DNA of 64,000 nt from Malus domestica. Lineage: Eukaryota > Streptophyta > Magnoliopsida > Rosales > Rosaceae. Positions within the stretch are counted from its first letter, which is position 1; each line of letters starts with the position of its first letter. Under the pieces are notes generated by a model, which was given only the letters and a program-made list of their open reading frames with translations, was not told the origin of the DNA and ran no database searches. Position numbers and translations under genes: made by a program. Positions 1 through 64,000 of this stretch are shown in pieces. The stretch is from positions 15,347,501 through 15,411,500 of the forward strand of contig NC_091673.1 of NCBI RefSeq assembly GCF_042453785.1, written 5' to 3'.

Positions 1-1109
1 TTAATATAATAATTAAGTGTCAGTGGGTCACAGAGAACCCACACTCATTTTGAATGCAGAAAATTTGGTCTCGAATAATGGAGGGTGGGAGTTACGGTTA
101 TGTTCAAGTGAATGATTTTGACTTTTGAGAGCTTGAGAATAGTAAGTTTGGGGCCTAAATAGTCATTTCATATTAGGGGTATAGTCATTTAATAAAAAAC
201 TTAAAGCTTAATTTTAGCCATGCACTCTGTAACTCTATTTTGATCTCACTTTACTCATGTAACTAAAAAAGTCACCATTTTACTCCCTGAAACTCAAGAT
301 TCGTTCCACTTTGACTCTTGGATTCTCTCTTCTCCCTAAAACTTATAGGTTGCCTTCTGAAACATATGTGGAACTCAACATCGAATAAGACTATGTTACA
401 TATGCAATAAACTTGGTTATAAATCTCTATTATGCGTTAACATTCAACAATCAAAGAATATTAAGTTTAAAATAAATTGAAAAGATGAAAAATATATAAT
501 AAAAAAAAATTGATTAGTCTGGCACGCCCAAGTCAAACCCACATAAGAAATGAACAAATCTAAGGTAATGTGAAGCGAATTTTGAGTTTTATAGAGACGA
601 CTTTCAAGTTTCAGAGGGCATAATAGGATCAAAATCGAGTTACAGGGGCAATATGAGGCGAACTATGAGTTTTAGGGAATAAAGTGGGATTGAAATCGAG
701 TTTCAGAGGTGTAAGCCTAAGTTTAATTGGGAAAGTACTTAGGGTGGGTAGAAAGTATGTAATTAAGGTCTCATATGATTCGCCACTTTGTACTACGTAT
801 TATTTTTTAGTTGTAAATGACAGGTATTAGGTTCGAATTCAATTCTCCCTAAAACGAAATCGAATTAAATTATTATTGCTAACCAATTATAAAACTTATT
901 CCAATATAATTATTAATATCATTAGGCCTGGTTGGACAACTTAAGACCCAAACTCTGGCCATATTTCAGTTCCGGTGGGCCAAGGCCTGAAAATGTATTT
1001 CCGGTCCGGGTCTGTGCGGCCTATATTTTAGCCGGAGAACACAATATAGTCACTTAACTGAATTACACAACGCAACACTCACACTATCAACGCTTTGGAA
1101 TCTCCGTCA
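1..1109. other. Intergenic; degenerate SINE-like stretch near 770-890
   Basis: No gene is recognised here. Around 770-890 a stretch with 'taggttcgaattcaattctc' followed by 'attattattgctaaccaatt' resembles a decayed copy of the tRNA-derived repeat seen better preserved near 7980-8140; this is a weak call. A TATA-like 'ctatatttta' near 1020-1030 lies about 85 bases before the TSC10 start codon and could serve its promoter. Confidence 0.3.
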
Positions 1110-2833
1110 ATGGTGGACCTCTCCTTCCTCGCCCTCCTCCTCCTCCTCCCGCTCGCCCTCCTTTTCCTCATTCTCTACGTCATAGTCCGGCCCTGCCCCG
1201 TCAATATCCCAATCAAGAACCGCCACGTGTTCATCACCGGAGGCTCCAGCGGAATCGGTCTCGCCCTGGCCCACCAGGCCGCCACGGAGGGCGCAAGAGT
1301 CTCCATCCTCGCGCGCTCCCTCGACAAGCTCGAGGAAGCAAAGAACTACATCCAGCTGTCCACCGGCATCGACGTGTCAATCTTCGCCGCCGACGTCCGC
1401 GACTACGACGCCGTTTTGAAGGCAGTGGAGGAGGCGGGTCCCATCGACTTGTTGATCGTGAACCAGGGGGTGTTCGTCGCCGAGGAGCTCGAGAAGCAGG
1501 GATTGGATGAGGTGAGGTTCATGGTGGACGTCAATCTGATTGGGAGCTTCAACATGATCAAAGCCGCTCTCCCCGAAATGAAGAAGGGAGAGGACCGTGG
1601 GCCCCGCTCGATCGCGCTGATGTCATCCCAGGCCGGCCAGGTCGGAATCTACGGCTACACGGCCTACTCCGCCAGCAAGTTCGGGCTCCGTGGCTTGGGC
1701 GAGGCTCTGCAGCAAGAGGTGATTTCTCACGACATTCACGTTTCTCTTGTATTCCCGCCGGACACAGACACCCCTGGTTTCGCTGAAGGTAAAACTGTAA
1801 AAGAGTTGTAAATGTTGGACGTGGAATTTGATTGTTTCGCCTTGATTTTTCGTACGAGCGATATTCTACTTTAAACTAATACAAACTGCTAAACATGGGG
1901 AGGGGGATTCGAACTTGGATGCATTGGAATGTTAAATGCAGGTAGGGAGATTCGAACTTTGGTGCATTGGGGGGCACATCCGCTCTAGACAACGTGGCTT
2001 CGCGTGATTTTGCTCTAATTTTGATATTCAATTGTTGTAGAGAACAAGAGGCGGCCGCCGCTGACTGGCATTATAGCGGAGTCGTCTGGGGCGATGAAAG
2101 CCGAAGATGTTGCGAAGAGGGCTTTGGATGGGATTAAGTCCGCTTCTTTTATTGTGCGTTGCAACTTTGAAGGGTTATTGTTGTCTATTGCCACTGCTGG
2201 GATGTCTCCTCAGAGGTCGTTCGTTATGGCATTTTTGGAGGTGGTTGCGGGTGGTTTGGTTCGTCTTGTTGCTCTGTGTTTTCAGTGGAGTTGGTATACC
2301 AGCATACACAAGTGGCAAGCACAGAGCAAGAGTAAGTATAGTTTCATATCGCGGTTTAACTGATTATGTTTTAGTTTTCGGTTTGATCTTACTGCATTAG
2401 AGATTGTATTTCCCACACACAATTGCCAATTGTCTGTATATTTCCTGTTGTTATCCAAACTGCCTAGTTTAATGAATGATGCTGCCGGGTTTAGATGTTT
2501 AATGCATTTGAATTACTCGTATTGCGTATCCAACTTTGCAATATGGTCCATGATCGGAGGGAATGCAGGACTAGCACCGGTGTAGCTGACTGAACGGTTG
2601 TCATTGCTAGTTAGTAGGAGATGAACTCATGAAAGTGAAATTATTCATCTGTCGTCGTAGAAAATATGCCCGAACAGTGGCATCTTAGATTCTTAAGAAC
2701 CTCCTTTCCCTCCGATCTAACGCAACAGTCTGGGAATCCGATTCTTTTCTTTTTTCTGTGATGATTTCCTTGCATGTTTAGTTATGAATGAAACTTGACC
2801 ATTTCCTATGATTTTTTAATTTCAGGGACCTGA
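1110..2833 (+). CDS. TSC10A: 3-ketodihydrosphinganine reductase, TSC10A type
   Basis: Reduces 3-ketodihydrosphinganine to dihydrosphinganine with NADPH, the second step of sphingoid-base synthesis at the ER. I read three exons: 1110-1788, 2041-2331 and 2826-2833, giving 325 residues, close to the roughly 327 of the Arabidopsis enzyme. The frame could open at a TTG at 1095, but ATG 1110 gives a normal start. Residues 4-28 are very hydrophobic, a membrane anchor typical of this family. Short-chain dehydrogenase marks are present: the nucleotide loop TGGSSGIG at 43-50, Ser172/173, and YSASK with Tyr186 and Lys190. Exon 2 carries the expected motif from NKRRP to MSPQRS and ends in KWQAQSK. The last exon encodes only Arg-Thr-stop after a strong GTAAGT donor; without that splice the frame would run on to 2363. 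Intron 1 contains two 'gattcgaac' repeats. Membrane anchor and catalytic residues are seen; the enzyme identity is by family resemblance. Confidence 0.92.
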
Positions 2834-3189
2834 GATTCGTGGTGCTTTGTATAGCACTTGGACTGCAGCTGTCGGTTGTGGGTTACTTTGGTCCGTCGAG
2901 TCTCTGACCTCATCCAGGGTCGAATCTAGTTGTAGAATAAAACAAGCATCGCTACAAGAATAAGGTAGTTGTAGTAAGAAACAAGATAATTGTAGTAAGA
3001 ATACTCATGCAAGGTGTTTCCACAAGAATAATATTTCTTAATTGACTATTTAAAACAAAGTTTGGAAAGGGTTTGATTTTGAAATTTAAAATAATAATAA
3101 CGAATTTAATAAAAAGACCCAAATGACTTTTTTTAAAGCTTGAGATATCCTGAACATATAGGCCGTTGTCAAGACACCTTCTTAGACAC
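2834..3189. other. TSC10 3' flank
   Basis: Probable 3' UTR followed by AT-rich sequence with short 'gtagtaagaa' reiterations near 2950-3000. No gene seen. Confidence 0.4.
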
Positions 3190-3477
3190 CAAAAAGCTTA
3201 ATTAACCCCAAAATGTCACTTTGAGAGCACTACGCACTGCTTTCTTTATTTCATCACCATAAATTATCTACCTAGTAGAAAAATCTGAAACTTTTACACG
3301 AACATCCTTCAATTAGAATTACTTCAAAACTCGTCCATTTGATCAAAAATTGATCAAGAGGAAGTTGAATGTCCTACATTGAGAATATCAATCAAGGTAT
3401 CAAAATTTCACTAAAATAATCAATAAATTATAACTAAAAGTAAAGTAAAATATATAGCATAATATCGACTCATCAAT
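3190..3477. mobile_element. LTR fragment, diverged kin of the 40-49 kb Athila-like element
   Basis: This stretch aligns by eye with the last ~285 bases (plus-strand sense) of the LTRs at 41325-41608 and 48920-49202: shared 'gcactgctt', 'atttgatc', 'gtcctacattga' and the terminal 'actcatca'. It is well diverged, so it is an old fossil; no partner LTR or internal region is nearby. Confidence 0.6.
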
Positions 3478-3693
3478 AGATGTCAGGAGTCTTAGGCTTA
3501 GGAATTTGAGACAACTCTTGAGATTTCTTTTGATACACTTTGAATTTTGTTTCTAGTCGATTTATTTCGTTGTTTATATAGATTACATGAGGACGGGTGT
3601 AAGCACGGTTGATCAACGAGTTTTTTTTTTTAAATGTGTTGTATTTCATTCCCCGCCAAAAATTCAATATGTTCAGATGAAATTGTTTGTTGC

Positions 3694-3892
3694 GGAACCG
3701 TATCCCCTCCGAACCTAATAAAACTGAGCCTATTACTGAGTAAGGGATTCGAACCATTGAAATTTGATCAAATGACTACAAACAGGGGCCCTCTAATAGT
3801 TATAATAATTGTAGCCGTTAAATCAAATTTCAACGGCCCGGATCCCTTACTCAGCAGGCTCAATATATTTGGGTCCGGAGGGATCCCCTTCC
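3694..3892. mobile_element. 199-bp Mutator-type MITE (foldback), copy 1
   Basis: Almost the whole element is one imperfect inverted repeat: the left arm with 'gagcctattactgagtaagg' pairs with the right arm with 'ccttactcagcaggctc'. It is flanked by a 9-base target duplication with one mismatch, GTTTGTTGC (3685-3693) and GTTTTTTGC (3893-3901). Ends are GGAA..TTCC. The centre carries 'acaggggccctctaatag', shared in reverse with the element at 30267-30465, which is also exactly 199 bases. A 9-base duplication with long terminal repeats points to the Mutator (MULE) superfamily. Confidence 0.75.
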
Positions 3893-4688
3893 GTTTTTTG
3901 CCTCGTAATTTTGTTGTCGTAAATACTAAAGACGAGGTGGCATACGAAATTTTGGCTTGGACATTGTTTTAGCGTAAGAAATCATTTCTCCTTACCTGCA
4001 ATTCACAAATTTGAAACATATGTGACAGTAAATTATTAGTCTAGAAAAAACTTTATGCACACATAGCAAATTATCATTTGTTTACAAGAATGAACGACTT
4101 TTTACACGTAAGGAACCAAATATTTTCTATGTTAAAATACAAACTTGTAAATAAATTATTGTAATCAAAAAGACGTTTCGACTAAACCAATACCTAAGAA
4201 AAGTTATTTTCCTGCACTTTTCCTTTCATTTTTTAAATTTTACACTGTGTTTGGATGAGGAAATTTAAAATTACTAAAAAAATTCCAAAATGATGGAAAT
4301 AGAAATGACAGAATTTGTTTTTCTAGAATTAGTGAGTTTTTTTGTTTGATTAACCTAAAAGAATAATGAAATTTTGAATGCGGAATTTCATGTGTAGTCA
4401 TTAATATGCGGAATTTTAAGCTTACTCTCATAGAAATTAGAAAATGACAAAGATTTACATAGAATTAGACTTGGAAATTGGAGGTCTCAAATTTCAAAAT
4501 TTTTTTTTCATGCAAAAGTTCTAAATTATTACGTTAATGAATCTAAATAAGAAAATTGGTGCATATGAATTTTAAATTCTGATTTTTTAGAAAATTGGTG
4601 CATATGAATTTTAATCTAAATAAGAAAACTGGTGCATATGAATTTTAAATTCTGATTTTTTTTCCGAATTCTAAGTTTATTAGATCAA
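3893..4688. other. AT-rich spacer
   Basis: No gene seen. Near 4555-4660 a phrase 'ggtgcatatgaattttaa' occurs about three times as a short local duplication. Confidence 0.4.
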
Positions 4689-5156
4689 TGACACACCCCG
4701 ACCGAGATCAAGGCATGCTGGCCGTCACGTGAGAGTGACGTAGCCATGTGCACAGTGCGAAAACAATGAAGATAAGAATTATATGAATAATTAAAAACCG
4801 AAACAACTAGAGTGCACTACTAAACAGGAAGTGTTAGGAGTAAGATACAAAAGTAAACACTCCTAATCAGAGCATATAAAGTCTAGGTGCAGTCCAGTAG
4901 GACAAGTACTAATTATACAGTACCATAAGATGTTTTACAATTATTTAGATAGGTCAGAACCGTCGAAGTCCTCGCACCCAGCAATTGCAAACTTACTTAA
5001 AACCTGGAGGGGAGCAAAACAGAAAACGTGAGTGGGCAAAAACAAATGTTTTACAAAACCATTTCATTTATCAACATATCTAACCCCTCGCTATAAAACA
5101 TATATAATTTTTCTCAGAATCAAGATATATGCATATACATAAATATATATGAAATT

Positions 5157-6070
5157 AGAGTAAACTGTCGGTTTACCCCCTGAACTTTCACCTCACTTTC
5201 GATTTCCCCCCTGAACTTTTCCATTGGAAAATTAAGGACTCAAACTAATTTTTTTAGCCAATTTGCCCCCTACCGTTAGTTTTTCATATATTCCATCCAT
5301 ATTTCCGTTAAGTGAGACCATGTGCACAACATGTGGGGGTAGTTAAGTTACTTCACTCTTAAAAATGATTAAAAAACTGAAAATAATAAAAAAAGCAAAA
5401 CTTTCCCTCTATTTTTTCCCGCTAATTCCTATCCTCGATTTTATTTTTCCCTCTCATTCATATGCATGAGAAATGACATATGGTGTTATTGTCTACCATT
5501 TTTATTTTCTCTAACAAATTAATAATTTGACAAATGCTAATGGTGCTATTGTCTCAAAAGCAGTGCATTAATATAAGAAACCCTAGTCTTTTTTATGGAC
5601 ATGTTTCTTATATTAATGCACTGCTTTGGAGACAATAACACCATGAGCATTTGTCAAATTATTAATTTGTTAGAGAAAATAAAAATGGTAGTACATGCTT
5701 CAAAAAAAGATTAACTTAGCTACTTATGAAGACAATAACACCATATGTTATTTTTCATGCATAGGAATGAGAGGGAAAATTAAAATTGAGGATAGGAATT
5801 AGCGGAAAAAAATAGAGGAAAAATTATTATTATTATTATTATTTATTTTCAGTTTTTAATCATTTTTAAATTGAAATGACTTAACTATCCTTACATGTTA
5901 TGCACATGGTCTCATTTAACGGAAATATGGATGGAATATATGAAAAACTAACGGTAGGGGGCAAATTGGCTAAAAAAATTAGTTTGAGTCCTTAATTTTC
6001 CAATAGAAAAATTCAGGGGGGAAATCGAAAGTGAGGTGAAAGTTCAGGGGGTAAACCGACAGTTTACCCT
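5157..6070. mobile_element. 914-bp foldback element nested in the solo LTR
   Basis: Two arms of roughly 440 bases are inverted copies of one another: 'gtaaactgtcggtttacccc' near 5160 returns in reverse at 6045-6069, and the central 'gcattaatataagaaac' and 'gtttcttatattaatgc' pair around 5580-5620. An 8-base duplication ATGAAATT flanks it (5149-5156 and 6071-6078; a ninth base could extend it). No frame inside looks coding. The duplication length fits hAT or Mutator foldbacks. A decayed fragment of one arm appears near 29215-29390. Confidence 0.75.
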
Positions 6071-6631
6071 ATGAAATTATATCAATTCAAATCATGCTTC
6101 ACATAATCATATTTATATGTATGCCATGCCAAGATATAACAGAGTAAGCAATTTAGGTAAGAATAATTTCATATAAATATAACATGTTAGCCGAAACCCC
6201 TGTGGTAGTCTGTACGGCTGAATTCATAGCTCAAAATCAATCTAGCCAGAGTCACTACAATGACCTATACGGCAACATACTGCACAAGAGTTAGAACCAA
6301 AGGAAAAGGTCTGTACGACAATAATGGGTGTGATCTAATTATACTCAATACTACTCTCACATAATAGCTGGGCGATAAATCGCTAGTCACCTACGAGTCG
6401 GAACCACCTAAGATGGTCTATGCGACAAGACTGTGCACTTAAATTCGATCCAATATGAGCATATGGTGCGGGAGGTGACATAATAAACAGGTCTGTGCCA
6501 TATCTCTGGCTAAATCACAATCACCCTAGGTGCAGTTTTATGAGCTCAACATTATTCAATTACATATCACATCATTGACAATTCACATAACCAAACATAA
6601 CTCACCTGAGCTTGCCTGAGCGTCCACAGCA

Positions 6632-6633
<2 letters not shown>

Positions 6634-6680
<47 letters not shown>
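6634..6680. repeat. (TA)n microsatellite
   Basis: About 23 uninterrupted TA units, inside the solo-LTR-like element. Confidence 0.95.
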
Positions 6681-6683
<3 letters not shown>

Positions 6684-7140
6684 CATCATTTACCAATTCA
6701 TATACGAATTATACTTATATGCATGGCATTTACGACATACTTTCATTTAAACACATATTTCTGGGAAAATATCAAGTATATAAATATATACTGAAAACCA
6801 AAAGCCCACTCACTGGTATGTCGAAGGGTCGTAGCCCCCGAGTCTCCCTTGAACACGCTCGTTCTTGGGATAAGTCTCACCTATATGCGAATTAACTATA
6901 AAAAACGTTATTTAAAGAACATAGGTAAAACTAGCTAATAACTTCTCATACAATGCTCAATTTTGGTATTTGAATATACCACAATGACCTACACAACTCC
7001 ACGAACATCCCCATATTTTTAGAATAATTTTCTGACATCCCACCCGCCGCCACGCACCGGCCAAGGCACGGCAATATGCGCCCCCACGCGCGGCCACGTA
7101 ACAGGCATACTGACGGTATCAGTCAACACCATCAGGAATA

Positions 7141-7254
7141 TTCCGTGGAATATTTCGTCAAATAGTAACAAAATCTGTTAAATTTAACTGACGTCGTGGA
7201 ATATTCCGTCAAACTTGACGGAATATTCCGTCAAACTTGACGGAATATTCCGTC
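7141..7254. repeat. Palindromic GGAATATTCC repeats
   Basis: The palindromic decamer GGAATATTCC recurs with 'gtcaaacttgac' spacers (itself near-palindromic), three close copies at about 7198-7251 and a looser one just upstream. It lies in the right part of the solo-LTR-like element. Confidence 0.8.
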
Positions 7255-7977
7255 ATCCCTAACCTTGAACCTCCGGCGACCGTCGTCGACGCCTGAAACT
7301 GGGTAAAACTTTAAAACACTTATTCTCCTTCGTTTCTTCACCATTTTTCATGAAACTTGAACCATTGGAAAGCTGAAGATGAGAGGAACAACGTTATACC
7401 TATTTGAAGCCTCGAAAACCATTGAATCACGCCTGAGCAAGCTCGATAATTTCGGCCAAACTTGTAGTGCTTCGATTTCAGTCCTCCGACGTCCAATTCA
7501 CTCTATTTTTTCTTCTCCGAGCCTCACAAGGACGTCCTAAAGCTTCCTATGTCCTGAAAATTCCCTGAAACACAAGATTTTACGTGTGCATGAACAATGC
7601 ACAAAATCGGGGTTAGGGTTTCTCGGGTTTTTCACGGTTTCAAGTCCTAAGAATAGTATAGATGTACTCAGGGGCTTGCAAGGAACGAGAATCTCACCTT
7701 TAGAATGTCGATCCGTGCATGAGTGTGAGCTTTGTTACTTGTCCGTACGTGAGGGAAAGAGAGAGAGTCCGAGAGATGAGAGAGCACGGGAGAGAAGAGA
7801 GAGGGTGCGTGTGTTATGTGTGAGCTCCACATGGTCACCACCCAACCAAGGAAATAACATCTAAGTCTCCAAAATAAGTCTCACACACACTAAAATTTCA
7901 ATATCCAAGGATAAAATCGTCATTTTACATCACTGATAATAATAATTTGGGACGGGCTGTGACAATCAAAACAAGAT

Positions 7978-8140
7978 ACTCAATACTACGATCTGGTGGT
8001 ATTCCTTCTCACTTTGAAGTAAGAGGTTTTAGGTTCGAATATCGTGGACAGGGAATTCAATACCAAATTAGGCTACCAATTATATGGTTTCGCCGAACTC
8101 TCCCTCTTCTTAATATAAAAATATCGATATACTCCAAAGA
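7978..8140 (+). repeat. tRNA-derived SINE-like repeat
   Basis: 'ctggtggtattccttctcac' (A-box-like) followed 30-40 bases later by 'ttttaggttcgaatatcg' (B-box-like) matches the layout of common plant tRNA-derived SINEs, ending in an A-rich tail near 8140. Target duplications were not resolved. Confidence 0.55.
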
Positions 8141-8464
8141 AAAAAAAAATCAAAACAAAATCGATGGACAGAAACAAACCGATTCGTGCTGAGGAGAAAA
8201 TGAGATGCCCATTCCGAAGACCAAAACAACGTTGTTTTTTTTTAATTTTTTTGGAAACTCCAAAACGACGTTGTTTCGCATTTCGGCCCATGAATGATCC
8301 AGACGTGACTCCCAGCCCAAGTGAGTAGAACCATCCAGACCGTTATCTTAGGGCTCTCTCCTCTGATAGGTCGTTACAATCGCCACCTTCCTCCAATTGG
8401 GGAACAACTTACCAACAAAGCGAAACGAATCGAGTGAGTCGACTCAGCTGCTCAGCACTCAGCA

Positions 8465-9845
8465 ATGGCGTCCACACTTCTGAAGCGAACGAGCTTCTCC
8501 GCAATGAAATCAGTGGTCAGAGGCTTCCAAATCGGAGCTCAATCAAGAGCCTACGCGGCGGCTGCAGTCGGGACCGACTTAGTCTCCGCCGCACCCAATG
8601 TTTCCCTCCAGAAAGCTCGCACCTGGGACGAAGGTGTCTCCTCCAACTTCGCCACCACTCCTCTCAAAGACATTTTCAAGGTTTTATTTTTCAGTTATTT
8701 AATTTTTCTATTAGCTTTCTGGTTTCAGTAAAATTTCAAGATTCTGGAGGCTCAATATTTTGTGAAAATTGTGTTTCAGGGCAAGAAAGTCGTCATCTTT
8801 GGACTCCCTGTAAGTTAATCTCTCTGTTTATATCATACGTTTGATGTAATTAGATATATGTTAGTGAGAAATGCCAAATTTAGGGTCAGTAAAACACTGA
8901 AAAAATGAGTAAATTATGAATCAAAAGCACTGAACTTTTGAATCTTGTGAGTTTCTAGTAGAGGAATTTATGTGGTTATTTTGTTTTCGATATGTCAGGG
9001 TGCCTTCACTGGTGTTTGTTCTGCGCAACACGTGCCTAGTTACAAGAACCAAATTGATAAGTTTAAGGCTAAAGGGGTTGACTCTGTGATTTGTGTAGCT
9101 GTGAATGATCCATATGTTATGAAGGGCTGGGCAAACAACCTTGAAGCCAAAGAAGCTGTAAGTTTTCTCTTTATATTGAGTACTGCCCTTTTGTTTTTCG
9201 AAATAAGTACGTTTTCAGGTTACGCTGCTCTTAATGATTTCAATTGAATCAAAAGTAGATAGATGGATGTCTGAATCTTCAATCCTAAAATCAAATTCCA
9301 AATTGTAGCTAGTTGCATTCCTTGTCTAAGCGGCTAGCTTATAAGAGTTCATGAGTCAGTCTCGAGGCTAACTTACTTGGAGAACAATCGAGGTTTTTAT
9401 AAAGGTGAATTTTTAATTTCTTTGTTAGTCTCAAGTAGTTTAAGTTGGATTACTCTTTTCACTTGTACATGGTACAAACCGCATCTGGCAATTCCTTCAA
9501 AGTTGAGCAACAGTGCTGTATTGATTCAATGTAAATTATTGCATCATCAGTTTTCTTATTTGAAATTTGGTTAAATAGATTGAGTTCTATGGGGACTTCG
9601 ATGGCAGCTTCCACAAAAGCTTGGAATTGGATAAAGATCTCAGTGGTGCTTTGCTTGGACACCGCTCTCAAAGGTAATAACCATCAGTTGTATTTGTTTT
9701 TGTGCTTTGAAATTGAGTGTTTTTGGTCTCTTGATGCAGATGGTCAGCTTATGTGGTCGACGGGAAGGTAAAAACTCTAAATGTGGAGGAAGTCCCATCA
9801 GACTTCAAGGTTTCTGGCGGGGATGTAATTTTGGGACAGATCTAG
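8465..9845 (+). CDS. PRXIIF: Peroxiredoxin-2F, mitochondrial
   Basis: Thiol peroxidase that reduces hydrogen peroxide and alkyl hydroperoxides in the mitochondrial matrix. Five exons fit: 8465-8680, 8780-8809, 8999-9157, 9579-9673 and 9740-9845, giving 201 residues, the usual length for this protein. The first ~30 residues are rich in Ser, Arg and Ala with almost no acids, as a mitochondrial presequence should be. Exon 3 opens with GAFTGVCS, completing the type II motif with peroxidatic Cys89; Cys114 in SVICVAV is the expected resolving cysteine 25 residues later. The C terminus reads KVSGGDVILGQI then TAG. All splice sites are GT..AG and phases join cleanly. The tiny 30-base exon 2 (GKKVVIFGLP) is too short to stand out alone. 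Identity is by family recognition; function is not in doubt for an intact copy. Confidence 0.96.
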
Positions 9846-11008
9846 AGCTCTTCGTTTTTATGACAATTTACACAGTGCTTGATCTATATGATGAGACATG
9901 TCATCCATCTGCATCCTTAATAATCGAGTTCTGTTGAGTTTAGTTTGTGAATAAGGTTATGAAGAAGCCCGAGTTTCGGCATGATATATCTCAGCTAGTT
10001 TGAAGTTTTCGCGTGTTATGTCTTTACGACTGGGGCATGTCCCGCCATTAGCTTTGTTTCCCATTTCATATTTTACCCAAGAATCCAACAATATTTTGCA
10101 ATCACATTCCCCTGTTTTTGTTTATGTATTCCTAATTTATCCGTCAGGTTTAGTTTGGTTGGTTCGTCGCGCCCACTTTTGGTATGTAGCTTCCAAGGGT
10201 TTCATAATTGATCATTTAACTCATTTTGTATGGTGGGAATTGCCGTGGTTTTGGGCGCTGCTCTGTTATGCGACATTGATGGTGCTACCGTAGAAAATAC
10301 TTTATATGAAGATTGTTGGGGTGCAGATGCCTGCTTAACTGAACTCAAGCAGAAGAAACTTATTCAAGGTCACACCAGTAATCACTTTTGGTTTGAAATC
10401 ATTAGTTTTTAATTAAATAATTTTATTGATAGCTTCCAGGACGAATGAAAACAAAACTCGCAGGACATGTATGTTATAAAATAAGTTCAAGCAGTTGCGA
10501 CAACTGCTATATATATATTAGGAATTCCCACCAGAATCCACTTAAATACGAAGCAACAAAGGAAAGGAAAATGTGCAGGTCAGGAGAAATAACTCATCAA
10601 CTGCGGTTTCTATGTTTGCATAAATAGGCAACGAGCAGGACGCAAAACCAACCAGCGGTTTGGCTCTTCGCATAACGTCACTTGCTGAGGTGTCTAATGC
10701 TTGGCAGTTAAAACACAGGCCGTGCACTTTGGAGGTTAAAACACAAACCATTAGGAGTTGAGCCAAATCCAAACTCCGTATGGCATCAGTGTCCGCTCTG
10801 CAAGAAAAGCAGGTATACGTTAGGTGTTGCTTCACATGTAATACAAACGGAAATAAAGTTGGGCAAATGAAATGATAATGCACATTTGAGAAGGCTTCTT
10901 TGTATCAAAATGTTGTTCTTGGTTCTATATTTTGAAAAAAATGGTTTCAGATTTCAATATTATCTAGCAACAATCAATCAATAAAAAAAAATGGTCCAAA
11001 ATGTAAAT
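9846..11008. other. Spacer between convergent PRXIIF and RHF1A
   Basis: Holds the PRXIIF 3' UTR and the RHF1A 3' UTR. Open frames at 10000-10412 have no domain I recognise. A polypyrimidine tract with CAG near 10805-10815 (minus strand) could be the acceptor of a last RHF1A exon (see RHF1A). Confidence 0.4.
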
Positions 11009-13438
11009 TTATAGAACCTGTGCAGAAGAAACTTCAACTCGGTCTGCCGTAGCAGCTTTGACACCAGAGGGTGCATCTGAACTTTCATCACCAACTCTCC
11101 CATTATTATTACAAGAATGAACAATAACAGTCTCTAGCACACCTTTTCCCTTGAAGGATAAGTTTGAAGTCCCTCCTCCGCTAGGGCCAGAAACAGGAGT
11201 AGGGGCTCCAGGTTTCTTTGGAGTAAGGTCGAAGCGCTCAAACATTCTTGCAACACCAGCAATTCCTGCATTCATCTCACGTTGAACTCCTTTGCTCAGC
11301 TCCTTGACTGAGTTGTTACGAGCAAGTAGCTTTTCCTTAAAGCCTCGAGTGCTTCTTGAGATTGACTCTTTGTATCTTTCACAATTTTCAAATATGAGTA
11401 TAAGGAGTCAACATCAACTTCAAAGTGAAGTACAGCAGTATAATTTCTACCTTGCTGAGGCAGCAGACAACGTGGATTTGATAGAATCAGGCAAATTGAT
11501 AGTCTCGGATGGGCTTGGTCTGTGTGGACCATCAGGTGATGGTCGGCCATAAAGCACTCTGGAATGACCAGGAAATGGTAAGCCACCGGAAGATAAAAAG
11601 AAGAGATGAATACTATAGACAACAAAGATGACAAAACAAGCTTAAATCATATTCATGTGCCACGAGATAACACCTTCTATCTATGCACTTCATATTATAT
11701 TGCAAACTACATTCCAGGTGACCAGCACAAGCAGTAACTTTTTGCAAAATATTCATTTTGCATCCATGAGTTGGAACATATATCCACTTCTTGTGTATGT
11801 ACTAGAATAAAATAAAATTTAAAGTGCATCCACATTAGGGAATAACTTTTGGCCTTAGTTGCATACCTTGGTTTGTAAGGGATATCACTATTGGCAGCAG
11901 TACTGCAGATAAAAGATGGTGGAGATTGAATAACTGATGGTCTTTGAGAAGTTGGCGAATCTTTTGGAGAAATTGGGTATGTTTGCTGGAAACCAGGCAC
12001 ATTTTCATGATTGGAAAAAACAAAAACATGGGAAGGACCTAGCCCAGATGATCTCTGTCTTTCCCTTCTGCGAGCATAACGAGCTCTGCTAGAAGCAGCA
12101 GCAAGATGCTGCATGATGCGCTCATCCAAATCGGAGTCATCTGAGAAAGATTCCTGAAAAGTTCAAGTTGGCTGTCAATGAAAGCCGTTCTCAGCAAGAA
12201 AAATTAAGTATTACCAAATTTGTTATAAAAACTCACGTGCTCAACATCAAAGTCCTCAGATGAATGATAAGTTTGGGGTGCCATGGAAGATGTTTTTCTT
12301 GACCTTGAGTTCCTCTCATTTTGTATAGCAGTTAGAAGCCCTTGGCTACGCCAAAAAATAAAAATTTCATTGAAACATAACAGAAAGAAATCAAGAAGTA
12401 TCACATGCATGAGTTAGAGAAAGTTACATACCAAGCAGGATCCTTCAGGGAAAATAACTGCCAACAAATTGGGCATTCTTTACTTCTTTGTGACCTAAAA
12501 GAATATCAAGATCAATAAGAAAAAACCAGTCTCAATTAAGAAACAGCAAATTACAAATTTTCATGGGTAGACCAAGGAGGATGGATATAATTAAGACATT
12601 AACCTATATATAACGTAAAGTGGGGTTACCATTCTAATATACAGTGAAGATGATATTCGTGTTTGCAGCTGGTTATCTGAAACAAGAAGAAATTCTAAGG
12701 GTTAAACACTCAGATAAACGTCTAAATCTACGAGTGAAATACTTGCAGACAAAGAACATACACAAGATATCTAGTATCCATTCTGTGCTACAGTGATTTG
12801 GTACAACAACAAATACAAGATAACTAGTTTTCGTGAAATAACTTTAGCATGATCACAATCATCACTGTGCATTCTCGCTCGTTCATCTCTATTACATCCC
12901 ACCAAACAATCCGAAAGATTGTTAATAAAGAATATACTTCACCGAATCATCATGCTTTATGATAACAATATACATCAAATCAAACACAAGATTACAGATT
13001 GTTTTTCCATCAACCATGTTTCTCAGCAACCGAAAGAACCCCAAAAATTCGGCTAAAATAAAACAAATTATCCTAATTGACAAATAGATCACAGTTTATT
13101 TCAGCTACCAAAAAGAATCACACAATCAGAAATCGCAAAAGCAAGCACTATAATCAGACCACCGAAAGCGATCTTAAATTCAAAATCCCAATCAGCATTA
13201 CAAGACTGACCCAGTAAAGACTGTCAGTTGGGTAAGCACAAAACACTGAGTTCTACAAAAATACACAGGCTTTTCAGGTTTTCAAGGATCATACAGTTGC
13301 TGGGTCGTCGCAGTTGAAGGGCTCGAGGCAGATGCTGCAGGAGTCTTCGTTGGAGTCGTCGAGAAGATCCGGGGAGGACGAAGGCGCAGCTGAGACTGGT
13401 TTTGGGTTAAGAGAAGAAGAGGGAGCTAAAGACGCCAT
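11009..13438 (-). CDS. RHF1A: E3 ubiquitin ligase RHF1A, RING-H2; frame break in exon 3 as read
   Basis: RING-H2 ligase; in Arabidopsis RHF1A helps remove a CDK inhibitor during gametogenesis. Seven exons on the minus strand: 13438-13295, 12676-12630, 12494-12433, 12345-12237, 12153-11867, 11558-11451 and 11375-11009, about 374 residues against ~371 in Arabidopsis. The RING ligands are visible: Cys34, Cys37 (SCSICLEP), Cys52, His54, His57, Cys60 (SCKHEYHLHC), then CPIC. The conserved tail ARNNSVKELSKGVQREMNAG confirms the family. Oddity: exon 3 is 62 bases where 63 are needed; the codon between SQRS and ECPIC lacks one base, so the frame shifts inside the RING, while every later exon is in the expected frame. 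This may be a sequencing or assembly error or a real defect. The stop follows AQVL; splicing at 11011 to about 10812 would instead end SGH-stop. A 16-G run lies about 100 bases upstream of the start. Confidence 0.85.
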
Positions 13439-13535
13439 TTTTTAGCAATGCGGAGGGGAAGAGAGGTTTATGGAGGAGGTGGGGGTGAATGGTGTGAGGA
13501 GGAAGAAGAGAGGGAACCCTAGAAAAGTCTTGTTT

Positions 13536-13551
13536 GGGGGGGGGGGGGGGG
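13536..13551. repeat. G16 homopolymer (C16 on RHF1A sense strand)
   Basis: Sixteen consecutive G, 98 bases upstream of the RHF1A start codon, probably in its 5' UTR or core promoter; on the sense strand it is a pyrimidine tract within C/T-rich leader sequence. Confidence 0.9.
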
Positions 13552-13678
13552 TGGGAATGAAAGAGTAAAGGGTCAAAGTAAGGAATTTTAGGGAGGAGAG
13601 AGAGGAAAAGAGGATCACAAAACGCAGCAGCAAAGCAAAACACCGATTCACACGCTTTGGTTCGATGGAATCAGATGC

Positions 13679-14083
13679 TTGATTGATGAGAAAAATATAT
13701 GGAAATTTAACGAAAAATTTGCGGGCATTATTTATTTTAACAAAAAATTACATTTTAATATTAAAAAATTAATTATAATACTAGTTATTTCATTTTTTAT
13801 TTTGTCATTATTGTTAAAACTCAAAAGTTTTAAATCATTTTTTTTAGTTTTCCTAAAAATATAACCAGTCTCAATATTATCTAGTTCTTACATTTTTTTT
13901 CTTTTTCATTTGGTCATTTGGTTTTGGTTTATTGCTGGCAATGGCAAAGTCAAGTCAAGTTTTCTAGCAACCCACTAACTTTGCAATTTTCTTACCAAAA
14001 AACCAAACAAGTCTTATTGTCTAGTGGAAATAACTAAAAACGCGTTCTTACAATTGAAAGTGATGTTCAGCATAATTATTTAA
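13679..14083. other. AT-rich spacer
   Basis: Very AT-rich, no gene recognised; frames here are low-complexity Ile/Phe/Lys strings. Confidence 0.4.
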
Positions 14084-14231
14084 GGGATGTGCTATCTACA
14101 CATCCCATTTCACTTCTCACACACCCCATGATAATTTATGTCCGTTTATCTTTTTCAATTCATCCGATCTGACGGTCGAAAATTAAAAAGGTGTGTGAGA
14201 AGTAAAATACGGTGTGTGGATATCATACCCC
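14084..14231. mobile_element. 148-bp hAT-type MITE
   Basis: Imperfect terminal inverted repeats (gggatgtgctatc at left, gatatcatacccc at right) with arms that pair over most of the length, flanked by a perfect 8-base duplication TTATTTAA (14076-14083 and 14232-14239). The 8-base duplication indicates a hAT MITE. Confidence 0.75.
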
Positions 14232-14429
14232 TTATTTAAAAGTGCTTAAAAAGTGGGTTCTTACAACAAAGTAATGTTCGGCATAATAATTGCAGCTCAT
14301 ATTTCTAATAAGTGTTTATAAGTAAAATTAACTTAACCAAAAGTAGTGTGGGGGAGGAAATGACAATTTCACACTTCAACTTTCTTATATAGGCAATTAC
14401 TAGTGAAAATGAGAAGAAAAAACTAGTCC

Positions 14430-16830
14430 TCTCTGTTGTCTCCCCTAAAAAACCCTAGCCTCCGCCTCTAGCTAAGGCTGGGGGCCGGTGGGCAACCAGT
14501 CCCTCATCTCCTTCTTCTCCTAGCCTTCCTCTCTTTCTCTCCTAGCCATCCCGTGTTCAGCCCTCCACCTTCCTGCTCCCATCTCGTGTTCTCCCTCCCG
14601 CCCAACCTTCAGATCCATACCTTACCCTCATGTGTCTCCTTGTTTTTAGGTCCGAATCGGTGTTACTGTTTGGTTTTGGTGTGTGGATGCCGGTATCCCA
14701 CTGGCTGGGTGTAGGGGTGGTTCGGTATGGGATCTCATACCGAAACCCTTGTCCCGATTCCCAAACCGAAATTTTTGGGATTTCCAATTTTAATACCGAT
14801 TCCAAACCAAATTTTCGGGAATCCCAATTTTCGGGAATCCCGAAATAATTTCGGGATTTCCGGGCAAATCGGGAATCCCAAAATGGTTTTGGGCTTTTGG
14901 ACCCAATTTGACATAGTTTCATATGCATGCATGCTGCTAATATATAACCAAAGTAACAATCTGCCCACTGCCACAATAATGCCCATTTGAATCCCAAAAT
15001 GGTTTCATATGCATGCATGTTGCTAATATATAACCAGTCTACCCATTGCCACAATAATCCCAATTTGACGTAGTTTCATACTTTCATAGTATATAACCAA
15101 TCTGCCCACTGCCCACTGCCTATCTGTGCACAAATCTGTGATAAACAAGTAAATCTACAAATCATTATCATTAAGCTTAATGTTTAAACGAGGACGAGGA
15201 TCTAAACGTTTTACTGTAAATGCCATTCCCATCCATTTGCATAACATCTACATTTGGTCACTAGCAGTAACTCAATGGGACTCTCACATATTCGTCAATT
15301 TCAAGGATGTTGCTCGCTCAACTAATCCTTTCATGAAAAAATTTATATTCACTTTTGTCTAAAATGTTACGATGTTAACAAAAAAGAATTGAAACTGAGT
15401 GATCTCGATTCACCCATCCTTTTTATGTGTGTACGTTTCAATAGCGATCAACAAAGAATAGAGGACCTTGTAGCAAAACTAATATCCCAGTCCATATGCA
15501 AAGGAACCCTCAAACATGAAAGAAGAAATGAGCAATAATAAAGATGCAACATGAAGGAAGATATGAGCAATAAAGAGATCAAAGCACCAACGAAAGATAT
15601 GGAGCCAGAATTAAGATAACCTTTTAATAAAATCAAACAAGAAAACAAAAATAGTCAGTTTACGGAATAACAAAACCAAAAATTAAATCTTAAAACCATT
15701 TGAAAACTTCAAAGCATAATCTACCAACAGAAATTAGATTTCAAAACACTAAATTAATTACCTAATTTGGGGTGAGAGTGAGACTCGGACTCGGTGTGGT
15801 GGTGAGAGAGATCGCGAGAGAAAATCGCCCGAGAGAGAGATTGTGAGAGAGAGCGGTGGCTGTGTGGTGAAGGAAGGCTGTGTGGTGTGGTGGTGGGCCA
15901 GTGGTTGGCCAGAATTCGACACAGACAGATGAGAGATGAGGGGTCGGTGAAAGACGCCCAGGGGCTAGGATGTGCTGTGCTTGGAGTTAGATGGATGAAA
16001 ATGGAACGGAACTGTGAAATGGATCTGACCTAAAACAAATCAACGGCACATATTAAATCTAAAACGGTGAACGGTTCAAATAATTTTCTTATAATTAAAA
16101 AATAATATATATATATATATATATTTTGGTTCGGTATGGGAATACCGAAAAAATGAAATGCAAAACCGAATCCCATACCAAAACTTTCGGTTTGGTTTGG
16201 GATTTTTGGGATTTTTTTCCAGCCCTAGCTGGGTGTGCCAGATTGTGGTTCCCTTCTTGGTTTCTTTCCCTTTGTTTCGCTTCGGGCGAGTTTTTGTAAT
16301 TTTAGTTTAATTTAGTTTTCATTGTTTAGTCCTGGTATTCCTAGGAAAATTGCTCTATAGGGTTCCTAGGTCTCCTTAGGTTCTCTAGGAGAGTGCATGT
16401 CTGAAGATTGTATACGTTGTTTGGCGTCGAGTTACCCCTAAGTTGTTGGAGATATTTTCAGCTGGTGGTTCAAGCTAGTTTTGCAACGTGTGGAAAGGAC
16501 TATGGAAGCCATGGTCTCATGCTTTGCCACAGGTTGACGCTCACATCACATCAATGGTTATACGCTACATGTTTGGTGGGTGGAAGATTCCCATGATTTG
16601 CTTAGGGATTTCTTTTAATTTGTTTATGTATTGACATTTGGGGATAGTTCCTTTCGTTGTGCGAGACACTTTTTTTCCTAGACTGGGTTCTTCGACAAGG
16701 TTTTATCGAGGCCCAATATGCACACTACCCTCAGTTTGTTGTCAATTTGTCCTTGTATTATTGCTTTGTTTGCAATGAATATCAAAATATCGTATTTCTC
16801 TCCAAAAAAATAAAAAAAATAAAAAAAACT
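14430..16830 (+). mobile_element. Possible non-LTR retroelement remnant split by a hAT element
   Basis: Outside the hAT insert, 14430-14711 and 16228-16830 look like one C/T-rich transcribed-type sequence that ends near 16790-16830 in 'atatcgtatttctctccaaa' and A-rich sequence with AATAAA-like words. This resembles a LINE or other poly(A) retroelement 3' end, but no reverse-transcriptase frame is present, so the call is weak. It could also be a decayed non-coding transcript. Confidence 0.25.
14712..16227. mobile_element. Non-autonomous hAT element, 1516 bp
   Basis: Ends TAGGGGTGG and CCAGCCCTA are inverted copies, flanked by a perfect 8-base duplication GCTGGGTG (14704-14711 and 16228-16235). 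Subterminal regions share 'ggttcggtatggga' in both arms with many 'aaaccgaa' words. No transposase frame is recognised; frames at 14557-15063 arise from the repeats. The left half holds about three imperfect ~95-base tandem units (14910-15110) with 'catatgcatgcatg' and 'ctgcccactgccacaataat'. Confidence 0.8.
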
Positions 16831-16839
16831 AACATTTGA

Positions 16840-17933
16840 TGGGGAAAAAAAACCCTCCATTATCCTAACTTTGGTTTTTCTTTTTAAGATGATCCATTAA
16901 TTAGTGTAGTACTGATCTTGATTCTTCAACGACATGGTAGTTTTTAGTGATAAAAAAAAATGAGATTTTCCAAAATAAAAAGGACTTTGGAAGAAATATT
17001 GTGTGAGATCATGATATTCTAGGGTCGGTGTAAGGCTGATTAAAATACAACTACTTTGGAAGTTTGATCATTGACTCAACAACTTTCATCACAATGTTGC
17101 ACATACGGATCAACGATGCGGCCATCATTTTGTTGCAAAGTAGTGGACGAAGTCCATCGATTTCATTGAGATTGACCATGTTTGTTTCGCAAGGTACGAA
17201 AACCTGATCCGATATGGAATCATTCAATTTCCCTATATTCTTGAAATTCCTACAATCTAAAGATTAACGTGCGCCGCAAGTAATCATAGTCCTAAGAGGA
17301 TGCACTATCTACTCTAGACGTCTCAGGGATTCTCATAGTTTAATACGGATTATCGTAAAAAAACTATTTCTTGACTGGTATAAATACTCATTTAGAGTTC
17401 ATCTCTAGTAACTTAATTATCGTACACTTATTATTTTGTCTAGTCTTTGAATCTCAAATATTACTTACTAACTTAAGTGTCAGATAACCTTTAACCATCA
17501 CCTCATTGGTCCTTAAGTTGTTTGTTGTTTTACAAGTAAGCGAGTTTGTGTATCTCCACATTCTAAAAGGTGCGTGAAAATGATTACAACATGTGGTAAA
17601 GTGGAAGGGCCTATTGGAATAGGCCAATGATGTTAGATTTGATTAAAGCTTAATGAGGGATGACTCGTCATTGGATTGACCGTCCAACAACTCCAACCAG
17701 CAAGATCTCTATTTAGTAGCCTTAGTGGAAGAAATCCGGAGAGGATCTCTTTCCTTCTGCTCCAACCATACTCCTTCAAGCTGACGTGTTTCTCCCTGAC
17801 CATTTCGCTTCTCACTCCAATTTTCTATTATTTATTACAAAATTAAAAGAAAACGGACACGAATACGACACCGTATCGTTTTTCCGCTTATATACGTTAT
17901 CTTCCCTCTACAAGGCTCAATGTTTCTCTGTCA
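16840..17933. other. Spacer upstream of the RH58 pseudogene
   Basis: No gene recognised; the last 150 bases are probably the old promoter and leader of the helicase gene. Confidence 0.35.
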
Positions 17934-20017
17934 ATGGCTACGCTTTCAGCTACTCAGCTCCTCCATCTTCCACTCCTACTGCCAACTCGGAATCCCCGCC
18001 ATGCCCATTTTCCCTTTCCCTCACTAAACCCTAACCCTAGGCTCTTCTCCTTCAACGGCGTCGTATCTAGTTGTCGTCCATTACAGGCCATTCTCAACAC
18101 TACCCTTGTCGCCACCGATGCCGAATCCGAACAAGAACCCCTCACTGTCTGTTAAATCTGCCAATCCCACGTGCCAACCACATGCTTTACATAATGGAAG
18201 AACTAGGGTTCGTCGCGCCGACGCCCGTATGCAGGCTCTGCCGACTCTATTTTTTGGCTGCGACTGCATACTCCACGCGCAGGTCAAAATTTTGGTGCCG
18301 TAGGTGTGTTTTGTAGCCAAAGTTTGAATCTTGTTATGTGATTTTTGGTAATTAGACAGGTTCTAGGAAGACGCTGACGTACCTACTTTTGATATTTTCT
18401 GCTATGAACACTCGGAGATCGGCTGTTCAAGCTCTCGTTGTGGTCCCCACTGGGGAACTTGGGATGCAAGTAAGACTTTCGGTGTTCGATTCTCTTGCAC
18501 TGATTAAAAATGGCTGCATTGCATTTGCACTTTGTATGGAGTAAATTATGCTTATTTTGCGTAAGTGAGTTCAAGATGATGAATATATGCGTATTTTATG
18601 TGCAAGGTTACGAAGGTTGCTCGGATGTTGGCCGCGAAGCCTAAGGAAGTTGAATTGGAGCAGAAATTGTGTACTATTATGGCGTTTTTAGATGGAGGAA
18701 TGTTGACCAGGCACAAGAGTTGGTTAAAAGTGCTGCATTTTAGTTTATATTGTTCATTTTGTTTTACATGTTTTCTATGACTTAGGTTTCTGTAGTTGTA
18801 TGCTGTTACGAAGAGATATTGTATTTGAATGATGTGGTTTAATCGGTGCATCAATGCTGTTTCAGGCGGAGCCCCCTACTATTGTGGTGGCAACCATTGG
18901 GAGTTTGTCCAAATGCTTGAGAAACAGATGATTAAGCTTGAATCGATGCTAGTGCTGGTAATTGATGAGGTAATTTGGAATGCAATTTGGGGTTTAATTG
19001 CTCATTTAGCTAGTTTTGTGTGGCAGATGAGACTTTTATGAGTAGAGTGATATATTGTCCAAAAGGTTAATCAAGTTTATCTGAGAATAATGAACTAACG
19101 TCTTATATTCACTGTTTGGTTAGGTTGATTTCATGCTCAGCTCCAAACAAGTTACTTCTCTTTGAAAACTTTTGACATCCTACTTTTCAATCAATACCCG
19201 ACAGACTGTTTTTGCTAGTGCTTCCATCCCTTAGCACAGACGATTTTTACATGAATGTATACAACAGAAATGGACCAAGGTTTGCTGATGTAGTTCTAGT
19301 TCCATGTCACCTTTATACGGGTTTCATACAATGCTCCCTAGTTTCATGTGTCCTAATAGTATGTATGTGTTTTACAGAATGATGCAATTCATGTCCATGT
19401 CAATCCAGTTTAGCCTATGCCGTTATGTTTTTACAGCATAGATTTGTTGTAAGAAAATTCTTAATTATGCAGCCGACTCCATCCTTCTTTCTGGTTTACT
19501 TGTCATTGAATCATGTAGTCATGTTATACATCTGCTTTTTCAGTACTTTTTTCAACAATTGTCTTCAGTCACATTACATAAGAGATGTCTTTGTTCATAA
19601 TGATAGATTTCGAATATGCTAATTCTGTTAATACTTAACAGATATGCCGTAAAAACAGAAGGAACAAAGCCTTGCTGTCCTTATTACAGTCTGATGCACC
19701 GCAGTCTTCAATTATTTTTGTTGGAGAGCAGGTTTTCATCACATATCCCTCTTTGTGATTTTGTTTTCATGTTGAAGTAATCATATGGTATTGTCCTGCA
19801 GCTGGGCATAACTCCGATTTGAACTTAAGTATTACTCATAATTTTATTAATGGTTTACCCAGAAGGTAAACCTCTAATGAAGATGCCACTTAGGCGTGGT
19901 TCATACGCAAGTGCTAGAGATATATCTAAAAATTTAAAGCTTATAATCCGTAATTGTTGATTTAATTTTAAGTTTATATTCTGAATGATATAGGTGGGCT
20001 ATCCATTCTATTAAGGT

Positions 20018-20216
20018 AATCTCCAACTAAGCCGGGCAAAGGGCCATAGGCCAAAACGTGGCTCGTTTTGACACAAAACTCATCTCCAATAGAGGGCTGG
20101 GCCAAAAAATTTGGGACTCATTGGGCCATAAATCAACCAAATGGCTAGCGAGCTGGAATAAGAAAGACAGCAAGCCAGCCCAATTTTTGAAAGCCCAAAT
20201 GTGTCTAATGGTAGGT
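20018..20216. repeat. ~190-bp direct repeat, left copy
   Basis: Begins 'aatctccaactaagccggg' and includes 'cgttttgacacaaaactcat'. A same-orientation copy is at about 27577-27766, so the pair brackets PIF/Harbinger copy A. Probably a PIF-type MITE or a subterminal relic. Confidence 0.55.
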
Positions 20217-20830
20217 CATCTCCAACCGAAAGGGCTATGTTTAGCCCTTGTTCAGACTATAGATCTTCAAGAAATTTTTTTTTAATGAAAAGTGTCATGC
20301 CATATTTGTATACCATCTCCAACCGAAGGGGGCTAAAAAATAACCCCTCAATAATTTATTATTTTAAGTTTGTTCTTTAATTTATTGGTTAATTAAATTA
20401 AACTACGATATTAAAATAAGGTTTCCGAACATATTTTGAATGTCACTTGTTGCTAAATGAATAAGCTTGCGGATTTCTTGTCTTTACATAATTTCAATAA
20501 CTTTTCGGATAGGATTTTGAGTGACACGTGTCGCTAAATTGAGCAACTCTCCATATTTCTTATCTTTATGTAATCTTAATAATTTTTTTGATAGAATTTC
20601 GAGTGCCACATGTCGAGAAGTAATTGGTTATGCAAATTTTAGATAGGATTCTTATCTACATCATACTTTTTATCTTCAACTTCCAATGTTAATAAATTGG
20701 CTAGATATTGGGGTAGAATTCATACACATTCATCTTTGTCCTCTCCAATATCTCTTGTCATTGTCTAAAATTTGTTATTTCAATTAAAGTTTACAATGAA
20801 TTCCAACTTTGGGTTCTCTTCGCATTCTAA

Positions 20831-22140
20831 ATGGGGTTTTCATTCAATTTCGAATTGGAAGATAAATGGGCAGAGCGAAGACGAGAAGATGAGAAGTTCG
20901 ATGAAGAAGACGAAGCATGGCGCAATACAACATTTATGGCAGTAATGGTTGGGGCCATGGCGTGTGAGGAAATTCAAGAACAATCTCAATGGGGTGGTCT
21001 GTTGTTTGTCGCTCTTACAAACCATGAAAAAGATAGATCGCACATGAGACTCTGATGAACAACTATTTCAATTCAAACACAATGTAACCATAAGAGGATA
21101 TCAGACATTGCTTCCGGATGAGGTGTCATGTCTTCAAGTGTTTGCATCATGATGTCCAACATGTCAATCTATACTTTCGGCAGAAGATTGATAGAGCATG
21201 TCGCTCTGGTTTCTCACCTCACCAAAAGGTTATTGTTGCACTTCGAATGCTGGCCAATACCTCCCCAACTGATGCGAGCGATGATACATATGGTATGTTT
21301 GAGTCTACATGTCTTGATAATCTTGCTCAATTTTGTCACACAATTGTTCAAATTTTCAAAAAGAAGTACCTTCATATCAAGCAGATCTTGCTCGGCTCAT
21401 TTGCAAAGCTGAAGAATGTGGTTTTTTGGGCATGATATAGTCATTAAATTGCATGCATTGGCAATGGAAAAGCTATCCCACCATATGGCAATGAGGATTT
21501 AGCGGAAGATCAAGAAAGCCAACTATTGTGTTAGAGGCGGTTGCCACAGGGATTTGACATGCTTTCTTTGGAGTCCCAGGATCCCAAAATGACATTACAG
21601 TACTCATACATTCACCCCTCTTTAATAACCTGACGAATGGTGAATCACCTCAACAAGCGTCAACAATATGTGATATTACCTAGCAGATGACATCTACCTA
21701 AAATGGGTGATACTTGTCCAAGCAATTGCAAACCCTGTGGATGGCACCGAAAAGTGGTTTACCTTACAACAAGCGGCGTACCGGAAAGATGTTGAGAGAT
21801 ATTTTGGTATTCTATAAGCTTGATTGAAAATCATTAAAGAACCAATAAGAGGGTGGAGTCAAGATAAATTAAACTTCATCATGATGTCGCGCATTATATT
21901 ACACAACATAATTGTGGAGGATGAGCAAGATGACTATATTGATGAAAAGTTTGATGACGACTAATATGATCCAAATAGGACAAGGAGGGCTCATGTGAGA
22001 ATATATGATGGGCCTAATTTGCCTCTGTATGCAAGAACAACTAGCGTATCTTTAAATGAATACATAAGGCGTCATAGGATCATACATTCGCGTATCACAA
22101 ACAAATACTTACAACAGGATCTTGTTGCACATCTTTGAGC
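20831..22140 (+). pseudogene. PIF/Harbinger transposase (HARBI1-like nuclease), decayed
   Basis: DDE nuclease-type transposase, recognised by the run FRQKIDRACRSGFSPHQK and VALRMLAN (about 21175-21255), and downstream by WFTLQQAAYRKDVERYFGIL (about 21758-21820) and the tail KLNFIMMSRIILHNIIVED. The acidic N terminus EDEEFDEEDEAWRN-like stretch sits at 20860-20930. The frame is lost several times, for example a stop after HMRL at 21053 and after VVFWA at 21433, so no active protein is expected. Copy B carries the same gene inverted at 32060-30770. Confidence 0.8.
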
Positions 22141-22530
22141 CAAAAGAACAATGGAGTAGGCGTAATAAACCAAATGTTGTTTATGTTTCAATAACTCCCC
22201 TAAGTAATACTAGGGTGGAAATTATGTTATTATTTGTTAAATGTTGTTTAAGTTTCAATAACTCCCCCAAGCAGTACTTAAATATTAAAGACTACAATTG
22301 AAACTTAAATATTGTTTAAGTTTAATGCAAACATTTTCTTGCATTAAATAAAAGTCAAGACATCACCTTTCATCCACTAGCTTTTCTAGGTAAATGCTTC
22401 CAAAGTAAAAAAAGCAAGCGGACTCTTGCTTTTCTTTTGTAGCACTCCATATGGTCTACATCTTTCAATGCAGCCCGTCGAAAGGTGATCTCTCGACATG
22501 CTTTTCTTTTATACCACTCCACATGGTCTA

Positions 22531-22869
22531 TGTTTATACCATATTTAGGGCCTTCGTATTTAGACCTCGTATAAATACTCGGGGGACTCAAATGTAATTA
22601 TGTAATAAAGGAAGGGGTAAATATGTAATTAGGGGAGGAGCCCTTATTCTATAAAAGGGCATTTTCACCCTCACAATCCCTAAGCCTCTCCTATCTAGAA
22701 CAAAGCTCTCACACTCTCTCCCTCACAAATACTCTCAGAGAAATATAATCAGTGTGGACGTAGCCCAAACCTTGAGGTGAACCACGATACATCTTGTGTT
22801 ACTTACATTACTTGCAGATTCACGGTCGGATTTACGTTGTTCCAAGACCTCTGGAGTCGTGCATCAACA
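22531..22869 (+). repeat. 5' LTR
   Basis: Starts TGTTTATACC, ends GCATCAACA; TATA-like box at about 22648-22656. Near-identical partner at 25859-26196. Confidence 0.9.
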
Positions 22870-22995
22870 TTTGGCGCCGTCTGTGGGAATCGAAAAGTTG
22901 TGTCGATTCTCCTTCATTTTTTCACCTCTACCGTGAATCTGCAAAACCTAGAGACACAGAAAAAGAAAATTGTCCGTGTCCTACAATACGAAACT

Positions 22996-23265
22996 ATGGA
23001 TTCGAGTGCCTCAGTTCTCTTGTCCTCTCCATCAAAGCTCGAAAACCATCAGGAAACCAATAGCCATATCCAAAAGGGAGGTATTGCTCCTTTCATTGAC
23101 TCATCATATTTGCAAAAACAATCCCATGTCCCTACTGGTTTCATTTGGCCTGAACGACACTTGGTTGCTGCTCTTGAGGAGCTCAATGAACCATTGGTGG
23201 ATCTTAAGGGTTTCTTCAAGGGTGATGCTGTGGCAACCGAGCATGCTGCCAAACGTATTAGGGCA
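22996..23265 (+). pseudogene. GA20ox (fragment): Captured 5' part of a gibberellin 20-oxidase gene
   Basis: About 90 residues open with MDSSASVLLSSPSK and continue with SSYLQKQSHVPTGFIWPE, LNEPLVDLKGFFKGD and ATEHAAKRIRA. This is the N-terminal part of the oxoglutarate/iron dioxygenase family as seen in GA20-oxidases (the FIWP and PLVDLKGF landmarks are diagnostic). The similarity stops at about 23265, where normal GA20-oxidases continue with a CxxHGFFxVxNHG motif; the iron-binding core is absent. It sits in plus sense between the primer site and the repeats of the LTR element, so transcription from the LTR would produce sense GA20-oxidase leader RNA. Intact GA20-oxidases make bioactive gibberellin precursors in the cytosol; this fragment cannot. 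Confidence 0.85.
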
Positions 23266-24000
23266 TCGACGCCAATGGCAGCCTCAGCACCTCATTGCGC
23301 CACGACCTGGACGACATCAATGCCGCCGCTACCAAAGCCCTAGATCCCCAGGACCAAGATTCTCAATCTTCTACCTTGCCCACCCCCAAAAAACGACTTC
23401 GTCTTGGTGGTTCTGCCTCAGCAACCCCGCCCCTCGAAATCCATAGTCATCGGCATAATCTTCGGCTACCGCTGCGACCACGTATGGTTTGCATCCACCA
23501 CGACCGCCGCTCCACCAAACCCACCCTCCTCCTCGAGCTCTCGATCTCGACCCACCAGCTCGTCAATGAGATGCAATTAGGGCTCGTCCGCGTGACCCTC
23601 GAGTGCAACGAGTCAGACCACTCCTGACCGTCCCCATTTGGACCGTTCATTGCAACGGTCGTAAATTCGGGTTCGCGGCGAGAAGAAAAGCAAGTGAGAA
23701 GGTGAAATTGATGCTGAAGTTGATGCAGTCGGTGACGGTCGGAGCCGAGGGTAACGCCTGCTGGGTTCGCGCTTGGGTCAGAGGCGGAGTCACGTCAGGA
23801 GGTAATGTACATGATGGCAAATTACGATCACGTGGTGGGGAGCGCTGACTCGGAGTCGTGTTCGAGTCAAGAACTCAGTATCTTCCTGCTCCAGTCCAGG
23901 CACTCTTGGGGCTGGAGTACACCAGCTGGTTTTCAGACAGCAGAAAAAAGAAAAAGAGAAAAGAGAAAAGCAGATGTATGCCACCTGCTGGAAAAATGAC
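23266..24000 (+). other. Gene-like stretch of unknown origin in the LTR element
   Basis: GC-rich, exon-like sequence after the GA20-oxidase fragment. Frames contain LRHDLDDINAAATKALD (about 23293-23345) and VMYMMANYDHVVGSADS (about 23800-23850). I do not recognise the source. Codon use resembles host exons more than the AT-rich repeats that follow, so one or more further captured fragments are possible. Confidence 0.35.
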
Positions 24001-24378
24001 CTCGGGGAAGGCTAGAACGTGCAGGAAAAGAAAAAAAAACTTCTGTATCAAAAGCTACAGCCTCCCCCAAAGGATAGTTGTGGAGCCATCCATCCATCAG
24101 CTTGTCGAAAAAGAAAACAAAAGCAAAAGCAAAGCAGAAAAAAATCGAGAAAAAACAGAAAGGGAGGCACATAGGGACACTGCAAAAGCAAGGAATAAAC
24201 ATCCCACCAGAAAGATGTGATTTACTTTTCTTATTTTTGAATGATGTGTTTTATTTTTCGTATCTTTCTGAGATATCTATATAAACCCCATCAGAGGGTA
24301 ACAAAAAAAAAAAACGGCAAAGCCCAAAATAAATGGGCTGGCATGTTGTGGAGGGCGAAGCCCATAAGCCCAAAATAG

Positions 24379-24722
24379 CACCAACCAGGTGACCAAAAGT
24401 ACGTCCAGTACTCCACAATTAGGCAACCTGCCTCTATTATCACCAACCAGGTGACCTAAAGTACGTCCAGTACTCCAAAATTATTTGGCAACATGCCGCT
24501 ATTACCACCAACCAGGTGATGAAATGTACAACCCGTACTCCAATATCATTTGGCAACTAGCCATTCATGCCATCAACCAGGTGATGAAATGTACAACCCG
24601 TACTCTAATATCATTTGGCAACTAGCCATTCATTCCACCAACCAGGTGATGAAATGTACAACCCGTACTCTCCTTCATGCCACCAACCAGGTGATCAAAA
24701 GTACGCCTAGTACTCCAAATTA
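24379..24722 (+). repeat. Six ~64-bp tandem units
   Basis: Each unit starts 'accaaccaggtga' followed by 'gtacgtccagtactcc' or 'gtacaacccgtactc' and 'catttggcaac'; the last units are shorter. Internal to the LTR element. Confidence 0.9.
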
Positions 24723-24725
24723 TAC

Positions 24726-24935
24726 ATGAGCATTACTCATGTCATTCATACATAAACATTCATGAGCATCACTCATGACAATCATACATAAACATTCATG
24801 ATCATCATTCATGTCAACATTCATGAGCATCACTCATGTTAACATTCATAAGCATCACTCATGACAACATCCATAAGCATCACTCATGTTAATCAACATA
24901 AACATTCATGAGCATCACTCATGACAATCAGCTTC
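24726..24935 (+). repeat. Hairpin-type tandem repeat 'catgagcatcactcatg'
   Basis: Seven or eight units of about 25-30 bases, each containing the self-complementary word catgagcatcactcatg or a close variant. Internal to the LTR element. Confidence 0.85.
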
Positions 24936-25039
24936 AAAAGCTTCATTTACAGAGCTCTAGCTTTAAAGCTTCATTTGCAAAGCTTCACCTACAAAGCTTC
25001 AATGCAGGGTATACAAATACCACATCTGAACAACCGCCA

Positions 25040-25645
25040 CTTCGGCCCATACATGGATTCAATTTTAAGTCTCCAGCCAACAGACTCTATTGACTGAAGA
25101 CTTGGGGGACTACATTATGTACCATATATTAGGCCTCAACTGGGCCTCATGAAAAATACTTTGGGGACTTAGCCCATTATTTATGTATTAAGGAGCGAGC
25201 CCTTATTCTATAAAAGGGACTCCCTCACTTTCATTAGAGAGCACCCATTATTTATGTACTGATGAGCGAGCCCATATTTTATACAAGGGACTTCCTCACC
25301 TTCATTAGAGAGCAACGCCGCTAGCTGAGCAACCGCCTCACCGCGAGCATTACTCCTAGCCCATCACTTATATATTGAGAAGCGAGCCCTTATTCTATAA
25401 AAGGGACTCCCTCACCTTCATTAGAGAGCAACGTCGCCAGCTGAGCAACCGTCTCACTGCGAGCATCACTCCTAGCCCATCATTCATGTATTGAGGAGCA
25501 AACCCTTATTCTATAAAAGGGACTCCTTCACCATCATTAGAGAGCATCGCTGAGCAATTGTCTCGCTACGAGCATCGACTCTAGCCCATCATATATGTAT
25601 TAAGGAGCGAGCTTTTATTCTATAAAAGGGACTCCCTCACTTCCA
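25040..25645 (+). repeat. Internal LTR-like start plus array of LTR promoter-like units
   Basis: 25040-25112 repeats the polypurine-side sequence found at 25786-25858, ending in 'gaagacttgggggactac', and 25113-25230 resembles a diverged LTR beginning. It is followed by units of about 70-120 bases, each with a TATA-like block near 25200, 25271, 25387, 25503 and 25613 ('cttattctataaaaggg' or variants), matching the TATA block of the LTRs. Confidence 0.75.
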
Positions 25646-25858
25646 ACGCCACAAACCGAGCCAACCAAGGCAACATAAGCCACAAGCAGAGCAGCCTCGC
25701 AACATGTGCTACTTTTGGTTGAGCATCATTTTGGATTAGGCACCACCTCATACCGAGTATCAGTCCTAGACAACATCTAGTTACTTCAGCCCACACATGG
25801 ACTGAATTTCAAGTCTCTAGCCAAAAGACTCTATTGACTGAAGACTTGGGGGACTACT

Positions 25859-26196
25859 GTTTATACCATATTTAGGGCCTCCGTATTTAGACCTCGTATA
25901 AATAGTCGGGGGACTCAAATGTAATTATGTAATAAAGGAAGGGGCAAATATGTAATTAGGGGATGAACCCTTATTCTATAAAAGGGCCTCTTCACCCTCA
26001 CAATCCCTAAGCCTCTCCTATCTAGAGCAAAGCTCTCACACTTTCTTCCTCATAAATACTCTCAGAGAAATATAATCAGTGTGGACGTAGCCCAAACATT
26101 GAGGTGAACCACGATACATCTTGTGTTATTTACATTTCTTGCAAATTCACGGTCGGATTTACGTTGTTCCAAGACCTCCGGTTTTGTGCATCAACA
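25859..26196 (+). repeat. 3' LTR
   Basis: Partner of 22531-22869, same ends, TATA-like block at about 25968-25986; followed by the GTCTA duplication. Confidence 0.9.
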
Positions 26197-26393
26197 GTCT
26201 ACATCTTCAAACAACATGTGAAGGGAAAACATTTTGTGAGAGTTTTTCATTACTTGTTAAAACGCTAATAGAAATTACTGACACAGAAAAATCTTGTATT
26301 TTATTTCATTTTCAATTTAAAGACAATAACAACTTAAATATTAAAGACTTCAACAACTTAAATTTAAAAACTACAACAACTTAAATTTAAAGG

Positions 26394-27345
26394 CTACAAC
26401 AAATGATTATAATAATGATCTTCATCCGTCATTGTAGGAGTATAGTCGGATGTTGTAAACAACTCCTGTCGGGCCATAATTTTCCTTTTTTTCCTATCAA
26501 AATATGCCTTACTCATTGGAGTATAATTCATACTATCCATTTCCATGTTCTTATCATCCATCTCTTCTTGTATTTGTTTTGCCCGTTCTTTATGTCTACG
26601 CTTCATTTCTTCCGCGACAATGACATTTTGCTCCGCCATTAATCGCATTGAGGAGACCATTTCCTCTCGAAAGGTTAACTCTTCATTTTCCATGCCCTTT
26701 TCCTTAATTTTCTAGCCTTGTTTCATCTCATAGCCTTAGGTATGGAAGATTGACCTGGAGACGGATTTTCTAGTCTTGTTTCTTCAATGATAGGAGATAC
26801 TTATTCATCCCCAATTGTATTTGAGGAAACATTTCCGAACACTGACGTAGGACCAAATCTTTCTTGAGGTGAATTTTGAAATAACATCCACTTTTTACAA
26901 ATTTTCCAACAACCTTGATGAGTAAAGGGTTATTTCATGTCATCCATATACAATTGCTCCGCTTGGCGTTCCTAGAAAATATAATTACAAAAATTAATTT
27001 ATGAAACTAATATTTAAAAAACTTGTGACAATACTTACTTTGTCGTATAGATTGGCTCTGCTTTCATGTCTCATTTCGGCCGTTATCATGTCTTGATGCC
27101 ATTTATTCAACCTTGGATGAAGATGTTTTTTCCATTGTGAAGAACAACTCTCATGGTTTCTGGGGTTCGGTGGAGTGATGCCTTTGTAGAACTCATAGTG
27201 CTTTTTGGATGTACGAGTCAGATTCCTTCATTTGTTTGAGAAATACCATTGACACTATCTTCCGAAACTCATCTATAAGCCTTGCAAAGAGTTTCCATCT
27301 TCTTTTCGGATCCAAACCTTTCTTTTGGTTGAAGATGTGGTCATT
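26394..27345 (-). pseudogene. Pong-type ORF1 (Myb/NAM-associated), copy A
   Basis: The 3' part is open (26693-26394, 99 codons): charged, helical sequence with ENEELTFREEMVSSMRLMAE and ELFTTSDYTPTMTDEDHYYN. This is the C-terminal part of the Myb-like/NAM-associated partner protein that Pong-like PIF elements need beside the transposase. An upstream exon-like part reaches about 27345. Same gene in copy B at 29405-29990. Confidence 0.65.
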
Positions 27346-27576
27346 TGAAAATTATTGAAAAAATTAAAAGAAAGATTATTGGAGAGGTAAGAGAATAGAA
27401 TGTGAAGAATTGAAATAAAATGGTATAAGATGGTATGGAATGGTGAAAATGATGCGAGAAATGGCTTAGGTATTTATTAAAAAAAAATTAGAGTTTAAAT
27501 TTCATCTTTTTTTTTTAATTCCAACGGTTACATGACGTCAACTAGCCGTTTCTAGTTGGCATCAAGATGACATCAT

Positions 27577-27766
27577 GTTTGGCCATCCCCAATTGAGCTG
27601 GCCAAAGGGTTATAGGCCAAAACATAGCCCGTTTTGACACAAAACTCATCTTCATATAGGATTGGGGTAAAAAAAATTGGGACGCACTGGGCCATAAATT
27701 AGCCAAATGGTTAGCGGGCTGGCCAAAGAAAGCCAACTAGCCCGATTTTTGAAAGCCAAGAATTGA
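27577..27766. repeat. ~190-bp direct repeat, right copy
   Basis: Same orientation as 20018-20216, with 'ggccatccccaattgagc' at the start and the shared 'cgttttgacacaaaactcat'. Confidence 0.55.
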
Positions 27767-29214
27767 ATAGTTGCCTGGCCGTAATTTATTCTTGAATTTT
27801 CTTATCAAATTAAAGTAAAGTTGTGTTCTTAATTTGCGAGACATCAAAATAAAAGTTTTAGAGAAATTAAGGGCGTGTTCGGTAACTTAATGCAAAACAA
27901 TTTTTGAACAACTGTTGTGTAAAACGAAAAGGGCAAATAAAATTTTACATTTTTATGATTTCTTTTGCTAGTTTAATATCTTAGAATGAGTTTTGAGAAT
28001 AAAAACTTTGAAAACGCATATGGTACCAATACTTATAATGTCATAAAAATATAAACTTGTGTGTTGGTAGTAATGGTGCTATTGGTGGCAGTGATGGTGG
28101 TTGAGATGAGAGTGGCAGTGGCAGATCCAGGAAATAATATTAGGGGGGGTCAGTAAGAATAGTGCTTGCAACGCGCAAATTTTTTTTACCAAAAATAGCA
28201 TGCATATCGCCATTTCATCGAGTCTTGTTAGGCGTGAAGTTATTTGGAAATGTATACTGCACACTTGTTAATGCTTCATTTGCGAGGGTAACTAACATGT
28301 TCCAAGACTGCTCCCATATAAATGCTTAACAAATAAACAAATTTATCTTGAACACACTAATAATGTTTGATATCATTGCATCCCATTAATATGTTTGTCC
28401 AAAAATGATGATGTTGGAGGGCATGTATGAAGCCAACTCTAATCTTCAAAAGGGCAGCATCCAAGGTATCCATAGACATTCATCGAAGTTCGGAAGGTCA
28501 GCAACCAAGGTATCCATGAACGTTCACCGAAGTTCGAGGCATTTGCCACTAGAGACTGGTGTTGGTAGCAATGGTGGTTGGAGTGGTGGTAAGAGTGAGG
28601 GTAAATAGTGAAGGTGGTAGTGGCCATGATCAGGGTAATGGGGTGGAGAATGTGGTGGGACGTGGTGGTGGTAATGAAGGTGGCCGCAACAGTGAAACAG
28701 CTGAGGTGGTGGTGGCGACGAGGTGCATGTGGTGTAGTCAAGGTGAGATTGTGGCGGTGGTGTTGGCTGCAATAATGAGACCGTAGAGGTGGTGGTGTCC
28801 ATGGTTGTGACTTGCGAGGGTGATAATGATGGTTGACATGATCACGGTCGTGATACTCTAACTTTGTTTTATAATGTATCTTTTTTTTCTTATTTTGAAA
28901 ATTGATGTTGGGTATGGTCTGCCACTTTTGGTGTTACGTTATGTTTCAACGTGCAACTTCTTTAATATCAATCTAATCTCAGCCGCCGTATTTGATCCAA
29001 CTGTCTTAAAACGCAGTGCACAAGACATTTTGCCTAAAAGGGTCCGCTATTCCCAGTTTGAGTTTGCCACTATTTTCTCCCTCCACTTCCTCCAAAAATC
29101 AAAATTAACGTTAAATCTTATCACGTGCACACCACCTGACTCTCCTTTGAGGACCAAAGCGTCACTTCGCTAGCCCTTCAGACACAAAAACTATAGAATC
29201 ATACATATTTGCAT
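27767..29214. other. Intron spacer between the Harbinger copies
   Basis: No gene seen. 28550-28810 is rich in ggtggt words (simple-sequence-like), which produces long proline/histidine or glycine/valine frames on both strands. Near 28120-28160 'ggcagatccaggaaataata' with a G run resembles the start of a repeat also seen near 52780-52810. Confidence 0.4.
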
Positions 29215-29390
29215 ATTTTTACATTTTAGAAATTTAAGGTTTTCAATTATTTTAAAGAATGAAGCGTTTGAACTACCCTCACATGTTGTGCACATGCTTC
29301 CATTTAACAAAAATTTGGATGGAATGAATGAAAAATTAATAGCATGGGGCAAATTAGCAAAAAACTAAAATAAAATTTAAGTCTATAATT
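29215..29390. mobile_element. Fragment related to the 914-bp foldback
   Basis: 'cacatgttgtgcacatg..' followed by 'ggatggaatgaatgaaaaat' and 'ggggcaaattagc' matches one arm of the element at 5157-6070, diverged and truncated. Confidence 0.6.
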
Positions 29391-29404
29391 TTTGTAATTA
29401 CATT

Positions 29405-29990
29405 TTCTAGGAATGCCAAGCGGAGCAATTGTAAATGAATGACATGAAAAAACCCTTTACTCATCAAGGTTGTTAGGAAATTTGTAAAGGGTGGGTGTTA
29501 TTTCAAGCTCCACCTCAAGAAATATTTGGTCATACGCCGGTGTTCGGAAATGTGTCCTCAAATACAGTTGGGGATGAAGAAGCTTCCCCTATCATTGAAA
29601 AAAAAATTAAGGCTAGAAAATCCGTCTTCGGGTCAATCTTCCATACCTAAGGCTATGACACGAAACAAGGCTAAAAAATTGAAGAAAAAGTTCAAGGAAA
29701 ATGAGGAGTTAACTTTTCAAGAGGAAATGGCATCCTCGTTGCGATTAATGGCGGATCAAAATGCCATTACCGCTAAAGAAAGGAAGGGTAGACACGAAGA
29801 ACGGGCAAAACAAATATAAGAAGAGATAGATGATAGGAGCATGGAAATGGACAATATGAATTATACTTCAATGAGTACGGCATATTTTGATAGGAAAATG
29901 AGAGAAATTATGGCCCGACGGGAGTTGTTTACAACATCCGACTATACTCCTACAAAGGCGGATAAAGATCATTATTATAATTAGTTGTTG
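29405..29990 (+). pseudogene. Pong-type ORF1, copy B
   Basis: Contains ENEELTFQEEMASSLRLMAD and ELFTTSDYTPTKADKDHYYN as in copy A. A stop follows RAKQI at about 29817, and the frame continues afterwards with EEIDDRSMEMDNMNYTSMS, so it is broken. Confidence 0.65.
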
Positions 29991-30266
29991 TAGTCTTTAA
30001 TATTTAAGTTGTAGTCTTTAAATTTAAATTGTAGTTTTAATATTTAAGTTGTACTCTTTAATATTTAAGTTGTTATGGTCTTTAAATTGAAACTTAAACA
30101 AGTAATGAAACTTTAACAACATGAAACAAAATACAAGATTTTTCTGTATCAGTAATTTCTATCAGCGTTTTAACAAGTAATGGAAAACTTTCACAAAATG
30201 TTTTCCTTTCACATCAACAAGCATGCTGTTTGAAGATGCAGACCATGTGGAGTGCTACAAAAGAAA

Positions 30267-30465
30267 GGATAAGGATCCTCTCCTGAGCAGATGGAGAGGA
30301 TCCTCCTGACCAGGCTCATCGGGCCATTCATTTTTTATCCAACGGTTATAATTATTATAACTTTTAGAGGGGCCCCCTGTTTGTAGCCGTTGGATAAAAA
30401 ATGAACGGCCCGATGGGCCTGGTCAGGAGGATCCTCTCCATCTGCTCAGGAGAGGATCCTGGTCC
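30267..30465. mobile_element. 199-bp Mutator-type MITE (foldback), copy 2
   Basis: Terminal inverted repeats of about 77 bases, nearly perfect (aggatcctctcctgagcaga and its complement), with ends GGA..TCC and a perfect 9-base duplication CAAAAGAAA (30258-30266; 30466-30474). Copy A of the Harbinger element has the empty site 'acaaaagaaaagcaagag' (complement near 22420-22435), confirming the insertion. The centre shares 'aggggccccctgtttgtagc' with copy 1 at 3694-3892. Confidence 0.92.
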
Positions 30466-30769
30466 CAAAAGAAAAGCAAGAGTAGGCTTGCTTTTTGACT
30501 TTGGGAACATTTATCTAGAGAAGCTAGTGGATGAAATGTGATGTCTTGCCTTTTATTTAATGCAAGAAAATGCTTGCATTAAATTTAAACAACATTTAAG
30601 TTTCAATTGTAGTCTTTAATATTTAAGTACTACTTGGGGGAGTTATTGAAACTTAAACAACATTTAACAAATAACAACATAACCTCCACCTTAGTAATAC
30701 TTGGGGAAGTTATTAGAACTTAAACAACATTTGGTTTATTATGCCTACCCCATTGTTTTTTTAACCCAA

Positions 30770-32060
30770 AGATGTGCAACAAGATCCTATTGTAGGTACT
30801 TGTTTGTGGTACGCGAACGTATCATCCTATGACGCCTCATGTATTCATTTCAAATTAGGCCCATCATATATTATCGCACTAGCCCTTCTTGACTTATTTG
30901 GATCATATTGGTCGTCATCATACTCTCCATCAATATAGTCGTCTCGCTCATCCTCCACAATCATGTTGTGTAATATGATGCACGACATCATGATGAAGTT
31001 TAGTTTACCTTGACTCCACCTTCTTGCCAGTTTCTTAATGATTTTTCACTATGCTTGTAGAATACCGAAAGCTCTCTCAACATCTTTCCAGTACGCCTCT
31101 TGGTGTAAGGTAAACCACCTTTCGGTGTCATCCACAAGGTTTGCAATTGCTTGGACAAGTGTCGCCCACTCTGGGTAGATGCCATTTGCTAGGTAATACC
31201 CCATATTGTACTGACGCCTGTTGAGGTGATTTACCCTCCGTCGGGTCATTAAAGATGGGTGAACGCCCGAGTACTATAATGTTTGGGATCCTATGACTCC
31301 AAAGAAAGCATGTCAGATTCATATGTCAAACGAGGTAACCGCTTCTAAAACAATAGTTAGCTTTCTCGATCTTCCACTAAATCCTCTTTACCATCCGGTA
31401 GAACAGCTCTTCCACTGCCAATGCATACAATCTAATAACCCTATCATGTCCGGAAAGTCACGTTTTTCAACTTTACGAATGAGCCGAGCAAGATCTGCTT
31501 GATTTGGTTCACGAAGGTACTCCTTTTTGTAAATCTGAACAAATTGTGTGACAACATTGTGCAAGATTATCAAGGCATGTAGACTCAGACATACCATATG
31601 TTTCATCCATCGCATTAGCTGGAGAGGCATAGGCCAATATTCGAAATGCAATAGTAACCTTTTTATGAGGTAAGAAACCAGAATAGCTTGCTCTATCAAT
31701 CTTTTTCCGAAAGTATGGATTGACATGTTAGACATCATGAAGCAAACACTCGAAGACATGACGCACCATTCAGAAGCGACGTCTGAAATCCTCTTCTGGG
31801 TACACTGTGTTGGAGTTGAAGTAGTTGTTCATCAAAGTTTCATGCAGATCTCTCTTTTTCGTGGTCTGTAAGAGCGACCAACAACAAAGCCACCCAATTG
31901 AGATTGTTATTGAGTTTCCTCACATGCCATGGCCCCAGCCATTGCTACCATAAATGTTGTGTTGCGCCATGCTTCGTCTTCTTCATCGGACTCCTCATCT
32001 TCTCGTCTCCGCTCAGCCCATTTATCTTCCAGTTTAGAATTGGATGAGGACCCTCAGTTG
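30770..32060 (-). pseudogene. PIF/Harbinger transposase, copy B, decayed
   Basis: Same HARBI1-like protein as at 20831-22140: LLLHFEYWPMPLQLM-type frame (31650), RWFTLHQEAYWKDVERAFGI (about 31070-31130) and the conserved tail. Several stops and shifts. Confidence 0.75.
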
Positions 32061-33277
32061 GAATTCATTGCAAACTTGAATTGAAATAACAAATTTTAGT
32101 CAATAACAAGAGATATTGGAGAGGGCAAAGATGAAGGTGCGAATTCTACCCCAATATCTAGCCAATTTATTAACATTGGAAGCTGAAGATAAGAAGTGTC
32201 ACGTAGATAATAATCTTATCTAAAATTTGTATAACCAATTACATCTCGACACGTGGCAGTCAAAATCCTATCTAAAAAATTATAAGATTACATAAAGATA
32301 AGATATATGGAGAGTTACTCACTTTAGCCACACGTGTCATTCGAAATCCTATCCTAAAAATTATTGAGATTATATAAGGATAAGAAATCCAGAAGCTTAT
32401 TCATTTAGGAACAAGTCACACTCAAAATATGTCCGAAAACCTTATTTTAATATGGTAGTTTAATTCAATTAACCAATAAATTAAAGAACAAACTTAAAAT
32501 AATAAATTATTGAGGGGCCTGACACTGTTCAATAAAAAAAAATTCTTGTAGGGCTATAATTTGAACGGGGGCTAAACATTGTTCTTTCGGTTGAAGATGA
32601 TCTACTATATATTTCTTATCTATTTGGTTAGTCTGAGAAGTCATAGAAGGCTGGAAATGCTCCATCAACAACACTATTAATTGATTTCTTGAAGGCTTGG
32701 TACAAGGGATATTCAGACATCCTCCTTTTGGAAGAAGACATGAATTTCAATTCACGAGCTGCTTCTCTATCTATAAGTTATATGGTTTTCTCTTCTGGTC
32801 TGACTCAGTAAATCATTGTTCAATTCCTCGAAAGTAATATTAGTTCTAACGGAAATGCTCAACAGGAATGAATTTTCTGTTTTCAAGATTCCGAAGTACC
32901 TCTTGAAAACATCCAAAATTTCCAATTCTACGACAATATACGCTTGGTCTTTGGTATGCCATTTTCGAGTTGATATCTTGTGATGTATCTGTATTCTATT
33001 AACTTACTTTTAGGAAATCTGACAACGTGGAAGTTATCTCCTTGTTTCAACGGATATAGCAGCCAGAGGGGTTGACCTGCCAGACACTACTCATATATAC
33101 AACTTTGATCTGCCAAGAACTGCTGTTGATTATCTTCATCGAGCTGGAAGAACAGGTAGGAAACCGTTTTCAGACAAGAAATGCTCTGTTACCAACATTA
33201 TAATGTCCGAGGAGCGGTTTGCTTTGCAAAAATATGAAAACGAGTTGATGTTGAACTGTGAAGAGGTAATTGTATAG

Positions 33278-33810
33278 AATCAGTGGAAGTCTCAGTCTGT
33301 AGCTCTAGGAGTAGATTATGTATCCCTTTCCTCGTACAAGGAAAATAGTACAATGAGAAAGGGTAAAGTGAGAACAATTCCGGTAGATAACCACAAAGCA
33401 ATCATAAATGCTTCATAGCATAAGAGCATTTGTGGATGCTCGATTAGTCCTTTCTCTTAATCTTCAGGTTTCATGAATATGTAAATCTTTGCACGCTAGA
33501 CAGTCAATATACATTGTCTTAACTTTTTGATGGACACGCATACAGTTAGACTGAATCATAACTCGTTCTCGGAAGTGGATTCACAGAATTCGCGTGCAAG
33601 GGAGTTGTTACTTGATTCGGTTATTTTAGGAACAATGAAATGGCATAGTTGCTTATAGCTGCTTGATGTTTGCAAAATAACAAGGTTTATACACATCCGG
33701 AACATGATTGTCTTGCTCTACTGACATGAGTATATATGGTGATTGCTATTGCATTTTCTCTTTAACTTCCATCCTGGTATACCCAAAAACTACAAGGATG
33801 GAGGGATGTT
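33278..33810. other. Convergent spacer between RH58 pseudogene and APL1
   Basis: 3' regions of the two genes; nothing else recognised. Confidence 0.5.
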
Positions 33811-36800
33811 TTAGATCACAAGTCCGTCAACAATGGTCGAATTTTTCAATAGGATGGTTATACCAGAGCGGATGTAGAACCCTTCCAACGATCTGTCAGC
33901 TTCCTGCACGCCCTGAAAATCCATGCATAAACGTTGAGAACAAATAGACTAATGCGCGTGGACGATTTACAGCCGTTAATTGTTAGAGGTTACTATTAAC
34001 AGAGACAGAGGGCACGTCGTACCTCCGAGTTTGCAATAACAACGTTCTTCCCGATCCTTGCGTTCTTGTCGATGATGCAGTCTCTGCACATGACATCAAG
34101 AGCCATGATAAGCAAATTATTTTGTTGAACACTGTAAAATTCATAAAAGATAGGGAGGTTTAAGCAGGTTGTACTTGATTTTCGTGTTCTCTCCAATTCC
34201 GACGGGAACTCTTCCTTCAGCTAACAGCGTCACTCTCTCAGAATCGGTTTCGTAGTAATCAGCACCGAGCATTACTGTATCCTGCGTGCATTTTGACAAT
34301 TTGCAGTTTGAGTTGCTCTTTCGCGTTGAATTTTAACAGATTGAGATTAACATTCTGTGGAATTTTATGGGACTGACCTTCAAGTGAACGTTCGAGTTTA
34401 TTCGCGATCTGATGCCGACAACGCTGTGCTCTATGAAGCTGTCAGTTAAGAAACTTCCATGCGATATGATGGAGTCAACAATCTGCACAAAAAGGAGGCA
34501 GATTAATGTTTTATATATGTTGGCGTTTCAGTAATTTTGCTGGGAGCTTCAAGTGCATATCAAAGACAGAGCTGACAACCTTGCTGTTGTCAATCTTCGA
34601 TGGAGGCAAGTTTCTTCTTGAAGTATACATCGGCTTTGCTGCATCGTAGAAACTAAACTTATTTGGCTGAAAGGTCGGGAAAAGAAGGGTACGTTAGATT
34701 CTATCTGTTACAGCAGAAGCTGCTTCTGCCACCATAGAAACAACCACCATTCGGAGGATCAGCTTTGCTTACATGCTCAGTGAGGGCAAGGTTGGCCTCG
34801 AAGAAGGATCGGATGGTTCCAATGTCTTCCCAGTAATCATTGAAGAGATAAGCCTGCACAGCGTTTTCACATGAAGAAACGTCATGGAATGCTGAATGAA
34901 CCCTCCAGGCAGAGCCAAAACACAAAGTGATAAGCAAAGGTAATTGAGTTCAAGTTAACGTAGAATACTCCCAGACAGAGATTTGATATCGACCTTTATG
35001 AAGAATTCCTTAGCTGAGGCAGGGATTATCTCTGATCCAAAGTCATTTGCAGTCGGAAAACGCCATCTGACTCAAATAGTTAGTGTAGTTTTCTCAAATT
35101 TCTTTTACACAGGGTGCGTGTTTGTGCGTTTGTGATTTATAAATTTTAATTCATAATACGACTGGCACCTTAAGAGATTCAGAAGTATCTCCTTCTTGAA
35201 GACATACACTCCCATGGAAGCAATGTATGGTTTCTTCAGAGCTTCCTCCACCGAAAGTCCCAAAACGGTCGTATCTACTGCCTGCAGATTGATGTATGTA
35301 CCAAATCCAGCATACAGGTATTCATATTCCAATGTCAATTCAGATTATTGTAGCTTACGCATGAGTATTACCATTGCCTTCAGGTCGTCTCCCTTAGGCT
35401 TTTCGCTGAATGATAGGACCCTTCCCTTCTTGTCTATCTTCATCAGACCGAAATCTGAGGCTCGGCTATCAGCGAAAGAGAGGAAAGTCTCAAAAGGTTG
35501 ATGGTCAATTGCTATAACAGAAACTGGAGTTGAAAAGAAATGTGTTGCGCAAGCTATACCTGTCATCCATCGGTAAACAAGAAATGGTAATATCTGCGCC
35601 GCTCTGCCTGTGATTCTGCAGTTTAATTGAGAGGTAAAGTTTGACGTATTTGAGAATTGACCTTTCGAATGTTTTCAGTTGAAGCAAAATTAATTGTTCC
35701 GCCTTACTTGAACGTAGTCCAAGTAGTCCATTCGATACAAATGATCTCCGGATAGAATCAGCACATCCTCAATGTCCTTGCTTCTTGCATCCTGCAGCAT
35801 GAAAAGCCATGCTGAAGTTTATAACGCCTCCCAAATTTAGGTCATCTGACTCGAATTTTATACAAGATATGAAAAATAACTTCGACGGGAAAGGGAGAAA
35901 GACAGTAACTTCCACTCTTTAATTCTTAATTTAATGCTTAGTCCTTAATGGCTCTTGCTCTTTAATATAACCCATAGCTCTCCAGATGTTCCCTCAGGAA
36001 CGATTGAAGATCTTGATCTTAACTGATTCCGTTTTCTAAAGAAAAATGGCCATCTAGCATTGTTTCCTAATCCTACAAGCTTTCGGGTTTGTCAACGGTT
36101 CCCTGGCAAAGACGAAGTTAATGAAAGGAAATTCTCTGGGAAACGTACTAAGTAGGGTACAGCTATTGTATCCCTCACGGTCCCTGACAAAAACGGAAAG
36201 CTGGCTGACACTGTCTTAGGGTTCGAATCGGTTAAGGATTACATGAACAGTTCCTCTCCCTTTGGTGACATTGTTGGACGGGTTGCTAGCAGGATACGCG
36301 GCGCTGCATTTCCCCTCTGAATGGAACTCTTTACAATATAGTTCCTAACGATGGTAACAACAGGATTCATGGTGGTCCAAAAGGATTCAGTCTTGTGATT
36401 TGGAAGGCAAAAAGATATGAACAAGAGAGCGCTAACCCTAGCATCCATTTCTCATATCACTGCTCTGATGGCGAAGGAGGATTTCTGGGTGATCTCCTTG
36501 TTAGTGTGATGAACAAACTCATTCGAAACAACCAAATGATTGTAACAATGAAAGCCACAGCTCTAAACAAGCCTACTCCAGTGAATCTAGCCGAACATGC
36601 TTTCTGGAACCCAGGTGGTCACAGCAGCAACATTTTCACCATTATGTACAGATTTTCAGATCCCATTTTACACCGGTGGATAGCCAGTTTATTCTACTGG
36701 TAAAATTGTGTCGGTGAACGAAACACCCTTGATTTCACCTCATCTCACAGCATCAGAAGCAGGATCAAGAAACTGCCTAACGGTTATGATATCAACTATG

Positions 36801-39133
36801 TGCTGGATGGTTTTAAGGGTGACAAAAAAAATCCGGAAGAGTGTTGGAGCTGGGGACAGATGCTCCAAGCATGCGGTTCTACACCGGTAACAACTTGAAG
36901 GGTGTGAAGGGAAAATGTGGATGCGTTTATAACCTACACACAGATCTATGTTTGGAGACTCGAGGCTTCCCTACCGCGGTAAATCATAGAAATTTCCCTT
37001 CACAAATTGTGACCAAATGGGAAAGCCTTACTATGCTGTTCAAGTTTACTACTTCTCCACAGCTTAGTTTTACATGGAATTTTCTGTCCTTGATATGTAT
37101 TAGCTTTTTCTTGAAGCTCAAGAAACAAAGAACCATTTTGAATTTTTTTTCCTGTTTACTAAATTGCTGTTTGTGAGTACCTCAAAAAGCCAATGGAACT
37201 GTCTGACGGCATCTGCAGTACCCTGGAACCACCTCTGCCCTGCCTCGCCGGGAGTTTGAGTAGCTGCTAGAACCTGGCATAGAGCGAAAGAATGATAGGT
37301 GATCTTGCAGAACATACATTGGCATAAATATAAATTCTAAATGCAGGCAGGCTAATCTTTACAGGGTTTGCGTAACATTTTGTACTTGATATACTTGGTG
37401 CTGATTAAGTCGGGATTAATTATGTTAATCGAAATGTACCTCTACATATCCGTCCCCGAAGGAGGTGCTGCTGCCAAAGTTGTACGCTCTGGAAATGTGT
37501 CTGTTGAGTGATGCTGAGTTGAACTGAGTGAGGATATAAACTTTGTTGATTCCACTGTTGATGCAGTTACTCATTGGTACATCAATCAGCCTGTATGCTC
37601 CTCCTATTGGAACCTAAAATGAAGAAGAACAAATGTAGAACAAGTAAGGGCAACATCCTCAACACCTTAGCGCCGGTTTAGTAACCATTTCGTTTTTTGT
37701 TTTTTTTTTTTCGGAAATAAAATTTGTCATACACTATTATGCTAGCAGTAACGCGTTAAACGTATGATCACTGGTTGGACTTACAAAGTCGCATTTAATA
37801 GATATTGTTTAAAACACAATGCGCACAAACTAGAGCAGAGTGCATCACATCTGCTATTTGCATTCATATTGTATCGATAATATATGGATATGTATATTTG
37901 TTATAACCATTATAAATGACACGTTAATTGTGTATTATTTAAAGAATGGACGCCTGTTTCATAGTCGGATGGAGTAAAGCTTGAAGTTTTGTAACAAGGA
38001 AGAGACTTACAGCAGGTTTTGCACGCCTCTTGGTGAGTGGGAAAAGCCGAGTACCAGCTCCGCCTCCCAGTATGATTGCAACGACCGTCCGTGGATTCCT
38101 CTTCCCAATATCTATGTCCCCCAACTGTCATATCCACCCAAAGCCCGTATATTAACTCCATATCATATGCAATGTTAATTGGGTAAGTATTAACATATCA
38201 AAGGCTTCTTATCAAGCCTAATTTGACAATGTTTAAATTTTCGTTTAATAATGCTAAGTTTATCGTCACATAACATTAAAGTCTAGTGGTATTATTCTTA
38301 ACTTGTGATTGAGTTATCTTTGAATATTAAGGATAACGAGTTTGATACCAATTTATTTCCCCGCTCCATAAAAAAAAATCTCAGGCCACTGTATAAATAT
38401 ATGGTTGTACCAAACAAAATATTATTGCTCATTTGTACAAAATTTCAATACCATATTATGTGAAATGTGATTATTAAATTAACATTTATTGAAATAAATG
38501 ATTTATTGACCTGACATGTATGTATTGTTTGTCATATAAAAAAATGCGGTTTGACTTGCATTATTGCTTTCGTTATTACTAAAATAAAAAATACAGTAGT
38601 TTTGGCACTCATCTTTTAGCCATATGTACTCGTAATGCATTTTTTTGAAAGTTTTTCTACGCTTGCAGAAGGCAGTAGGAGGCTAAAGAAAACGTGTTAA
38701 AATCACTAACCAAGAAAAAACGTGAACATTGAATAATGCCAAGCAATCTAAAGCCCAAGTAAACTTCAGAATTCAAGTGATGATTTTGTGGAGAGAAAAT
38801 CTCATAAAGACACAGCAAATCATGCATAAAATCAAATTTATGATTGGGAAGTAGCAAATTAATCAGTAAGTAATGCTTATTTACGTGGCGAGTTTAAGAG
38901 CTCACTTTGGCCTCGCCAGCTATATCAACAGCAATTGACATGCAAACATGCTTCCCAACCCTACTAGTCTTACCACCTCCAAGTTGTAGCTGAGGCAGGT
39001 TCAGTTTCTTCCCCATCATCTCTCCACTACAAAACTTCACAAGCCTCTTGTTCCTCCCCGGCGCTCCCGCCGCACGGTGCCATTGGCTGGGGGCGGAGAG
39101 CGAAATCCGGCAATGATCAGCTGACACGGCCAT
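33811..39133 (-). CDS. APL1: ADP-glucose pyrophosphorylase large subunit, APL1 type
   Basis: Regulatory large subunit of the plastid enzyme that makes ADP-glucose from glucose-1-phosphate and ATP for starch. Fifteen exons on minus: 39133-38906, 38124-38011, 37613-37440, 37273-37181, 35791-35708, 35615-35560, 35465-35372, 35281-35169, 35066-34994, 34853-34773, 34666-34580, 34482-34378, 34281-34175, 34083-34023 and 33912-33811. Phases join throughout, giving 523 residues, the family length. The first ~70 residues form a plastid transit peptide ([17 protein letters not shown], much like Arabidopsis APL1). Nucleotide loop [19 protein letters not shown] begins at Gly96. Other landmarks: [24 protein letters not shown], the [18 protein letters not shown] block, and the end [11 protein letters not shown]. 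No break seen. Intron 4 (35792-37180) carries an aldose epimerase pseudogene in the opposite sense. The APL1 assignment rests on the transit peptide and [10 protein letters not shown]. Confidence 0.96.
36046..37065 (+). pseudogene. Intronless aldose 1-epimerase (galactose mutarotase-like) pseudogene
   Basis: Starts ATG at 36046 and follows the plant galactose mutarotase-like protein in order: [20 protein letters not shown] (about 36150-36210), [17 protein letters not shown], then the open piece with [18 protein letters not shown] and [20 protein letters not shown], later [15 protein letters not shown]-like and [16 protein letters not shown]-type sequence, and [20 protein letters not shown] near the end. 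Plant genes of this family normally have introns; here the segments run on without any, so this is a processed copy. Frameshifts and stops interrupt it several times. It lies in APL1 intron 4 on the opposite strand. No poly(A) tail or target duplication was resolved. Confidence 0.82.
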
Positions 39134-40136
39134 TTTTTGCCCTTGGATGTAAATTCCCGGAAGGGGAAGGAAGCAATAGAGCTTGAATGTTTCTACATGG
39201 TATGCTTGTTAGCTGTTGGAGGATTAGGCCACGTTATCCGGACTCAATAGCATCCACCAGTTACATATTGTGTTTGTCTTCTAGTCACGAAGAAAAACTT
39301 GTAATTGCAGACTAGTCCCTCGTGACTTCTTTGAATTTATGAATCCGAGAAGAATATGCTTATGAGGGGCAGCCCTCGGCACGAGATTTTTGTGCATGCA
39401 TGCACTATATTGATAGAAAAAGAAAAAAAAATTAAGTCTGTTCAAATCGCTGTCATTGAAAAATATGTCTTAAATTTGATTTCTCTTACCTTATTGAAGT
39501 GTTAATGATAATTTTCTAATTAAATTCAATCTGAAACGAAAAGAGTTATTTATAAAAGTTATTTGGGCTTGGCTTCAATTATTTGGATGTTTTACCATTA
39601 AATTTGATTTCAAAAATTTTAATTTTTTTTATATTTTCAGTCGCCACCGTTCATGGTTATTTAATCAAGATCGCTTGAGCTCAACTACCAAAATAGTACT
39701 AGTGGGAAAAGAAAAATGGAAAAAGTATTAGAACGTCATGGTTTGGAAGGAATTTAATGATCGAGAGGATGAAGGATATGTGTCAAAGCCTAAGAAATTC
39801 CCTTCTTTCTGACATCAAATTCAATTCTCATTCACAAGTAAATCCAGATCCTTTTCCTATAGATCCTAGAGATACCGTGATCGTGACCGTTCATTGTACA
39901 TCGTGCAGTTAATTTTCGTTAGGTATTATTTATATTTAATTTTAAATTTTAAATTTTGGAATGATTTTTGACCGCACGAAATACGATGAACGGTCACGAT
40001 CACGGAATTCCTAGGATCCCTAAGAAAATGATCTGGTGAGGATCCTTTTCCATTTTCTCTTTGTCTAATATATTATAAATATTGTCTCCCAACAAAATAG
40101 AAAGTGCCCCTACATGTAATTTCTCTCTTCCACTAG
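39134..40136. other. APL1 upstream region with a foldback MITE near 39845-40050
   Basis: About 1 kb upstream of APL1, presumably holding its promoter. 39845-40050 is an imperfect inverted repeat: 'accgtgatcgtgaccgttca' near 39873 returns as 'tgaacggtcacgatcacgg' near 39985, with 'ggatcctttt' at the outer ends. Superfamily not resolved. Confidence 0.55.
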
Positions 40137-40141
40137 GTATG

Positions 40142-41608
40142 TGATAGGATTTTTACTACTCATGTGAACGGGCTTAAATCTCCTATTTTACTTGCAAGAA
40201 TCACAAGGTTATTGTAGTATAAACGGATCTCGCAATGTCGTCTCCACAGGGACTATTAAATAATTCGAAACTAATCAGATTCCATTTAATTATTGTAAAG
40301 TAGAAGTTTAGGTGATTGATTTTATAACCTAATTAAAATAAAAACGAAATTAATGAATTAAAATAAACAATCTGCAATATTAGAGCTAGAGAGAAAAGAA
40401 AACAGTTTTGGGAGAATAAAATTAAGAAAGCACTGGGGTTCCACCATCACCTAGCAATCCTATGAATTTTTACCAATTACTTATGATCTACATATGCCAC
40501 TTTGAAGGTTAGATTTTCCTAATTCATATTCTACTTGGAACCTCCAACATAGAACGTATATCTAACATGCAACCCGTCCGGACGTTCGGATCAAATTTGA
40601 ACATGAAAGACTCATTATGCTTTATGAAAATCCTTTGAAAAACCATGCAATCCTTAAGACGTGATATTCATCATAAGTGAAATTACAATTATTAATCACA
40701 AGAAGCCAGCGTCAATTTCAGGGAAACTTCCGACCAAAATTGCATCAAATTACTTTTCTAAAGATTCTAATGGTGATCAGGCATTAAGACAATTAGATAG
40801 TTTTTATCCTAGTAATTAACAATTCAAAGTATGCATGCAATCAATCATAAGCAATTAAATAAAAATCACATATTCATGCTAAGGCTCAAGGCTTCGCCCT
40901 AGCAAAAGAAATTAGTTCCGCATACTCATAATTGAAATCATAGAAAATATATTCAAGAAAATGATTGAAAACACCTTCAAGTAGAAAATCTCTAAAACCC
41001 TAACAATTCTCTCTGTCTCCAAAGTTGCATAAAATAAAGCGTAGAGAAAAATTGTAGACGGCCAAGCAATAAATCTGCTAAGCCCCCACACAAACCCTAG
41101 GAAACTAAAATTAATAAAAAAAACCAATAAATTAGGAAACATAACCTTAAATTAAATGGTAAAATTCGTCTAAAATCTGAACAGCCACGTTTTTTTACCC
41201 ATAAGCTGCTCCAAAACTGGCCCAATATAGCTGGATTTAATGTTTGGAATATTCTGAACACTTCTCCATAAGGCCACGAACCCATCCGAGGTCATCTTGG
41301 GCTCCAAAAATGCAATTTAAGCCCAAAAACGTCATTTTCCAACACTGCGCACTGCTTCTTTATTTTATCGCCACAAAATAACCGCCTGGTGAAAAAATCC
41401 CAAATTTTGATATGATCAAGCTAAGTGACTCACGAACGTCCTCCAACTGGAATTACTCCAAAATTTGTCCATTTGATCCTGTTTTGCTCCAGAGGAACTC
41501 GAGAGTCCTATATTGAAAATACAATTCAAAGTATCAAAATTCTTCCAATATATTAACCAAAATATACTAAGATTAGGGTAAAATATATAATATAAAATCT
41601 ATTCATCA
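40142..41608 (-). repeat. 3' LTR (element sense)
   Basis: Near-identical to 47735-49202; bordered by GTATG on the left and the polypurine tract on the right. Confidence 0.92.
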
Positions 41609-43129
41609 AATACCCCCAAACTTAGCTTTTTGCTTGTCCTCAAGCAAAACAGAATAAAAAAAAAACAACAATGAAACAATAGACCTTCCATAAATTAACC
41701 TCAAAGCAATCTAGGGACGGTCACCAAACTTAAGAGAATTAAACAATTTTCAAAATAAAATTAACCAAACCTTACACAACATTCTCAAGCGTAATGAGTG
41801 ACATAACCAATATCAATACAACTTACTCAACCCGGATAGGTATATGCAAACCAAAGCTTCCACTTCAAATCCTCTACCATGAATATCACTCACAAAGGAA
41901 TCACACATTAAAGGGTAGAGTGTTTCACTCAAATCATGATAAGCAATATAAAACCCCATAAGCTTGCTCTTCATCTCATCTCTTCACTAATGTAAATCAA
42001 TGCAACACCAAAGATCAAAGGTCTTTACAAGGGTTGTAACATTAGGCTAGGGTATGGGCTATCAAAGAAAGGATAGGGAAAAACTAAAACTTAAGAAATA
42101 CCAAGATATCTTCATAATGTAATTCAGTCGGCCCTCTTTTGAAACTTGAATCTTCTATTATTGGCGTCCAGGACTCATGTCATAAAGATGGAACAATTTC
42201 GAACTCTTCTTTTCTAATTTTTTTTTTTAAAGAATAAAAATAATACTAGACATGGTACCTCGGTACACGCCACTTCTTATTGTAGAACCCAACCTTTATC
42301 TTCCTTGATGTCCACTTGGTATCCCTTAAGTTATAGGGTATGGCTAAAATAGGTTAAATGTGTAGGGATGAATGTGGGTGATGAAAGAAAAGGCTAAGTG
42401 TTTGGCTTCAAAAGGGTAACTAGGGAAAATGAAACATAAAAAGGTGGTTAGAAAGGCTCAAACGATCCAAACATGGCCTTTATCATCTCTCTAATGTTGC
42501 ATGACTTAGGATTTCGCCTCGAGAGATATTGAAGCAAGTTCTAGTGAATGATAATGCTATCATGAAACTCACAAGAAAGAATATGCAAGAGGCTCAAAAT
42601 CTCACAAGGGTTCAATAAGTTTTCACTTTAAATCCATATATAGTTCTCTAAGTAAGAGATAATCATATTGACATTGGTTATTGGTTTAAAATAAACTTGA
42701 GAATGATCATGTAAGAATCAGATTAACCATATAAAACAATTGAATTTCCACAAAAGAAGAACCAATTCAAATAAGTTTGTTGACCTAGAAGAAAGCGAAT
42801 TATTATCATTGACTTATGGAAGGTCTAACTAAACGACTAAAGAAAAAGAAAATCTTTTTGGATTTTTGACATATTTCAATTTTTTTTCCTTCTTTCCAGC
42901 CATATAAAAACCATGAAAAACTAAGATTTACTTTCCCACCCCCAAAACTTATTTCACACTTTGTCCTCAAGGTGTGGAAAAATAAAAGAAACTAAATAAA
43001 CTAAAAAGAAACAAAACTAGAAAAGACAAAACAACAACCTAGACTAAATAAACTAGAAAAAAAAAATTATAAAAGAATCACCTGATTCGAAATCTAGACC
43101 TAGGGCCATGGGAAAAGATCATGGTGTGA

Positions 43130-44340
43130 CCACCTTTTAGCCTTGACAAAGAACACGTGGCAGCCATAGGGTTTGAAACCCAACGTGCAAAACAAAGGTC
43201 CAATATGAACATTTGATTCCCTTGAGATGAATGGGATGCAGCTGGCATCCTTGAGCACCGAGCCGAACGGCTCTTCTCCCCCTTTAATTCAAACCAAGTC
43301 TATCAGACATGGGACAACTCCAGCTGTGTACACGTAGCGCACATCACTGCATTAAGCTCCTTAGGATTCCAAAAGAACGGCTAGATCACTCTTACTTTTC
43401 TGAAGGCTTTGTAAACCGCAGGTCTCTCGCATTTCAACAGAGACCGAAAGAAGTCTTTCATTTCTCTCAGCCCCTATGTCGTTACAAAATGAAAAATAGC
43501 TCTCCATCTCTCACAGTTTTCTCTCATTTCCCCAATTCATCTATGCTCTCTTCTTCATTACTCTCAAAAACGCAAGAACCTTCTATCTCTTTAGAAAATC
43601 AGCCTCCTCCTCTCTCGTAATAGCACCAACCTTGCACCCTAAACCACACAACGATACTCACTCTTCTCGGCAAGAACCCCAAACCCACGCCTCTATCATA
43701 GAAATGGTAGCACATTTGAAGCTCAAATCTTCCCACAAAGGTAATCTTCGTCCGTGTTCCCTTTTTTTTTTCTTTTTTTTTGAGTCTTTGAGTAACTGGT
43801 TGAACACCATGGTTCTGTGACTGATGCATATTGGTCTCAGGTCTGTGTATAGTATGAATGTGCAAATGTCCATGACCTGAAAGCTCTGCAACGGCTATGG
43901 AAAAGGAACAACAACAAAGACTGTGCAGATCCGGTTCCTGCAAAGGTAAAAATCTTGTACTCCGTTCATGATGGGTTCCATTCCGTGAGACCGTTGCTTC
44001 ATTATGCCTGCATGTAAGTATACTAGTGTCGTATTTGTGTGCACAGGTTTTCGATCTAGAAGCTTAACCCTGACAAGGAAAATTCAAACCAGCTGCAACC
44101 TTGCAAATCCAAATCTTGCAAAGGTAAAATTTTATTCTGATGACCCCCCATTTGTGAAAATGCTGCCCATTACCCCCTGGATGTAATTAGACTGGTGTGG
44201 TATTTTGTGCAGAACAAGCGGATCCATGATAAATCCGAGGGAAAGAAGAGGGTGGACAAATATCAGTTTCAATAGACAAAAACGGCACAAGCTTCCAAGA
44301 GCCCAGATCGGTGCATCTGGGAGGTAAAATTTCATAACCT
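43130..44340 (+). other. Antisense, intron-like segments inside the Athila-like element
   Basis: On plus (antisense to the element) several exon-like pieces are followed by donor-like 'aag|gta' (near 43738, 43945, 44123, 44321) and preceded by acceptor-like 'tgtgcag' or 'ggtctcag' (near 43840, 44046, 44211). The pieces have no domain I recognise. It could be a captured host transcript region, an antisense unit of the element, or chance. Confidence 0.3.
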
Positions 44341-44893
44341 TGCAAGTTTAATTGTTGTAGATCTGGTAATAATAGTTGTACTCAGTTCTGTGGTGTATGG
44401 ATCTGTGATTTAACTGTGCCTCTCCTCCATGCATCGTAAAACTGAGCTGCAGAAAATGAACTGCTCAAAATTATGTTTCTGTGCTAGATCTGCAACAATC
44501 ACCCCCAAACTTGCATCTATGAATGACTGCTTTAAATTTCCAGCATAGTGTAGATGTGGGTGATGTTAATGTAGATTTGCTGCTGGGTGCATGATTCCAA
44601 TATATGATGCTCTTTATTTTCCACGTTGGCAACCTGCAATTAACAAAGATGCGTTAAAATAAAATAAAATAAACTAAAATAAACTGGGTAAATAAAATCA
44701 ACCTGCAATTTTCCATTTTTGAATTTTTTTTGTTGTTTTTTTTTTTTGTTTTTCATTTTTTTTTTGTGTGTGTTTTTGTTAAAGTCAAAATCAAACGAAA
44801 AATAAGATTAGGAAAGAGTTTAGAAAAATTGGGTTGCCTCCCAATTAGCGCTTTATTTTAAGTCTGTAGCTAGACGTTGCGGAAGTCCGGTGG

Positions 44894-47573
44894 CTAGATC
44901 ATTGGTTCGTTCAGAGTCAAAGACTCGTATGCACCAAATTTCCCTATGCATGGTTTTAGTTGATGTTTGGTAACCTTGAATGAGAAATCTGTGCCCTCAG
45001 CCTTGATGTCCACATTACCATTCTGAAAAACTTTAGTAACTAGAAAATGACCTTTCCATCGAGACTTTTGTTTTCCTGGAGATGATTTGAAATAAGAACT
45101 TAACAACCACACTTTTTTACCAAGCTTTATTTTTGCACAACTTGGACTGCTTTGCAATTTTTTATTGCCCTTGACATTCAAATGTTTTTGGTCAATCTGG
45201 TGGCAAATCACATTTTGAGTCTTTATGGGCAGCTTGCTAGTAGATGATCTGGTCACAAAATTGGCATGTGGTAAACCATTTAATACATCAACACGCATGC
45301 ATTCTTGCTTGTCACTTGAATGTATGCTTGCTTCAAACAACTTGAAAACAACAGTTTGATCTTCAACCCGGAATGTTAATGTTCCGGCTTCCACATCAAT
45401 AAGAGTTCGGGCTGTTGCTAGGAATAGGCGGCCCAAAATGATGAGTGTTGTCAAATCCTCATCCATGTCCAACACCATAAAATCAGCCGGTAAATATAAA
45501 TTGTCAACCTTCACAATAACATCTTCAATGACTCTTCTAGGGTAGATAATTGAACGGTCAGCCAATTGAATAATACTGGAGGTTGGCTTCAGCTCACCTT
45601 CACCTAAACGTTTAAAAACAGAATAAGGCATTAAGTTTACACTAGCACCTAAATCAATTAAAGCACTTTTAAAATCAGAATTGCCAATAGTACAAGAGAT
45701 AGTAAAACTCCCTAGATCTTTTTTCTTTAGAGGCAATTTATGCAATAAGACCGCACTGCATTGTTCTATTAGAATTACTTTCTCAGAATCCACAAGCTTC
45801 TTTTTCTTTGTACAAACGTCCTTCAAAAACTTGGCATAAGATGGAATGTTCTTGATTGCATCAATTAATGGAAGATTAATTTGAACTTTAGCTAAAGTCT
45901 TTATGAAATCTGTCAACTGTTGATCTTTAGTTTTAGGTTTCAACCTTTCGGGATAAGGCATAGGAGGCACATAAACACGTTCTGTAGTTTTTGTGATAGC
46001 TTCTGCAGTATTTTCGGATCTGTCTTGTGGCTGCCCAGAAGCTGCTGAAATTGCAGAATCTGCAAAAATTACAATTTTAGTTTGGGGCAGTTCTGCTGCC
46101 CGCGAATTTCCAACAGAATTTTCATGTCCGTTGTCATAACTTTTGCCAGACCGTAAAGTCCGAACCGCGTTGCATTCTTCTCGCCCTCTTGGATTAGGTA
46201 CTGTTTGACTAGGAAATGTACCCGGTGCTCTTTCTGAAACCTGCAAAGCAATCTGCCCAATTTGTTTTTCCATGTTTTTCATTGCTGCCTGTAGATTTTG
46301 GATTTCTTGAGTGGTAGTATTTGCTAATTTTTCAATTGCAACCTCCCAAGCAACCTTTGGTGCAGCAGGTTGTTGTACCAACTGTTGAAATTGAGGCCTA
46401 GAGTGCTGATCTTTGTCCCACTTTAAATTAGGATGATCTCTCCAACCTGAATTGTAGAAATTTAAATACGGGTCATATCTGGGACGCTGGAAATTGTTAA
46501 ATGCAATAACCTACTCTGCTGTAAAATCTGGACAAACGTCTTTATGTGGGCAGCTCGTAAAATCGTGAGTTATCATGTTGCAAATGCTACAAGCAACTTG
46601 TAAGGGCTGCTGTACAGCAACCTGTGAACCTGGTATTCTTTGTAATAACATGTCAAATTTTGCATCAAGCCTTTTCTCCATTTTTTCAATTTGTGCTGCA
46701 ATATATGGAGAGCCGTTAGACATCTCAAAAACAGACCTAGATTGTGGCTGCTCAACTGTCCACGGTTGTGTATCTGCTGCCATTCTTTCAAATAACAAAC
46801 AAGCCTCTTGTGCATTTTTATCTTTGTGCGAACCTCCGCATGAAGCGTTGACAAGAGTTTTTATAGTCATATTCAACCCTCTGAAAAATATATGCATTTG
46901 ATCAGTAGTGTTAATACCCGAATGTGGACATTTTGTAATCAACTCTTTGAACCGTTCCCACGCCTCATGAAACTCTTCATTTGGTTTTTGGGCAAATGAT
47001 AAAATCTGAGTTCTTATGTCAAGAGTCTTTGAAGCTGGATAATACTTGTTTAAAAAAATTTCACTGAGTTGGGCCCAAGTTGTAATGCTTCCAGATAGGA
47101 GTGTGAGAAGCCATCTCCTTGCTTGATCTTTCAGAGTGTAAGGAAGTCAACGGAGCTTAATAGATTCGGCTGAAAATCCTCTCACCAAAATATTTTTTGC
47201 ACCCCATTAAAAATTCTGCAATATGCATGTTTGGATCATCAGATGATAACCCATGAAATGTAGGTAGAATATTCAACATGTGTTGCTTTATTTCAAATGT
47301 AGACCCTTCCTCCACTGCCGAATAAGTAATACAATTTGGTATATTTGTGGTATGGGCTGTCAGTGAATCACGCAGGGGCAGACCAGCCTCTAGAATTACA
47401 AATGTCATTTTTTCTTTGCTGTGCAGGTCTCCAAAATTTAAAGACTGTAGAAAAGTTCCCTGCAGAGGAGGAACCCTCTGCAAAGTTTGCTCCCTGCGTT
47501 TCCTCCTTAAATTCTGCTCAAGTTCTGGATCAAGTGGAATCAATTTCTGCACTGTTGAACGGGTGCTGACCAT
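44894..47573 (-). pseudogene. Athila-like gag/protease region (fossil)
   Basis: Starts with MVSTRSTVQKLIPLDPELEQ near 47573; the middle has gag-type sequence (KNAQEACLLFERMAADTQPW) and the longest open part (46381-44894) carries a retropepsin-like stretch around DLGASVNLMPYSVFKRLG and ends in sequence like an integrase C-terminal tail (KSRWKGHFLVTKVFQNGNVD). Family: Athila branch of Ty3/Gypsy. Broken at a small number of points. Confidence 0.8.
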
Positions 47574-47710
47574 GCACAGATTTATGAAATCTGCACTACT
47601 GTACTGTTGTAATCTGTAAATATAAAATAAAAACGAAAATTAATTTTTTTTATATGTATAAACAGCAATAACTAATCGAAAATCTGATTAGAAGGAATTA
47701 TTTTGAATAA

Positions 47711-47728
47711 TCCCCGGCAACGGCGCCA
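47711..47728 (-). other. Primer binding site (tRNA-Asp)
   Basis: Minus-strand TGGCGCCGTTGCCGGGG matches the complement of the 3' end of plant tRNA-Asp, the usual Athila primer, a few bases inside the 5' LTR. Confidence 0.9.
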
Positions 47729-47734
47729 TTTTCT

Positions 47735-49202
47735 TGATAGGGATTTTACTACTCATGTGAATGCGATAAAAACCTCCTATTATACTTGCAAGAATCACAA
47801 GGTTGTTGTAGTATAAACGGATCTCGCAAGATCATTCTCCACAGGGATTATTGAATAATTCGAAACTAACCAAATTCCAATTACTTATTGTAAAGTAGAA
47901 ATTGAGATGATTGATTTTATAACCTAATTAAAATAAAAACAAAATTAATGAATAAAATAAACAATCTGCAATATTAGAGCTAGAGAGAAAAGAAAACAGT
48001 TTTGGGAGAATAAAATTAAGAAAGCACTAGGGTTCCACCATCACCTAGCAATCCTATGAATTTTTACCAATTACTTATGATCTACACATGCCACTTTGAA
48101 GGTTAGATTTTCCTAATTCATATTCTACTTGGAACCTCCAACATAGAACGTATATCTAACATGCAATCCGTCTGGACGTTCGGATCAAATCTGAACATGA
48201 AAGACTCATTATGCTTTATGAAAATCCTTTGAAAAACCATGCAATCCTTAAGACGTGATATTCATCATAAGTGAAATTACAATTATTAATCACAAGAAGC
48301 CAGCGTCAATTTCAGGGAACCTTCCGACCAAAATTGCATCAAATTACTTTTCTAAAGATTCTAATGGTGATCAGGCATTAAGACAATTAGATAGTTTTTA
48401 TCCCGGTAATTAACAATTCAAAGTATGCATGCAATCAATCATAAGCAATTAAATAAAAATCACATATTCATGTTAAGGCTCAAGGCTTCGCCCTAACAAA
48501 AGAAATTAGTTCCGCATACTCGTAATTGAAATCATAGAAAATATATTCAAGAAAATGATTGAAAACACCTTCAAGTAGAAAATCTCCAAAACCCTAACAA
48601 TTCTCTCTGTCTCCAAAGTTGCATAAAATAAAGCGTAGAGAAAAATTGTAGACGGCCAAGCAATAAATCTGCTAAGCTCCCACACAAACCCTAGGAAACT
48701 AAAATTAATAAAAAAAAACCAATAAATTAGGAAACATAACCCTAAATTAAATGGTAAAATTCGTCTAAAATCTGAACAGCCACGTTTTTTACCCATAAAC
48801 TGCCCCAAAACTGGCCCAATATAGCTGGATTTAATGTTTGGAATATTCTGAACACTTCTCCAGAAGGCCACGAACCCATCCGATGTCATCTTGGGCTCCA
48901 AAAACGCAGTTTAAGCCCAAAAATGTCATTTTCCGGCACTGCACACTGTTTCTTTATTTTATCGCCAGAAAATAACCGCTTGATGGAAAAATCCCAAATT
49001 TTGATAAGATCAAGCTAAGTGACTCATGAACGTCCTCCAACTGGAATTACTCCAAAATTCGTCCATTTGATCATGTTTTGCTTCAGAGGAACTCGAGAGT
49101 CCTATATTGAAAATACAATTCAAAGTATCAAAATTCTTCCAATATATTAACCAAAATATACTAAGATTAGGGTAAAATATATAATATAAAATCTACTCAT
49201 CA
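47735..49202 (-). repeat. 5' LTR (element sense)
   Basis: Partner of 40142-41608; outer flank GTATG at 49203-49207. Confidence 0.92.
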
Positions 49203-49207
49203 GTATG

Positions 49208-50998
49208 CAAGTCGCAAAATAGAATTTTATTGGCCAAATTTTGTTCGTGATTCTTGTGGTGATACTCTACTTTTGAATAGACCCATGCGGTGAAAAAGCT
49301 ATTAATTGTAATCATGTGGTGAAATTCGTTATCAATCATAGTCCAAATTGGATTTTTCCTCATTCTTCTGTCATTTGTAGGGGCAAAATTGTTCTTTTCG
49401 TTTTTATGGATTCCATCAATCAATCATAAAGCGCCATATGGACATGATTTTTTTTATTTTTAAAACTTTTAGAGCTACAATAAAAGAATAAATAAACAAT
49501 AAAATTATAAGATTCATATTATCAGACTTTCTCATTTCAAGAGAGTCAGGAGTCCAAATTCATGATTTAAAAAATCACAAAGTACCTCGCCGCGTTTAGG
49601 TTAGAATATAAGTTATTATGCAAACATTGAATATAGTTTCATTTTAAGAACAATGGTGGACATGATGGCTAGGGTAGGAAGGTAGTGGGTGGTCTCTATG
49701 GCTATGGCTGACAAGGGTAGGGATTGGGGAGGGATTTCCTTCTTTTTTTTTTCCTTCTATGTTTGTTGATTATAAAAATGTGGAATTACCAAAAAGAATG
49801 GAATGACCTTTTTACCCCTGCATGCAGATGAGATTTTGATAGAAATTTCAATTTGGATTACGATTAATAACAAACTTCACCACAGGGTTAAGATTAACAT
49901 TTTTTTCACCACAAGGGTCGATAGCAGCTCTAAAATCCTTTTTGTAAGGATTTTAAAGATCAGCTTATCAGTCATATTGTGATTAAAATTTATTTTAAAT
50001 TTTTTATTTAAAATTGAACACAAACATTACTTAATAAAAGTTGATCGCATAGATGATGAATGGCGAAGATAGAGAATCCTCGTTCGAACATCACAACCCT
50101 TAACCAGTATGAAAGCCGTTTGTTTGACCAGATTAGAGGGGACTGAACTAGACTAGACTAATTGCTAGTGTAGCCTCATGTTTGGTTTGCACAAGGATTA
50201 GGTTTAATGGGATTAGGGGGACTCGCTCGGATTAATGGCTTCGCTAGGAGTTCTTAGCGAAGAACCCCAAATTTGACCGGACTCGTAAGACCTTCACGAG
50301 AGAGAACCTCACTCATCCTGCGAGAGAGAATCGTTGCACATCGCTCCATGCTTGCCCTGCTCCCTCATCCTTGTCCTCCTCACCCTTATCTCTGCGTCCT
50401 GTTTGCCCTCATCTACATCATGCTCGCCCTCATCTGCTCCTCTTGCCTGGTAAACTTCGAATCTTCGATTTGTTTTGCAAATCGTGATATTACTGAGCTT
50501 TATTTGATTTAGTTGTTTTGGGTTTGAGAAATTTTCAATAATAGACCTCTGTACTTGAACAAATTAGGATTTTGCTTTTTAATAGACCTCTGCACTTGAA
50601 CAAATTAGGATTTTGCTTTTTAGGGTCAAATTGCAGATTGAGATTGGACAGTTTGGAATTAGTTGATGTCTAATTTTTTATGTTTGAGATTCTTCCATTT
50701 GGTTTTGTTTTCTCACTTGGGTTGTAGATCGTGATTCGTACTAGATAAGATGTAGAAGTTATGCCTTTACCTTTGTTGTAGTTCTACTCTTTTCAGGTAA
50801 TTTATCCAAAAACTAGGAATCCATTCATTCTGCTTTTGAGTTTTCTTCTTTGGGAGTAACTAATTCTTTTGATCCTAATTTTTGAAATTATTAGATTGGA
50901 GCCAAAGGCTTAAATCTTGATGCCTTTTTTTTCTGGGTTTTAATTCCCTTGGAACCCATTCCAGTTACATTTATTTGTGTGGGAGCAAAGTGGGTTTG
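49208..50998. other. Spacer between two LTR elements
   Basis: No gene recognised. 50525-50630 has 'taatagacctctgcacttga' twice in tandem. 50270-50512 has an open frame of Leu/Pro/His-rich sequence without a known domain. Confidence 0.4.
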
Positions 50999-51475
50999 TG
51001 TTGGATTTTAGGGTATTTTTGGTATTTTGCTTATTAGGGTTTGCTTGAGAGTTTACCATATAAACCATGCTTTGTATTAGGGTTTGATCAATCATCGAAT
51101 AAAATGTTCTTTCTTATACTGTTTGACTTGGTATCAAGAGCAGTCCGTTTGGACCTGTCTCTGAACCACTGCGCTGCCTAGATCACGCCACCACTATCGG
51201 AACATCACTGCACTGCACCGCACTGACGAAGCCCAGATCACTGATCGCACCACCACCATCGGAATGTCACTGCACTGCACTTCTGTCCTTTCTCTGATGA
51301 AGCCTAGGTCGCTGATCGCACTACCTTGATGCTATTTGTTGTTCCTGCCTGTCTGAACTAATTGTCGACTTGTTGCTGCTACTACCTGATTAACCACCGC
51401 CACCAGATTTGAATTTGTACCGGCCTGCACAACCAACACATCAGGTATCTCTTTGTTACGACCTTCATTGTGAAC

Positions 51476-52366
51476 ATGGCATCCTCAAAAGATGATTCCC
51501 TGCAAGCTATTGGTGTGAAATTACATGGAAATAATTATGTGTATTGGGCATATGTGATGAAGAATTTTCTGATTGGAAAAGGATTGTGGGGCTATGTGTC
51601 TGGAAAGGTTTCCATTCCAGACAAACCCAAAGATGAAAAATATGATGAACTGCTTACTGCTTGGGAGATGAATAATTCAAAGATTATTACTTGGATTAAT
51701 AACTCTGTTGATATGGCTATTGGAATACAACTTGCTAAGTTCTCTACATCTAAGGAAGTTTGGGATCACTTAGCAAAGTTGTATACCAAGGCCAATTTTG
51801 CAAAGCGTTACCAGTTAGAAATGGAGATTCGTGCAATCCAGCAAGGTGAAAAGAGTATTCAAGATTTTTATAATGAGATGACTAGTCTTTGTGACCAACT
51901 TGCACTGACTGAACCTAAAGAACTTAGTATTGTGGAGGTCTATTGTCAGTATAGAGAAGAACAACGCCTTGTTCAGTTCTTGATGCCTCTTCGAGATGAG
52001 TTTGAGACTCTTCGTAGCTCTATACTACATCGGACTCCTCTTCCATCTGTTGATTCCGTACTCCATGAGTTACAAGCCGAAGAAGTCCGTGTGCAATCAC
52101 ATTCACATAGGCTTTCTTCGGCTTTGTCGAACTCTTCAGCATTGGCTATGACGACGAGATCGAGACCTTGTGGTAAAAGGGTTATTGGTATGGATGAGTG
52201 TGCCTATTGCAAGGGAAAAGGGCATTGGAAGGTGAATTGTCCAAAGTTGCTCAATGACAATAAGAAACAGCTTGCAACCGAGACTAATCCACCAAAAGCA
52301 TTGGCCATGTTGACTCTGGAAACTACTACAATTGACCGTGTTGATGATTTTGACTTTGGTTGGTGA
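51476..52366 (+). CDS. Copia-type gag protein (UBN2 / gag_2 family)
   Basis: Open frame of 296 residues from ATG 51476 (a GTG six bases earlier also lies in frame) to TGA. N-terminal part has the gag_2 landmarks: KLHGNNYVYWAYVMKNFL, LLTAWEMNNSKIITWI, EVWDHLAKLYTK and LEMEIRAIQQGEKSIQDFYN. Near the C terminus is one zinc knuckle, CAYCKGKGHWKVNC (CX2CX4HX4C), preceded by a basic-serine linker. Gag coats and packages element RNA. No protease, integrase or reverse transcriptase follows before the right LTR. Confidence 0.9.
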   Translation: MASSKDDSLQAIGVKLHGNNYVYWAYVMKNFLIGKGLWGYVSGKVSIPDKPKDEKYDELLTAWEMNNSKIITWINNSVDMAIGIQLAKFSTSKEVWDHLAKLYTKANFAKRYQLEMEIRAIQQGEKSIQDFYNEMTSLCDQLALTEPKELSIVEVYCQYREEQRLVQFLMPLRDEFETLRSSILHRTPLPSVDSVLHELQAEEVRVQSHSHRLSSALSNSSALAMTTRSRPCGKRVIGMDECAYCKGKGHWKVNCPKLLNDNKKQLATETNPPKALAMLTLETTTIDRVDDFDFGW

Positions 52367-52384
52367 GGCTCGATCATTAGTTTC

Positions 52385-52492
52385 GTTCCAGTCCAGTTAA
52401 GTTTGCAAGTCAAGTCAAGTTCGTAAGTTGGTAAGTTTGCAAGTCAAGTCAAGTCAAGACAAGTTAAGTCAAGTTCGTCAATTCGCTAGTTC
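52385..52492 (+). repeat. 'caagtcaagt' short tandem repeat
   Basis: Run of aagtcaagtcaagttcgt-type words between the gag stop and the right LTR of the small LTR element. Confidence 0.8.
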
Positions 52493-52916
52493 GTCCATGT
52501 AGCAAGGCTTGCATGCTCGCTTGATGGGGTTTGAATCCACATTTGCTTGTAGACAAACTCATGTCGTATACCGTCATGAGTTTGACGACATGAGTTTGAC
52601 GGGGGATGTTGGATTTTAGGGTATTTTTGGTATTTTGCTTATTAGGGTTTGCTTGAGAGTTTACCATATAAACCATGCTTTGTATTAGGGTTTGATCAAT
52701 CATCGAATAAAATGTTCTTTCTTATACTGTTTGACTGTTTGTAACTGTTTGAAGTAAGTTGCTTAATTAGCATGTGGCCAGTGGAGGATCCAGAATTTCA
52801 AGATTGGGGGGTCTCAAGATAAAAGTTCAAAAAAATATATTAGACTAGTTTGGTTCCATATCACTATTTTTTATTGAATTTGGTTCATTGAATAATCAAA
52901 ATTAATCAACCACATC

Positions 52917-53130
52917 AAGTGGCCCAGTAGTAAGGGCACAGATTTCAGCTCTCAAAATACAAAAAACAGGGAGGTCCCAGGTTCAAGGCTCCAAGCTGTG
53001 AGTCTACTTGACTATGGTCAGGAGAAAGCTGAAATGCCTCTGTAAGTCTTCCAGGCCTCTAGAAGGGGTGGATAACCGTGACTTGCCACTAGTTGTCCTG
53101 CTTTAAAAGAAATAATAATAATAATCAAGA
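52917..53130 (+). mobile_element. tRNA-derived SINE
   Basis: A-box-like 'agtggcccagtagtaaggg' at the start and B-box-like 'ggtcccaggttcaaggctcc' about 50 bases on, ending in 'tttaaaagaaataataataa'. Probable 17-base duplication aataatcaaaattaatc (about 52893-52909) and aataatcaagattaatc (about 53121-53137), one mismatch. Confidence 0.75.
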
Positions 53131-53137
53131 TTAATCT

Positions 53138-54470
53138 CAAAGGTAATAAAACCAACAAATTCTCCTCAGCAACATAACGCATCAATTAATGACTCTACAA
53201 AGATGAAATTTATATATTACAATTGGGAGTTGAGACTAGAGTCTAGGATTGAAAAACTTAAATGAATTGGGAAGAAATAAAATTAGGTAGCTAGAGGTGG
53301 TGGAACGGCAAATGGTGCTGGGGGATGGGGTAACTTGAGTTTAAAGTTGGGAGGTTGCGGCGATTTGGGGTTGGGAATTCTTAAATATAATTTGGGGATA
53401 CTAGAAATGACCGGGGTTCTCGGGCTCTGTATAAAGAAACAAAGATATTTTAGTTTTTAAATCTTTTATAATTACCTGGCCAAAAAACGTTGTCGTTTCG
53501 GCTAGGTCTTTTAAAACAAAAATTAGAAACCTCTTCTTCTTTGTTATAAGCAATGCTACATGCACATCCATGGAGGCAAAAAGCCTCTCCACTGCACCTG
53601 CCCAAATTGTTGGAGGGTCTCGAATGTCGATCACAAGTGTTTCTTCGGGCTTCCGGAGGGTCCCGGGACCTCCCGAGTCCCTATATGGATCCGCCCATGC
53701 ATGTGGCTGCTTAATTATCATGTAGCTCCATGCATCAAATAATTTGTATTTTTGTATGTATACTTTGTGGCGTGCAATTTAACTTTCTTTGCTACCTGGA
53801 TGAGGGAGGAGCTTATAGGAGGTTAAATGGGTTCCTGTTATGGGGTTGTGCAGTTATAGCTTCCTTTGTGCCTTCACATCACATGTTATGGTTGTATGCC
53901 GTAAGGAGTTTAATTGTTGAAGTATGTTTTTATCTTAATCAGGATAATGCTATTTTACAAATATGAGCATCTTGAGATGAGATTAGGTTGCACTTATCTA
54001 TACTGGACCAAACATGTCAATAGCATTGATAAAAAGTACAAAGCCAATTAATCATCTGGTGGAAAGGAGATTCTTTGCATGCATTTGAGCACAATAACGA
54101 TGATCTTTGCATGCTATTTGCATCCGGTGGAAAGGAGATTCTTTGCATGCTAGTTGTTTTGGTATGCAATCACGTTAAAATGCATGAAGAATCTCATAAT
54201 GATGATGATCTTTGCAATGTAGGATTGAGCATAATCATGCGCATACACATAAGCACGCACAGATCACACACAATTGCTTTGTAATGACGATGATCTCTAG
54301 TTCTAAAAATTGAGAGCAAGTAACTTGTATCTTTGTGATCTAGTTGCTTTGTATCATGAATTCTTTTGATCTAGTTCATTGGGTATCATAATCACTTCAT
54401 TTCCATCACCCTTAATAATAGTAATATTACATATATCATGTCCTCAAATTTTTTCCTTTTTTTTTTAGTT
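53138..54470. other. Spacer
   Basis: No gene recognised. 54055-54135 contains 'tggaaaggagattctttgcatgc' twice. Confidence 0.4.
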
Positions 54471-54479
54471 TGGATAGAT

Positions 54480-55373
54480 ATGGATCAAAGGAAGCTGTTA
54501 TTGATCTTATTGTTAGAGATGTCTCATTTAGAGACAATTTGCATTTGTACGATTCTTGTGTTGCTATGCTAAGGGCCAAACAGAGACATGTTGAACGATG
54601 CACTTTGACTAACAGTTCACTTGTTAGATGACAGATTAGTTTGTGTTATCTGAATGGTATAATAGGGAATACTGATATTGAATGTGTCAACGAATTGAGA
54701 ATGGATAGAAGGACTTTTGGCATATTATTTGACTTACTTCGTCAAGATAGGAGGGTAAAAGATGATGGTTTGGTGTCTCTGGAGGAGCAGGTGTGTGACT
54801 TTACAAATACTAGCATATCATACTAAGAATCGTAGTATTGGTGCTAGATTTTATAGGTCGGGAGAGACTATAAGTAGGTATTTCAATAGTGTATTGCAAG
54901 GAATTTTGCGATTACAAGGTATCCTACTAAAAGTCCCACATCATGTGCCTATTGATTCTACAGATCATAGGTGGCGGTGTTTTAAGGTATGTTGATAATT
55001 TTTTCAATTTTCTCTAAGCTTTAACTAGATATTCCCTTTGTATAAATTAACAAAAGCTTTTTTTTTCTTTTAGAATTGCTTGGGAGCATTAGATGGAACG
55101 CGCATTGATGTGCATGTACCTGAAATTGACAAACCTAGATACCGAACAAGAAAGGGTCGAGTCACAACTAATGTGTTAGGTGTGTGTTCAGGGGATATGC
55201 AATTCATATATGTGTTTCCGGGGTGGGAGGGCTCCATATCAGACTCTAGAGTGCTACATGATGCAATTACTAGGCCTAATAATTTAAAGGTACCAGCATG
55301 TAAGACTATTAGTTTGTCTCAAATTTGTAAGTTAGGTCTAATTTTGTTTGTGAACTACAAATACTAATAGGTC

Positions 55374-55420
<47 letters not shown>

Positions 55421-55866
55421 TTGTAGATGGTGGTTATACAAATGGTGAAGGATTCCTTGCACCCTATAGAGGAATACCTTATCATTTATTTGAATGGGAG
55501 GGACGAACACCGTCCATTAAGGAGGAATATTTTAACATGAAGCATTCTAAGGCAAGAAATGTAATTGAACGCTGTTTTGACTTGCTAAAAGGAAGGTGGG
55601 CGATACTAAGGAGTTCATCTTTCTATCCAATAAGGACACAAAGTCGAATAATTACCGCTTGTTGCCTACTACACAATCTTATTAGGCAAGAGATGTCTGT
55701 AGATCCAATGGAAAATTTTCCAATAATAGAAGATGGACAAAATACGAAAGAAGGTGAATATGTTGGTGGTGTTGGAACATCTGACCAATGGACTATAACA
55801 CGGAATGCCATGGCTCAGGAAATGAATAATGAGTGGAGAGCAATTAGGAACCAACAACTGAACTAG
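54480..55866 (+). pseudogene. HARBI1/ALP1-like transposase, partly open
   Basis: DDE_Tnp_4-type nuclease. The first part is broken twice (stop near 54573, shift near 54790); the catalytic half is open in two exon-like pieces, 55074-55290 and 55428-55866, separated by a region holding an ATT microsatellite. Landmarks: [16 protein letters not shown] (first acidic residue in ALDGT), [12 protein letters not shown] (second), and KARNVIERCFDLLKGRWAIL (third, the Glu), so the acidic triad is visible. The tail RIITACCLLHNLIRQEM is typical. Host-domesticated ALP1-like proteins share this fold, but the N-terminal breaks argue for a dead transposon. Confidence 0.78.
55375..55420. repeat. (ATT)n microsatellite
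   Basis: About 14 uninterrupted ATT units between two transposase exon-like pieces. Confidence 0.95.
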
Positions 55867-56361
55867 TTATATGCGTTAATGATAACATTTTGTTTCAGTT
55901 TTCCTATTTTAGTTTTCCTTTTTATCATGCATATGTTGGACATTAGCAAAATGATTGGATTGCTCATCATTGATTGTAATTCAATTTATTGATTGGATAG
56001 TATGCAAATTGATTGGATATTATGCAAATTGATTCTTTGTATTGTACTTTAGTACATTCAAATATTTTTTGTTTAGGTATGGATAACGACAATAATTTGA
56101 ATGCTGCTCAAGTGCCAAAAGGAAGGAGGTGTAAATGGGAAGCATTTGGGAAAGAAGCATTACTATCTGTTCTTGAGGATTTTGTTGCTCGAAGGCAACG
56201 GTGTGACATAGGTGCTTTCAAATAAGGTACTTTGATTGAAGTAGCGAAAGCTATCAATGTGTTATGTCCCAATTCAAATATAAAGGCAATGTGTCAATGT
56301 GGTGCCTTTTGACATGAGATGTATTTTGTTAATCATACAATATTAATTAGGATTTTGTAAA

Positions 56362-56940
56362 TTATAGGGATCTAATAAGAAGCAGGATTTTGTAAATTAA
56401 GCCAACTAGTAATTTTGTGTATGCCAAGCAACAACAGTTTCTCAAGCACTCATCCTCACATTGTTTCCAACTCGCATTCGTATCCACCAGTGCCCCTGAT
56501 GTGTAAGGAGTTCTCACGTTGGCAACTTTGATGAAACCTTCGCCATTTCCGCATGCCTCGTGCTTCCTCACACAACCACTCGATGCATTTTCATGTTCCA
56601 CTCAACTTCCACCAAGGGTTGAAACCCTGGGAAGCATTTGCACTCAAACTCACTCAAGCCGTAAGTTCCTAAGGGGTCACATATGCTGAATGCTCCACAC
56701 CAGCCATAAAACTCGCATTTGCTCAAGGGTTCAGACCAAACTAGGTTCCACCCCTGATTTTGTCGATACTGTGTAAATTCTTTGATTAATGCAAAACTAT
56801 CCATCACTATTATTCTTGAGATGATCGAAGGGTTGACAACGTCCCACATCAATGTGATCTTATTCTTGTCATTTGTAGTGTAGATTTTAAGTCCACCTTG
56901 CACTATGGCTGTGCCATTCCACCACCCTCTATTCACATTC
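56362..56940 (-). pseudogene. G-type lectin S-receptor-like kinase fragment
   Basis: Minus-strand pieces: 56936-56568 contains an S-locus glycoprotein-type stretch (QNQGWNLVWSEPLSKCEFYG, CGAFSICDPLGTY, FECKCFPGFQP), and 56601-56362, in another frame, contains the PAN/apple part (CVRKHEACGNGEGFIKVANV, WKQCEDECLRNCCCLAY). The frame shift between them, and the absence of lectin, transmembrane and kinase parts on either side, show a broken fragment. Full genes are receptor kinases of the plasma membrane. Confidence 0.8.
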
Positions 56941-57466
56941 TAGTTTCCCCCTATTCACAATTCGCAAATGTGAACTAGAATTTTCATTAGTTTCCAAAAA
57001 AAAAAAATAGAATTTTCATTATCCTACTTCTTAGTCCAACACTGCATCAAATGTTTCACTAAATTAATCCAACTTAGTCTAGTCTAAATCAGTCTAGCTT
57101 GATCACTGCAGCTAATCCAGTCTGATCAGTCCGATGCAACAAACTTGGGTTCTTCCAATATCACATGTGACCTTAAACACAGCGGGTTCGGACGGCGAAG
57201 GCTCACCAAAACGTTAAAAATTACCCGTAGTTGCAATGGTATACTTTTGACTCCATAAACACAGTAGGTTCAGACCGCGAAGGCTCACCAAAAAGTCGTC
57301 GTCACGTTCAGTTAGGACATCTCTACGGCAGCAGAGTTTGCTTCTAGTTTCAGCTTCTACTTAAAGCAACAGAGAGAAAAGCACGCTCCCACAAACCAAA
57401 CATTCTCTGCACCACCACCGTCATTAATCTGATCTCGCAAGAAATCCACCGGAAGCTCCGCCGACA

Positions 57467-58987
57467 ATGGCGTCTCCGCTGCGTCTCCTCCTCCTCCCAC
57501 TATTTCTTTCCTGCATTGTTTTGTTGAGCCACCAGGTCAAATGCGATGGAGGTAAAGTTTTGTCCCTTTGCTCAACAGCTTTAGTTAACTTCCAAATCTT
57601 GAGGCTTTGTGACAGTGGTGGAGTTTATGAAATCTGTTTCTGTTTTTATACATTCATGATTTTATTTCCATTTTGGTTTTGTTTCTAATTTATCAATATT
57701 GTGTTCAAACCCCCATTTCAGATGAGATCTGATTAGGGGATATTAAACTGGGTTTAATTAATTTGGATCAAGAAAAAACAACATAGAATGTGTATTAGCT
57801 TACTGGATCTTGTGGATTTAGTTTTTTGCAAATAGTGTTGTTGGAAAACTACAAATTAACTCTATGCATCTCCCTGGAGGAATCAATGATCTGAATTTTA
57901 CTAGGAAGAGATCCTAAAGACTTGTACCATTGTATGAGACTCTTTTCTGGAGTTTCATTCCCCTTCGGGAACATCCGATAAAATTGGAAGGATACAAAAT
58001 AGGTTCACGTTCAAAAAATAGGCATAGTTTGGGAATTCGATAGAATTGGAACGATGCAAAATAGGCGTAGTTCGCGGGACTTGTAGTTCTAAAGTTGTGT
58101 AGGATCCAAGGTTGTCAATATTGGTCAGAGAGTTGCATTGTCAGTAAAAATTGTTGTGCTATATTGTTTCTAGCTTTAGTTCCATTAACTGTGGAAAGAT
58201 AGGAACATATTCTTGGGGCTAATTCTATACAAGACTGCTTGTCGAAAAGATAAAGCGGAATAGACCAACCACAAAACACTACATTGCTTGCCTAACTAAA
58301 GAATATTCAGGCCAAGACTCGAAGCAAAACTCTGGTTTGAAAGCCGAAAGTTAACTTGATATGCTGCCGCATGATGGTCTAGTGGAAGACTGGGAGTAAT
58401 ATCTCCCTGTGGACTTGTAGATCTTGCTAATGAAACTTCCTTTTCTCTTTTCTGCAGTAGATGAGGAGGATAGTCTTCTTCAAGGCATCAACGGCTATAG
58501 GGCTTCTACCTTGAACTTAATGGCCCTTACAAAGAATGCCAACGCAGAGTGCCTTGCCAAGGAGATAGCTGAGCAATTCAAAAATCAACCCTGTACAAAC
58601 ACAACAGGCTCCAACACAGTACCAGGCACTGAACCTAATTTTCCTGACTATCCAAAACTTTTAGCCAAATGCCACTTGAATGTCTCTAACACAAGAGAGG
58701 GGGTCATAATGCCTGCTTGTGTTCCCAGCCTCGTTCCTAGTCTGGTCCTTACCAACTTCACACAGTCTCAGTACTCTGGTAATCTTAACGACACCAAGTT
58801 TACCGGAATTGGAATTGGCTCTGAAGAGAACTGGATTGTTGCTGTCCTGACCACGAGCACACCAGAAGGAAGCTTTGTGACTGCACAAAGTTCACCAGAT
58901 GCACAAGATTCCGCAAGTTCAGCTTCCAAGGTCAGTCTGGTTCCCTACTTGCTATTTCTGCTAATGGGTTTTATCTTTCATTTGTAA
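57467..58987 (+). CDS. GPI-anchored protein, At5g19250-like
   Basis: Uncharacterised plant GPI-anchored cell-surface protein family. Two exons, 57467-57551 and 58458-58987, giving 204 residues. Residues 1-26 form a signal peptide (leucine-rich core, cleavage probably near VKC/DG). The mature part has the family blocks EEDSLLQGINGYRAS, CLAKEIAEQFKNQPCTNTTG, NFPDYPKLLAKCHLNVS, MPACVP and TGIGIGSEENWIVAVLTTST, with several N-glycosylation sequons (NTT, NVS, NFT, NDT). The C terminus has a Ser/Ala-rich stretch and a hydrophobic tail (LVPYLLFLLMGFIFHL), as a GPI attachment signal requires. The intron (906 bases) has GT..AG ends. No biochemical role is known to me. Confidence 0.93.
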
Positions 58988-60046
58988 ACCAAGAGGATCT
59001 CCATACAGTTCATATTTTCTTGGCTATTGCTGCATTTACGGAGAAACCTCAATCGAAGGTTGCTATAAGATAAGTTTTCTGCTTTTTCGACATAGGAGAT
59101 GCATGAATTTCCAATGACAGCTGCTTTGTTGGTGGAAAGATTATATTTCATTCTTGCATAACTTGATGTGTCCTGTAACTGATAGTATCACCGTTGTTAT
59201 TGAGCTTTCAATTTTTTGTAGATTTGTGATAATACATGAACCGTGCTCATTTTCTCCGTTGTAATCAGTATTTAAATAAAATTTGCACTCAGTTATATTA
59301 TACATCAAGTCACAACAATGCGGTATGATTCGACCAACAAGAATTTAGTGGGTTATGGCCGACCATAATTTTGTGCTAACCAAAACAGGACCAATCGACA
59401 GATTATATTATCATCAATTATTTCTGATCGATATAAGATTTCAACTATGACAACCTTGGATTAGAGTTTCTTATCTCAATCCCATCCGTCAGATTGTTAT
59501 CTTTTGATCCTTTCACTGTAAAAGTGAGGTCTCTATCTCTTTCGCTTTCACCCTCTTTTCTGAATACATCATTCAAACCCTCAAATTACTCTTCCCAATT
59601 ATCAAACTACAATGGCACAACAAGGATATGATAGCTAATCCTCCGATGAGGAACCAGGAGAACCAAGCTACGGTGATGATACTGGCTGTGTACGAGGAAT
59701 GACAAAGGATTCAGAGGAAAAAAAGCCACAAGGCAAAGCATGGTGGTGCATAATCAACCGAAAATGCATTCCAAGACGTATCTGGCCCAAGCGGACTGAA
59801 GTCCAAAGGTGATGAGATAATGTGTATATGTGATTGAACAGGATAACTAAAAAGGCCAAAATACATCAAAGTAAAAAATCTCCTCTCTAATCCATATTTT
59901 CCTTGCTGATATGAAACTAAACGTTTCCAGCTTCGACCAATATTGTTGCATCCGATGTGAAGAACTCCAAATGTGAACAAATCCAATGATACACTTTTGA
60001 TACGAGGACTCGCTTCATGTATTCAATTCTCGTTGTCATCAGTAAT
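58988..60046. other. Spacer between convergent GPI-protein gene and PNC1
   Basis: 3' UTRs and unclassified sequence. Around 59610-59760 a short stretch beginning atggcacaacaaggatatga reads like the start of a protein but has a stop after nine codons; not identified. Confidence 0.4.
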
Positions 60047-62543
60047 TCAAGCGCTCTTTAATCTGCTCTTGTTGACAAACAAATACCTCCTCACAGCAAG
60101 CAATATGACCCATGTTGTCTTTGTGATCTTTTCCTTTATCAACAAAAGCAATGCCGAGCTTAGCACAGTTTTCAGTATCTGAGCCTGTAATCCCTTGAAG
60201 AAACCCAACAGCCCCTCTCGTTTCCAAATGGCATAAAATGCACCTGAAACGGTCCTTTGGGACTTTTGAGATTCGCTTTGAGCTCCGTTGCTGCCTTCTT
60301 CCTCTTCTTCTGCAGCTTGAATCATGACCTTGCACCTGTCGCATTAAATAAAGGCCATATATGAAGGGAGGTACGATATGCATCAATTCTAAAAACCTGT
60401 GTTGCCCTTTTCTGTGAAAAACTAAAAATAAGGTATATGCGTGCTGCATAGGGGATCGATAGAACTGAATATCCACCTGATGGCTGGGTATGTCAAGCAA
60501 GATGCAATACACTTTGAGACAGCACCCAATACAAAAGCAGAAAAGGCAGAAAGAGCTTCTGGAGATGACTTTGTACCTGTTCTTTTGCTCAGCTGTCCTC
60601 TCAAAAGCCTTTGTTTGAGCTGATCAAATACCGTGTGCTGTACAAAAAGCAGCTCAAGATTCAAATTAAGTTGTCGTTTTAGCATCTACAATTATAATAG
60701 CCTGTATATGGTATATCGTAACCTGAGCGTACACTCGAGTACCTGGATAGATGGGTTAGATGTCAAAAGAAGAGATATGCCAAGACCGTCAAATGCCTCA
60801 ATCCAAGTCCCCTCTGAAAGCGTCTTCCAGAGTCCTTTGGATTTCCCAAACTCACTTGTCTGCATCTCTGAGGATGCTGTATCCAAGGGCTGCAAGTAAA
60901 CACCAGAAACTTGAACATCTTATAGCAAGGACTAAAATTAGTAACTAAAAAGATAAAAATACGAGGCCTTTGCTTTGTGACAGAATACGATTTGGAACTG
61001 TTATTTGATTCTTAATGGATTAGGACTAACAGGCATTTCTTTGGTCGTACCCAGTGCACAAGGCTCCCGCTTTACGCAGGGTCTGGGAGAGGTGAATGTC
61101 GGCTAGCCTTACCCCCATTTATGGAGAGGCTGCTCCCAAGTCTCGAACCCGAGACCTACCGCTCATGGGCGAAGGCACTTGCCATCGCACCAAGTGCGAC
61201 CTCTCAACAGGCATTTCTTTGGTAAGGGAAAATATTGTTTTGGTAACTCACCTGTGTCACTATGACTGTACAAGCCCCGGCAGCGGCTGCAACTATCAAG
61301 TTTGCTCTTGTTCCCATGTTTTTATTTCCACTTTTCTCCAAGTATAACCTCTTAAAAAAACTGTATCCATAGAAGTAGATGAACTGTGAAATAAAGGACT
61401 GAAAGTTCTTAGTCCCAAGGCCCTGGTATAAAGAAAGCACCTGACGGGTAGAAATTGCTTCCCATAACACATCAGAAATGTTCCTGCAAATGCCAGAGAA
61501 ATTTAACTTTTGGAACTAAAGAAGTTTCAGATGGTAGTTGCTTTATGAATCCTTAGAAAAGGCAGTCGTAAGTTAGCTGTAAAACAAGAGATCAGATAAA
61601 GTTCAACCTATGAATAATACTTCCTAGGGTGAATAAAATTTCCTTCTTTCCTATACTTCTCAGGTGAAACAAGTTCAAAGTGAAAAGGAAGACAGAGATA
61701 CATACCGAATTCCGTTAACTAACAGAAGAGCCAGAAAAGAACAACTTCAGTGATAGAGCTGGTTCAAAACAACAAGCTAAATCACTGCTCACTAGCGTTT
61801 GTTACTCTACGGTTAGTTCATGGAATTTACCTCATTGCTTTTATGGAAAAGACTAAGGGCTTGTTTGGGTGTGCTTTTAAAATGATTGAAAACGCTTTTA
61901 GAGAAAATGTTTTTACGTTCCAAAAGCAGTTTAAGTGCTTTGTATAAGAACACAGAGAGTAATCAAATACAACTCTAGTTCGACTTTCATCTTAAGTTAG
62001 CATGAGTAACAATTTCTTTGGCACAAATGTAGAACTTAAACTTAATCTGTATTCCTATTCTAGCCAAAAGTTCAAATTTTGAACATGCCAGCCTATGAGA
62101 TAAACTGCAACTACATTTCCAACAACATTCAATATGGGTAACAATAAAGCGCAAATCATACAAACAATTACATATCTTAGGACCCAATGGAACAATTCTA
62201 GTAAACAAGTAAGCCAAAAGCCAAAAGCCAAAAGCCAAAAGCCAAAAGCTTTGAGCATGCTAGCATACAGCATAAACTGCAATTACACTCCCAATAAAAA
62301 ATTGCAACATAGGTAACAATAAAGCTCAAATCATACAAACAATTAGACCCAACTCAATAAAAACAAAAACACAGAAAAGAAGAGTTTCTGAAATAGCAAC
62401 CTGTATTTCTGCTGATGGTGGGCTCGGACTTCAGCTTGGTACTTGGTCTTGCAGGTGTCAAGAGGGTACAGGATGGTGGTGCTGACCAGAGCTCCAATGG
62501 CGCCGGACGTTGCCTCTGCAACTGATTCCAGATCAAATCCCAT
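60047..62543 (-). CDS. PNC1: Peroxisomal adenine nucleotide carrier 1
   Basis: Mitochondrial-carrier-family protein of the peroxisome membrane that exchanges cytosolic ATP for AMP, feeding fatty-acid activation. Five exons on minus: 62543-62401, 61483-61252, 60889-60743, 60637-60477 and 60335-60047, giving 323 residues (322 in Arabidopsis). The three carrier repeats show their signatures: YPLDTCKTK near residue 26, [11 protein letters not shown] near 125, and YPAIRCKV near 226. Other family blocks: [36 protein letters not shown] and [20 protein letters not shown]. The acidic/polar loop [14 protein letters not shown] follows the third signature. No break seen. Intron 2 carries an Au-type SINE 46 bases past the exon 2 donor. 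The start at 62543 gives [17 protein letters not shown], as in relatives. Confidence 0.95.
61046..61205 (-). mobile_element. Au-type SINE in PNC1 intron 2
   Basis: Read on minus: starts GAGGTCGCACTTGGTGCGAT (A box TGGTGCGATGGCAAG), then B box GGGTTCGAGACT, and ends GTGCACTGGGTACG, matching the Au SINE family as I remember it. A perfect 18-base duplication AACAGGCATTTCTTTGGT flanks it (61028-61045; 61206-61223). Confidence 0.93.
62212..62250. repeat. (AAAAGCC)n minisatellite
   Basis: Five consecutive 7-base units agccaaa in PNC1 intron 1. Confidence 0.9.
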
Positions 62544-64000
62544 CCTCTTCTCCTTGGGGAATCGGAATCCTGGGCTGGGAAAAGAATTGGGACTTTAAGG
62601 AAATGGTAAAGGAATGCAATTCATGGGGAGCTCGAGCTGGGAAGGGTAGGTCCGTAAATATGGGGGGTATTATACGGGTGCAATATTCAACTATAGCGGA
62701 GTTAAAATTTGCAATATTCAAGTACTTCATGAAAAATTACTTGAAAAAGTATTTGTTAGGTGGTTCTTGAAAAAGTATTTATCAAATGCATATAAAAGCG
62801 GTTTTTACTAGCAGAAAGCGATTTTACTCGTTTTAGATGCAATCCCAAACTTGTTGATGATAAACAGAAAACTCATCTCTTCTACTACTAGGAACTTTTT
62901 ATGTTCATTAACTTCCTAAAACCACTTTTGGAAGATGTAGAACAATTTTTAGTGTCACGCGTGCTTCAAATCATAATCATTGATGCATTAGATTAGTTCT
63001 TTGGATTTAGTTTTGTTATCTTTACCAAAATCAACCCAAAATTGGGCAAGTGAAAGGTATTACTTAAAACCTAAAGCTACCAAGTTTCATGCTCATTCTT
63101 TTATGAGTTATTTGCAAATTAGTAAGTTTTAAAACTCAGTTTTGTAGTCAAAACACTTGAGTATCGCTTTTGTAGGATAAATAGACTTCCATTAACCATA
63201 CAACATAACGCACAGTTTGACCAAAAAATACATCGTGTAAATGACTAGTCTCATTAAAATTTTATCTATATAAAATCACATAAGAAAAACTCCAGTAGCA
63301 TAAAAAAAAAATTAAAAAAAATACCACACAATCATCTATTTACGTCGTTTATCAATGATTACAGACTCATTTACATATCTATTATTGCAGCTTAACTTCA
63401 ATTGATAGGTAATGAATTTTTGTTTTTCGATGACTAATTTTTTAAATATTACACACTGACCTCAAAAGTTGTTGAGGCTACATCTAACATCTTGGATAAA
63501 TATGGGGGGCAAATATTTAAAAGAAAAAAAAATTAAAGTATTGGTTCATTAATTTTGACTGAATTAGATTTTTTTGTCTATAAATAAAAAATTTGAAAGT
63601 AATAATTAATGAACTTGTCAAAATGTGGAGCAATAATTATTTTGGATAATTCTGTTAAAACTTTCATCCTATATATTTCTTTCAAAATCGTTTATCTTAA
63701 ATGAAAGTTTTAACAAAATTATCCAAAATGATTATCGCTTACTCATACATTTTACTGCAAAAAAAAAAAAAAAAAAAAAACCTCACATATTATATATATA
63801 TATATATAATTCAAGACCGGAAGCTCCTCCTAAGTTGAGTTCAAAGGTGACCGTTAGGTTATCTATTTTTTAATTTTTTGAATTATACAGAAACAGATCC
63901 CCCCAACACCTTTTCCCTCCATTCAAAATTTTTAACTCTCCTCTCTCCTTCCCCCTCGCTCACAGAGCAACCCCTCCGCGGCCCCACCACCAAATTTCAA
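62544..64000. other. PNC1 upstream region and spacer
   Basis: No gene recognised. 63625-63750 is an imperfect foldback ('aattattttggataattctgttaaaac' arm with its complement near 63700-63740), probably a small MITE. A run of about 22 A at 63760-63780 and a TA run at 63791-63808 follow. The last 120 bases are C/T-rich and could be the leader of a gene beyond the window. Confidence 0.4.

Follow-up and report, generated by a model that had tools for sequence, protein, structure and literature searches.

We identified an LTR element of 3,666 bp at positions 22531-26196 of the 64-kb window (the whole stretch of DNA analysed), and consider it very probable (∼0.87) that it represents a non-autonomous LTR retrotransposon, lacking any recognisable gag or pol and bearing the 5′ end of a GA20-oxidase gene together with a nearly whole DUF617/MIZ1-type domain, in sense order and located where gag usually starts. 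This capture reading is based on the LTRs, the target-site duplication, an unoccupied site, two homologies (that to GA20-oxidase being to presumed reference sequences) and a change of composition at the junction of the first piece. The capture of GA20-oxidase sequence had already been proposed in the initial annotation and is retained here; as the only captured gene it does not stand, because a DUF617/MIZ1-type piece adjoins it downstream. The features of the element are as follows.

22526-22530, no strand: left copy of the target-site duplication GTCTA, flanking the 5′ LTR
22531-22869, plus strand: 5′ LTR, TG...CA, 339 bp, with a TATA-like module CTTATTCTATAAAAGGG at 22643
22870-22889, plus strand: primer-binding-site-like TTTGGCGCCGTCTGTGGGAA, directly 3′ of the left LTR (candidate only)
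22996-23265, plus strand: probable captured coding piece for the N terminus of a GA20-oxidase, 90 codons without a stop (presumed references)
23266-23343, plus strand: continuation of the GA20-oxidase frame, 25 codons and a stop
23266-23445, plus strand: stretch between the gene pieces, 180 bases, G+C 0.57 as in the DUF617 piece
23446-23891, plus strand: probable captured DUF617 domain (PF04759/TIGR01570, MIZ1-type), nearly whole length
24376-24723, plus strand: tandem array, period mostly 65 bp
24714-24950, plus strand: tandem array, period 25-36 bp
25039-25137, plus strand: internal remnant of a purine tract with the start of the LTR, 86 % like 25783-25881
25173-25640, plus strand: 116/71-bp tandem array with five LTR TATA modules
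25843-25857, plus strand: polypurine-tract-like GACTTGGGGGACTAC, directly 5′ of the right LTR
25858-26196, plus strand: 3′ LTR, TG...CA, 339 bp, matching the 5′ LTR at 320 of 339 sites
26197-26201, no strand: right copy of the target-site duplication GTCTA, flanking the 3′ LTR

The element has the paired direct TG...CA LTRs, the target-site duplication and the unoccupied site of an LTR retrotransposon, and the matched LTRs with a perfect GTCTA duplication described in the initial annotation were recovered, with 320 of 339 sites identical and GTCTA on both sides. Aligned without gaps, the LTRs differ at the other 19 sites (12 transitions and seven transversions; K2P distance 0.058) and the copy is therefore not recent. 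Plant substitution rates used for dating run from 1.3 × 10−8 to 4 × 10−9 per site and year, from which an age of 2.2 to 7.3 million years would follow if these rates applied to the host. For the primer-binding-site-like sequence, a 23-base stretch had no exact match in the viral_contigs collection, the 64-kb window contained no tRNA genes for comparison and a literature query with its letters returned no match. The Pfam scan covered all 32 ORFs of ≥ 40 aa listed for 22500-26200, a few of which extend beyond the element; none contained a retroelement domain, gag included, and three matched DUF617. As no retroelement domain is present in the ORFs scanned, the element looks non-autonomous, which agrees with the earlier claim to this effect, and the absence of gag and pol from these 32 ORFs is LARD/TRIM-like. 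A single copy of the element was seen.

The unoccupied site is provided by an inverted repeat that encloses the element, with a left arm at 20208-26996 (element included) and a right arm at 29386-32608; with the element left out, the arms are 82.4 % and 83.1 % similar in two aligned blocks. On the opposite arm the site is continuous at 30243-30239 (CCACATGGTCTGCATCTTC), representing the unoccupied paralogous state, and the counterpart of GTCTA reads GTCTG. The left anchor of this alignment is short, since the alignment holds for 28 bases before the break and a similar motif, with GTCTACATCTT, recurs nearby in the left flank at ∼22431-22464. For the inverted repeat itself (20208-32608, arms of ∼3 kb), a foldback or a long-TIR transposon are candidate origins.

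The frame 22996-23343 consists of 90 GA20-oxidase-like codons followed by 25 unrelated codons and a stop at 23341-23343, and G+C climbs from 0.46 to 0.57 at the 23266 junction between the GA20-oxidase piece and the sequence downstream. As references we used sequences that we take to be the GA20-oxidase proteins of a rosid, Arabidopsis and rice. Local scores against their N termini were 108, 72 and 66, respectively, whereas the maxima reached in 2000 shuffles were 54, 51 and 48. The piece scored 45 against a more distant dioxygenase (PDB 6lsv), less than the shuffle maximum of 47 for that protein. When tblastn was run across the window with a seed threshold of 11, the best match of all three presumed N termini was 23005-23259 (E-values of 2.6 × 10−9, 4.3 × 10−4 and 4.9 × 10−4). 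The full presumed Arabidopsis AtGA20ox1 also had its best window match in the 22996-23265 segment (E-value of 5.4 × 10−4 or 0.005, by setting), and this was its one significant match in the window, covering residues 2-83 or 11-83. The catalytic 2-oxoglutarate/iron domain is absent, the next-best AtGA20ox1 matches (E-values of 0.12 and 0.24) lying outside the element. With default seeding, tblastn of the window with the presumed GA20-oxidases missed the segment in one run and found it with the rice sequence alone in another, which we take as a seeding effect. In a six-frame control, the five remaining frames yielded a single match at an E-value of 10 or better (6.3). The earlier claim of a GA20-oxidase N terminus of ∼90 codons, in sense and with its own ATG, is thus upheld by the shuffles and the window-wide tblastn, both with presumed references.

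The piece also contains an N-terminal FIWP...EL..PL.DL region, which we assume to be a GA20-oxidase motif. In alignments to the presumed Arabidopsis GA20-oxidase, the solved gibberellin 3- and 2-oxidases begin only at residue 78, so in this comparison they do not share the FIWP region; the alignments of several further plant dioxygenases begin at residue 38-41, and that of one at residue 23. By itself, the FIWP region is not proof of a GA20-oxidase. Among simulated sequences, 3.7 % had a frame open for 90 codons by chance. At this value the idea that selection maintains the open frame was dropped, and the case for GA20-oxidase therefore rests on homology, not on openness.

That the GA20-oxidase-like frame is instead an ancestral ORF of the element, a remnant of gag whose likeness arose by chance, would be in keeping with its location at the expected start of gag, and searches of Pfam, NCBIfam and PDB (phmmer) with the 22996-23265 piece gave no GA-oxidase match. 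We regard this as highly improbable, however, since the shuffle scores, the window-wide tblastn and the six-frame control all favour GA20-oxidase, the ORFs scanned have no gag domain, and the adjoining DUF617 piece shows that the element carries host sequence. The sole family line in these Pfam scans was an unrelated chance match far below its cut-off (11.7 bits vs 24). Relatives of the piece were sought in the viral and prokaryote collections, where 55 and 132 pattern matches were obtained and none was confirmed, and a literature query with peptide letters returned noise among the matches listed.

The second captured piece contains at least three frame changes (frames 1, 0, 2 and 0). Scored in separate frames, it gave Pfam values for DUF617 of 41.9, 45.5 and 20.6 bits (cut-off 22.6, the third being below it), which were colinear on the profile at 15-57, 63-105 and 122-158 of 159; the separate-frame scores for TIGR01570, 40.7 and 42.5 bits, were both below the cut-off of 109.55. 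A read-through was assembled by hand, with frames picked to follow the domain. It covers 1-158 of 159 profile positions in Pfam with 141.3 bits and 1-160 of 161 in TIGR01570 with 140.9 bits (same cut-off), a score that, given this choice of frames, is no independent addition to the separate-frame matches. The pieces of the match are separated by gaps of ≤ 19 bases, and there is therefore no intron-sized gap. Furthermore, third-position G+C tracks the frame switches, being 0.90 for frame 0 at 23485-23574 and 0.70 for frame 2 at 23665-23754; at 23800-23889 it is 0.67, 0.50 and 0.33 for frames 0, 1 and 2, respectively. MIZ1 is presumably a member of this family (MIZU-KUSSEI1-type). A function of MIZ1 in root hydrotropism has been described (PMC12107133). 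The stretch between the two gene pieces is possibly the upstream part of the DUF617 donor, and no Pfam or PDB match was obtained for 23295-23486. A third captured gene at 23266-23445 was considered and is unsupported, as Pfam and PDB were without a match.

The pieces may have been captured through RNA, either when reverse transcription switched templates to host mRNAs packaged with the element or by read-through transcription and subsequent recombination, both being routes put forward for LTR elements of other plants. The element would have been copied by the enzymes of an autonomous relative. Helitrons and Pack-MULEs typically carry several gene pieces side by side, a pattern that would also fit a later insertion of such an element, or a DNA repair event, into an existing LTR element. 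Both gene pieces share the orientation of the element, however, and a repeat search, sensitive to longer repeats only, found no inverted repeats of ≥ 20 bp in 22500-26200, which makes a later insertion improbable. Genes transduced by LTR elements are described as usually having the same orientation as gag and pol (PMC7264820).

Capture of several genes by one LTR element is already known in plants, and the pairing of GA20-oxidase with DUF617 is a further case. With two gene families found in it, the present element is similar to Bs1 of maize, an LTR element described as holding segments of unrelated host genes, three in number, and no full-length ORF (PMC13317346). The captured genes of Bs1 are others, though, as is its host plant, and its chimeric gene is reported to be transcribed and translated, whereas for the present element a chimeric product is merely predicted; here, moreover, the GA20-oxidase frame stops 25 codons past the junction, before the DUF617 domain. 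GmaRetroS15 and the gene-bearing TRIMs of soybean and Medicago are likewise LTR elements of small size, non-autonomous and flanked by duplications of 5 bp, and GmaRetroS15 of soybean is said to hold pieces of three genes (PMC4717578). The length given for gene-bearing TRIMs is 1,172-1,449 bp (PMC4717578), whereas the present element, with its long tandem arrays, measures 3,666 bp and by size is not a TRIM. Host genes inside LTR elements have also been surveyed in rice (672 cases) and sorghum (1,343 cases), in a paper whose main text contains no mention of gibberellin or DUF617 (PMC3726574). Judged by titles and the beginnings of abstracts, the literature searched held no earlier report of a GA20-oxidase capture or fragment in transposons, and none pairing DUF617 with a retrotransposon was found. 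If the family includes copies of different ages, comparing both breakpoints with the exons of the donors would reveal whether plant LTR elements acquire host genes by template switching on spliced mRNA.

The sole ATG within 22650-23000 is that at 22996, the first after the LTR TATA module, and it has an A at −3 and a G at +4. In a leader of 311 bases 4.0 ATGs would be expected, and the probability of none was 0.016 in simulation. Retroelement leaders are often without ATGs ahead of gag, which suggests that the GA20-oxidase piece replaced the start of gag; a leader without ATGs would by itself show no selection. Because the GA20-oxidase ATG is the first after the TATA box, an LTR transcript would first encode a chimera of 115 residues, without a catalytic core. 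Transcription begun in the 5′ LTR would include both gene pieces, with the truncated chimera translated first, and this position of the GA20-oxidase start allows an unambiguous test of whether RNA or peptide arises from fragments of this kind.

A hairpin origin of small RNAs was considered and found no support, as RNA of the GA20-oxidase segment folded no better than shuffles: its hairpin was not of unusual stability, since 140 of 200 shuffles folded at least as well (z = 0.54). Small RNAs would therefore depend on transcription of the antisense strand or on an RNA-dependent polymerase. The likeliest present role of the element is that of decaying passenger sequence, and the copy as it stands looks like one more decaying capture; a possible role is that of a source of small RNAs against the donor genes. 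It is very improbable that the element alters gibberellin synthesis, either as such a source or as a chimeric gene. This would draw on the position of the fragment, which lies in sense behind an LTR promoter, on the unique small-RNA loci reported for 85 of 672 captured genes in rice and 812 of 1,343 in sorghum (PMC3726574), and on the description of captured sequences as reservoirs of siRNAs in maize (PMC13317346). Against it, the self-hairpin is not unusual, the piece comprises only a 90-codon N terminus of GA20-oxidase, and the divergence of the LTRs indicates a copy that is not recent. Very improbable is a multicopy, transcribed, Bs1-like chimeric family with the GA20-oxidase fragment as first ORF, whose RNAs or small RNAs would influence both gibberellin synthesis and a MIZ1-type growth regulator at the same time.

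The 3′ half of the element is made up of tandem arrays with periods of 65, 25-36 and 116/71 bp. Three of the TATA modules in 25173-25640 are exact, one has one mismatch and one has three; placed in tandem ahead of the 3′ LTR, the five could possibly serve as an extra promoter array.

Additional features were observed elsewhere in the window. Two identical 130-bp direct repeats at 50999-52736 surround a copia-type gag ORF (51413-52366; Pfam Retrotran_gag_2) and leave little room for pol, and this unit looks like a recent gag-only LTR element. A gypsy-type element at 40142-49202 has LTRs of ∼1.47 kb at 95.8 % and a gag on the minus strand (46511-47146), adjoined by an ORF of 538 aa without a Pfam match. 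The gag is overlapped by an Rfam match to snoR71 on the plus strand (46916-47020), perhaps a chance or repeat-derived match. The sequence at 3297-3475 shares 77 % similarity with the gypsy-type LTR ends (41431-41609 and 49025-49202) and constitutes an old LTR remnant. Finally, a DDE_Tnp_4 transposase remnant, presumably Harbinger-type, was found at 55354-55866, and a short-chain dehydrogenase exon (Pfam adh_short), which we take to be likely 3-ketodihydrosphingosine reductase, at 1062-1811.
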